This document shows positions 1 to 64,000 of a stretch of DNA of 64,000 nt, piece after piece (position 1 is the first letter of the stretch; every line of letters starts with the position of its first letter). The notes beneath the pieces are model-generated. The model was given only the letters and a program-made list of their open reading frames with translations, was not told where the DNA came from and did not search any database. Origin of the DNA: Arenicola marina (taxonomy: Eukaryota; Annelida; Polychaeta; Arenicolidae); contig OZ025258.1 in the NCBI GenBank assembly GCA_964019135.1, positions 868,001 through 932,000 on the forward strand, given 5' to 3'. A program made the translations under genes and the position numbers.

Positions 1-607
1 CATCAAGGGGTGGGGGGTCACTACCTATTCGATTGCTAGTAAATTTAGCGTGTCAATTCCACATAACAATCCATATCAAATGCTGAAGTTTCAGGGAAAT
101 CGAAGCGATACATTTTACAGTATCATTAAAATAAAGATGTGCATGTAATTGTAAGACTCGTCGAGACGATGTTTTTGTCGTCGTAATACCTCGAATTAGT
201 CGCGCTTCATAGGCAACAACAGAATAACTGCCCGTTCGATTTTGATAATATTTGGCATGTCACTTGTTTATGACCATTAATTCCTATCAAATTTTCTGCG
301 AAATCGAAGCGACAGTTGCTTCGTAGATCTCTAGTCGTTGAAATAATATTGCTATCTGGAATCACAGGATTGGAGAGTAGAAAAGAGAAACACGTTGGTA
401 AATTTGTAATATTTCTGAACTTCAATCTAAAATTAATATGGCCAACTCACAGTAAATGTTATTTGCTTACATTGTAATGCTGCATGTATGAATTGCAAAC
501 AAACAGGGTCAACTGAGGGTAAGGGCTCCCCTTCCCCAATATAACACCCACCCAAGGCGAGAACTCGCTAAAGCCAGGTCAGATATTAATTACGGAGTGA
601 CCCCCGC
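1..607. other. Non-coding, no feature recognised
   Basis: AT-rich unique sequence. The longest open frame is 72 codons and resembles no family I know. I see no RNA gene or repeat here. Confidence 0.6.
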
Positions 608-934
608 TTGGGCGCGGCTCTGAAATGCAGAGCGCAGCTCAGATTTGCACAGCGCCGCTCTGATTTGACGGGCGCAGCTCTAATTTGCAAAGCGCAGCTC
701 AAAATTGCAAGGTGCAGCTCAGATTGCAGGGCGCAGCTCTGATTGCAGGACGCAGCTCTGATTGCAGGGCGCAGCTCCCGATTTGCAGGGCGCAGCTCAG
801 ATTGCAGGGCGCAGCTCTGATTGCAGAGCGCAGCTCTGATTGCAGGGCGCAGCTTTGATTGCAGGGCGCAGCTCTGATTTGCAGAGCGCAGCTCTGATCT
901 GCATGGAGCCGCTCGGATTTGCAGGGCGCAGCTA
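608..934. repeat. 19-20 bp tandem array
   Basis: About 16 imperfect copies of a 19-20 bp unit whose core is GCAGGGCGCAGCTCTGATT. Units differ by one or two substitutions and by an extra T. The array is GC-rich against AT-rich flanks. The open frames crossing it on both strands (for example 699-1007 minus) are by-products of the repeat and are not called as genes. Confidence 0.95.
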
Positions 935-994
935 CTTTGTACCTATTAGCCACAGTACGAATGGAAACTTGAGACGGTCGGTCAAACGCTGGGT

Positions 995-1279
995 CTCTGA
1001 CAGACAAGCAGGTACACTGTCTCCACGCTTCTGTTAGACCGCTACAAGCCTGTCAACCCTCTGACAGACAAGCAGGTACACTGTCTCCACGCTTCTGTTA
1101 GACCGCTACAAGCCTGTCAACCCTCTGACAGACAAGCCCGTACACTGTCTCCACGCCTCTGTTAGACCGCTACAAGCCTGTCAACCCTCTGACAGACAAG
1201 CAGGTACACTGTCTCCACGCCTCTGTTAGACCGCTACAAGCCTTCCACTCTCTGACAGACAAGCCCGTACACTGTCTCG
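995..1279. repeat. 64-bp tandem array, about 4.5 copies
   Basis: The motif CTCTGACAGACAAG recurs at 995, 1059, 1123, 1187 and 1251, exactly 64 bp apart. Copies are nearly identical; differences include GCAGGTAC versus GCCCGTAC and CGCTTCTG versus CGCCTCTG. The fifth copy is truncated. High identity points to recent amplification. Confidence 0.96.
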
Positions 1280-2094
1280 GGATAAGGCATCGCTTTAACA
1301 ACATAACTTCTGCTTTTGTTGTATATTTCATATATTCAGATCGAGTTTATAAAGACAACAAGACAACTGTAGATCCACTGACATCGTTTCTAAAGCGCTG
1401 TTCAAAGCGTTAAAACTCATCCAACGTTTGGACGCGGACGTGAGACTACAGCTTCCATCGAAGTCTCCACTCCAGCTTGGATCGCTAGGAACGAGACGTT
1501 CTAAATCCCAGGACAAAAACTCGGACTGGTGTGGTGAGCGGCCAATCAGCGTCGTCGCATGGGTCACGTGGTCCAGTTTTCAGCCGCTCGCTAGAGTAAA
1601 TCCTGATACACTGACAGAAGATGAGCACATCACACGGAGTAAGACTCGAGTGATATGGAGGTTAATATCACTGCTGGGATGGGTTCCGCAACCTCGTGGC
1701 GTACCTGGTAACCGGGCTGGCTCAAATAACTCTTACGTCACTCACGCGGTGGCGCCATCGCTCACCAGATTTTCTGTGATTGGGGCTTGAAGAATTGGAG
1801 ACGAGCAACGGACCAACTGATGAGCAAGCGACCCATGGGGGTGTCCATGGGGGTGGGGGGGGGATATAAAAACGTTTGATATCATCGAATGTCTTCTTAA
1901 AGTCCATCTCTTGGGGGGGTATTTGTTACTAAACTACTTTCAAATATACATTTCCCAGTGGTTACTAAAGCCATTTATCAGATGCAATTATTTTACAATG
2001 TGTCTTATGCCATAAATATTAATATCTTAAGTCACCAAAATAAACTCAAGCAGCGAACGATCGGTTTCCAAACCCCCGCCCAGAGTAGAGATTT
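1280..2094. other. Non-coding, G-rich run inside
   Basis: No convincing gene. The stretch holds a CCAAT/E-box cluster (entered separately) and a G-rich run around 1837-1863. An open frame at 1428-1790 (120 codons) has no recognisable domain and is not called. Confidence 0.5.
1541..1572. promoter_or_regulatory. Possible promoter elements: CCAAT box plus E-box
   Basis: GCCAATCAGC at 1541-1550 matches the NF-Y consensus, and GTCACGTGGT at 1563-1572 matches a CACGTG E-box of the USF/MITF type. The spacing of about 20 bp is common in animal promoters, but no gene is recognised on either side. Motif occurrence alone is weak evidence. Confidence 0.2.
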
Positions 2095-3762
2095 GTGACG
2101 TCACAAGATGAACCGGTTTGAGTGCGCCTCGCTCGCTTCGACTGCCCGCGCTGTTTGAATGAATGTACGTGCAGCAGGGAAGCTCTAACTTAGATGTTTA
2201 TTTCGGTTAACATTAACTCATGATGAACATTTGCCACATGTAGGTCTAGATAGACCTAGATCTATGACATTAGAGGTGTCTTCTTGTTCTTGTCACATTC
2301 GTGACACACTGACAGAAAACAAACAGCTGCAGCGGCAGTGGCCAGTGTGTTGCTAGCCTTGACACATGGCTCTCTTGACCTCGCACCTAAAGGAGACGAG
2401 AGAGAGCCATGAAGCCAGTTTCGGTTGTGAGCGTTGATTTAAAAATCAGCGCCCTTCGGCCGTCGATTGCAGAAAGTACAGAAATAAACGGTCCTTGTCA
2501 ATTTGTCAAGTTGTTCTTCATACCTTTATAGTTCCAAGGGCAATGAAATTGAAAACAAACAAAATCCACCACGTTTTGTACTGGTGAAAGTTTTCAACAA
2601 CAATTTTCAACAACTCTCCCCGCCGCCATGTCGCTGTTACGTCACAGTTCTCGTCGATCTCCCGGCAGACGGAGCTCGTTCCTCGCATCACAATTTTTCC
2701 TAGGACTATGGCGTAAGCGTAACGCCCTCTGCCGGGAGATCGACGAGAACTGTGACGTAACAGCGACACGGCGGCGGGGAGAGTTGTTGAAAATTGTTGC
2801 TGAAAACTTTCACCAGTACAAAAAGTGGTGGATTTTGTTTGTTTTCAATCTCATTGCCCTTGGAACTATAAAGGTATGAAGAACAACTTGACAAATTGAT
2901 AAGGACCGTTTGTTTCTGTACTTTCTGCAATCGACGGTCGAAGGGCGCTGATTTTTAAATCAACAATCGCAACCGACACTGGCTTCATGGCCCTCCGGCC
3001 CGCTCCCCAGAGCGGATAAGCCAGGGAGGGGCATGCAACAGGGCTAGTGTGTTGCCAGCCTACTGCAGTACTGACTACGTTTTTGCAGCCTAGTGGACGG
3101 GCCGTCTCGGAGATGTCGGTCGAATCGTAGACATAGAATCTAGATCCGGGGTTAAATGAAATGTATGTACTAAAAGAAATTGTTTCTGAAGATCAGAAGT
3201 GAGGGAGGGCGACATTTATCGGCCTAGCTTAAAAAGCATGCAGCGCACATCTCTTAATATGCTTCATCACTTACTTTTTATAGTAATACTTGTGGACACC
3301 CGAACGTTATGGTGTCTGGTTTGTGACAAACAACTAAGTAGCTTTCACCAATTTGTCTGCTGGTCGCCGAATTAATATTTTATATGATTACAAGGCATAT
3401 TTGCAGGTTTTTGATCTAGATCCCATGATATAATAAGCATCGCTTTTTATGAAGCGTTCGCACTTCTTCCGAAAATACTGTTTTGCGAACGGCGTTTCGA
3501 GGTTTTCAACGTTTACAGTTCCTTAGCGATCTGCAGTCTTCAGTCGAGGTGGCTCGAAGCGATACGTACGGCGGCAGAATACATGCTCCGGTTGCCTGGA
3601 TTCCTCAACTTCTCACCCTCGCTATCATTAATTCCAAATAATTGTGCCGGCATCGCTGCATTCCGATCGATGCGGAAGGACGCTGACCCTCCTATAGACA
3701 CCATGCTCAAAAGACGCGTTTACCGTATTGCGCAACAAAACCGGTTCATCTTGTGACGTCAC
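2095..3762. mobile_element. Non-autonomous DNA transposon candidate with 25-bp TIRs
   Basis: Bases 2095-2119 and 3738-3762 are perfect inverted repeats of 25 bp, with outer part GTGACGTCAC and inner part AAGATGAACCGGTTT. TGACGTCA is itself palindromic, so it could be an 8-bp target-site duplication flanking 16-bp TIRs that begin CAAGATGAACC; 8-bp duplications occur in hAT and P superfamilies. The interior encodes no transposase. It contains a long foldback (entered separately). Family assignment is open. Confidence 0.6.
2405..2992. repeat. Long inverted repeat (foldback), 265-bp arms
   Basis: Left arm 2405-2669 and right arm 2728-2992 are reverse complements with only scattered mismatches, around a 58-bp loop. 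Matching blocks include AGCCATGAAGCCAG at the left edge against its complement near 2980, and TCTCCCGGCAGA at the inner edge. A transcript would form a very long hairpin. The 83-codon open frames read through both arms are mirror images caused by the palindrome and are not genes. Confidence 0.93.
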
Positions 3763-5611
3763 GAATCAGTGAAAAAATTGCCCTTGTATATCTTCTACTT
3801 TTTTGCGTAGATATGTGATAAAATGGCTAATATTGTTTATATTGGTGGCGAATAAATTCATTGCGTATAGAATTTCGTTAATATAGTGCAAATGGATCAA
3901 ATATATGCAAAGTAACATAGGACATAAGAGATGGACTTTAACTAGAATAATTTGGTGCCGTTTGTGAGAACTATTTCCTCTCAGCTGACTCATCTTACTC
4001 GATGATAATAACGTCGTTAATGAAAAAATAAATAGTTTGGAAGTGTGCGGAGGAAGCGGCGAAACGTGAATTTGACTGTTATGTTTAACTTCACCGTAAC
4101 TGTAGATCAGACTATCTGACAATGCCTATATTATGCCTGCTTGTAAATAAAAATACGTATATTGCTACCGTATCGACATCTATAATATTTCAGCGTGGAA
4201 GCACCCAGCCCAACTTTAGGAGACCCCGTTCTGCCGGCAGAGTGAGCCCGTGAGTGTCTATCCTCTGGATTACACAATTGTCTGTCCTGTCTGTAGCTCA
4301 CAGTAACATTTAGAAGTGACCGCCAGTCACGATTTCTCTCCTTAACCAGGCGGCAGCCCTTTTTGGAGGTGTGTCCGCGATTGACCAATCATGAGGCAAT
4401 ACTCTAATTATATACAAGCCGAAAATGACGCCTACTGTTTGAGCAAAACAAGAGCGCGTGATCATCGCAAATATAAATAGCTGCGATTTTTCATTCATGG
4501 TTTCTTTACGGAGACAATCGTTGCAACAGATACATCAATATGCTGGATGTCATTTTTCCGTGACACTAAGATCCTTGTCTACTACGCGGCTTGGAATTGC
4601 CGCAATTCATCCGTAAATAGCGGCCCTGATCTCTCATTTTTACGCGTTTCTCCTGAACGATACCTCCAATTTGAAGAGTTTCCTCCGCGAGATAATTTCC
4701 AGTTCTAACATAAGGCGGCGCCACATGAAGGGTCAGACTCTACGTCACTTAACAAACGCCAGATTATTTTAAGAAAAAAAATAAATTAAGATATAAACTT
4801 TCGGTGCAGATCGCAATTAGATTAGGTTGGACCCCCGCTTTAAGCGAAACGCACATTGTCGGGTGATCGGCAGATCCTAACTAGATTTCTCGGTGAGTGA
4901 AGTGCTGTCATCTAGTGAGGTCCCTTGGAGAGCCCAGTAACGGATGTAAATGTAGTTATGCTTTGATGTAGCAAGGCTCAGTACACAGCCGAGTCCCGAG
5001 TTACTCTCATCACTGCAGTGATATACAGCAAGATATACTAAGACCTACTACACAACGATATACTTTAGTTATATGAGCAACCGTAATGACTATACAACTG
5101 TATCAACAAAGTTTTCTTCACTTTATTAAAGTTACTCATCCAGCAATATTTTTTCTTGACAAATGTAAAAACTATTTTGATTGGAAATGATGTATTTATA
5201 TTTTTTAGCATAGAAGTACACCTATTGTATGCAATAAAACCCCAGATGTGTTGTTAAGCCCCTTTTTTTGACACAACTAGTGCATCCCATTTAAAAAAGT
5301 GTGGCTTTCTAGTGTACTACGACATCGAAATACGCACATTGCGGCAGTTTTATACCTTTCATCATGCGCTGATAGATCTATTTCTCATGAAGGTTACATT
5401 TATATAGTCAGACAATGTGTTTTAAATGTGTTTCCAAAATATTTCGAAAACCATACTTTAAGTACAAAATTGCTGCATGAGCAGCTTTAACAGACGACTA
5501 AGCAAAAATATTATTAAACCATGATAGGTACAAATATCGTTGGAGACAATAGCCATGTTTGGTGATACCGTCTACAACACTAGTGCACGTGTGTTAGGGC
5601 CCAAAACGTCA
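3763..5611. other. Non-coding stretch
   Basis: AT-rich sequence without a recognisable coding region or repeat. Open frames are at most 118 codons and lack known motifs. One CCAAT/TATA arrangement is entered separately. Confidence 0.5.
4385..4480 (+). promoter_or_regulatory. Possible plus-strand core promoter (CCAAT, TATA)
   Basis: CCAAT at 4385-4389 is followed about 85 bp later by TATAAAT at 4472-4478. The geometry fits a TATA promoter firing to the right near 4500. The first ATG downstream (4541) opens only seven codons, so no product is identified and this may be chance in AT-rich DNA. Confidence 0.15.
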
Positions 5612-6290
5612 TAGTGACGAAAACGTCCGACAACCCGGCCTGCGTCATCCAGGAGCAAATGTTCAGTTTCACACTGTGTCTCGATCGTCTATTGACGAGA
5701 GCTATGAATATATGAGGTAGTAACTGTTCAGTTTCAGATATAATTAAGAGCTTTTAAGAAGAAGCATATTTACCTTGAGAGATTTCACTTAATGGCTTTT
5801 GGTTTAAACACATTAACACGATTAGATAAACAGAACAATCTGATACAATCCTCTCGTTGGCTTTTGGGTTTATGGCTTTTGGGTTTTCTATTGTAAAAAT
5901 GTTGTGCTTTGTCGCAAATTAAATGTTTCTATTTTTGTACCATGGGCCTGGTGCCTACAGTTGGAAATGAACATTATTATTAAGTGCATTTATAAACGAT
6001 GGAATATCGGGTATCTCGCCCCCCCCCCCCCCCTCCCCACCGGGTCCATCCATTGAGACCTTCTAATACCCTATACGAAAACTTAGATTTGATTTCCTTA
6101 CTTTACTGAACGAGTTTCGGCCTCCAAGCGGCCACTAATTGTGAATCAATCAACCCTTTAGCCCCGAGTGGCCCCTCCCAGCCTCCTTTCGAAACGTCAC
6201 AAAGGGTTGTGTGAGCGATGATCGGGATGGTTGAAGTCAAAGGTAAAATTGTATATTTCATTCTACCAAGGTAGGACGTTTTCGTCACTA
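5612..6290. mobile_element. MITE candidate with 17-bp inverted ends
   Basis: TAGTGACGAAAACGTCC at 5612-5628 and its exact reverse complement at 6274-6290 bound 679 bp. Each end carries TA at its outer edge, so a TA target duplication with 15-bp TIRs, as in Tc1/mariner-derived MITEs, is possible. No transposase frame lies inside. A long C run occurs near 6021-6034. Confidence 0.4.
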
Positions 6291-7195
6291 GGAGCATAGC
6301 AAAATTGTATGAGGTAAACCGGTAAAACCGGGGAATTTGCCGCTTCCGCCCTGTAGCGTCATCTGTTGACATATTTGCCGCTTGTCACTTCGAATGGCTG
6401 CGCATGTTACGAATGAAATGCGGAATATCGCCGGTTATTGTGAACATCAGCAGTTCTTTAAAGAAATAAACTATATGTAAATAGATAGTTTAAGGTATGT
6501 AGAATTCAAATATAATAAGGATTGAACGTGTTATTCACCCACAAAGTGACACTAGTCAGATTAAAGTGGAGCGGTTTCAAATCGCTGAGGATTTGCAGGC
6601 TGCACTTCAGGACCCTGGCCGAGCGGTTCTTCTGGGGTGCGTTGCATATGGGTGTCGACCGCGTGCGCATTCCATCGGCAACGACTAATAAGGATTTGAA
6701 CTTGGCGGATTGGTCAAGGACGCGTGCAATTTTGAACCGGAAGTGGGTTATGGTTCGCCGCGATCAAGAGCAGCCCCGCATGATAATATTAAACTCTGGA
6801 CGAAGATTCTTCTCAAATAAGTGGGAATAACCCGTAAATATCGATGCTTTATAGTTATCTTTTATTTATCAATATTTACACTATTTAGATTGTGCTGCTA
6901 TTTCCAAAGTAAGGACATTTATTTAGTAGATATCCCCGCAACAAATGGAAATAGTTCGATGTGACCAATGTCGTTGCATAGCGAGCTCCGAGTGACCAAA
7001 AATGTTCGCGGCGGTCGAGCGTGCTCCGCAACTCAACCCAGGGCTAGGAGGTTTTGGGTTCCAACACACGTGCATCGGTCCCATCCAGTCAGTATACGGG
7101 GACCCCTGGCGGAGAGAGTCGAAGGCAGAGAATGGATCTCACCCTGTTAACTGTCAGCTTTACGACCACAGTGTGGAGTGGTCATGGGTGTACTA
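6291..7195. other. Non-coding stretch
   Basis: An open frame of 102 codons at 6522-6830 (plus) and two near 7000-7196 have no recognisable domain. I saw no tRNA or SINE that could be supported. Confidence 0.45.
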
Positions 7196-7295
7196 GTTAA
7201 AGAACGAGCTTGAGTGCATTCGCCAAAATAAAGCACGAGACGCGATAGCGTCGAGTGTTTTCATTTGGGGAATGCACCACAGCGAGTTCTTTAAC
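7196..7295. repeat. 100-bp imperfect palindrome
   Basis: The segment begins GTTAAAGAAC and ends GTTCTTTAAC, and is symmetrical about 7245/7246 with ACGC-GATA-GCGT at the centre. About 37 of 48 arm positions pair. It may be a short foldback MITE or a structured RNA element. No target duplication was evident. Confidence 0.8.
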
Positions 7296-7984
7296 GCACT
7301 TATACAATGTTTATAACAAGGCATGACTTGTGCTCACGTTTGGACACAGGAATTGACTATTGTGTCAATTGCACCGCCCGACGAATACATGAGGCACATT
7401 GTTGAAACAGCGGTTCGTCATTCTGAAGCCCCAGGGGGGAGGGTAGGGGTTGGAAGGCGTGGGTGAAGTAGACATATTGGAAGTCATTGCTTCTTAGTTT
7501 CGTGAAAACATCGCCCCCTGAAAAGCGATATGACGGATATAATGAGAAATGTATGCAATCGGTAACTGTGGAATTTCCATATATTTTGAGATTTCTGATC
7601 TAACCCCGCCCCTTTGGTGCTTAACATTGACTTATGCATTCCATTGTTTGTCTTGAAATTGGTAAGTTCTGTCAACACCAGCCAACTCGGCTCCGCTCAG
7701 CTCAGCTCGACTGATTATACCGTGACACTTGACGAGTCAATATTAATAACTGTTCTTTATCTAGATAATGCACAGTTTTCCCGTTCATTATTAAAATAAA
7801 GCACTGTTTTACCGTTCTTTATTTAAATAACGCACACTTACGTGAATACAACACGGCTAGGTCTGTTTTTCGATCCATTCTTCAAGATAATAAACACTTA
7901 AGACAAAGGCGTGACGTCACACAATTTGTTAACAAGGCTGAACGTGCTACTGCTTCGTCTACGGTATTACAATATTTATAGTGA
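7296..7984. other. Non-coding stretch
   Basis: Unique sequence with short open frames only. A CRE-like palindrome TGACGTCA lies at 7912-7919. Nothing else can be supported. Confidence 0.45.
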
Positions 7985-8405
7985 ACCCGGACCAAAACGT
8001 CACCGAACACAAGCTCACCGGAAACAAACTCACGAGGAAACTCACTGAACGTCACTGAAGTGAACTATGTTCATCGTACACAAGCTCACAGGATGTTCAC
8101 TGGACAAAAGCCCATTACACAAGAGCTTACTGCACCAAAGATCACTGGAAACACGCTCAGCGGAGGTCAATGGAAAGAGCTTTGTACACAAGCTCACCAG
8201 ACAAAAACTCCCTGGACAAGACCTCACGGCACAAACGATCACTGGACAAAAGCTCACAGTACAAAAGCTCACAGTACAAAAGCTCACGGCACTCAATTGG
8301 CCAGGTGACTCACTGGAAGGCTCACTGTAAAGATTACTGGACACCAGGTCAAGGAACAAAACCTCACCTTACACAAGCTCACTGGACCAATGTTCATACG
8401 ACCCC
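7985..8405. repeat. Degenerate 14-15 bp tandem repeat
   Basis: Variants of ACAAAAGCTCAC recur every 14-20 bp, most regularly at 8230-8290 where GTACAAAAGCTCAC is repeated. Copies are strongly diverged, so the array is old. Open frames of 82-105 codons in all phases result from the repeat and are not called. Confidence 0.8.
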
Positions 8406-8693
8406 AGCTCACCGGCTACACCCAGTAGTACGATGTTGTACACCTTTGGTCAGGAGACTCGCGCTGAGAGTGAGGTGATGCTGGCGCTAGGGGCCACCCA
8501 GTAGTAGCCTACGATGTTCAGCTGTACAATGTGGTATACAGTAACAGCAAAAAGATAACAGATATATACATATACACTTTGTTTTTCAGGCGAAACATTT
8601 TTCATTTTGTCTAATTGTGTTACTGATTCTTCCATACAAATGTATAGTTGTCTTACTTGATGTGCCTTGAAAATCCAGGCAAGGTCTGAGTAA

Positions 8694-11249
8694 TATGTCC
8701 CATGCAATGATTGGCGTGAAATACCATAGACAACAGAGACTGTGGCCTCGTAGTGATGTCCCATGCCATTAGTGGCGGGAGATACCGTAGACAACAGAGA
8801 CTGTGGCCTCGTAGTGATGTCCCATGCCATTAGTGGCGTGAGATACCATGGACAACAGAGACTGTGGCCTCGTAGTGATGTCCCATGCCATTAGTGGCAT
8901 GAGATACCGTAGACAACAGAGACTGTGGCCTCGTAGTGATGTCCCATGCCATTAGTGGCGTGAGATACCGTAGACAACAGAGACTGTGGCCTCGTAGTGA
9001 TGTCCCATGCCATTAGTGGCGTGAGATACCGTAGACAACAGATTGTGGCCTCGTAGTGATTTTCCATGCCATTAGTGGCGTGAGATACCATAGACAACAG
9101 AGACTGTGACATCGTAGTGATGTCCATGCCATTAGTGGCGTGAGATACCATAGACAACAGAGACTGACATCGTAGTGATGTCCCATGCCATTAGTGGCGT
9201 GAGATACCGTAGACAACAGATTGTGGCCTCGTAGTGATTTTCCATGCCATTAGTGGCGTGAGATACCAGACAACAGAGACTGTGACATCGTAGTGATGTC
9301 CATGCCATTAGTGGCGTGAGATACCATAGACAACAGAGACTGTGGCCTCGTAGTGATGCGCCATGCCATTAGTGGCGTGAGATACCGTAGACAACAGAGA
9401 CTGTGGCCTCGTAGTGACGTCCCATGCCATTAGTGGCGTGCGATACCATAGACAACAGAGACTGTGGCCTCGTAGTGATGTCCCATGCCATTAGTGGCGT
9501 GAGATACCGTAGACAACAGAGACTGTGACCTCGTAGTGATGTTCCATGCCATTAGTGGCGTGAGATACCATAGACAACAGAGACTGTGACCTCGTAGTGA
9601 TGTCCCATGCCATTAGTGGCGTGAGATACCGTAGACAACAGAGACTGTGACCTCGTAGTGATGTCCCATGCCATTAGTGGCGGGAGATACCGTAGACAAC
9701 AGAGACTGTGGCTTCGTAGTGACGTCCCATGCCATTAGTGGCGTGAGATACCATAGACAACAGAGACTGTGGCATCGTAGTGATGTTCCATGCCATTAGT
9801 GGCCTGAGATACCATAGACAACAGAGACTGTGGCCTCGTAGTGATGTCCCATGCCATTAGTGGCGTGAGATACCGTAGACAACAGAGACTGTGGCCTCGT
9901 AGTGAGGTCCCATGCCATTAGTGGCGTGAGATACCGTAGACAACAGAGACTGTGGCCTCGTAGTGATGTCCCATGCCATTAGTGGCGTGAGATACCGTAG
10001 ACAACAGAGACTGTGGCCTCGTAGTGATGTCCCATGCCATTAGTGGCGTGAGATACCGTAGACAACAGAGACTGTGGCCTCGTAGTGATGTCCTATGCCA
10101 TTAGTGGCGTGAGATACCGTAGACAACAGAGACTGTGGCATCGTAGTGATGTCCCATACCATTAGTGGCGTGAGATACCGTAGACAACAGAGACTGTGGC
10201 CTCGTAGTGATGTCCCATACCATTAGTGGCGTGAGATACCATAGACAACAGAGACTGTGACATCGTAGTGATGTCCCATGCCATTAGTGGCGTGAGATAC
10301 CGTAGACAACAGAGACTGTGACATCGTAGTGATGTCCCATGCCATTAGTGGCGTGAGATACCGTAGACAACAGCGACTGTGGCCTCGTAGTGACGTCCCA
10401 TGCCATTAGTGGCGTGAGATACGGTAGACAACATAGACTGTGGCCTCGTAGTGATGTCCCATGCCATTAGTGGCGTGAGATACCGTAGACAACAGAGACT
10501 GTGGCCTCGTAGTGATGTCCATGCCATTAGTGGCGTGATATACCGTAGACAAGAGAGACTGTGGCCTCGTAGTGATGTCCCATGCCATTAGTGGCGTGAG
10601 ATACCATAGACAACAGAGACTGTGGCCTCGTAGTGATGTCCCATACCATTAGTGGCGTGAGATACCGTAGACAACAGAGACTGTGACATCGTAGTGATGT
10701 CCCATGCCATTAGTGGCGTGAGATACCGTAGACAACAGAGACTGTGGCCTCGTAGTGATGTCCCATGCCATTAGTGGCGTGAGATACCATAGACAACAGA
10801 GACTGTGGCCTCGTAGTGATGTCCCATGCCATTAGTGGCGTGAGATACCGTAGACAACAGAGACTGTGGCCTCGTAGTGACGTCCCATGCCATTAGTGGC
10901 GTGAGATACCATGGACAACAGAGACTGTGGCCTCGTAGTGATGTCCCATGCCATTAGTGGCATGAGATACCGTAGACAACAGAGACTGTGGCCTCGTAAT
11001 GATGTCCCATGCCATTAGTGGCGTGAGATACCGTAGACAACAGAGACTGTGGCCTCGTAATGATGTCCCATGCCATTAGTGGCGTGAGATACCGTAGACA
11101 ACAGAGACTGTGGCCTCGTAGTGATGTCCCATGCAATGAGTGGCGTGAGATACCGTAGACAACAGAGACTGTGGCCTCGTAGTGATGTCCCATGCCATTA
11201 GTGGCGTGATATACCGTAGACATAAGAGACTGTGGCCTCGTAGTGATGG
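8694..11249. repeat. 61-bp satellite array, about 42 copies
   Basis: The unit contains CTCGTAGTGATGTCCCATGC and CATTAGTGGCGTGAGATACC in order, with period 61 bp and a few shorter variants (for example copies lacking GAGAC near 9040 and 9213). Copies are about 90-98 percent alike, with recurring alternative states (ACCGTAG or ACCATAG; GGCCTCG or GACATCG), which suggests exchange between units. Because 61 is not divisible by 3, minus-strand open frames cycle through all phases; they are not genes. Confidence 0.97.
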
Positions 11250-11497
11250 ACTTGATGGCCAGGAACAATTAATCACTGGAAGAAGTAAAAGGTCACATCC
11301 CTGAGCTTATAAAACCACTTGAGGGTTTGCAAGGTCCCCATAGCATCTAACTGAGGCTCTTAGAGGTCGCTTAATTCCCTATGGGCGTTATCGATTTAAT
11401 GTAACATTTCCAACAGCCTTTTTCTAAGGACACGTTTTGCCTCCTATAAATAGGCCACAGTTTACATGCGGTGATATTAGTGTTGTATATTGTGTGT
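11250..11497. other. Spacer between satellite and LINE
   Basis: Unique sequence between the 61-bp satellite and the microsatellite that marks the 3' end of the LINE. No feature is recognised. Confidence 0.5.
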
Positions 11498-11498
11498 A

Positions 11499-11522
11499 GA
11501 GATAGATAGAGAGATAGATATT
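11499..11522. repeat. GATA microsatellite, LINE 3' tail
   Basis: A short run of GATA/GAGA units. On the LINE strand it reads TATC/TCTC repeats about 200 bp beyond the last LINE codon, as expected for LINE families that end in microsatellites instead of poly(A). Confidence 0.7.
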
Positions 11523-11722
11523 TCGTTTATTATAGTCACTTGTGAGTTTCATAATACAATATACACGCAACACAATTAACAGAAAAATACAGCTCACCCA
11601 GCCATCATGGCTTATAAGTGACTTCAAATTTAACAATATAATTGAAAATGATTGAACAATATAATCTTCATCATTTGTAATCTTGCTCAGTCCAATATTA
11701 TTATAATATGTAGAAAAATATG

Positions 11723-12232
11723 CTAAGCGTGAACAAACGAATATAACATATAGAACATATAACCATCACTCAACGATACAACCCATTTTCCTGATATGCC
11801 ATGCTGCTGATAAGTTGTCAGAGGCTTCCAACAATTTTTGAACAGATATATAAGTTGATCTTCTTTATCCAAAAGGTTAAAGGTAGGATATATATTTGAT
11901 GCGTGTTTATACAACGTTTCTCTGTATGACATATATACATCACAAACACATACAAAATGAACCTCGTTTTCAACTTCTCCCATGGAACACAGACTACAAA
12001 TTCGTGCTTCAGGCCGCAGTTTGCGATACTTCCCTGTGGAGGGGTCAACCATTAATTTGTACCTTCCGGTTTCTAGTTCGATAGGTAACACTCCACAGCG
12101 CAACTGTGCAAGGAGTGATCTTTCCGGCCTGTTGGAATAACACGAGAGATATTTCTCAGTACCAAAGCACTCTATAAACTTAACATAGGTACGCAATTTC
12201 GGTTTAGTTTCTACCTCGGCACGCCATTAAAA
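11723..12232 (-). pseudogene. LINE C-terminal zinc-knuckle fragment
   Basis: About 157 codons from the first Met, open a little further upstream. The segment RICSLCSMGEVENEVHFVC shows a C-x2-C ... H-x3-C pattern typical of the cysteine/histidine region after the reverse transcriptase in many LINEs. It also has LRCGVLPIELETGRY, a conserved lead-in of that region. A frameshift separates it from the preceding reverse transcriptase part. It ends with a stop at 11723, followed by the 3' UTR. Confidence 0.85.
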
Positions 12233-13024
12233 TTGTTGTAAATTAACTAAACTTTCACGGGATACTTCAATGTTACACTGGCTCTGGGTTTCAAATACCC
12301 TAGATTGTCCAATATCGCTAAAAATATTTCCTACACTAGCGCACCAACCGTTACAGTTCAGACTTAATTCCCAATTAAAGATTGTGTTTGGGAGTCGGTT
12401 ATCGGGCATTTTTATTATTTCATTCCATAATTTCAGCATTGATAAATATCTTCTGTATCTAGGTAGCATCCATCCCATGTCCCCATTCATTGCTGCTATT
12501 GGTGCGAACTTGTGCACACCCATGAAGTATCTCAGTGCTCGATTTTGGACATTATTGCATTTAGGAAAACGACCGTATCCCCACACTGCAGAGCCATAAT
12601 CCATGATTGGTACTACCCCTGCTTCATACAATTTGCTATATGTGTGGTACCCGATATTTTTAACTGTCTTAAAACGCGCGATAATGGCAGACAGAGCCCT
12701 GCCACTGGCATCTGCTAGTGTTTCGGAGCATTCTAAGAATTCTAGGTATTCATCAAATATGACACCTAGGTATTTGTATTTCGTTTCCACCTGGATAACT
12801 TCCGCACCACATCGAAATGTGACAGAGGTGCGTGCCCGCCGTCGCGGGCGGAAATGGACAACTTTGGTCTTGTTTACATTCAGTTTCAAGCGCCACAGAA
12901 CAATGTCATCTGCATATAAATATATAGAAACTACCTCTTCTCCAATTTTGACTCCGAGCGACGCAGATTTTAATTTGAGGGCCAAGTCGTTGATGTAGAG
13001 GCCAAACAAATGATTTTTACACAT
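12227..13024 (-). pseudogene. LINE reverse transcriptase, catalytic YADD and thumb part
   Basis: The frame has LFGLYINDL, then YLYADDIVL, which carries the catalytic YADD box, then KLNVNKTKVVHFRP and KYKYLGVIFDE, all reverse transcriptase landmarks. Only a few residues separate YADDIVL from WRLKLNVNK, where related proteins have roughly two dozen more, so an internal deletion removed part of the palm. The upstream join at about 13020 also lacks the usual GVRQG-type motif. The enzyme would be non-functional. Confidence 0.9.
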
Positions 13025-13452
13025 GCTTCTGTGTTCATATACAACGCCTGTATAGCATCATAGATTTTTCCATTGATATTGTAATCAAGAAGACGAACCA
13101 TTAGAAGGTCCCGATCGACACGGTCAAACGCTTTTTCCATATCAACAAAGGCTGCATAGGTTGACAAGCCCATTAATTTTCTATTCCGAGCGATGCTACT
13201 TAAGGTGTAAATGTGTTCTAGACAATTACGACCAGGTCGAAAGCCATTTTGCTCTTCTACAATTAGATCAATCAGCTCCGCATACTGACCAATTCTTTTG
13301 TTAAGTACGGACGAGTAAAGTTTTCCGATACAAGAGAGAAGACTAATGGCCCGGTAGTTCAGTGGCACACATTGATCAAGTAGCGCACCTTTCGGTATTG
13401 GCTTTATCAGTGTTTGGACCACAAGGACGGACAAATGCCTCGACTGAAACAT
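12970..13452 (-). pseudogene. LINE reverse transcriptase, finger/palm part
   Basis: Contains LIKPIPKG, NYRAISLLSCIGKLYSSVLN, QNGFRPGRNCLEHI and AFVDMEKAFDRVDRD; the last carries the first catalytic aspartate of motif A. The frame overlaps the next segment at the deletion point near 13020 and is entered from the previous segment by a frameshift near 13412. Confidence 0.92.
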
Positions 13453-13658
13453 GCTTGGGACAGATCCCGTAGTATTATGAGTATTCTACCTGTTTTCAAT
13501 ATCTCATTTGGAATTAGATCTAGACCGACCGCCTTTTTGTTTTTTAATCTAGATACGGCAACATCTACCTCAGATAACTCTATATCGTGATTTAAAAACT
13601 CATTTGCAACCTTTTCATTTTGATACCTCATGGCTTCAACCCTTTCTTTATAAGACAT
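13407..13658 (-). pseudogene. LINE reverse transcriptase, N-terminal part
   Basis: Eighty-three codons with LKNKKAVGLDLIPNEILK, the KA-x-G-D-x-I-P motif at the start of LINE reverse transcriptase domains. It is in the same frame as the preceding linker, separated by an in-frame TAG near 13661, and is cut from the following part by a frameshift. Confidence 0.88.
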
Positions 13659-13661
13659 TGC

Positions 13662-13967
13662 CTATAAAAATAAGTTATCGAAGGAGGTAGAATCGCGAAC
13701 CGACGGATTGTACAGGGATGAAAGGTTCTTTTCCCATACATTAAGTACTTCTTCAGTTTCCGTAAAACAGTGTTCGTCTGTGACAACTCTCATTGGAATA
13801 TCCTTGTTTGAACGAGGTCCAAGTCGCTTAAGAGTGTCCCAGAATTCCTTGGGATTCTTACTGCTAATATCATCCAGTGTCCTTATCAATGTAGAACTAT
13901 GCTCTCTCTTAGCCTTCCGTAACTCTCTGTCAAATGTGTGTCTAGCTGCCTGAAATTCCCTTCTCAA
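13662..13967 (-). pseudogene. LINE linker between endonuclease and reverse transcriptase
   Basis: About 100 codons including RELRKAKREH and NPKEFWDTLKRLGP, typical of the charged linker before the reverse transcriptase in CR1/Jockey-like elements. It shares its frame with the endonuclease fragment upstream; only an in-frame TAA near 14000 separates them. Confidence 0.8.
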
Positions 13968-13997
13968 CTTACTCTTCTCTTTAGTACTACCCTTACA

Positions 13998-14609
13998 TTA
14001 AAGGAAAGTCTTTTCCCGCACACACATAGTTTTCCAGAGCTGGGTAAGTTCATCGGTCCAATACGGTTTACCATTGATTCTTGTTCTCGTATTTCTGTTA
14101 CAGCCTACAGTGGGTGAGGGGTATTCATCCATTTCCTTCGTCATAGCTTTACACATGTCATCATAGACATGGTCAACACTCTCCTGTCCGTCACGGATTT
14201 GTTCTATCCTTTCAATAAGTTGGCTTACAGTTCTACCCCAAGCGGGTGATAAGAGAAAATCCGATGGTATCATGTGTAGTTTATACTTCGGTTTCTCCAC
14301 ACTATGGTGGGTAAAGTTCTCCCTTTCATTATTGTCTATAATGACGTCGCAAAGATCAAATTCGGCTGTTAACACTGAGTGGTCAGGTAGTTTGCATGTA
14401 TCTGTAATTAACCCCCCCAGGCGATACCTTTCAACGAGATCACTTACCAAATCGACACGAAATTTACCAAATGGCTTGATACTATCATGAGGAACCAACA
14501 TGTAATCTACAACAGATTTTCCCCTTGTTGATACAAACGTGTAGTTATCATCTTCTCCAACTCTACCATTCAGCATACAAAACTTAATATCATGAAGAAA
14601 TGCAATCAA
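13998..14609 (-). pseudogene. LINE endonuclease, C-terminal half
   Basis: Contains YTFVSTRGKSVVDYMLV and LPDHSVLTAEFDL. The first matches the S-x-x-G-x-S-x-x-D-Y region and the second the terminal DH motif of the exonuclease-endonuclease-phosphatase fold. A frameshift near 14680 separates it from the N-terminal half. After the fold come charged residues and the stop near 14000. Confidence 0.88.
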
Positions 14610-14634
14610 TGAGTCTCCGTGACTGTTCTTAGAC

Positions 14635-15543
14635 TCATCGAGAACTACTCTCGGTGGAATGTCGTCTATATCGCATATATAACATCTTGGTACCCGTCCT
14701 GGCGTTTATATCACCACAAAGGATTATGGAATCGGCATTACTTTGTAAGTATATTTCTGTAATTAAGTGAGCAAAAAAAGAACCAGCATCTCTACCCCAA
14801 GGCGAATTTTCCGGTGGCAGGTAACATGAGTAAATTACAGCAGAGAAATCAGTGCATTGATGTTTTAACCGTAGTCCGAGAATACCTTCATATTTGTCCA
14901 CCACTTCAACATCAAAGACTTCGTAGAGGTTATTCTTTACTAGTATTCCAACTCCGCCTGAACCTTTTCGCGCCCGCTTGTGGGTTCCGCTTCTGTTGTT
15001 GCCGTAGAAGGAGTAGCCGGCTATGTCCAAAGTCTGGTTCCCTTGAAGATGAGTTTCACTGAGGCAAACAACGTCACTAGAAATCTTGTCAATCACAGCC
15101 GTTCGCAAATCTCGATTGAGATCGGTGTAACCGTTTATATTCCAAGAGGATACAGAGATGGATCGTTTGATGGGTCGTGTCCTGTCCTGTGTCCCCGTGG
15201 CTTCAGCGGTAGATTCTCGTCGCGAGGTTACATCCGGTGCGTCGCTTTTCGCCACCAATCGCCCACTTCCACTCAGCCGATAACGGTTTCTGTTAGGTAC
15301 CATCTTCAGTATTTCCGCAAAGTTCAAGTGTATCAGGCGCTCGTTGTGGTCCATCGCGCGCCGCAAAAAGACTTTACGGTACGCCGGGGAGTCTTTTAGG
15401 TTCTGTTTACCTCGTAACACTGCAATATTGTCTTTCACCTTACTCAGTTCAATTTTGACAACACCGGTTTTGTTGTCACGCCCAGGGAGTCTGAGGTTTG
15501 ATTGAGGGCAGACCAATGCCTTCGCGAATGAGAATTTCAGCAC
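14635..15543 (-). pseudogene. LINE ORF1-like C-terminal domain joined to endonuclease N-terminal half
   Basis: The first 100 or so codons (TGVVKIELSKVKD, AYRKVFLRRAMDHNERLIHL, RYRLSGSGRLV) resemble the C-terminal domain of LINE ORF1 proteins. The same open frame then enters the endonuclease with VSSWNINGYT (catalytic Asn), VCLSETHLQG (catalytic Glu) and ILCGDINARTG (Asp/Asn pair). ORF1-like and endonuclease parts thus share one frame without a stop, as in a single polyprotein. The frame is lost near 14680. Confidence 0.85.
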
Positions 15544-15669
15544 GTTCTAAGATATTCTCATCCTGCTCGGGACGCATGTTAATTGCAATGATCGTCACCT
15601 CGGGGTCAACAGGTCAAACGGCGTTCTCTGTGCCAGGCCTCCTCTCTCTTCAAGTGTGGTCAGGCGTTT

Positions 15670-15981
15670 CTAATTATGGACGGTTGCAATTTCAATGTCC
15701 ACATGATCCTTCAACTCCTTGAATTCCTGGCTCAGTCGCTTGTTGAGGCGAAGACGAAGCTTCGTCTGGTCAGATTTCATCTCACTTAGCAGAGTTTTAA
15801 GCTGCTCGAACTCGCTACCTTTATCCATAGCGGCAGCGGGTTGTCGTTTTCGGTCCAAGCTGTTGCTGGCTCGGTGCCTCGTTAATTTGAATGGCGGCTT
15901 TTGCGAACTGGAACCGTCGTCTGATGAACTTTTTCGTGACCGTTTTGTGGAAAAAATAGACCAGTTGAGTTCATTTGACAT
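15670..15981 (-). pseudogene. LINE ORF1-like N-terminal fragment
   Basis: One hundred and three codons, serine/lysine/arginine-rich at the start, then a heptad-like stretch from about residue 55 (FEQLKTLLSEMKSDQTKLRL) that predicts a coiled coil, as in LINE ORF1 proteins. The start Met is in a reasonable context about 10 bp below 15990. At least one frameshift lies between this segment and the next (15670-15500). Confidence 0.65.
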
Positions 15982-15990
15982 ATTCCTTCC

Positions 15991-16689
15991 TGTTCCTGAT
16001 GGCAGAATTATCCCGATGGTTCGGGAATGTCTCCTGGTAGATGGGCGTATCCGTTATATATTCCACTAATTGTCCCTGCGCTGTTGTTTATCTGAACATT
16101 TTACGACGCATGCGCACATGGAAACATCCATCCCAGTGTAACATATGCTGGGGAAGGGTACAATTCAAGCCATTGAGGATGCCAACTACTTTGGAGATGT
16201 TATTCTCGATGTTATCAATATGATTACTCCATTTCATATGCTTAAATCACCTTATATACCGTTTATTCGTTTTTCCTTTTGCTTCGAATCATTACAAAAG
16301 CAGAATTTCTCTTTTTAAAGTTTCTGTTTTATAAAAGGTATAGCAAGAAAAGGTTTCGGCAATTCCTTTTCTCTTTACCTTTTTGAAACATGAAAAAGCA
16401 AAAAAGGTAACCGTTTGCCCTTTTCTAAATTAGAAACTAAAAATACGTAACACCCGTGTGACCTATTTGTGAACTTTGTGAACTGTGGAAAAAGAAAAAT
16501 GTTAATGTTTCATGTTAAGGATATACTCCGTTTTGAAGGAATATATTCACAATGAATAATGGGAGGTGGAATGTGTTCGTGTAAAGCCACCACCCGCCTT
16601 TCTAATGCCTGTCTACTGTACACTACTATGCATGTTTTGGTTACATTTCTGGATATTATATATACGAGATCGTCGTGGCGAAGTAAACA
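15991..16689. other. Possible LINE 5' region, then AT-rich non-coding DNA
   Basis: The first part may be LINE 5' UTR; no end signal is visible. From 16260 the DNA is AT-rich with runs such as CTTTTT and no coding potential. Confidence 0.4.
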
Positions 16690-16836
16690 TTATATATATA
16701 CCGGTAAATTATATATATACCGGTATATTATATATATATACCGGTATATTATATATATACCGGTAAATTATATATATACCGGTATATTATATATATATAC
16801 CGGTATATTATATATATACCGGTATATTATATATAT
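16690..16836. repeat. Short TA-rich array with ACCGGT core
   Basis: CCGGTA recurs at 16701, 16720, 16741, 16760, 16779, 16800 and 16819, embedded in TATATATATA runs. The intervals follow 19, 21, 19 bp, giving a higher-order period of 59 bp. The sequence is largely self-complementary. Confidence 0.93.
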
Positions 16837-17545
16837 CAATATATTGAAAATATCGTTGACGAATATACCATCCACCACCACCCCCACCCCCCCGAGGCCA
16901 GCGTCTCGCTCGTTCCGAGATCTCAAGCGATGATGTTCCATCGCCATATATATATATAATATTTAAATTAAGTACAAAATTCAATTTTAAAGTTAGAATC
17001 ATATTACGTGGATAGCATTGGGAAGATCGCTGTTTGCCAAAGTGGTTAGCCTAATGATCACGTTTTAAAATGTCTGCGAGAATACATTGTGAGATAGTGA
17101 ATCACATGTACAACTTTGGGAAATTAACACCTGAACATCGGGTTCTGTACCGCTTGTTCACGCTAATGTAGTTTCCTTGGGCTGAACCCTAGAAGAAGTC
17201 TCAAGTCTATTCAGCTCGTTCCCAAACTGTGAACAAACTGGACAAGTAAATACCCCGAAGCTGTTTTTCAACCAACTATTGCTGTATTTATTCACTTTAG
17301 CCTATTGCATGATTACCAGTCATGCTGGTTTACAGTGGCACTGTCCTCTATTACAGACACTGACAGCCTCGTCGCCTGCCACATATAATGTTGTGGCATT
17401 GGTATCGGCCGACCGGAACCCTTGTTATCACATTGAAAGGCAGAGGATATAACTCAGTGAGGAATGTTTGGAAGGAAACAACTGGCCCCGAGGAGCCGTT
17501 AACTGGTGGGAGGGACTGGGAATGTGACACCAGCGGCTCCAGAGA
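16837..17545. other. Non-coding stretch
   Basis: Unique sequence with a C-rich run near 16877-16893 and a TA run near 16947. A stretch at 17035-17070 faintly recalls a tRNA A box, but there is no matching B box. No gene is recognised. Confidence 0.45.
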
Positions 17546-17890
17546 GGTACAACACATATCTTCACCCACTCCGGCACCAGATAGGTACAACACATATCTT
17601 AACCCACTCCGGGACAGGTACAACACATATCTTAACCCACTCCGACACAGGTACAACACATATCTTCACCCACTCCGGCACCAGATAGGTACAACACATA
17701 TCTTAACCCACTCCGGGACAGGTACAACACATATCTTAACCCACTCCGACACAGGTACAACACATATCTTCACTCAATCCGGCACCAGATAGGTACAACA
17801 CATATCTTCACCCAATCCGGCACCAGATAGGTACAACACATATCTTCACCCAATCCGGCACCAGACAGGTACAGCACATATCTTCACCTT
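17546..17890. repeat. 33/38-bp tandem array, about 10 copies
   Basis: AGGTACAACACATATCTT recurs from 17546. Long units (38 bp, ending CGGCACCAGAT) and short units (33 bp, ending CGGGAC or CGACAC) alternate as long-short-short, a 104-bp higher-order unit, before the array becomes uniform and decays at 17890. The 134-codon open frame across it is a repeat artefact. Confidence 0.93.
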
Positions 17891-19101
17891 CTTCAAGAAC
17901 GCTGTTAAATACCCAATGACAGCACGCGCTCCGTAACCACAGCAATCACGCCTCTGATTGGTTAGAAGAACCGGAAGTGACGGCTGCAGGACGGCCGTGA
18001 ACTCTGACTAGACCCCGTATAAGCATAAGGCCAATTCTTTCTCTGGTCACGCTGTGCCAATTTCTTCTTCATTGAAATCTCCACTAACGCAGTAAAGTAT
18101 CATTAACTCTTAATCCAATGCAGATTATGAAATATATTAACTTAGCTAGATGGGGCACAGACACTGTAAAAAGTGTATGCGACAATGAAAGCTCCCCATC
18201 CACGCAGAAAATACGACCTTCAATTCAATTTCATTGTTCATTTCTACTTCAACTATGTTGACATGTGAAATTGTCGCATGTCCTTTACCCTTGTAAACTT
18301 CAATGTTCCCAGCAGCAGTCTGGACAAAAATGGGGAGCAGTTATTTCTCAACCACTTTCGGGTCAGAATTGACAAAACAGTCAGAATCGATAACAACACA
18401 CGCGGCGACTGGCTCGACTGGCATTATCTACCACGACAAGTCTTACGTACCTTACAGAGACCACGGCCGGACGCACCCCTCACCAAATATATAGCAGCAA
18501 ATATATAGCATCCAATATACAGCATTAACTTCAGACTAAACGCGGTAGAACATTCTGTACCACGTGATGTATGTTAACGGGTCCGCCAATGCCGACCACC
18601 GACTCGGTAGGACGCTGTCCTATCAGGATCACTTTGATAACGATCGACAGGTCACATCAAATGGTGACATCGCAAACTACCGCTGCTCCTAGTGCTCATA
18701 GATTACAATAAATGATTATTATGAATTACAATAGTAATAAAAGAAATGTGTAAAATTGAAATAATAATAAACGTAATTTCCGCTTGAGGTGACTACAATA
18801 AATATAAAATTACGTCGCATAACGAGGAGACTCATAGAAACAGAACGCAGGGATACTTGCTATAGAACGCAGGGGCACTTGACACACAATTTCATCACAC
18901 AATAACATGGTAACACATTTTGATTTATCTTTTGTAAGAACTCATTTGTATAGTGACACATGTTCCATGAGATTCAAGCAAAGCAGTTTGTGTTATTTAA
19001 TATCGACCTGTCGACAAATAGTTACCTTATATCATAAATATGTATCGCAATTTCTACACCACGTGACACCGCATGACGTCACAGCTCACAACACGCAACA
19101 C
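17891..19101. other. Non-coding; possibly 3' flank or 3' UTR of the SVOP-like gene
   Basis: AT-rich, no coding region. Relative to the minus-strand SVOP-like gene this is downstream. TTTAAT at 18997-19002 reads ATTAAA on the gene strand and could be a poly(A) signal, but no further support is visible. A CRE palindrome TGACGTCA lies at 19074-19081. Confidence 0.4.
17955..17982. promoter_or_regulatory. Possible promoter elements: inverted CCAAT plus ETS/CRE
   Basis: GATTGGTT (reverse CCAAT box) is followed 8 bp later by ACCGGAAGTGACG at 17970-17982, which joins an ETS consensus to a CRE half-site. The combination is typical of TATA-less animal promoters. No first exon was recognised on either side. 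Confidence 0.25.
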
Positions 19102-19918
19102 TGTCGTTTGTGACCTCTGTCCTACGGACTGACAACTATCTGATGTGGTTTGTCACCTCTGTCCTACGGACTGACAACTATCTGATGTGGTTTGTGACCT
19201 CTGTCCTACGGACTGACAACTATCTGATGCGGTTTGTGACCTCAGTCGTACGGACTGACAACTATCTGATGTCGTTTGTGACCTCTGCCGTACGGACTGA
19301 CAACTATCTGATGTCGTTTGTGACCTCTGCCGTACGGACTGATAACTATCTGATGTGGTTTGTGACCTCTGCCGTACGGACTGACAACTATCTGATGTCG
19401 TTCGTGACCTCTGCCGTAGGGACTGACAACTATCTGATGTGGTTTGTGACCTGCCGTACGGACTGACAACTATCTGATGTCGTTTGTGACCTCTGCCGTA
19501 CGGACTGACAACTATCTGATGTGGTTTGTGACCTCTGTCGTACGGACTGACAACTATCTGATGTCGTTTGTGACCTCTGCCGTACGGACTGACAACTATC
19601 TGATGTCGTTTGTGACCTGCCGTACGGACTGACAACTATCTGATGTCGTTTGTGACCTCTGCCGTACGGACTGACAACTATCTGATGTGGTTTGTGACCT
19701 CTGTCGTACGGACTGACAACTATCTAATGTCGTTTGTGACCTCTGCCGTACGGACTGACAACTATCTGATGTGGTTTGTGACCTGCCGTACGGACTGACA
19801 ACTATCTGATGCGGTTTGTGACCTCTGCCGTACGGACTGACAACTATCTGATGTCGTTTGTGACCTGCCGTACGGACTGACAACTATCTGATGTGGTTTG
19901 TGACCTCTGTCGACCTCT
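19102..19918. repeat. 42/39-bp tandem array, about 20 copies
   Basis: The unit contains GACTGACAACTATCTGATG and GTTTGTGACCTCTGCCGTAC; 39-bp variants lack three bases (GACCTGCC instead of GACCTCTGCC). Both lengths are multiples of 3, so long frames stay open (160 codons at 19153-19635 minus, 118 at 19110-19466 plus); their products are pure repeats and I do not call them genes. On the gene strand each unit holds AGATAGTTGTCAG, which also spans the stop codon of the proposed last SVOP-like exon at 19949. Confidence 0.96.
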
Positions 19919-19948
19919 AGGGGTTGCTCCCGTCGTGCCGGCTGACAA

Positions 19949-19987
19949 CTATCTCTCTTCGGTGTCTTTTCGCTTTTCGTGAGTATC
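19949..19987 (-). CDS. SVOP: Probable last coding exon of the SVOP-like transporter
   Basis: On the minus strand, TTTTGGTTGCAG precedes an open stretch of 12 codons, DTHEKRKDTEER, then TAG at 19951-19949. The acceptor is phase 0, matching the phase-0 donor at 31088, so joining keeps the frame after LPIETKGRTME. The product is a short hydrophilic tail, as expected for the cytosolic C-terminus that follows the last membrane helix in SVOP. The intron would be 11.1 kb. The exon is short and inferred from the splice site and phase only; the alternative is read-through into the intron, ending near 30548. Confidence 0.5.
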   Translation of the reverse strand, partial: DTHEKRKDTEER

Positions 19988-20055
19988 CTGCAACCAAAAT
20001 GTTCAAATTGTAACTCCGTTATCCGTTATAGAGTCCAGCGACACGATCTGACCCC

Positions 20056-23000
20056 GAGAGGGGAGGGAGGGGGGTGGTCAGGGTGTATGTCCTTACCTCC
20101 ATCGTCCTGCCCTTGGTCTCTATGGGCAGCAGCAGGCTGGCTATAGCGCCCAGTATGTACATTGTGAGGGGAGGGAGGGAGGGAGGGGGGTGGTCAGGGT
20201 GTATGTCCTTACCTCCATCGTCCTGCCCTTGGTCTCTATGGGCAGCAGCAGGCTGGCTATAGCGCCCAGTATGTACATTGTGAGGGGAGGGAGGGAGGGA
20301 GGGGGGTGGTCAGGGTGTATGTCCTTACCTCCATCGTCCTGCCCTTGGTCTCTATGGGCAGCAGCAGGCTGGCTATAGCGCCCAGTATGTACATTGTGAG
20401 GGGAGGGAGGGAGGGGGGTGGTCAGGGTGTATGTCCTTACCTCCATCGTCCTGCCCTTGGTCTCTATGGGCAGCAGCAGGCTGGCTATAGCGCCCAGTAT
20501 GTACATTGTGAGGGGAGGGAGGGAGGGGGGTGGTCAGGGTGTATGTCCTTACCTCCATCGTCCTGCCCTTGGTCTCTATGGGCAGCAGCAGGCTGGCTAT
20601 AGCGCCCAGTATGTACATTGTGAGGGGAGGGAGGGAGGGGGGTGGTCAGGGTGTATGTCCTTACCTCCATCGTCCTGCCCTTGGTCTCTATGGGCAGCAG
20701 CAGGCTGGCTATAGCGCCCAGTATGTACATTGTGAGGGGAGGGAGGGAGGGGGGTGGTCAGGGTGTATGTCCTTACCTCCATCGTCCTGCCCTTGGTCTC
20801 TATGGGCAGCAGCAGGCTGGCTATAGCGCCCAGTATGTACATTGTGAGGGGAGGGAGGGAGGGGGGTGGTCAGGGTGTATGTCCTTACCTCCATCGTCCT
20901 GCCCTTGGTCTCTATGGGCAGCAGCAGGCTGGCTATAGCGCCCAGTATACACATTGTGAGGGGAGGGAGAGAGGGAGGGGGGTGGTCAGGGTGTATGTCC
21001 TTACCTCCATCGTCCTGCCCTTGGTCTCTATGGGCAGCAGCAGGCTGGCTATAGCGCCCAGTATGTACATTGTGAGGGGAGGGAGGGAGGGGGGTGGTCA
21101 GGGTGTATGTCCTTACCTCCATCGTCCTGCCCTTGGTCTCTATGGGCAGCAGCAGGCTGGCTATAGCGCCCAGTATGTACATTGTGAGGGGAGGGAGGGA
21201 GGGGGGTGGTCAGGGTGTATGTCCTTACCTCCATCGTCCTGCCCTTGGTCTCTATGGGCAGCAGCAGGCTGGCTATAGCGCCCAGTATGTACATTGTGAG
21301 GGGAGGGAGGGAGGGGGGTGGTCAGGGTGTATGTCCTTACCTCCATCGTCCTGCCCTTGGTCTCTATGGGCAGCAGCAGGCTGGCTATAGCGCCCAGTAT
21401 ACACATTGTGAGGGGAGGGAGGGAGGGAGGGGGGTGGTCAGGGTGTATGTCCTTACCTCCATCGTCCTGCCCTTGGTCTCTATGGGCAGCAGCAGGCTGG
21501 CTATAGCGCCCAGTATGTACATTGTGAGGGGAGGGAGGGAGGGGGGTGGTCAGGGTGTATGTCCTTACCTCCATCGTCCTGCCCTTGGTCTCTATGGGCA
21601 GCAGCAGGCTGGCTATAGCCCCAGTATGTACATTGTGAGGGGAGGGAGAGAGGGAGGGGGGTGGTCAGGGTGTATGTCCTTACCTCCATCGTCCTGCCCT
21701 TGGTCTCTATGGGCAGCAGCAGGCTGGCTATAGCGCCCAGTATGTACATTGTGAGGGGAGGGAGGGAGGGGGGTGGTCAGGGTGTCTGTCCTTACCTCCA
21801 TCGTCCTGCCCTTGGTCTCTATGGGCAGCAGCAGGCTGGCTAGAGCGCCCAGTATGTACATTGTGAGGGGAGGGAGGGAGGGAGGGGGGTGGTCAGGGTG
21901 TATGTCCTTACCTCCATCGTCCTGCCCTTGGTCTCTATGGGCAGCAGCAGGCTGGCTATAGCGCCCAGTATGTACATTGTGAGGGGAGGGAGGGAGGGAG
22001 GGGGGTGGTCAGGGTGTATGTCCTTACCTCCATCGTCCTGCCCTTGGTCTCTATGGGCAGCAGCAGGCTGGCTATAGCGCCCAGTATGTACATTGTGAGG
22101 GGAGGGAGGGAGGGAGGGGGGTGGTCAGGGTGTATGTCCTTACCTCCATCGTCCTGCCCTTGGTCTCTGTGGGCAGCAGCAGGCTGGCTATAGCGCCCAG
22201 TATGTACATTGTGAGGGGAGGGAGGGAGGGAGGGGTGGTCAGGGTGTATGTCCTTACCTCCATCGTCCTGCCCTTGGTCTCTATGGGCAGCAGCAGGCTG
22301 GCTATAGCGCCCAGTATGTACATTGTGAGGGGAGGGAGGGAGGGAGGGGGGTGGTCAGGGTGTATGTCCTTACCTCCATCGTCCTGCCCTTGGTCTCTAT
22401 GGGCAGCAGCAGGCTGGCTATAGCGCCCAGTATGTACATTGTGAGGGGAGGGAGGGAGGGAGGGGTGGTCAGGGTGTATGTCCTTACCTCCATCGTCCTG
22501 CCCTTGGTCTCTATGGGCAGCAGCAGGCTGGCTATAGCGCCCAGTATGTACATTGTGAGGGGAGGGAGGGAGGGAGGGGGGTGGTCAGGGTGTATGTCCT
22601 TACCTCCATCGTCCTGCCCTTGGTCTCTATGGGCAGCAGCAGGCTGGCTATAGCGGCCAGTATGTACATTGTGAGGGGAGGGAGGGAGGGAGGGGGGTGG
22701 TCAGGGTGTATGTCCTTACCTCCATCGTCCTGCCCCTGGTCTCTATGGGCAGCGGCAGGCTGGCTATAGCCCCAGTATGTACATTGTGAGGGGAGGGAGG
22801 GAGGGAGGGGGGTGGTCAGGGTGTATGTCCTTACCTCCATCGTCCTGCCCTTGGTCTCTATGGGCAGCAGCAGGCTGGCTATAGCCCCAGTATGTACATT
22901 GTGAGGGGAGGGAGGGAGGGAGGGGGGTGGTCAGGGTGTATGTCCTTACCTCCATCGTCCTGCCCTTGGTCTCTATGGGCAGCAGCAGGCTGGCTATAGC

Positions 23001-26000
23001 CCCAGTATGTACATTGTGAGGGGAGGGAGGGAGGGGGGTGGTCAGGGTGTATGTCCTTACCTCCATCGTCCTGCCCTTGGTCTCTATGGGCAGCAGCAGG
23101 CTGGCAATAGCGGCCAGTATGTACATTGTGAGGGGAGGGAGGGAGGGGAGTGGTCAGGGTGTATGTCCTTACCTCCATCATCCTGCCCTTGGTCTCTATG
23201 GGCAGCAGCAGGCTGGCTATAGCGCCCAGTATGTACATTGTGAGGGGAGGGAGGGAGGGAGGGGTGGTCAGGGTGTATGTCCTTACCTCCATCATCCTGC
23301 CCTTGGTCTCTATGGGCAGCAGCAGGCTGGCTATAGCGCCCAGTATGTACATTGTGAGGGGAGGGAGGGAGGGAGGGGGGTGGTCAGGGTGTATGTCCTT
23401 ACCTCCATCGTCCTGCCCTTGGTCTCTATGGGCAGCAGCAGGCTGGCTATAGCGCCCAGTATGTACATTGTGAGGGGAGGGAGGGAGGGAGGGGTGGTCA
23501 GGGTGTATGTCCTTACCTCCATCGTCCTGCCCTTGGTCTCTATGGGCAGCAGCAGGCTGGCTATAGCGCCCAGTATGTACATTGTGAGGGGAGGAAGGGA
23601 GGGAGGGGGGTGGTCAGGGTGTATGTCCTTACCTCCATCGTCCTGCCCTTGGTCTCTATGGGCAGCAGCAGGCTGGCTATAGCGCCCAGTATGTACATTG
23701 TGAGGGGAGGGAGGGAGGGAGGGGTGGTCAGGGTGTATGTCCTTACCTCCATCGTCCTGCCCTTGGTCTCTATGGGCAGCAGCAGGCTGGCTATAGCGGC
23801 CAGTATGTACATTGTGAGGGGAGGGGGGGGGGGGGGCAGGGGGTGGTCAGGGTGTATGTCCTTACCTCCATCATCCTGCCCTTGGTCTCTATGGGCAGCA
23901 GCAGGCTGGCTATAGCGCCCAGTATGTACATTGTGAGGGGAGGGAGGGAGGGGGGTGGTCAGGGTGTATGTCCTTACCTCCATCATCCTGCCCTTGGTCT
24001 CTATGGGCAGCAGCAGGCTGGCTATAGCGCCCAGTATGTACATTGTGAGGGGAGGGAGGGAGGGACGGAGGGGGGTGGTCAGGGTGTATGTCCTTACCTC
24101 CATCATCCTGCCCTTGGTCTCTATGGGCAGCAGCAGGCTGGCTATAGCGCCCAGTATGTACATTGTGAGGGGAGGGAGGGAGGGACGGAGGGGGGTGGTC
24201 AGGGTGTATGTCCTTACCTCCATCGTCCTGCCCTTGGTCTCTATGGGCAGCAGCAGGCTGGCTATAGCGGCCAGTATGTACATTGTGAGGGGAGGGAGGG
24301 AGGGAGGGGGGTGGTCAGGGTGTATGTCCTTACCTCCATCGTCCTGCCCTTGGTCTCTATGGGCAGCAGCAGGCTGGCTATAGCCCCAGTATGTACATTG
24401 TGAGGGGAGGGAGGGAGGGGGGTGGTCAGGGTGTATGTCCTTACCTCCATCGTCCTGCCCTTGGTCTCTATGGGAAGCAGCAGGCTGGCTATAGCGCCCA
24501 GTATGTACATTGTGAGGGGAGGGAGGGAGGGGGGTGGTCAGGGTGTATGTCCTTACCTCCATCGTCCTGCCCTTGGTCTCTATGGGAAGCAGCAGGCTGG
24601 CTATAGCGCCCAGTATGTACATTGTGAGGGGAGGGAGGGAGGGGGGTGGTCAGGGTGTATGTCCTTACCTCCATCGTCCTGCCCTTGGTCTCTATGGGCA
24701 GCAGCAGGCTGGCTATAGCGCCCAGTATGTACATTGTGAGGGGAGGGAGGGAGGGGGGTGGTCAGGGTGTATGTCCTTACCTCCATCGTCCTGCCCTTGG
24801 TCTCTATGGGCAGCAGCAGGCTGGCTATAGCGCCCAGTATGTACATTGTGAGGGGAGGGAGGGAGGGGGGTGGTCAGGGTGTATGTCCTTACCTCCATCG
24901 TCCTGCCCTTGGTCTCTATGGGAAGCAGCAGGCTGGCTATAGCGCCCAGTATGTACATTGTGAGGGGAGGGAGGGAGGGGGGTGGTCAGGGTGTATGTCC
25001 TTACCTCCATCGTCCTGCCCTTGGTCTCTATGGGCAGCAGCAGGCTGGCTATAGCGCCCAGTATGTACATTGTGAGGGGAGGGAGGGAGGGGGGTGGTCA
25101 GGGTGTATGTCCTTACCTCCATCGTCCTGCCCTTGGTCTCTATGGGAAGCAGCAGGCTGGCTATAGCGCCCAGTATGTACATTGTGAGGGGAGGGAGGGA
25201 GGGGGGTGGTCAGGGTGTATGTCCTTACCTCCATCGTCCTGCCCTTGGTCTCTATGGGAAGCAGCAGGCTGGCTATAGCGCCCAGTATGTACATTGTGAG
25301 GGGAGGGAGGGAGGGACGGAGGGGGGTGGTCAGGGTGTATGTCCTTACCTCCATCATCCTGCCCTTGGTCTCTATGGGCAGCAGCAGGCTGGCTATAGCG
25401 CCCAGTATGTACATTGTGAGGGGAGGGAGGGAGGGGGGTGGTCAGGGTGTATGTCCTTACCTCCATCGTCCTGCCCTTGGTCTCTATGGGAAGCAGCAGG
25501 CTGGCTATAGCGCCCAGTATGTACATTGTGAGGGGAGGGAGGGAGGGGGGTGGTCAGGGTGTATGTCCTTACCTCCATCATCCTGCCCTTGGTCTCTATG
25601 GGCAGCAGCAGGCTGGCTATAGCGCCCAGTATGTACATTGTGAGGGGAGGGAGGGAGGGACGGAGTGGGGTGGTCAGGGTGTATGTCCTTACCTCCATCA
25701 TCCTGCCCTTGGTCTCTATGGGCAGCAGCAGGCTGGCTATAGCGCCCAGTATGTACATTGTGAGGGGAGGGAGGGAGGGGGGTGGTCAGGGTGTATGTCC
25801 TTACCTCCATCGTCCTGCCCTTGGTCTCTATGGGAAGCAGCAGGCTGGCTATAGCGCCCAGTATGTACATTGTGAGGGGAGGGAGGGAGGGGGGTGGTCA
25901 GGGTGTATGTCCTTACCTCCATCGTCCTGCCCTTGGTCTCTATGGGCAGCAGCAGGCTGGCTATAGCGCCCAGTATGTACATTGTGAGGGGAGGGAGGGA

Positions 26001-29000
26001 GGGGGGTGGTCAGGGTGTATGTCCTTACCTCCATCGTCCTGCCCTTGGTCTCTATGGGAAGCAGCAGGCTGGCTATAGCGCCCAGTATGTACATTGTGAG
26101 GGGAGGGAGGGAGGGGGGTGGTCAGGGTGTATGTCCTTACCTCCATCGTCCTGCCCTTGGTCTCTATGGGAAGCAGCAGGCTGGCTATAGCGCCCAGTAT
26201 GTACATTGTGAGGGGAGGGAGGGAGGGACGGAGGGGGGTGGTCAGGGTGTATGTCCTTACCTCCATCATCCTGCCCTTGGTCTCTATGGGCAGCAGCAGG
26301 CTGGCTATAGCGCCCAGTATGTACATTGTGAGGGGAGGGAGGGAGGGAGGGGGGTGGTCAGGGTGTATGTCCTTACCTCCATCGTCCTGCCCCTGGTCTC
26401 TATGGGCAGCGGCAGGCTGGCTATAGCCCCAGTATGTACATTGTGAGGGGAGGGAGGGAGGGAGGGGGGTGGTCAGGGTGTATGTCCTTACCTCCATCGT
26501 CCTGCCCTTGGTCTCTATGGGCAGCAGCAGGCTGGCTATAGCCCCAGTATGTACATTGTGAGGGGAGGGAGGGAGGGAGGGGGGTGGTCAGGGTGTATGT
26601 CCTTACCTCCATCGTCCTGCCCTTGGTCTCTATGGGCAGCAGCAGGCTGGCTATAGCCCCAGTATGTACATTGTGAGGGGAGGGAGGGAGGGGGGTGGTC
26701 AGGGTGTATGTCCTTACCTCCATCGTCCTGCCCTTGGTCTCTATGGGCAGCAGCAGGCTGGCAATAGCGGCCAGTATGTACATTGTGAGGGGAGGGAGGG
26801 AGGGGAGTGGTCAGGGTGTATGTCCTTACCTCCATCATCCTGCCCTTGGTCTCTATGGGCAGCAGCAGGCTGGCTATAGCGCCAAGTATGTACATTGTGA
26901 GGGGAGGGAGGGAGGGAGGGGTGGTCAGGGTGTATGTCCTTACCTCCATCATCCTGCCCTTGGTCTCTATGGGCAGCAGCAGGCTGGCTATAGCGCCCAG
27001 TATGTACATTGTGAGGGGAGGGAGGGAGGGAGGGGGGTGGTCAGGGTGTATGTCCTTACCTCCATCGTCCTGCCCTTGGTCTCTATGGGCAGCAGCAGGC
27101 TGGCTATAGCGCCCAGTATGTACATTGTGAGGGGAGGGAGGGAGGGAGGGGTGGTCAGGGTGTATGTCCTTACCTCCATCGTCCTGCCCTTGGTCTCTAT
27201 GGGCAGCAGCAGGCTGGCTATAGCGCCCAGTATGTACATTGTGAGGGGAGGAAGGGAGGGAGGGGGGTGGTCAGGGTGTATGTCCTTACCTCCATCGTCC
27301 TGCCCTTGGTCTCTATGGGCAGCAGCAGGCTGGCTATAGCGCCCAGTATGTACATTGTGAGGGGAGGGAGGGAGGGAGGGGTGGTCAGGGTGTATGTCCT
27401 TACCTCCATCGTCCTGCCCTTGGTCTCTATGGGAAGCAGCAGGCTGGCTATAGCGCCCAGTATGTACATTGTGAGGGGAGGGAGGGAGGGGGGTGGTCAG
27501 GGTGTATGTCCTTACCTCCATCGTCCTGCCCTTGGTCTCTATGGGCAGCAGCAGGCTGGCTATAGCGCCCAGTATGTACATTGTGAGGGGAGGGAGGGAG
27601 GGGGGTGGTCAGGGTGTATGTCCTTACCTCCATCGTCCTGCCCTTGGTCTCTATGGGAAGCAGCAGGCTGGCTATAGCGCCCAGTATGTACATTGTGAGG
27701 GGAGGGAGGGAGGGGGGTGGTCAGGGTGTATGTCCTTACCTCCATCGTCCTGCCCTTGGTCTCTATGGGAAGCAGCAGGCTGGCTATAGCGCCCAGTATG
27801 TACATTGTGAGGGGAGGGAGGGAGGGACGGAGGGGGGTGGTCAGGGTGTATGTCCTTACCTCCATCATCCTGCCCTTGGTCTCTATGGGCAGCAGCAGGC
27901 TGGCTATAGCGCCCAGTATGTACATTGTGAGGGGAGGGAGGGAGGGGGGTGGTCAGGGTGTATGTCCTTACCTCCATCGTCCTGCCCTTGGTCTCTATGG
28001 GAAGCAGCAGGCTGGCTATAGCGCCCAGTATGTACATTGTGAGGGGAGGGAGGGAGGGGGGTGGTCAGGGTGTATGTCCTTACCTCCATCATCCTGCCCT
28101 TGGTCTCTATGGGCAGCAGCAGGCTGGCTATAGCGCCCAGTATGTACATTGTGAGGGGAGGGAGGGAGGGACGGAGTGGGGTGGTCAGGGTGTATGTCCT
28201 TACCTCCATCATCCTGCCCTTGGTCTCTATGGGCAGCAGCAGGCTGGCTATAGCGCCCAGTATGTACATTGTGAGGGGAGGGAGGGAGGGGGGTGGTCAG
28301 GGTGTATGTCCTTACCTCCATCGTCCTGCCCTTGGTCTCTATGGGAAGCAGCAGGCTGGCTATAGCGCCCAGTATGTACATTGTGAGGGGAGGGAGGGAG
28401 GGGGGTGGTCAGGGTGTATGTCCTTACCTCCATCGTCCTGCCCTTGGTCTCTATGGGCAGCAGCAGGCTGGCTATAGCGCCCAGTATGTACATTGTGAGG
28501 GGAGGGAGGGAGGGGGGTGGTCAGGGTGTATGTCCTTACCTCCATCGTCCTGCCCTTGGTCTCTATGGGAAGCAGCAGGCTGGCTATAGCGCCCAGTATG
28601 TACATTGTGAGGGGAGGGAGGGAGGGGGGTGGTCAGGGTGTATGTCCTTACCTCCATCGTCCTGCCCTTGGTCTCTATGGGAAGCAGCAGGCTGGCTATA
28701 GCGCCCAGTATGTACATTGTGAGGGGAGGGAGGGAGGGACGGAGGGGGGTGGTCAGGGTGTATGTCCTTACCTCCATCATCCTGCCCTTGGTCTCTATGG
28801 GCAGCAGCAGGCTGGCTATAGCGCCCAGTATGTACATTGTGAGGGGAGGGAGGGAGGGGGGTGGTCAGGGTGTATGTCCTTACCTCCATCGTCCTGCCCT
28901 TGGTCTCTATGGGAAGCAGCAGGCTGGCTATAGCGCCCAGTATGTACATTGTGAGGGGAGGGAGGGAGGGGGGTGGTCAGGGTGTATGTCCTTACCTCCA

Positions 29001-31145
29001 TCATCCTGCCCTTGGTCTCTATGGGCAGCAGCAGGCTGGCTATAGCGCCCAGTATGTACATTGTGAGGGGAGGGAGGGAGGGGGGTGGTCAGGGTGTATG
29101 TCCTTACCTCCATCGTCCTGCCCTTGGTCTCTATGGGAAGCAGCAGGCTGGCTATAGCGCCCAGTATGTACATTGTGAGGGGAGGGAGGGAGGGACGGAG
29201 GGGGGTGGTCAGGGTGTATGTCCTTACCTCCATCATCCTGCCCTTGGTCTCTATGGGCAGCAGCAGGCTGGCTATAGCGCCCAGTATGTACATTGTGAGG
29301 GGAGGGAGGGAGGGGGGTGGTCAGGGTGTATGTCCTTACCTCCATCGTCCTGCCCTTGGTCTCTATGGGAAGCAGCAGGCTGGCTATAGCGCCCAGTATG
29401 TACATTGTGAGGGGAGGGAGGGAGGGGGGTGGTCAGGGTGTATGTCCTTACCTCCATCATCCTGCCCTTGGTCTCTATGGGCAGCAGCAGGCTGGCTATA
29501 GCGCCCAGTATGTACATTGTGAGGGGAGGGAGGGAGGGACGGAGTGGGGTGGTCAGGGTGTATGTCCTTACCTCCATCATCCTGCCCTTGGTCTCTATGG
29601 GCAGCAGCAGGCTGGCTATAGCGCCCAGTATGTACATTGTGAGGGGAGGGAGGGAGGGGGGTGGTCAGGGTGTATGTCCTTACCTCCATCGTCCTGCCCT
29701 TGGTCTCTATGGGCAGCAGCAGGCTGGCTATAGCGCCCAGTATGTACATTGTGAGGGGAGGGAGGGAGGGAGGGAGGGGGGTGGTCAGGGTGTATGTCCT
29801 TACCTCCATCGTCCTGCCCTTGGTCTCTATGGGCAGCAGCAGGCTGGCTATAGCGTCCAGTATGTACATTGTGAGGGGAGGGAGGGAGGGAGGGGGGTGG
29901 TCAGGGTGTATGTCCTTACCTCCATCATCCTGCCCTTGGTCTCTATGGGCAGCAGCAGGCTGGCTATAGCGCCCAGTATGTACATTGTGAGGGGAGGGAG
30001 GGAGGGACGGAGGGGGGTGGTCAGGGTGTATGTCCTTACCTCCATCGTCCTGCCCTTGGTCTCTATGGGCAGCAGCAGGCTGGCTATAGCGCCCAGTATG
30101 TACATTGTGAGGGGAGGGAGGGAGGGAGGGAGGGGGGCGGTCAGGGTGTATGTCCTTACCTCCATCATCCTGCCCTTGGTCTCTATGGGCAGCAGCAGGC
30201 TGGCTATAGCGCCCAGTATGTACATTGTGAGGGGAGGGAGGGAGGGGGGTGGTCAGGGTGTATGTCCTTACCTCCATCATCCTGCCCTTGGTCTCTATGG
30301 GCAGCAGCAGGCTGGCTATAGCGCCCAGTATGTACATTGTGAGGGGAGGGAGGGAGGGAGGGAGGGGGGTGGTCAGGGTGTATGTCCTTACCTCCATCAT
30401 CCTGCCCTTGGTCTCTATGGGCAGCAGCAGGCTGGCTATAGCGCCCAGTATGTACATTGTGAGGGGAGGGAGGGAGGGGGGTGGTCAGGGTGTATGTCCT
30501 TACCTCCATCGTCCTGCCCTTGGTCTCTATGGGAAGCAGCAGGCTGGCTATAGCGCCCAGTATGTACATTGTGAGGGGAGGGAGGGAGGGGGGTGGTCAG
30601 GGTGTATGTCCTTACCTCCATCATCCTGCCCTTGGTCTCTATGGGCAGCAGCAGGCTGGCTATAGCGCCCAGTATGTACATTGTGAGGGGAGGGAGGGAG
30701 GGACGGAGGGGGGTGGTCAGGGTGTATGTCCTTACCTCCATCGTCCTGCCCTTGGTCTCTATGGGAAGCAGCAGGCTGGCTATAGCGCCCAGTATGTACA
30801 TTGTGAGGGGAGGGAGGGAGGGGGGTGGTCAGGGTGTATGTCCTTACCTCCATCGTCCTGCCCTTGGTCTCTATGGGCAGCAGCAGGCTGGCTATAGCGC
30901 CCAGTATGTACATTGTGAGGGGAGGGAGGGAGGGAGGGAGGGGGGTGGTCAGGGTGTATGTCCTTACCTCCATCGTCCTGCCCTTGGTCTCTATGGGCAG
31001 CAGCAGGCTGGCTATAGCGCCCAGTATGTACATTGTGAGGGGAGGGAGGGAGGGAGGGAGGGGGGTGGTCAGGGTGTATGTCCTTACCTCCATCGTCCTG
31101 CCCTTGGTCTCTATGGGCAGCAGCAGGCTGGCTATAGCGCCCAGG
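20056..31145 (-). repeat. 111-124 bp array of exon-end plus splice-donor units, about 95 copies
   Basis: The array fills nearly the whole 11.1 kb last intron of the SVOP-like gene. On the gene strand the basic 112-bp unit has 66 nt matching the end of the exon at 31088-31201 (encoding LGAIASLLLPIETKGRTME), then GTAAGGACATACACC and a C-rich CCCTCCCTCCCTCCC tract up to the next unit. Size classes of 111-124 bp come mainly from the number of CCCT repeats and an inserted GTCC. Point variants recur in blocks (CATCATCC for CATCGTCC, GGGAAGCAGC for GGGCAGCAGC, GCGGCC for GCGCCC), showing block duplication. Open frames up to 357 codons on both strands are repeat products, not genes. Confidence 0.97.
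22656..23790. repeat. Block duplicated 3,657 bp away (first copy)
   Basis: Shared rare variants tie this block to about 26313-27447: TGCCCCTGG plus CAGCGGCAGG (22731 and 26388), GGCAATAGCGGCC (23104 and 26761) and GGGGAGGAAGGG (23587 and 27244), all offset by 3,657 bp. It shows segmental duplication inside the 112-bp array. Confidence 0.85.
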
Positions 31146-31201
31146 ATACACATTCCGCCATAGACGTTGATAGCCACGTACACAGACGACCGCAGCGCCA
31201 C
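31088..31201 (-). CDS. SVOP: SVOP-like transporter exon: membrane helix 12 and LPIETKGR motif
   Basis: 114 bp, 38 codons, phase 0 at both ends; acceptor CTCATTAG before 31201 and donor GAG/GTAAGG after 31088. The product has LRSSVYVAINVYGG, then hydrophobic CILGAIASLLLP and IETKGRTME. This matches the last transmembrane helix and the LPIETKGR sequence characteristic of SVOP. SVOP is an orphan major facilitator protein of synaptic vesicles in vertebrates; its substrate is not established. The 3' 66 nt are the source or sister of the units in the adjoining 11-kb array. The frame stays open into the intron as far as 30548 if it is retained. Confidence 0.9.
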
Positions 31202-31282
31202 CTAATGAGAGTATGCATCACAAGCAGCCCATATCAATACATGGTATTACTTGGGCATTAATTACTAGGCAATGGGTGCTAA

Positions 31283-31559
31283 CTTGGTTACAGTACATTG
31301 GGCGTTGCCTTGGTTAAAGTACACTGTGGGTGTTACCTTGGTTACAGTACACAGTGGGCGTTGCCTTGGTTAAATACACTGTGGGTGTTACCTTGGTTAC
31401 AGTACACAGTGGGCGTTGCCTTGGTTACAGTACACAGTGGGCGTTCCCTTGGTTATAGTACACTGTGGGCGTTCCCTTGGTTATAGTACACTGTGGGTGT
31501 TACCTTGGTTATAGTACACTGTGGGCGTTCCCTTGGTTACAGTACACTGTGGGTGTTAC
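31283..31559 (-). repeat. 28-bp array at the 5' end of the intron after 31560
   Basis: About 10 copies of a 28-bp unit occupy most of the 358-bp intron. On the gene strand the unit runs from GTAACACCCACAGTG to TGTAACCAAG, so the next unit begins AAG/GTAACACC, imitating the real junction CAG/GTAACACC. Some units read GGCAACGCC or GGGAACGCC and lose the donor GT; about three keep it. The array touches the exon directly. Confidence 0.93.
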
Positions 31560-31649
31560 CTGGGCCACGAAGGGGGTGACGAGTGCTCCGATGCGCGCCA
31601 TTCCGCTGCAGGACCCCAGACCGAGGGCACGAAACGTGGTCGGGTAGAC
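31560..31649 (-). CDS. SVOP: SVOP-like transporter exon: loop and membrane helix 11
   Basis: 90 bp, 30 codons, phase 0 at both ends; acceptor CCCCAG before 31649, donor CAG/GTAACA after 31560. It begins VYPTTF and continues [17 protein letters not shown] and VTPFVAQ. RALGLG-CSGMAR-GAL is a highly conserved stretch of SVOP between helices 10 and 11 and in helix 11. It joins in frame to the exon upstream, which ends YVYTPE, giving the family hallmark YTPE-VYPT, and to the exon downstream. Confidence 0.92.
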
Positions 31650-31963
31650 CTGGGGACAACGCCACCAAGTGGACAAGACGGTCAAACATGTGGCAGGGCT
31701 ACAACTGTCCAGCCAGTGATCACTGTGGTTAACATACTCTTCACAATCAAGCCAATATCGCCCTTAACAGCAGATCCTTTGTTTCTGTAAGTATGATACA
31801 TTGCGAGTATCTATGAAGGCATATGTAAATGATAACTTTACAATATGAAACACTTGGAAAAGCCAACAGCGAGTATTACGGTTTATTTTGTTATTTAAAC
31901 ATTATTTAACATTTTCTGAGGTTCCTCTGAACGGGATGCCACCGAGCAGCGTGTATCACGACG
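31650..31963 (-). other. Intron part without array
   Basis: The acceptor-proximal part of the 4.16 kb intron between exons 35808 and 31649. It is unique sequence with no coding potential recognised. Confidence 0.7.
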
Positions 31964-34900
31964 TACCTACCTCTGGAGTGTACACGTAGGTGGCCTACCT
32001 CTGGAGTGTACACGTGGGTGGCTTACCTCTGGAGTGTACACGTAGGTGGCTTACCTCTGGAGTGTACACGTAGGCTGGCTTACCTCTGGAGTGTACACGT
32101 AGGCTGGCTTACCTCTGGAGTGTACACGTAGGTGGCTTACCTCTGGAGTGTACACGTGGGTGGCTTACCTCTGGAGTGTACACGTAGACTGGCTTACCTC
32201 TGGAGTGTACACGTAGACTGGCTTACCTCTAGAGTGTACACGTAGGTGGCTTACCTCTGGAGTGTACACGTAGGCTGGCTTACCTCTGGAGTGTACACGT
32301 AGGCTGGCTTACCTCTGGAGTGTACACGTAGACTGGCTTACCTCTGGAGTGTACACGTAGGTGGCTTACCTCTGGAGTGTACACGTAGGTGGCTTACCTC
32401 TGGAGTGTACACGTAGACTGACTGGCTGGCTTACCTCTGGAGTGTACACGTAGACTGACTGGCTGGCTTACCTCTGGAGTGTACACGTAGACTGGCTTAC
32501 CTCTGGAGTGTACACGTAGGTGGCTTACCTCTGGAGTGTACACGTAGGCTGGCTTACCTCTGGAGTGTACACGTAGGTGGCTTACCTCTGGAGTGTACAC
32601 GTAGGCTGGCTTACCTCTGGAGTGTACACGTAGACTGGCCTACCTCTGGAGTGTACACGTAGGCTGGCTTACCTCTGGAGTGTACACGTAGGCTGGCTTA
32701 CCTCTGGAGTGTACACGTAGACTGGCTTACCTCTGGAGTGTACACGTAGGTGGCTTACCTCTGGAGTGTACACGTAGGTGGCTTACCTCTGGAGTGTACA
32801 CGTAGACTGACTGGCTGGCTTACCTCTGGAGTGTACACGTAGACTGGCTTACCTCTGGAGTGTACACGTAGGTGGCTTACCTCTGGAGTGTACACGTAGG
32901 CTGGCTTACCTCTGGAGTGTACACGTAGACTGGCTTACCTCTGGAGTGTACACGTAGGTGGCTTACCTCTGGAGTGTACACGTAGACTGGCTGGCTGGCT
33001 TACCTCTGGAGTGTACACGTAGGTGGCTTACCTCTGGAGTGTACACGTAGACTGACTGGCTGGCTTACCTCTGGAGTGTACACGTAGACTGGCTTACCTC
33101 TGGAGTGTACACGTAGGTGGCTTACCTCTGGAGTGTACACGTAGGTGGCTTACCTCTGGAGTGTACACGTGGGTGGCTTACCTCTGGAGTGTACACGTAG
33201 GCTGGCTTACCTCTGGAGTGTACACGTAGACTGACTGGCTGGCTTACCTCTGGAGTGTACACGTAGACTGGCTTACCTCTAGAGTGTACACGTAGGTGGC
33301 TTACCTCTGGAGTGTACACGTAGGTGGCTTACCTCTGGAGTGTACACGTAGACTGGCTTACCTCTGGAGTGTACACGTAGACTGACTGGCTGGCTTACCT
33401 CTGGAGTGTACACGTAGACTGGCTTACCTCTGGAGTGTACACGTAGGTGGCTTACCTCTGGAGTGTACACGTAGACTGGCTTACCTCTGGAGTGTACACG
33501 TGGGTGGCTTACCTCTGGAGTGTACACGTAGACTGGCTGGCTGGCTTACCTCTGGAGTGTACACGTAGGCTCGCTTACCTCTGGAGTGTACACGTAGGTG
33601 GCTTACCTCTGGAGTGTACACGTAGACTGGCCTACCTCTGGAGTGTACACCTAGGCTGGCTTACCTCTGGAGTGTACACGTAGACTGGCCTACCTCTGGA
33701 GTGTACACGTAGACTGGCCTACCTCTGGAGTGTACACGTAGGTGGCTTACCTCTGGAGTGTACACGTAGACTGGCCTACCTCTGGAGTGTACACGTAGGT
33801 GGCTTACCTCTGGAGTGTACACGTAGACTGGCCTACCTCTGGAGTGTACACCTAGGCTGGCTTACCTCTGGAGTGTACACGTAGACTGGCCTACCTCTGG
33901 AGTGTACACGTAGACTGGCCTACCTCTGGAGTGTACACGTAGGTGGCTTACCTCTGGAGTGTACACGTAGACTGGCCTACCTCTGGAGTGTACACGTGGG
34001 TGGCTTACCTCTGGAGTGTACACGTAGGTGGCTTACCTCTGGAGTGTACACGTAGGTGGCTTACCTCTGGAGTGTACACGTAGGTGGCTTACCTCTGGAG
34101 TGTACACGTAGACTGGCCTACCTCTGGAGTGTACACCTAGGCTGGCTTACCTCTGGAGTGTACACGTAGACTGGCCTACCTCTGGAGTGTACACGTAGAC
34201 TGGCCTACCTCTGGAGTGTACACGTAGGTGGCTTACCTCTAGAGTGTACACGTAGGTGGCTTACCTCTGGAGTGTACACGTAGACTGGCCTACCTCTGGA
34301 GTGTACACCTAGGCTGGCTTACCTCTGGAGTGTACACGTAGACTGGCCTACCTCTGGAGTGTACACGTAGACTGGCTTACCTCTGGAGTGTACACGTAGG
34401 TGGCTTACCTCTGGAGTGTACACGGTAGACTGGCTTACCTCTGGAGTGTACACGTAGGCTGGCTTACCTCTGGAGTGTACACGTAGACTGACTGGCTGGC
34501 TTACCTCTGGAGTGTACACGTAGACTGGCTTACCTCTGGAGTGTACACGTAGGTGGCTTACCTCTGGAGTGTACACATAGACTGACTGGCTGGCTTACCT
34601 CTGGAGTGTACACGTAGACTGGCTTACCTCTGGAGTGTACACGTAGACTGGCTTACCTCGGGAGTGTACACGTAGATGGCTTACCTCTGGAGTGTACACG
34701 TAGGCTGGCTGGCTGGCTTACCTCTGGAGTGTACACGTAGGCTCGCTTACCTCTGGAGTGTACACGTAGGCTCGCTTACCTCTGGCGTGTACACGTAGGC
34801 TCGCTTACCTCTGGAGTGTACACGTAGGCTCGCTTACCTCTGGCGTGTACACGTAGGCTCGCTTACCTTTGGAGTGTACACGTAGGCTCGCTTACCTCTG

Positions 34901-35828
34901 GAGTGTACACGTAGACTGACTGGCTGGCTTACCTCTGGAGTGTACACGTAGACTGGCTTACCTCTGGAGTGTACACGTAGGTGGCTTACCTCTGGAGTGT
35001 ACACGTAGGCTGGCTTACCTCTGGAGTGTACACGTAGGTGGCTTACCTCTGGAGTGTACACGTAGACTGGCTTACCTCTGGAGTGTACACGTAGACTGGC
35101 TTACCTCTGGAGTGTACACGTAGGCTGGCTTACCTCTGGAGTGTACACGTGGGTGGCCTACCTCTGGAGTGTACACGTAGACTGACTGGCTGGCTTACCT
35201 CTGGAGTGTACACGTAGACTGGCTTACCTCTGGAGTGTACACGTAGACTGGCTTACCTCTAGAGTGTACACGTAGGTTGGCTTACCTCTAGAGTGTACAC
35301 GTAGGTTGGCTTACCTCAGGAGTGTACACGTAGACTGACTTACCTCGGGAGTGTACATGTAGGCTGGCTTACCTCTGGAGTGTACACCTAGGCTGGCTTA
35401 CCTCTGGAGTGTACACGTAGACTGGCTTACCTCTAGAGTGTACACGTAGGTTGGCTTACCTCTGGAGTGTACACGTGGGTTGGCTTACCTCTGGAGTGTA
35501 CACGTAGGCTGGCTTACCTCTGGAGTGTACACGTGGGTTGGCTTACCTCTGGAGTGTACACGTAGGCTGGCTTACCTCTGGAGTGTACACGTGGGTTGGC
35601 TTACCTCTGGAGTGTACACGTGGGTTGGCTTACCTCTGGAGTGTACACGTAGGCTGGTTTACCTCTGGAGTGTACACGTAGGCTGGCTTACCTCTAGAGT
35701 GTACACGTAGGTTGGCTTACCTCTGGAGTGTACACGTGGGTTGGCTTACCTCTGGAGTGTACACGTAGGCTGGCTTACCTCTGGAGTGTACACGTAGGTT
35801 GGCTTACCTCTGGAGTGTACACGTAGGC
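31964..35828 (-). repeat. 28-37 bp array of exon-end plus splice-donor units, about 130 copies
   Basis: On the gene strand each unit reads CCTACGTGTACACTCCAGAG followed by GTAAGCCAG or a close variant. The first part equals the last 20 nt of the exon at 35808-35889 and the second the first bases of its intron, so nearly every unit carries a strong donor, GAG/GTAAGC. Lengths of 28, 29 and 37 bp reflect GTAAGCCA, GTAAGCCAG and a version with extra CCAGTCAG. The array fills most of the 4.16 kb intron and merges without a gap into the real exon end. GTGTACAC in each unit is palindromic. Confidence 0.97.
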
Positions 35829-35889
35829 TGCCTGGAAGGCTCCTGAGATGAAGGCTCGAGCCACGAACAGGAACAAAGTCAGCACAGTC
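35808..35889 (-). CDS. SVOP: SVOP-like transporter exon: membrane helix 10
   Basis: 82 bp; acceptor GTGCTTGCAG before 35889, donor GAG/GTAAGC after 35808. One nucleotide completes an Arg codon begun in the previous exon; 27 codons follow: TVLTLFLFV then [34 protein letters not shown] is almost invariant in SVOP proteins and forms helix 10 with the following loop. Phase 0 at the donor fits the next exon. The final 20 nt are repeated about 130 times in the following intron. Confidence 0.93.
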
Positions 35890-36195
35890 CTGCAAGCACA
35901 GCAGGATGTGAGGGGGGGGGGGTTACGTTATGACAACGACTGACTTATTTTGAAAATATCAAGCTATGAGGAGTTAAGTTATTTGCAAGCACCCAGCAGT
36001 ACATATGTACTCATCCCGCACTACACGTGTACTCATCCCGCAGTACACTTGTACTCATCCGCAGTACACATGAACCCACCCTGCCGTACCATAATAGGAA
36101 CATTTTGCCTATTTTTTTACCTCGGGTACAGATGAGAGAACTTTTGCCTTACTATTGACCTCGATTACAGATACAAGCAGTATTGACGTACTCAC
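35890..36195 (-). other. 306-bp intron with a small 22-bp repeat
   Basis: GTGAGT donor, TTGCAG acceptor. At about 35993-36087 roughly four copies of a 22-bp unit occur (gene strand: GGATGAGTACACGTGTA and variants). The TGAGTAC within the unit recalls the donor GTGAGTAC at 36195, but with AT in place of GT, so the link to the donor is weak. Confidence 0.8.
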
Positions 36196-36307
36196 CTCGT
36201 GGTGCACATGTTGACGAGGAAGACGAAGATGGAGAAGACGAAGAACTCGAGCGCCATGGTCCTCTTGCGGCCCAGCCACTCGATGATGAGGAACGTGATG
36301 AAGAGCC
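36196..36307 (-). CDS. SVOP: SVOP-like transporter exon: loop 8-9 and membrane helix 9
   Basis: 112 bp; acceptor GTCCCCAG before 36307, donor AG/GTGAGT after 36196. The exon begins in phase 1 (GG completes a Gly codon) and ends two bases into an Arg codon. The 36 full codons read LFITFLIIEWLGRKRTMALE, then a hydrophobic helix (FFVFSIFVFLVNMC). E-x-LGRK-TMA is the major facilitator loop motif as found in SVOP (D-R-LGRK-TMA in vertebrates). The preceding exon, expected to end in a Phe-Pro-Gly type sequence, is not in the window. Confidence 0.9.
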
Positions 36308-36420
36308 CTGGGGACAAGGAAACAGGCGACATCCATGGGGCATGTTCCTGGCGCTATGTACCACATGCAGTCTATGGTAAAAGGGTGCTTCACTGGTCAT
36401 TTAACCGGCGACATGCATGA

Positions 36421-37533
36421 AAGTGGCAGTCATGGTCAGCCAGAAGGAAACGTCGCTATGCGGTGATAGTGTCAGTCATGGTCAGCCAGAAGGAAACGTC
36501 GCTATGCGGTGATAGTGGCAGTCATGGTCAGCCAGAAGGAAACGTCGCTATGCGGTGATAGTGTCAGTCATGGTCAGCCAGAAGGAAGCGTCGCTATGCG
36601 GTGATAGTGCCAGTCATGGTCAGCCAGAAGGAAACGTTGCTATGCTGTGATAGTGTCAGTCATGGTCAGCCAGAAGGAAGCGACGCTATGCGGTGTTAGT
36701 GCCAGTCATGGTCAGCCACAAACGTCGCTATGCGGTGTTAGTGCCGGTTATGGTCAGCCAGAAGGAAACGTCGCTATGCGGTGATAGTGCCAGTCATGGT
36801 CAGCCAGAAGGAAACGTCGCTATGCGGTGATAGTGTCAGTCATGGTCAGCCAGAAGGAAGCGTCGCTATGCGGTGATAGTGCCAGTCATGGTCAGCCAGA
36901 AGGAAACGTCGCTATGCGGTGATAGTGTCAGTCATGGTCAGCCAGAAGGAAGCGTCGCTATGCGGTGTTAGTGCCAGTCATGGTCAGCCACAAACGTCGC
37001 TATGCGGTGTTAGTGCCAGTTATGGTCAGCCACAAACGTCGCTATGCGGTGTTAGTGCCAGTCATGGTCAGCCACAAACGTCGCTATGCGGTGTTAGTGC
37101 CGGTTATGGTCAGCCAGAAGGAAACGTCGCTATGCGGTGATAGTGCCAGTCATGGTCAGCCAGAAGGAAACGTCGCTATGAGGTGATAGTGCCAGTCATG
37201 GTCAGCCAGAAGGAAACGTCGCTATGCGGTGATAGTGCCAGTCATGGTGAGCCAGAGGAAAACGTCGCTATGCGGTGTTAGTGCCAGTCATGGTCAGCCA
37301 GAAGGAAGCGTCGCTATGCGGTGTTAGTACCAGTCATGGTCAGCCACAAACGTCGCTATGCGGTGTTAGTGCCAGTTATGGTCAGCCACAAACGTCGCTA
37401 TGCGGTGTTAGTGCCAGTCATGGTCAGCCACAAACGTCGCTATGCGGTGTTAGTGCCAGTCATGGTCAGCCAGAAGGAAACGTCGCTATGAGGTGATAGT
37501 GCCAGTCATGGTCAGCCAGAGGGAAACGTCGCT
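36421..37533. repeat. 46/42-bp tandem array, about 25 copies
   Basis: The unit contains CAGTCATGGTCAGCCAGAAG and AACGTCGCTATGCGGTGATA. Short 42-bp forms read CAGCCACAAACGTCGC and GGTGTTAGTG. The block of long and short forms at 36840-37140 recurs at about 37200-37500. It lies in the intron upstream of the exon at 36307, 114 bp from the acceptor, and shows no splice donor in its unit. Open frames of 73 codons are repeat artefacts. Confidence 0.96.
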
Positions 37534-38090
37534 GAGTTGAGTGACAAATGGCCGATTACGATGGACTGAGAAGTTCTACAGTTACTGGGTCGTACTATAT
37601 GGCACAAAAGGATATTGAGCAAGGTGTCAACAATAAATAAAAATTATTTGGCCTCTAGGAATACGCATTTACCGGCCGAATGTCATCATTGGAACCTGAA
37701 AACATCATTCTAACTTCAGCAGTACCGAAAGAAAATCATCACAACTAATACAGACCTTTTAGAACTTAAAATAACAGAATAACCAGATGATAACGAATGA
37801 AAATGCGCAATGCTGAGGATGTGCGGAATTCCAATGTGACCTTGGTGCAACCTATTCGACCAACCACGGGACTACGCAGACCGCATACCCCGGGCACGCC
37901 ACTGAGGAACCAAGGCAAGCCAACCACCGCGGGGTGACTCCGAGAGAAGCCATTGGGTTATAAGGGGACGGCCACCCTTGCAGGAGTCTATCAATGGCCC
38001 ACAACCAGCGACAGGGATGTATCTACACACTGTAGCGCCACCGACACCGTGAACAGTGGCATACAGGCGGTGCTGGACAGGATAATGCAC
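37534..38090. other. Unique intronic spacer between two arrays
   Basis: No exon of the SVOP-like gene could be recognised here on the minus strand, and open frames of 62-73 codons match nothing. It separates the 46-bp array from the 70-bp satellite. Confidence 0.6.
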
Positions 38091-41000
38091 CACTGGTTAC
38101 CAAGCTATTGGCCGCACTACTGTAGGCTTACAGTAGCATGAGGGATAACCGAGACATCACCACGGGTTACCAAGCCATTGGCCGCACTACTGTAGGCTTA
38201 CAGTAGCATGAGGGATAACCGAGACATCACCACGGGTTACCAAGCTATTAGCCGCACTACTGTAGGCTTACAGTAGTAAGAGGGATAACCGAGACATCAC
38301 CACGGGTTACCAAGCTATTGGCCGCACTACCGTAGGCTTACAGTAGCATGAGGGATAACCGAGACATCACCACGGGGTACCAAGCTATTGGCCGCACTAC
38401 TGTAGGCTTACAGTAGCATGAGGGATAACCGAGACATCACCACGGGTTACCAAGCTATTGGCCGCACTACTGCAGGCTTACAGTAGTAAGAGGGATAACC
38501 GAGATATCACCACGGGTTACCAAGCTATTAGCCGCACTACTGTAGGCTTACAGTAGTAAGAGGGATAACCGAGATATCACCGCGGGTTACCAAGCTATTG
38601 GCCGCACTACTGTAGGCTTACAGTAGCATGAGGGATAACCGAGACATCACCACGGGTTACCAAGCTATTGGCCGCAATACTGTAGGCTTACAGTAGTAAG
38701 AGGGATAACCGAGACATCACCACGGGTTACCAAGCTATTGGCCGCACTACTGTAGGCTTACAGTAGTAAGAGGGATAACCGAGATATCACCACGGGTTAC
38801 CAAGCTATTAGCCGCACTACTGTAGGCTTACAGTAGTAAGAGGGATAACCGAGATATCACCACGGGTTACCAAGCTATTAGCCGCACTACTGTAGACTTA
38901 CATTAGTAAGAGGGATAACCGAGACATCACCACGGGTTACCAAGCTATTGGCCGCACTACTGTAGGCTTACAGTAGCATGAGGGATAACCGAGACATCAC
39001 CACGGGTTACCAAGCTATTGGCCGCACTACTGTAGGCTTACAGTAGTAAGAGGGATAACCGAGACATCACCACGGGTTACCAAGCTATTAGCCGCACTAC
39101 TGTAGGCTTACAGTAGTAAGAGGGATAACCGAGACATCACCACGGGTTACCAATCTATTGGCCGCACTACTGTAGGCTTACAGTAGTAAGAGGGATAACC
39201 GAGATATCACCGCGGGTTACCAAGCTATTGGCCGCACTACTGTAGGCTTACAGTAGCATGAGGGATAACCGAGACATCACCGCGGGTTACCAAGCTATTG
39301 GCCGCACTACTGTAGGCTTACAGTAGTAAGAGGGATAACCGAGACATCACCACGGGTTACCAAGCTATTAGCCGCACTACTGTAGGCTTACAGTAGTAAG
39401 AGGGATAACCGAGACATCACCACGGGTTACCAAGCTATTGGCCGCACTACTGTAGGCTTACAGTAGTAAGAGGGATAACCGAGACATCACCACGGGTTAC
39501 CAAGCTATTGGCCGCACTACTGTAGGCTTACAGTAGTAAGAGGGATAACCGAGACATCACCACGGGTTACCAAGCTATTGGCCGCACTACTGTAGGCTTA
39601 CAGTAGTAAGAGGGATAACCGAGACATCACCACGGGTTACCAAGCTATTAGCCGCACTACTGTAGGCTTACAGTAGTAAGAGGGATAACCGAGACATCAC
39701 CACGGGTTACCAAGCTATTGGCCGCACTACTGTAGGCTTACAGTAGTAAGAGGGATAACCGAGACATCACCACGGGTTACCAAGCTATTGGCCGCACTAC
39801 TGTAGGCTTACAGTAGTAAGAGGGATAACCGAGACATCACCACGGGTTACCAAGCTATTAGCCGCACTACTGTAGGCTTACAGTAGTAAGAGGGATAACC
39901 GAGACATCACCACGGGTTACCAAGCTATTGGCCGCACTACTGTAGGCTTACAGTAGTAAGAGGGATAACCGAGACATCACCACGGGTTACCAAGCTATTA
40001 GCCGCACTACTGTAGGCTTACAGTAGTAAGAGGGATAACCGAGACATCACCACGGGTTACCAAGCTATTGGCCGCACTACTGTAGGCTTACAGTAGTAAG
40101 AGGGATAACCGAGACATCACCACGGGTTACCAAGCTATTGGCCGCACTACTGTAGGCTTACAGTAGTAAGAGGGATAACCGAGACATCACCACGGGTTAC
40201 CAAGCTATTGGCCGCACTACTGCAGGCTTACAGTAGTAAGAGGGATAACCGAGACATCACCACGGGTTACCAAGCTATTAGCCGCACTACTGTAGGCTTA
40301 CAGTAGTAAGAGGGATAACCGAGACATCACCACGGGTTACCAAGCTATTGGCCGCACTACTGTAGGCTTACAGTAGTAAGAGGGATAACCGAGACATCAC
40401 CACGGGTTACCAAGCTATTAGCCGCACTACTGTAGGCTTACAGTAGCATGAGGGATAACCGAGACATCACCACGCGTTACCAAGTTATTGGCCGCACTAC
40501 TGTAGGCTTACAGTAGTAAGAGGGATAACCGAGACATCACCACGGGTTACCAAGCTATTGGCCGCACTACTGTAGGCTTACAGTAGCATGAGGGATAACC
40601 GAGACATCACCGCGGGTTACCAAGCTATTGGCCGCACTACTGTAGGCTTACAGTAGCATGAGGGATAACCGAGACATCACCACGGGTTACCAAGCTATTG
40701 GCCGCACTACTGTAGGCTTAGTAAGAGGGATAACCGAGACATCACCACGGGTTACCAAGCTATTGGCCGCACTACTGTAGGCTTACAGTAGTAAGAGGGA
40801 TAACCGAGACATCACCACGGGTTACCAAGCTATTGGCCGCACTACTGTAGGCTTACAGTAGTAAGAGGGATAACCGAGACATCACCACGGGTTACCAAGC
40901 TATTGGCCGCACTACTGTAGGCTTACAGTAGTAAGAGGGATAACCGAGACATCACCACGGGTTACCAAGCTATTGGCCGCACTACTGTAGGCTTACAGTA

Positions 41001-44000
41001 GCATGAGGGATAACCGAGACATCACCACGGGTTACCAAGCTATTGGCCGCACTACTGTAGGCTTACAGTAGCAAGAGGGATAACCGAGACATCACCACGG
41101 GTTACCAAGCTATTGGCCGCACTACTGCAGGCTTACAGTAGTAAGAGGAATAACCGAGACATCACCGCGGGTTACCAAGCTATTGGCCGCACTACTGTAG
41201 GCTTACAGTAGCATGAGGGATAACCGAGACATCACCACGGGTTACCAAGCTATTGGCCGCACTACTGTAGGCTTACAGTAGCATGAGGGATAACCGAGAC
41301 ATCACCACGGGTTACCAATCTATTGGCCGCACTACTGTAGGCTTACAGTAGTAAGAGGGATAACCGAGATATCACCGCGGGTTACCAAGCTATTGGCCGC
41401 ACTACTGTAGGCTTACAGTAGCATGAGGGATAACCGAGACATCACCACGGGTTACCAAGCTATTGGCCGCACTACTGTAGGCTTACAGTAGTAAGAGGGA
41501 TAACCGAGACATCACCACGGGTTACCAAGCTATTGGCCGCACTACTGTAGGCTTACAGTAGTAAGAGGGATAACCGAGACATCACCACGGGTTACCAAGC
41601 TATTAGCCGCACTGCTGTAGGCTTACAGTAGTAAGAGGGATAACCGAGACATCCCCACGGGTTACCAAGCTATTGGCCGCACTGCTGTAGGCTTACAGTA
41701 GTAAGAGGGATAACCGAGACATCACCATGGGTTACCAAGCTATTGGCCGCACTACTGTAGGCTTACAGTAGTAAGAGGGATAACCGAGACATCACCACGG
41801 GTTACCAAGCTATTGGCCGCACTACTGTAGGCTTACAGTAGTAAGAGGGATAACCGAGACATCACCACGGGTTACCAAGCTATTGGCCGCACTACTGTAG
41901 GCTTACAGTAGTAAGAGGGATAACCGAGACATCACCACGGGTTACCAAGCTATTGGCCGCACTACTGTAGGCTTACAGTAGTAAGAGGGATAACCGAGAC
42001 ATCACCACGGGTTACCAAGCTATTAGCCGCACTACTGTAGGCTTACAGTAGCATGAGGGATAACCGAGACATCACCACGCGTTACCAAGCTATTGGCCGC
42101 ACTACTGTAGGCTTACAGTAGTAAGAGGGATAACCGAGACATCACCACGGGTTACCAAGCTATTGGCCGCACTACTGTAGGCTTACAGTAGCATAAGGGA
42201 TAACCGAGACATCACCGCGGGTTACCAAGCTATTGGCCGCACTACTGTAGGCTTACGGTAGCATGAGGGATAACCGAGACATCACCACGGGTTACCAAGC
42301 TATTGGCCGCACTACTGTAGGCTTACAGTAGTAAGAGGGATAACCGAGACATCACCACGGGTTACCAAGCTATTGGCCGCACTACTGTAGGCTTACAGTA
42401 GTAAGAGGGATAACCGAGACATCACCACGGGTTACCAAGCTATTGGCCGCACTACTGTAGGCTTACAGTAGTAAGAGGGATAACCGAGACATCACCACGG
42501 GTTACCAAGCTATTGGCCGCACTACTGTAGGCTTACAGTAGTAAGAGGGATAACCGAGACATCACCACGGGTTACCAAGCTATTAGCCGCACTACTGTAG
42601 GCTTACAGTAGCATGAGGGATAACCGAGACACCACCACGCGTTACCAAGCTATTGGCCGCACTACTGTAGGCTTACAGTAGCAAGAGGAATAACCGAGAC
42701 ATCACCACGGGTTACCAAGCTATTGGCCGCACTACTGTAGGCTTACAGTAGTAAGAGGGATAACCGAGACATCACCACGGGTTACCAAGCTATTGGCCGC
42801 ACTACTGTAGGCTTACAGTAGCATAAGGGATAACCGAGACATCACCACGGGTTACCAAGCTATTGGCCGCACTACTGTAGGCTTACAGTAGTAAGAGGGA
42901 TAACCGAGACATCACCACGGGTTACCAAGCTATTGGCCGCACTACTGTAGGCTTACAGTAGTAAGAGGGATAACCGAGACATCCCCACGGGTTACCAAGC
43001 TATTGGCCGCAATACTGTAGGCTTACAGTAGTAAGAGGGATAACCGAGACATCACCACGGGTTACCAAGCTATTGGCCGCACTACTGTAGGCTTACAGTA
43101 GCATGAGGGATAACCGAGACATCACCACGGGTTACCAAGCTATTGGCCGCACTACTGTAGGCTTACAGTAGTAAGAGGGATAACCGAGACATCACCACGG
43201 GTTACCAAGCTATTGGCCGCACTACTGTAGGCTTACAGTAGTAAGAGGGATAACCGAGACATCACCACGGGTTACTAAGCTATTGGCCGCACTGCTGTAG
43301 GCTTACAGTAGCATGAGGGATAACCGAGACATCACCACGGGTTACCAAGCTATTAGCCGCACTACTGTAGGCTTACAGTAGTAAGAGGGATAACCGAGAC
43401 ATCACCACGGGTTACCAAGCTATTGGCCGCACTACTGTAGGCTTACAGTAGTAAGAGGGATAACCGAGACATCACCACGGGTTACCAAGCTATTGGCCGC
43501 ACTACTGTAGGCTTACAGTAGCATAAGGGATAACCGAGACATCACCACGGGTTACCAAGCTATTGGCCGCACTACTGTAGGCTTACAGTAGTAAGAGGGA
43601 TAACCGAGACATCACCACGGGTTACCAAGCTATTGGCCGCACTACTGTAGGCTTACAGTAGTAAGAGGGATAACCGAGACATCACCACGGGTTACCAAGC
43701 TATTGGCCGCAATACTGTAGGCTTACAGTAGTAAGAGGGATAACCGAGACATCACCACGGGTTACTAAGCTATTGGCCGCACTGCTGTAGGCTTACAGTA
43801 GCATGAGGGATAACCGAGACATCACCACGGGTTACCAAGCTATTAGCCGCACTACTGTAGGCTTACAGTAGTAAGAGGGATAACCGAGACATCACCACGG
43901 GTTACCAAGCTATTGGCCGCACTACTGTAGGCTTACAGTAGTAAGAGGGATAACCGAGACATCACCACGGGTTACCAAGCTATTGGCCGCACTACTGTAG

Positions 44001-45473
44001 GCTTACAGTAGCATAAGGGATAACCGAGACATCACCACGGGTTACCAAGCTATTGGCCGCACTACTGTAGGCTTACAGTAGTAAGAGGGATAACCGAGAC
44101 ATCACCACGGGTTACCAAGCTATTGGCCGCACTACTGTAGGCTTACAGTAGTAAGAGGGATAACCGAGACATCCCCACGGGTTACCAAGCTATTGGCCGC
44201 AATACTGTAGGCTTACAGTAGTAAGAGGGATAACCGAGACATCACCACGGGTTACCAAGCTATTGGCCGCACTACTGTAGGCTTACAGTAGCATGAGGGA
44301 TAACCGAGACATCACCACGGGTTACCAAGCTATTGGCCGCACTACTGTAGGCTTACAGTAGTAAGATGGATAACCGAGACATCACCACGGGTTACCAAGC
44401 TATTGGCCGCACTACTGTAGGCTTACAGTAGTAAGAGGGATAACCGAGACATCACCACGGGTTACTAAGCTATTGGCCGCACTGCTGTAGGCTTACAGTA
44501 GCATGAGGGATAACCGAGACATCACCACGGGTTACCAAGCTATTAGCCGCACTACTGTAGGCTTACAGTAGTAAGAGGGATAACCGAGACATCACCACGG
44601 GTTACCAAGCTATTGGCCGCACTACTGTAGGCTTACAGTAGTAAGAGGGATAACCGAGACATCACCACGGGTTACCAAGCTATTAGCCGCACTGCTGTAG
44701 GCTTACAGTAGTAAGAGGGATAACCGAGACATCCCCACGGGTTACCAAGCTATTGGCCGCACTACTGTAGGCTTACAGTAGTAAGAGGGATAACCGAGAC
44801 ATCACCACGGGTTACCAAGCTATTGGCCGCACTACTGTAGGCTTACAGTAGTAAGAGGGATAACCGAGACATCACCACGGGTTACCAAGCTATTGGCCGC
44901 ACTACTGTAGGCTTACAGTAGTAAGAGGGATAACCGAGACATCACCACGGGTTACCAAGCTATTGGCCGCACTACTGTAGGCTTACAGTAGTAAGAGGGA
45001 TAACCGAGACATCACCGCGGGTTACCAAGCTATTAGCCGCACTACTGTAGGCTTACAGTAGTAAGAGGGATAACCGAGACATCACCACGGGTTACCAAGC
45101 TATTGGCCGCACTACTGTAGGCTTACAGTAGTAAGAGGGATAACCGAGACATCACCACGGGTTACCAAGCTATTAGCCGCACTACTGTAGGCTTACAGTA
45201 GCATGAGGGATAACCGAGACATCACCACGCGTTACCAAGCTATTGGCCGCACTACTGTAGGCTTACAGTAGTAAGAGGGATAACCGAGACATCACCACGG
45301 GTTACCAAGCTATTGGCCGCACTACTGTAGGCTTACAGTAGCATAAGGGATAACCGAGACATCACCGCGGGTTACCAAGCTATTGGCCGCACTACTGTAG
45401 GCTTACGGTAGCATGAGGGATAACCGAGACATCACCACGGGTTACCAAGCTATTGGCCGCACTACTGTAGGCT

Positions 45474-48400
45474 TAGTAAGAGGGATAACCGAGACATCAC
45501 CACGGGTTACCAAGCTATTGGCCGCATTACTGTAGGCTTACAGTAGTAAGAGGGATAACCGAGACATCACCACGGGTTACCAAGCTATTGGCCGCACTAC
45601 TGTAGGCTTACAGTAGTAAGAGGGATAACCGAGACATCACCACGGGTTACCAAGCTATTGGCTGCACTACTGTAGGCTTACAGTAGTAAGAGGGATAACC
45701 GAGACATCACCACGGGTTACCAAGCTATTAGCCGCACTACTGTAGGCTTACAGTAGCATGAGGGATAACCGAGACACCACCACGCGTTACCAAGCTATTG
45801 GCCGCACTACTGTAGGCTTACAGTAGTAAGAGGGATAACCGAGATATCACCACGGGTTACCAAGTTATTGGCCGCACTACTGTAGGCTTACAGTAGCATA
45901 AGGGATAACCGAGACATCACCACGGGTTACCAAGCTATTGGCCGCACTACTGTAGGCTTACAGTAGTAAGAGGGATAACCGAGACATCACCACGGGTTAC
46001 CAAGCTATTGGCCGCACTACTGTAGGCTTACAGTAGTAAGAGGGATAACCGAGACATCCCCACGGGTTACCAAGCTATTGGCCGCAATACTGTAGGCTTA
46101 CAGTAGTAAGAGGGATAACCGAGACATCACCACGGGTTACCAAGCTATTGGCCGCACTACTGTAGGCTTACAGTAGCATGAGGGATAACCGAGACATCAC
46201 CACGGGTTACCAAGCTATTGGCCGCACTACTGTAGGCTTACAGTAGTAAGAGGGATAACCGAGACATCACCACGGGTTACCAAGCTATTGGCCGCACTAC
46301 TGTAGGCTTACAGTAGTAAGAGGGATAACCGAGACATCACCACGGGTTACTAAGCTATTGGCCGCACTGCTGTAGGCTTACAGTAGCATGAGGGATAACC
46401 GAGACATCACCACGGGTTACCAAGCTATTAGCCGCACTACTGTAGGCTTACAGTAGTAAGAGGGATAACCGAGACATCACCACGGGTTACCAAGCTATTG
46501 GCCGCACTACTGTAGGCTTACAGTAGTAAGAGGGATAACCGAGACATCACCACGGGATACCAAGCTATTGGCCGCACTACTGTAGGCTTACAGTAGCATG
46601 AGGGATAACCGAGATATGACCACGGGTTACCAAGCTATTGGCCGCACTTCTGTAGGCTTACAGTAGTAAGAGGGATAACCGAGACATCACCACGGGTTAC
46701 CAAGCTATTGGCCGCACTACTGTAGGCTTACAGTAGCATGAGGGATAACCGAGATATCACCGCGGGTTACCAAGCTATTGGCCGCACTACTGTAGGCTTA
46801 CAGTAGCATGAGGGATAACCGAGACATCACCACGGGTTACCAAGCTATCGGCCGCACTACTGTAGGCTAACAGTAGCATGAGGGATAACCGAGACATCAC
46901 CACGGGTTACCAAGCTATTGGCCGCACTACTGTAGGCTTACAGTAGCATGAGGGATAACCGAGACATCACCACGGGTTACCAAGCTATTAGCCGCACTAC
47001 TGTAGGCTTACAGTAGTAAGAGGGATAACCGAGATATCACCACGGGTTACCAAGCTATTGGCCGCACTACTGTAGGCTTACAGTAGCATGAGGGATAACC
47101 GAGACATCACCACGGGTTACCAAGCTATTAGCCGCACTACTGTAGGCTTACAGTAGCATGAGGGATAACCGAGACATCACCACGGGTTACCAAGCTATCG
47201 GCCGCACTACTGTAGGCGTACAGTAGTAAGAGGGATAACCGAGACATCACAACGGGTTACCAAGCTATTAGCCGCACTACTGTAGGCCTACAGTAGTAAG
47301 AGGGATAACCGAGACATCACCACGGGTTACCAAGCTATTAGCCGCACTACTGTAGGCTTACAGTAGTAAGAGGGATAACCGAGACATCACCACGGGTTAC
47401 CAAGCTATTAGCCGCACTACTGTAGGCTTACAGTAGTAAGAGGGATAACCGAGACATCACCACGGGTTACCAAGCTATTAGCCGCACTACTGTAGGCTTA
47501 CAGTAGCATGAGGGATAACCGAGACATCACCACGGGTTACCAAGCTATTAGCCGCACTACTGTAGGCTTACAGTAGCATGAGGGATAACCGAAACATCAC
47601 CACGGGTTACCAAGCTATTAGCCGCACTACTGTAGGCTTACAGTAGTAAGAGGGATAACCGAGACATCACAACGGGTTACCAAGCTATTAGCCGCACTAC
47701 TGTAGGCTTACAGTAGTAAGAGGGATAACCGAGACATCACCACGGGTTACCAAGCTATTAGCCGCACTACTGTAGGCTTACAGTAGTAAGAGAGATAACC
47801 GAGACATCACCACGGGTTACCAAGCTATTAGCCGCACTACTGTAGGCTTACAGTAGCATGAGGGATAACCGAGATATCACCACGGGTTACCAAGCTATTG
47901 GCCGCACTACTGTAGGCTTACTGTAGCATGAGGGATAACCGAGACATCACCACGGGTTACCAAGCTATTGGCCGCACTACTGTAGGCTTACAGTAGCATG
48001 AGGGATAACCGAGACATCACCACGGGTTACCAAACTATTGGCCGCACTACTGTAGGCTTACAGTAGTAAGAGGGATAACCGAGACATCACCACGGGTTAC
48101 CAAGCTATTGGCCGCACTGCTGTAGGCTTACAGTAGTAAGAGGGATAACCGAGATATCACCACGGGTAACCAAGCTATTGGCCGCACTACTGTAGGCTTA
48201 CAGTAGTAAGAGGGATAACCGAGACATCACCACGGGATACCAAGCTATTGGCCGCACTACTGTAGGCTTACAGTAGCATGAGGGATAACCGAGATATCAC
48301 CACGGGTTACCAAGCTATTGGCCGCACTACTGTAGGCTTACAGTAGCATGAGGGATAACCGAGACATCACCACGGGTTACCAAGCTATTGGCCGCACTAC

Positions 48401-51345
48401 TGTAGGCTTAGTAAGAGGGATAACCGAGACATCACCACGGGTTACCAAGCTATTGGCCGCATTACTGTAGGCTTACAGTAGTAAGAGGGATAACCGAGAC
48501 ATCACCACGGGTTACCAAGCTATTGGCCGCACTACTGTAGGCTTACAGTAGTAAGAGGGATAACCGAGACATCACCACGGGTTACCAAGCTATTGGCCGC
48601 ACTACTGTAGGCTTACAGTAGTAAGAGGGATAACCGAGACATCACCACGGGTTACCAAGCTATTAGCCGCACTACTGTAGGCTTACAGTAGCATGAGGGA
48701 TAACCGAGACACCACCACGCGTTACCAAGCTATTGGCCGCACTACTGTAGGCTTACAGTAGTAAGAGGGATAACCGAGATATCACCACGGGTTACCAAGT
48801 TATTGGCCGCACTACTGTAGGCTTACAGTAGCATAAGGGATAACCGAGACATCACCACGGGTTACCAAGCTATTGGCCGCACTACTGTAGGCTTACAGTA
48901 GTAAGAGGGATAACCGAGACATCACCACGGGTTACCAAGCTATTGGCCGCACTACTGTAGGCTTACAGTAGTAAGAGGGATAACCGAGACATCCCCACGG
49001 GTTACCAAGCTATTGGCCGCAATACTGTAGGCTTACAGTAGTAAGAGGGATAACCGAGACATCACCACGGGTTACCAAGCTATTGGCCGCACTACTGTAG
49101 GCTTACAGTAGCATGAGGGATAACCGAGACATCACCACGGGTTACCAAGCTATTGGCCGCACTACTGTAGGCTTACAGTAGTAAGAGGGATAACCGAGAC
49201 ATCACCACGGGTTACCAAGCTATTGGCCGCACTACTGTAGGCTTACAGTAGTAAGAGGGATAACCGAGACATCACCACGGGTTACTAAGCTATTGGCCGC
49301 ACTGCTGTAGGCTTACAGTAGCATGAGGGATAACCGAGACATCACCACGGGTTACCAAGCTATTAGCCGCACTACTGTAGGCTTACAGTAGTAAGAGGGA
49401 TAACCGAGACATCACCACGGGTTACCAAGCTATTGGCCGCACTACTGTAGGCTTACAGTAGTAAGAGGGATAACCGAGACATCACCACGGGATACCAAGC
49501 TATTGGCCGCACTACTGTAGGCTTACAGTAGCATGAGGGATAACCGAGATATGACCACGGGTTACCAAGCTATTGGCCGCACTTCTGTAGGCTTACAGTA
49601 GTAAGAGGGATAACCGAGACATCACCACGGGTTACCAAGCTATTGGCCGCACTACTGTAGGCTTACAGTAGCATGAGGGATAACCGAGATATCACCGCGG
49701 GTTACCAAGCTATTGGCCGCACTACTGTAGGCTTACAGTAGCATGAGGGATAACCGAGACATCACCACGGGTTACCAAGCTATCGGCCGCACTACTGTAG
49801 GCTAACAGTAGCATGAGGGATAACCGAGACATCACCACGGGTTACCAAGCTATTGGCCGCACTACTGTAGGCTTACAGTAGCATGAGGGATAACCGAGAC
49901 ATCACCACGGGTTACCAAGCTATTAGCCGCACTACTGTAGGCTTACAGTAGTAAGAGGGATAACCGAGATATCACCACGGGTTACCAAGCTATTGGCCGC
50001 ACTACTGTAGGCTTACAGTAGCATGAGGGATAACCGAGACATCACCACGGGTTACCAAGCTATTAGCCGCACTACTGTAGGCTTACAGTAGCATGAGGGA
50101 TAACCGAGACATCACCACGGGTTACCAAGCTATCGGCCGCACTACTGTAGGCGTACAGTAGTAAGAGGGATAACCGAGACATCACAACGGGTTACCAAGC
50201 TATTAGCCGCACTACTGTAGGCCTACAGTAGTAAGAGGGATAACCGAGACATCACCACGGGTTACCAAGCTATTAGCCGCACTACTGTAGGCTTACAGTA
50301 GTAAGAGGGATAACCGAGACATCACCACGGGTTACCAAGCTATTAGCCGCACTACTGTAGGCTTACAGTAGTAAGAGGGATAACCGAGACATCACCACGG
50401 GTTACCAAGCTATTAGCCGCACTACTGTAGGCTTACAGTAGCATGAGGGATAACCGAGACATCACCACGGGTTACCAAGCTATTAGCCGCACTACTGTAG
50501 GCTTACAGTAGCATGAGGGATAACCGAAACATCACCACGGGTTACCAAGCTATTAGCCGCACTACTGTAGGCTTACAGTAGTAAGAGGGATAACCGAGAC
50601 ATCACAACGGGTTACCAAGCTATTAGCCGCACTACTGTAGGCTTACAGTAGTAAGAGGGATAACCGAGACATCACCACGGGTTACCAAGCTATTAGCCGC
50701 ACTACTGTAGGCTTACAGTAGTAAGAGAGATAACCGAGACATCACCACGGGTTACCAAGCTATTAGCCGCACTACTGTAGGCTTACAGTAGCATGAGGGA
50801 TAACCGAGATATCACCACGGGTTACCAAGCTATTGGCCGCACTACTGTAGGCTTACTGTAGCATGAGGGATAACCGAGACATCACCACGGGTTACCAAGC
50901 TATTGGCCGCACTACTGTAGGCTTACAGTAGCATGAGGGATAACCGAGACATCACCACGGGTTACCAAACTATTGGCCGCACTACTGTAGGCTTACAGTA
51001 GTAAGAGGGATAACCGAGACATCACCACGGGTTACCAAGCTATTGGCCGCACTGCTGTAGGCTTACAGTAGTAAGAGGGATAACCGAGATATCACCACGG
51101 GTAACCAAGCTATTGGCCGCACTACTGTAGGCTTACAGTAGTAAGAGGGATAACCGAGACATCACCACGGGATACCAAGCTATTGGCCGCACTACTGTAG
51201 GCTTACAGTAGCATGAGGGATAACCGAGATATCACCACGGGTTACCAAGCTATTGGCCGCACTACTGTAGGCTTACAGTACCATGAGGGATAACCGAGAC
51301 ATCACCACGGGTTACCAAGCTATTGGCCGCACTACTGAAGGCTTA
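45474..51345. repeat. 2,936-bp tandem segmental duplication within the 70-bp satellite
   Basis: Rare variants occur in pairs exactly 2,936 bp apart: the 66-bp unit at 45474/48410, ATATGACCACGG near 46614/49550, GGCTAACAGTAG near 46866/49802, ATCACAACGGG near 47247/50183, GGCTTACTGTAG near 47914/50850 and GGGTAACCAAG near 48164/51100. This equals 41 units of 70 bp plus one of 66 bp. Similarity stops shortly after 51280. Confidence 0.93.
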
Positions 51346-54300
51346 ATGTAGTAAGAGGGATAACCGAGATATCACCACGGGATACCAAGCTATTGGCCGC
51401 ACTACTGTAGGCTTACAGTAGTAAGAGGGATAACCGAGACATCACCACGGGTTACCAAGCTATTAGCCGCACTACTGTAGGCTTACAGTAGTAAGAGGGA
51501 TAACCGAGACATCCCCACGGGTTACCAAGCTATTAGCCGCACTACTGTAGGCTTACAGTAGCATGAGGGATAACCGAGACATCACCACGGGTTACCAAGC
51601 TATTAGCCGCACTACTGTAGGCTTACAGTAGTAAGAGGGATAACCGAGATATCACCACGGGTTACCAAGCTATTGGCCGCACTACTGTAGGCTTACAGTA
51701 GTAAGAGGGATAACCGAGACATCACCACGGGTTACCAAGCTATCGGCCGCACTACTGTAGGCTTACAGTAGTAAGAGGGATGACCGAGACATCACCACGG
51801 GTTACCAAGCTATTAGCCGCACTACTGCAGGCTTACAGTAGTAAGAGGGATAACCGAGACATCACCACGGGTTACCAAGCTATTAGCCGCACTACTGTAG
51901 GCTTACAGTAGTAAGAGGGATAACCGGGACATCACCACGGGTTACCAAGCTATCGCCGCATTACTGTAGGCTTACAGTAGCATGAGGGATAACCGAGACA
52001 TCACCACGGGTTACCAAGCTATTAGCCGCACTACTGTAGGCTTACAGTAGCATGAGGGATAACCGAGACATCACCACGGGTTACCAAGCTATTAGCCGCA
52101 CTACTGTAGGCTTACAGTAGCATGAGGGATAACCGAGACATCACCACGGGTTACCAAGCTATGGGCCGCACTAATATAGGCTTACAGTAGCATGAGGGAT
52201 AACCGAGACATCACCACGGGTTACCAAGCTATCGCCGCACTACTGTAGGCTTACAGTAGCATGAGGGATAACCGAGACATCACCACGGGTTACCAAGCTA
52301 TTGGCCGCACTAATGTAGGCTTACAGTAGCATGAGGGATAACCGAGACATCACCACGGGTTACCAAGCTATTAGCCGCACTACTGTAGGCTTACAGTAGC
52401 ATGAGGGATAACCGAGACATCACCACGGGTTACCAAGCTATTGGCCGCACTACTGTAGGCTTACAGTAGCATGAGGGATAACCGAGACATCACCACGGGT
52501 TACCAAGCTATCGCCGCACTACTGTAGGCTTACAGTAGTAAGAGGGATAACCGAGACATCACCACGGGTTACCAAGCTATTAGCCGCACTACTGTAGGCT
52601 TACAGTAGCATGAGGGATAACCGAGATATCACCACGGGTTACCAAGCTATTGGCCGCACTACTGTAGGCTTACAGTAGTAAGAGGGATAACCGAGACATC
52701 ACCACGGGTTACCAAGCTATTAGCCGCACTACTGTAGGCTTACAGTAGCATGAGGGATAACCGAGACATCACCACGGGTTACCAAGCTATTGGCCGCACT
52801 AATGTAGGCTTACAGTAGCATGAGGGATAACCGAGACATCACCACGGGTTACCAAGCTATTAGCCGCACTACTGTAGGCTTACAGTAGCATGAGGGATAA
52901 CCGAGACATCACCACGGGTTACCAAGCTATTGGCCGCACTACTGTAGGCTTACAGTAGCATGAGGGATAACCGAGACATCACCACGGGTTACCAAGCTAT
53001 CGCCGCACTACTGTAGGCTTACAGTAGTAAGAGGGATAACCGAGACATCACCACGGGTTACCAAGCTATTAGCCGCACTACTGTAGGCTTACAGTAGCAT
53101 GAGGGATAACCGAGACATGACCACGGGTTACCAAGCTATCGGCCGCACTACTGTAGGCTTACAGTAGCATGAGGGATAACCGAGACATCACCACGGGTTA
53201 CCAAGCTATTGGCCGCACTACTGTAGGTTTACAGTAGTAGAAGGGGTAACCGAGATATCACCACGGGTTACCAAGCTATTGGCCGCACTACTGTAGGCTT
53301 ACAGTAGTAAGAGGGATAACCGAGACATCACCACGGGATACCAAGCTATTGGCCGCACTACTGTAGGCTTACAGTAGCATGAGGGATAACCGAGATATCA
53401 CCACGGGATACCAAGCTATTGGCCGCACTACTGTAGGCTTACAGTAGCATGAGGGATAACCGAGACATCACCACGGGTTACCAAGCTATTGGCCGCACTA
53501 CTGAAGGCTTACAGTAGTAAGAGGGATAACCGAGATATCACCACGGGATACCAAGCTATTGGCCGCACTACTGTAGGCTTACAGTAGTAAGAGGGATAAC
53601 CGAGACATCACCACGGGTGACCAAGCTATTGGCCGCACTACTGTAGGCTTACAGTAGCATGAGGGATAACCGAGACATCACCGCGGGTTACCAAGCTATT
53701 AGCCGCACTACTGTAGGCTTACAGTAGCATGAGGGATAACCGAGACATCACCACGGGTTACCAAGCTATTAGCCGCACTACTGTAGGCTTACAGTAGCAT
53801 GAGGGATAACCGAGACATCACCACGGGTTACCAAGCTATTAGCCGCACTACTGTAGGCTTACAGTAGCATGAGGGATAACCGAGACATCACCACGGGTTA
53901 CCAAGCTATTGGCCGCACTACTGTAGGCTTACAGTAGTAAGAGGAATAACCGAGACATCACCGCGGGTTACCAAGCTATTGGCCGCACTACTGTAGGCTT
54001 ACAGTAGCATGAGGGATAACCGAGACATCACCGCGGGATACCAAGCTATTGGCCGCACTACTGTAGGCTTACAGTAGTAAGAGGGATAACCGAGACATCA
54101 CCACGGGTTACCAAGCTATTAGCCGCACTACTGTAGGCTTACAGTAGTAAGAAGGATAACCGAGACATCCCCACGGGTTACCAAGCTATTAGCCGCACTA
54201 CTGTAGGCTTACAGTAGCATGAGGGATAACCGAGACATCACTACGGGTTACCAAGCTATTAGCCGCACTACTGTAGGCATACAGTAGTAAGAGGGATAAC

Positions 54301-54420
54301 CGAGATATCACCACGGGTTACCAAGCTATTGGCCGCACTACTGTAGGCTTACAGTAGTAAGGGGGATAACCGAGACATCACCACGGGTTACCAAGCTATC
54401 GGCCGCACTACTGTAGGCTT

Positions 54421-57400
54421 ACAGTTGTAAGAGGGATAACCGAGACATCACCACGGGATACCAAGCTATTGGCCGCACTACTGTAGGCTTACAGTAGCAT
54501 GAGGGATAACCGAGATATCACCACGGGATACCAAGCTATTGGCCGCACTACTGTAGGCTTACAGTAGCATGAGGGATAACCGAGACATCACCACGGGTTA
54601 CCAAGCTATTGGGCGCACTACTGAAGGCTTACAGTAGTAAGAGGGATAACCGAGATATCACCACGGGATACCAAGCTATTGGCCGCACTACTGTAGGCTT
54701 ACAGTAGTAAGAGGGATAACCGAGACATCACCACGGGTTACCAAGCTATTGGCCGCCCTACTGTAGGCTTACAGTAGCATGAGGGATAACCGAGACATCA
54801 CCGCGGGTTACCAAGCTATTAGCCGCACTACTGTAGGCTTACAGTAGCATGAGGGATAACCGAGACATCACCACGGGTTACCAAGCTATTAGCCGCACTA
54901 CTGTAGGCTTACAGTAGCATGAGGGATAACCGAGACATCACCACGGGTTACCAAGCTATTAGCCGCACTACTGTAGGCTTACAGTAGCATGAGGGATAAC
55001 CGAGACATCACCACGGGTTACCAAGCTATTGGCCGCACTACTGTAGGCTTACAGTAGTAAGAGGAATAACCGAGACATCACCACGGGTTACCAAGCTATT
55101 GGCCGCACTACTATAGGCTTACAGTAGCATGAGGGATAACCGAGACATCACCGCGGGATACCAAGCTATTGGCCGCACTACTGTAGGCTTACAGTAGTAA
55201 GAGGGATAACCGAGACATCACCACGGGTTACCAAGCTATTAGCCGCACTACTGTAGGCTTACAGTAGTAAGAGGGATAACCGAGACATCCCCACGGGTTA
55301 CCAAGCTATTAGCCGCACTACTGTAGGCTTACAGTAGCATGAGGGATAACCGAGACATCACCACGGGTTACCAAGCTATTAGCCGCACTACTGTAGGCTT
55401 ACAGTAGTAAGAGGGATAACCGAGATATCACCACGGGTTACCAAGCTATTGGCCGCACTACTGTAGGCTTACAGTAGCATGAGGGATAACCGAGACATCA
55501 CCACGGGTTACCAAGCTATTGGCCGCACTACTGTAGGCTCACAGTAGCATGAGGGATAACCGAGACATCACCACGGGTTACCAAGCTATTGGCCGCACTA
55601 CTGTAGGCTTACAGTAGCATGAGGGATAACCGAGACATGACCACGGGTTACCAAGCTATCGGCCGCACTACTGTAGGCTTACAGTAGCATGAGGGATAAC
55701 CGAGACATCACCACGGGTTACCAAGCTATTGGCCGCACTACTGTAGGTTTACAGTAGTAAGAGGGATAACCGAGACATCACCACGGGTTACCAAGCTATT
55801 GGCCGCCCTACTGTAGGCTTACAGTAGCATGAGGGATAACCGAGACATCACCGCGGGTTACCAAGCTATTAGCCGCACTACTGTAGGCTTACAGTAGCAT
55901 GAGGGATAACCGAGACATCACCACGGGTTACCAAGCTATTAGCCGCACTACTGTAGGCTTACAGTAGCATGAGGGATAACCGAGACATCACCACGGGTTA
56001 CCAAGCTATTAGCCGCACTACTGTAGGCTTACAGTAGCATGAGGGATAACCGAGACATCACCACGGGTTACCAAGCTATTGGCCGCACTACTGTAGGCTT
56101 ACAGTAGTAAGAGGAATAACCGAGACATCACCACGGGTTACCAAGCTATTGGCCGCACTACTGTAGGCTTACAGTAGCATGAGGGATAACCGAGACATCA
56201 CCGCGGGATACCAAGCTATTGGCCGCACTACTGTAGGCTTACAGTAGCATGAGGGATAACCGAGACATCACCGCGGGATACCAAGCTATTGGCCGCACTA
56301 CTGTAGGCTTACAGTAGTAAGAGGGATAACCGAGACATCACCACGGGTTACCAAGCTATTAGCCGCACTACTGTAGGCTTACAGTAGTAAGAAGGATAAC
56401 CGAGACATCCCCACGGGTTACCAAGCTATTAGCCGCACTACTGTAGGCTTACAGTAGCATGAGGGATAACCGAGACATCACTACGGGTTACCAAGCTATT
56501 AGCCGCACTACTGTAGGCATACAGTAGTAAGAGGGATAACCGAGATATCACCACGGGTTACCAAGCTATTGGCCGCACTACTGTAGGCTTACAGTAGTAA
56601 GGGGGATAACCGAGACATCACCACGGGTTACCAAGCTATCGGCCGCACTACTGTAGGCTTACAGTTGTAAGAGGGATAACCGAGACATCACCACGGGATA
56701 CCAAGCTATTGGCCGCACTACTGTAGGCTTACAGTAGCATGAGGGATAACCGAGATATCACCACGGGATACCAAGCTATTGGCCGCACTACTGTAGGCTT
56801 ACAGTAGCATGAGGGATAACCGAGACATCACCACGGGTTACCAAGCTATTGGGCGCACTACTGAAGGCTTACAGTAGTAAGAGGGATAACCGAGATATCA
56901 CCACGGGATACCAAGCTATTGGCCGCACTACTGTAGGCTTACAGTAGTAAGAGGGATAACCGAGACATCACCACGGGTTACCAAGCTATTGGCCGCCCTA
57001 CTGTAGGCTTACAGTAGCATGAGGGATAACCGAGACATCACCGCGGGTTACCAAGCTATTAGCCGCACTACTGTAGGCTTACAGTAGCATGAGGGATAAC
57101 CGAGACATCACCACGGGTTACCAAGCTATTAGCCGCACTACTGTAGGCTTACAGTAGCATGAGGGATAACCGAGACATCACCACGGGTTACCAAGCTATT
57201 AGCCGCACTACTGTAGGCTTACAGTAGCATGAGGGATAACCGAGACATCACCACGGGTTACCAAGCTATTGGCCGCACTACTGTAGGCTTACAGTAGTAA
57301 GAGGAATAACCGAGACATCACCACGGGTTACCAAGCTATTGGCCGCACTACTATAGGCTTACAGTAGCATGAGGGATAACCGAGACATCACCGCGGGATA

Positions 57401-58900
57401 CCAAGCTATTGGCCGCACTACTGTAGGCTTACAGTAGTAAGAGGGATAACCGAGACATCACCACGGGTTACCAAGCTATTAGCCGCACTACTGTAGGCTT
57501 ACAGTAGTAAGAGGGATAACCGAGACATCCCCACGGGTTACCAAGCTATTAGCCGCACTACTGTAGGCTTACAGTAGCATGAGGGATAACCGAGACATCA
57601 CCACGGGTTACCAAGCTATTAGCCGCACTACTGTAGGCTTACAGTAGTAAGAGGGATAACCGAGATATCACCACGGGTTACCAAGCTATTGGCCGCACTA
57701 CTGTAGGCTTACAGTAGCATGAGGGATAACCGAGACATCACCACGGGTTACCAAGCTATTGGCCGCACTACTGTAGGCTCACAGTAGCATGAGGGATAAC
57801 CGAGACATCACCACGGGTTACCAAGCTATTGGCCGCACTACTGTAGGCTTACAGTAGCATGAGGGATAACCGAGACATGACCACGGGTTACCAAGCTATC
57901 GGCCGCACTACTGTAGGCTTACAGTAGCATGAGGGATAACCGAGACATCACCACGGGTTACCAAGCTATTGGCCGCACTACTGTAGGTTTACAGTAGTAA
58001 GAGGGATAACCGAGACATCACCACGGGTTACCAAGCTATTGGCCGCCCTACTGTAGGCTTACAGTAGCATGAGGGATAACCGAGACATCACCGCGGGTTA
58101 CCAAGCTATTAGCCGCACTACTGTAGGCTTACAGTAGCATGAGGGATAACCGAGACATCACCACGGGTTACCAAGCTATTAGCCGCACTACTGTAGGCTT
58201 ACAGTAGCATGAGGGATAACCGAGACATCACCACGGGTTACCAAGCTATTAGCCGCACTACTGTAGGCTTACAGTAGCATGAGGGATAACCGAGACATCA
58301 CCACGGGTTACCAAGCTATTGGCCGCACTACTGTAGGCTTACAGTAGTAAGAGGAATAACCGAGACATCACCACGGGTTACCAAGCTATTGGCCGCACTA
58401 CTGTAGGCTTACAGTAGCATGAGGGATAACCGAGACATCACCGCGGGATACCAAGCTATTGGCCGCACTACTGTAGGCTTACAGTAGTAAGAGGGATAAC
58501 CGAGACATCACCACGGGTTACCAAGCTATTAGCCGCACTACTGTAGGCTTACAGTAGTAAGAGGGATAACCGAGACATCCCCACGGGTTACCAAGCTATT
58601 AGCCGCACTACTGTAGGCTTACAGTAGCATGAGGGATAACCGAGACATCACCACGGGTTACCAAGCTATTAGCCGCACTACTGTAGGCTTACAGTAGTAA
58701 GAGGGATAACCGAGATATCACCACGGGTTACCAAGCTATTGGCCGCACTACTGTAGGCTTACAGTAGCATGAGGGATAACCGAGACATCACCACGGGTTA
58801 CCAAGCTATTGGCCGCACTACTGTAGGCTCACAGTAGCATGAGGGATAACCGAGACATCACCACGGGTTACCAAGCTATTGGCCGCACTACTGTAGGCTT
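54421..58900. repeat. 2,240-bp duplication (32 units) within the 70-bp satellite
   Basis: ACAGTTGTAAG at 54421 and 56661, TTGGGCGCAC near 54609 and 56849, and GGCTCACAGTAG near 55535 and 57775 are all 2,240 bp apart. GGCCGCCCTA at 54751, 55801, 56991 and 58041 is spaced 1,050, 1,190 and 1,050 bp, so the 32-unit block itself consists of related 15- and 17-unit parts. Confidence 0.88.
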
Positions 58901-61900
58901 ACAGTAGCATGAGGGATAACCGAGACATCACCACGGGTTACCAAGCTATTAGCCGCACTACTGTAGGCTTACAGTAGCATGAGGGATAACCGAGACATCA
59001 CCACGGGTTACCAAGCTATTGGCCGCACTACTGTAGGCTTACAGTAGCATGAGGGATAACCGAGACATCACCGCGGGTTACCAAGCTATTAGCCGCACTA
59101 CTGTAGGCTTACAGTAGCATGAGGGATAACCGAGACATCACCACGGGTTACCAAGCTATTAGCCGCACTACTGTAGGCTTACAGTAGCATGAGGGATAAC
59201 CGAGACATCACCACGGGTTACCAAGCTATTAGCCGCACTACTGTAGGCTTACAGTAGCATGAGGGATAACCGAGACATCACCACGGGTTACCAAGCTATT
59301 GGCCGCACAACTGTAGGCTTACAGTAGTAAGAGGAATAACCGAGACATCACCACGGGTTACCAAGCTATTGGCCGCACTACTGTAGGCTTACAGTAGCAT
59401 GAGGGATAACCGAGACATCACCACGGGTTACCAAGCTATTGGCCGCACTACTGTAGGCTTACAGTAGTAAGAGGAATAACCGAGACATCACCTAGGGTTA
59501 CCAAGCTATTGGCCGCACTACTGTAGGCTTACAGTAGCATGAGGGATAACCGAGACATCACCACGGGTTACCAAGCTATTGGCCGCACTACTGTAGGCTT
59601 ACAGTAGCAAGAGGGATAACCGAGGCATCACCACGGGTTACCAAGCTATTGGCCGCACTACTGCAGGCTTACAGTAGTAAGAGGAATAACCGAGACATCA
59701 CCGCGGGTTACCAAGCTATTGGCCGCACTACTGTAGGCTTACAGTAGCATGAGGGATAACCGAGACATCACCACGGGTTACCAAGCTATTTGCCGCACTA
59801 CTGTAGGCTTACAGTAGCATGAGGGATAACCGAGACATCACCACGGGTTACCAAGCTATTGGCCGCACTACTGTAGGCTTACAGTAGCATGAGGGATAAC
59901 CGAGACATCACCGCGGGTTACCAAGCTATTGGCCGCACTACTGTAGGCTTACAGTAGTAAGAGGAATAACCGAGACATCACCACGGGTTACCAAGCTATT
60001 GGCCGCACTACTGTAGGCTTACAGTAGTAAGAGGAATAACCGAGACATCACCACGGGTTACCAAGCTATTGGCCGCACTACTGTAGGCTTACAGTAGCAT
60101 GAGGGATAACCGAGACATCACCACGGGTTACCAAGCTATTGGCCGCACTACTGTAGGCTTACAGTAGCATGAGGGATAACCGAGACATCACCACGGGTTA
60201 CCAAGCTATTGGCCGCACTACTGTAGGCTTACAGTAGTAAGAGGAATAACCGAGACATCACCACGGGTTACCAAGCTATTGGCCGCACTACTGTAGGCTT
60301 ACAGTAGCATGAGGGATAACCGAGACATCACCACGGGTTACCAAGCTATTGGCCGCACTACTGTAGGCTTACAGTAGCATGAGGGATAACCGAGACATCA
60401 CCACGGGTTACCAAGCTATTGGCCGCACTACTGTAGGCTTACAGTAGCAAGAGGAATAACCGAGACATCACCACGGGTTACCAAGCTATTGGCCGCACTA
60501 CTGTAGGCTTACAGTAGCAAGAGGGATAACCGAGACATCACCACGGGTTACCAAGCTATTGGCCGCACTAATGTAGGCTTACAGTAGTAAGAGGAATAAC
60601 CGAGACATCACCACGGGTTACCAAGCTATTGGCCGCACTACTGTAGGCTTACAGTAGTAAGAGGGATAACCGAGACATCACCGCGGGTTACCAAGCTATT
60701 GGCCGCACTACTGTAGGCTTACAGTAGCATGAGGGATAACCGAGACATCACCGCGGGTTACCAAGCTATTGGCCGCACTACTGTAGGCTTACAGTAGCAT
60801 GAGGGATAACCGAGACATCACCACGGGTTACCAAGCTATTAGCCGCACTACTGTAGGCTTACAGTAGTAAGAGGAATAACCGAGACATCACCGCGGGTTA
60901 CCAAGCTATTAGCCGCACTACTGTAGGCTTACAGTAGCATGAGAGATAACCGAGACATCACCACGGGTTACCAAGCTATTAGCCGCACTACTGTAGGCTT
61001 ACAGTAGCATGAGGGATAACCGAGACATCACCACGGGTTACCAAGCTATTAGCCGCACTACTGTAGGCTTACAGTAGCGTGAGGGATAACCGAGACATCA
61101 CCACGGGTTACCAAGCTATTGGCCGCACTACTGTAGGCTTACAGTAGTAAGAGGAATAACCGAGACATCACCACGGGTTACCAAGCTATTGGCCGCACTA
61201 TTGTAGGCTTACAGTAGCATGAGGGATAACCGAGACATCACCACGGGTTACCAAGCTATTGGCCGCACTACTGTAGGCTTACAGTAGTAAGAGGAATAAC
61301 CGAGACATCACCACGGGTTACCAAGCTATTGGCCGCACTACTGTAGGCTTACAGTAGCATGAGGGATAACCGAGACATCACCACGGGTTACCAAGCAATT
61401 GGCCGCACTACTGTAGGCTTACAGTAGCATGAGGGATAACCGAGACATCACCACGGGTTACCAAGCTATTGGCCGCACTACTGTAGGCTTACAGTAGCAA
61501 GAGGAATAACCGAGACATCACCACGGGTTACCAAGCTATTGGCCGCACTACTGTAGGCTTACAGTAGCAAGAGGGATAACCGAGACATCACCACGGGTTA
61601 CCAAGCTATTGGCCGCACTACTGTAGGCTTACAGTAGCAAGAGGGATAACCGAGACATCACCACGGGTTACCAAGCTATTGGCCGCACTACTGTAGGCTT
61701 ACAGTAGTAAGAGGGATAACCGAGACATCACCGCGGGTTACCAAGCTATTGGCCGCACTACTGTAGGCTTACAGTAGCATGAGGGATAACCGAGACATCA
61801 CCGCGGGTTACCAAGCTATTGGCCGCACTACTGTAGGCTTACAGTAGCATGAGGGATAACCGAGACATCACCACGGGTTACCAAGCTATTAGCCGCACTA

Positions 61901-64000
61901 CTGTAGGCTTACAGTAGTAAGAGGAATAACCGAGACATCACCACGGGTTACCAAGCTATTAGCCGCACTACTGTAGGCTTACAGTAGCATGAGGGATAAC
62001 CGAGACATCACTACGGGTTACCAAGCTATTGGCCGCACTACTGTAGGCTTACAGTAGCATGAGGGATAACCGAGACATCACCACGGGTTACCAAGCTATT
62101 GGCCGCACTATTGTAGGCTTACAGTAGCATGAGGGATAACCGAGACATCACCACGGGTTACCAAGCTATTAGCCGCACTACTGTAGGCTTACAGTAGCAT
62201 GAGGGATAACCGAGACATCACCACGGGTTACCAAGCTATTGGCCGCACTACTGTAGGCTTACAGTAGTAAGAGGAATAACCGAGACATCACCACGGGTTA
62301 CCAAGCTATTGGCCGCACTACTGTAGGCTTACAGTAGCATGAGGGATAACCGAGACATCACCACGGGTTACCAAGCTATTGGCCGCACTACTGTAGGCTT
62401 ACAGTAGTAAGAGGAATAACCGAGACATCACCACGGGTTACCAAGCTATTGGCCGCACTACTGTAGGCTTACAGTAGCAAGAGGGATAACCGAGACATCC
62501 CCACGGGTTACCAAGCTATTAGCCGCACTACTGTAGGCTTACAGTAGCATGAGGGATAACCGAGACATCACCACGGGTTACCAAGCTATTAGCCGCCTAC
62601 TGTAGGCTTACAGTAGTAAGAGGGATAACCGAGACATCACCGCGGGTTACCAAGCTATTAGCCGCACTACTGTAGGCTTACAGTAGTAAGAGGGATAACC
62701 GAGACATCACCACGGGTTACCAAGCTATTGGCCGCACTACTGTAGGCTTACAGTAGTAAGAGGGATAACCGAGACATCACCACGGGTTACCAAGCTATTA
62801 GCCGCACTACTGTAGGCTTACAGTAGTAAGAGGGATAACCGAGACATCACCACGGGTTACCAAGCTATTGGCCGCACTACTGTAGGCTTACAGTAGCATG
62901 AGGGATAACCGAGACATCACCACGGGTTACCAAGCTATTGGCCGCACTACTGTAGGCTTACAGTAGTAACAGGAATAACCGAGACATCACCACGGGTTAC
63001 CAAGCTATTAGCCGCACTACTGTAGGCTTACAGCAGCATGAGGGATAACCGAGACATCACCACGGGTTACCAAGCTATTGGCCGCACTACTGTAGGCTTA
63101 CAGTAGTAAGAGGAATAACCGAGACATCACCACGGGTTACCAAGCTATTGGCCGCACTACTGTAGGCTTACAGTAGCATGAGAGACAACCGAGACATCAC
63201 CACGGGTTACCAAGCTATTGGCCGCACTACTGCAGGCTTACAGTAGCATGAGGGATAACCGAGACATCACCACGGGTTACCAAGCTATTGGCCGCACTAC
63301 TGTAGGCTTACAGTAGCATGAGGGATAACCGAGACATCACCACGGGTTACCAAGCTATTGGCCGCACTACTGTAGGCTTACAGTAGCATGAGGGATAACC
63401 GAGACATCACCACGGGTTACCAAGCTATTAGCCGCACTACTGTAGGCTTACAGTAGTAAGAGGAATAACCGAGACATCACCGCGGGTTACCAAGCTATTG
63501 GCCGCACTACTGTAGGCTTACAGTAGCATGAGGGATAACCGAGACATCACCACGGGTTACCAAGCTATTGGCCGCACTACTGTAGGCTTACAGTAGCAAG
63601 AGGGATAACCGAGACATCACCACGGGTTACCAAGCTATTGGCCGCACTACTGTAGGCTTACAGTAGTAAGAGGAATAACCGAGACATCACCACGGGTTAC
63701 CAAGCTATTGGCCGCACTACTGTAGGCTTACAGTAGCATGAGGGATAACCGAGACATCACCACGGGTTACCAAGCTATTGGCCGCACTACTGTAGGCTTA
63801 CAGTAGCAAGAGGGATAACCGAGACATCACGACGGGTTACCAAGCTATTAGCCGCACTACTGTAGGCTTACAGTAGCATGAGGGATAACCGAGACATCTC
63901 CACGGGTTACCAAGCTATTGGCCGCACTACTGTAGGCTTACAGTAGCAAGAGGGATAACCGAGACATCACCACGGGTTACCAAGCTATTGGCCGCACTAC

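Follow-up and report, generated by a model that had tools for sequence, protein, structure and literature searches.

Mirages, the name given to exon-intron boundaries duplicated in tandem, have been described in amphioxus in Adh3, globins, troponin C and PGBD5, and the parts of these accounts on which we draw state that splicing is undisturbed (PMC3087553, PMC3902484). The units given there measure 10-72 bp in Adh3 and ~150-160 bp in the globins (PMC3087553, in part). A sequence-only reading of the annelid locus reported here had stated that no named system of this kind was known; these mirages, as the excerpts describe them, are one (PMC3087553, PMC3902484). In both animals the unit spans the exon-intron boundary, the true boundary sits at the edge of the array and several genes per genome are involved, and the PGBD5 repeats are said in the excerpts to abut 5' splice sites (PMC3087553, PMC3902484). 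The differences are considerable. The amphioxus host is a cephalochordate and ours an annelid; the excerpts give 3-6 units (BflGb6) or 2-7 (PGBD5), whereas here 8-137 extra copies extend over ~0.6-11 kb; and here, unlike in amphioxus, a single gene has such arrays in four to five of its introns. According to the same excerpts, the repeated side is the acceptor in BflGb6 and the donor in BflGb9, whereas the donor side is favoured here, and both splicing and length instability were examined in amphioxus, whereas the present arrays are known from one assembly's sequence alone.

In human genes within segmental duplications, variable tandem repeats are likewise found at exon-intron boundaries as minisatellites that alter gene structure (PMC2812944). 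The cases covered in the cited part of that work are short (~30-bp units, 4 times) and tied to new introns from cryptic splice sites, and long donor-repeating arrays inside an existing intron are absent from them (PMC2812944). Earthworm metallothionein genes share with our locus an annelid host and large intronic tandem arrays, although the cited portion reports no unit that copies an exon end and donor (PMC12783039). A search of titles and abstract starts in the open-licence literature returned no donor-anchored satellite arrays in annelids among the matches listed. AGGT proto-splice sites duplicated in tandem are also reported to create introns (Rogers; Gao and Lynch 2009; Zhuo 2007; cited in PMC3087553); splice signals are copied by tandem duplication in both settings, but the copies here lie within an intron. 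Recursive splicing (ratchet) sites carry an AG/GT junction, which is also present at some unit junctions here, whereas two of the four donor-spanning arrays in our main gene read TG/GT. Relative to known mirages, the new elements are the annelid host, the satellite size of the arrays, their number per gene and the donor bias.

The arrays lie in an SVOP-like transporter gene on the minus strand, identified by tblastn and exon modelling. The exon model was built on 164 kb of joined sequence, comprising the window (the whole 64,000-nucleotide stretch analysed) and 100 kb upstream of it, with human SVOP as the tblastn query. The model has 15 exons and 14 introns with GT-AG borders throughout and a single open frame of 469 residues that ends in a stop codon; the joined exons stay open when the first donor of every array is used. 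The predicted protein matches the major facilitator family (MFS_1, E 1.8e-32). Identity to the human SVOP query is 53-79% in 13 of 14 exon matches and 39% in the remaining one, where the match overruns the exon, and the last exon gave no tblastn match to this query. Because SLC22A6 ranks top among solved structures, above SV2B and SV2A, it is the likeness exon by exon that gives the gene the name SVOP-like. With regard to the host, mitochondrial COX1 is 91% identical to that of the annelid Pilargis wolfi (order Phyllodocida), and among the 120 matches listed annelids make up most of the other named ones, gastropods and other molluscs ranking lower. A GLUT8-like protein is 54% identical to a protein of the annelid Paralvinella and 49% and 47% identical to Branchiostoma proteins; with the COX1 result, this led us to discard amphioxus as the host, an idea prompted by the published mirages. 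The features of the window are as follows.

38088..64000 (continuing to 67404 beyond the window), minus strand: intron 10 satellite, 70-bp unit, ~419 copies, ~29 kb
36418..37533, minus strand: second array of intron 10, 46-bp unit, unanchored, stopping 110 nt short of the acceptor
36196..36307, minus strand: exon 11 of the 15 modelled (tblastn, GT-AG borders, open frame)
35996..36072, minus strand: small array of intron 11, 22-bp unit, unanchored (gaps of 123 and 106 nt)
35808..35889, minus strand: exon 12, its last 23-26 nt being the exon part of the intron 12 array
31968..35830, minus strand: intron 12 array, 29-bp unit, 129 extra copies of exon end and donor
31560..31649, minus strand: exon 13
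31283..31561, minus strand: intron 13 array, 28-bp unit, ~10 copies, starting at the donor with a 2-nt overlap
31088..31201, minus strand: exon 14, its last 57-67 nt being the exon part of the intron 14 array
20061..31144, minus strand: intron 14 array, ~112-bp unit, 96 extra copies of exon end and GTAAGG donor
19949..19987, minus strand: last exon with the stop codon
19102..19909, minus strand: array just past the stop codon, 42-bp unit

Arrays were called with Tandem Repeats Finder, which reports 29 bp x 130.9 copies at 35830-31968, 28 bp x 10.1 at 31561-31283 and 112 bp x 96.8 at 31144-20061. The sequence-only reading had placed at the donors at 35808, 31560 and 31088 arrays whose units reproduce the exon end and the splice donor. 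All three arrays do touch their donors, and exon-end copies are present at 35808 and 31088, but the array at 31560 makes donor contact only. For the exon-end lengths of the two large arrays, put at 20 nt and 66 nt in that reading, the measured values are 23 nt by overlap to 26 nt by the median of matches in intron 12, and 57 nt to 67 nt by the same two measures in intron 14. The description of the small intron 13 array was accurate, its likeness to the exon consisting of CCAAG for CCCAG and no more. In intron 12 the unit spacings are mostly 29, 28 or 37; GAGGTAR occurs 130 times, true donor included, the donor being GTAAG or GTAGG (GTAAA once), and 111 extra copies carry GTAAGC. In intron 14, TGGAGGTAAGG occurs 97 times, true donor included, and 73 nt remain ahead of the acceptor. 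When copies are located by an anchor outside the donor, GGT is kept in 130/130 intron 12 copies and GAGGTAAG in 96/96 intron 14 copies. In total, donor-spanning arrays, in which the unit joins an exon end to a donor, occupy 4 of the 14 SVOP-like introns (6, 8, 12 and 14; 40-137 extra copies). Introns 6 and 8 sit upstream of the window and bear a 37-bp unit with 137 extra copies and 15 exon nt copied, and a 76-bp unit with 40 extra copies and 53 exon nt copied, respectively.

Other arrays of the gene are placed differently. The 70-bp satellite of intron 10 starts 731 nt past the donor and is therefore not donor-anchored; it fills most of the intron, and by eye its unit contains an 8-bp inverted repeat. 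In introns 2, 4, 10 and 11 the arrays contact neither donor nor acceptor, and introns 1, 3, 5 and 9 hold no array above threshold. The intron 11 array was considered as a decayed mirage and rejected, its donor likeness being near chance and equalled by 96/2000 shuffles. Intron 7 has one array that begins 31 nt past the donor and another that reaches the acceptor with a 1-nt overlap, in which exon copies were not detectable; this 43-bp array (72694-76051 of the 164-kb region) shares TTGTAG with the acceptor in its units. The intron 4 array (83333-86536 of that region) ends in a stretch that by eye is tRNA-like, perhaps an amplified piece of a SINE. Past the stop codon, the 42-bp unit has 13 nt (AGATAGTTGTCAG) in common with the end of the last exon (19935-19957), a match reached by 1/2000 shuffles; it looks like exon-end copying without a donor. 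Further downstream, at 11700-15600 of the window on the minus strand, lie endonuclease-like and reverse-transcriptase-like stretches, named by eye, of a broken non-LTR retrotransposon.

The neighbouring gene, which the sequence-only reading had not picked, is RAD9: translated up to the ninth exon, it matches Pfam Rad9 at E 4.6e-78. Its model has 10 introns and is open into the tenth exon, whose model holds stops. Donor-spanning arrays are present in introns 4, 8 and 9, with 43, 59 and 8 extra copies and 16, 53 and ~31 exon nt copied, and in introns 5 and 6 arrays begin 12 and 10 nt past the donor. RAD9 intron 6 contains two distinct arrays with the same 29-bp unit (146521-147671 and 135548-139401 of the 164-kb region). 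The properties of mirages can be compared across both genes. Boundary-spanning units that repeat the exon (15-67 nt) are found in 7/24 introns, SVOP intron 13 not being one of them; the seven units are of minisatellite size (29-112 bp); and a true splice site at the array edge with an intact frame holds over the 15 SVOP-like exons and, in RAD9, into the tenth exon. Pairwise comparison of the units of ten arrays of the region gave a single 11-nt match, between two arrays outside those originally singled out, in agreement with the earlier statement that the units are unrelated. The claim of independent origin at several donors is supported, and extends to seven introns of two adjacent genes and to two loci on another contig. 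An assembly artefact or a false gene model could in principle produce such a picture, as long arrays are difficult to assemble; we regard it as highly improbable, since individual copies differ in single bases and in length, separate loci show the same pattern, GT-AG borders and an open frame run through the whole exon model and the RAD9 translation matches its family at the E value above.

Donors and acceptors were compared in the 24 introns of these two genes (SVOP-like 14, RAD9 10). Because the genes are neighbours this sample is small and local, and its SVOP-like part had been selected by the original finding. Arrays are borne by 16 of the introns, and 84% of intron bases lie within arrays. 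The sequence-only reading had called for a genome-wide scan of arrays at donors against acceptors. Within these 24 introns, 8 have an array in contact with the donor and 1 has an array in contact with the acceptor (two-sided P 0.039), and arrays with exon copies occur at 7 donors and 0 acceptors (P 0.016), no exon sequence copied across an acceptor having been found in the 24. In the 16 array-bearing introns the median gap is 4 nt to the donor and 136.5 nt to the acceptor, and the tail outside arrays at the acceptor side is at least 73 nt in 14 of them. When the array blocks are slid over the parts of these introns that lie outside arrays, 0.14 donor contacts are predicted against 8 observed, under a null that ignores array growth up to a constrained border. 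A random-founder null gives 1.4-2.3 donor-spanning introns against 7 observed (P 0.0001-0.003; variants with 1.6 and 2.3 expected give P 0.0002 and P 0.003). For RAD9 alone, 3 were observed against 0.76-1.05 expected (P 0.02-0.05). The zero acceptor-spanning introns are not significant under this null (P 0.07-0.22).

We propose, at a probability of roughly 0.7, that the arrays are mirage-type minisatellites: tolerated junction-spanning duplications grown to limits set by splicing signals. A short tandem duplication across an exon-intron junction would copy the exon end together with the donor; the leftmost copy would preserve the true exon and donor, and the first donor would be the one used. 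Such a duplication can survive because the mRNA can stay unchanged, the leftmost copy keeping the true exon and donor. Unequal exchange or slippage may then expand the array within the intron. Its growth would be limited on the left by the exon, which is constrained in length and frame, and on the right would usually leave an array-free tail able to hold the branch point, the pyrimidine tract and the acceptor. Arrays of this kind would be close to neutral. The anatomy, the exon copies, the intact frame with first donors and, in the two genes, the donor/acceptor asymmetry are observed, and the earlier suggestion that multiplied donors are tolerated fits, the frame being intact with the first donor each time. 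The 3-5 fold excess over the uniform-founder expectation is not predicted by pure neutrality unless acceptor-side and interior arrays are lost more often, and an extra bias towards donors is possible.

The sequence-only reading had also raised the idea that exon-intron junctions are hot spots for amplification. In the form considered here, donors would be mutational hot spots at which some property of the transcribed junction, such as nascent RNA, U1-bound or R-loop-prone DNA or stalled forks, favours tandem duplication on the spot. The excess of donor-spanning introns, including that in RAD9 alone, is in its favour, as are further arrays that start 10-40 nt past a donor (SVOP introns 4 and 7, RAD9 introns 5 and 6, and an exon on stretch L022). 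Set against this, the original finding selected part of the sample, the stop-codon end looks copied without any donor, and survival bias alone can yield the same asymmetry. Furthermore, tandem arrays of period >=7 make up ~30% of ten spaced 10-kb stretches (8 on contig C1, 2 on C2) of the 867-Mb, 762-contig assembly, an abundance from which junction-spanning events are expected. We consider a hot spot unlikely.

Comparable arrays are found elsewhere in the assembly. Within the ten stretches, a WASHC4-like exon on contig C1 (Pfam WASH-7_mid, E 4.8e-10) precedes an array that holds 11 donors at ~70-bp steps, the true one included. On the same contig, an aldehyde dehydrogenase exon (Aldedh, E 3.3e-8) is followed by an array that copies the exon end. 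Genome-wide scans for three spaced copies of CAGGTAAG and of CAGGTGAG gave 8446 matches against 1770 for the backward pattern and 11308 against 3083, respectively, figures that count overlapping matches, with long arrays counted repeatedly, and not arrays. Of the first three arrays listed for CAGGTAAG, one was placed at a coding donor, that of the aldehyde dehydrogenase; the third consists mainly of CAGATAAG units with a few carrying GGTAAG, in a stretch that does not reach the array start. No donor array was seen in two sugar-transporter-like genes, whose unrefined models cover 8 and 2 matched exon blocks. Among 56 arrays from the region and the ten stretches, the finding's own arrays included, AGGTAA occurs 6 times against 0.86 expected (shuffle maximum 4), while AGGTRAG (3 against 0.90), GGTRAGK (5 against 2.24), GTRAGT (5 against 3.62) and MAGGTRWG (1 against 0.98) are all within shuffles. 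On stretch L023 (6570-6941, minus strand) a 62-bp array runs into an open stretch whose start its units resemble, a candidate acceptor-side mirage; the 24-residue translation of that open stretch has no Pfam match. Stretch L021 has donor-like units at 8278 and no coding evidence. It is tempting, if doubtful, to extend these observations to the genome as a whole, with exon-intron junctions as preferred satellite seeding points, many genes bearing tens to hundreds of decoys, and a strict exon-proximal first-donor rule rendering the decoys harmless.

The decoy donors themselves are largely intact. GT is kept in 510/512 extra copies of the seven arrays, in a search by junction likeness that favours intact donors, and, the units being very homogeneous, many other positions are retained equally well. 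Three introns have 96, 111 and 117 downstream copies that carry the six donor bases of the true site. In whole-unit alignments the donor window is unexceptional (P 0.37 for GT, P 0.56 for +1..+6), with the GT column of one array probably misaligned, as the junction search finds all 129 intact. In ungapped columns within 12 nt, GT shows 2 changes where a random neighbouring pair shows 30 (P 0.047). Any extra conservation of decoy GTs over other parts of the unit is marginal at best, and no clear gradient of identity to the true junction was found along the arrays. The retention figures and the P of 0.047 are what speaks for the idea, raised by the sequence-only reading, that multiplied donors are favoured, for example by recruiting U1 snRNP along long introns; such selection could act through protection against premature polyadenylation or through faster splicing. 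The unexceptional donor window (P 0.37; 0.56), the search bias, the stop-codon exon end apparently copied without a donor and the fact that the gene's longest array (70 bp, ~29 kb) is not donor-anchored all weigh against favoured donors, and we consider this reading very unlikely.

Use of the second donor shifts the frame in 5/7 donor-spanning arrays, so the first donor should dominate if protein is made. In the other two the frame is kept, the second donor adding 120 nt in SVOP intron 14 and 60 nt in RAD9 intron 9, and through the first copies of intron 14 the frame stays open (ORF 30548-31201). These two cases would suit arrays that feed splicing variety, with inner donors occasionally used and whole units added to the mRNA; given the five frame shifts, such a role appears quite unlikely.

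The arrays are a natural repeated test, within one gene, of choice among near-identical donors. In minigene work with duplicated donors the intron-proximal site has often been favoured, a choice that in these introns would lengthen the mRNA by kilobases of array. The arrays further hint at how the demands of splicing may determine the places open to satellite growth, and they extend mirages from lancelets to a protostome. The earlier hot-spot claim stands in part: the 7 donor-spanning introns exceed the 1.4-2.3 expected, in a sample partly selected by the finding itself.
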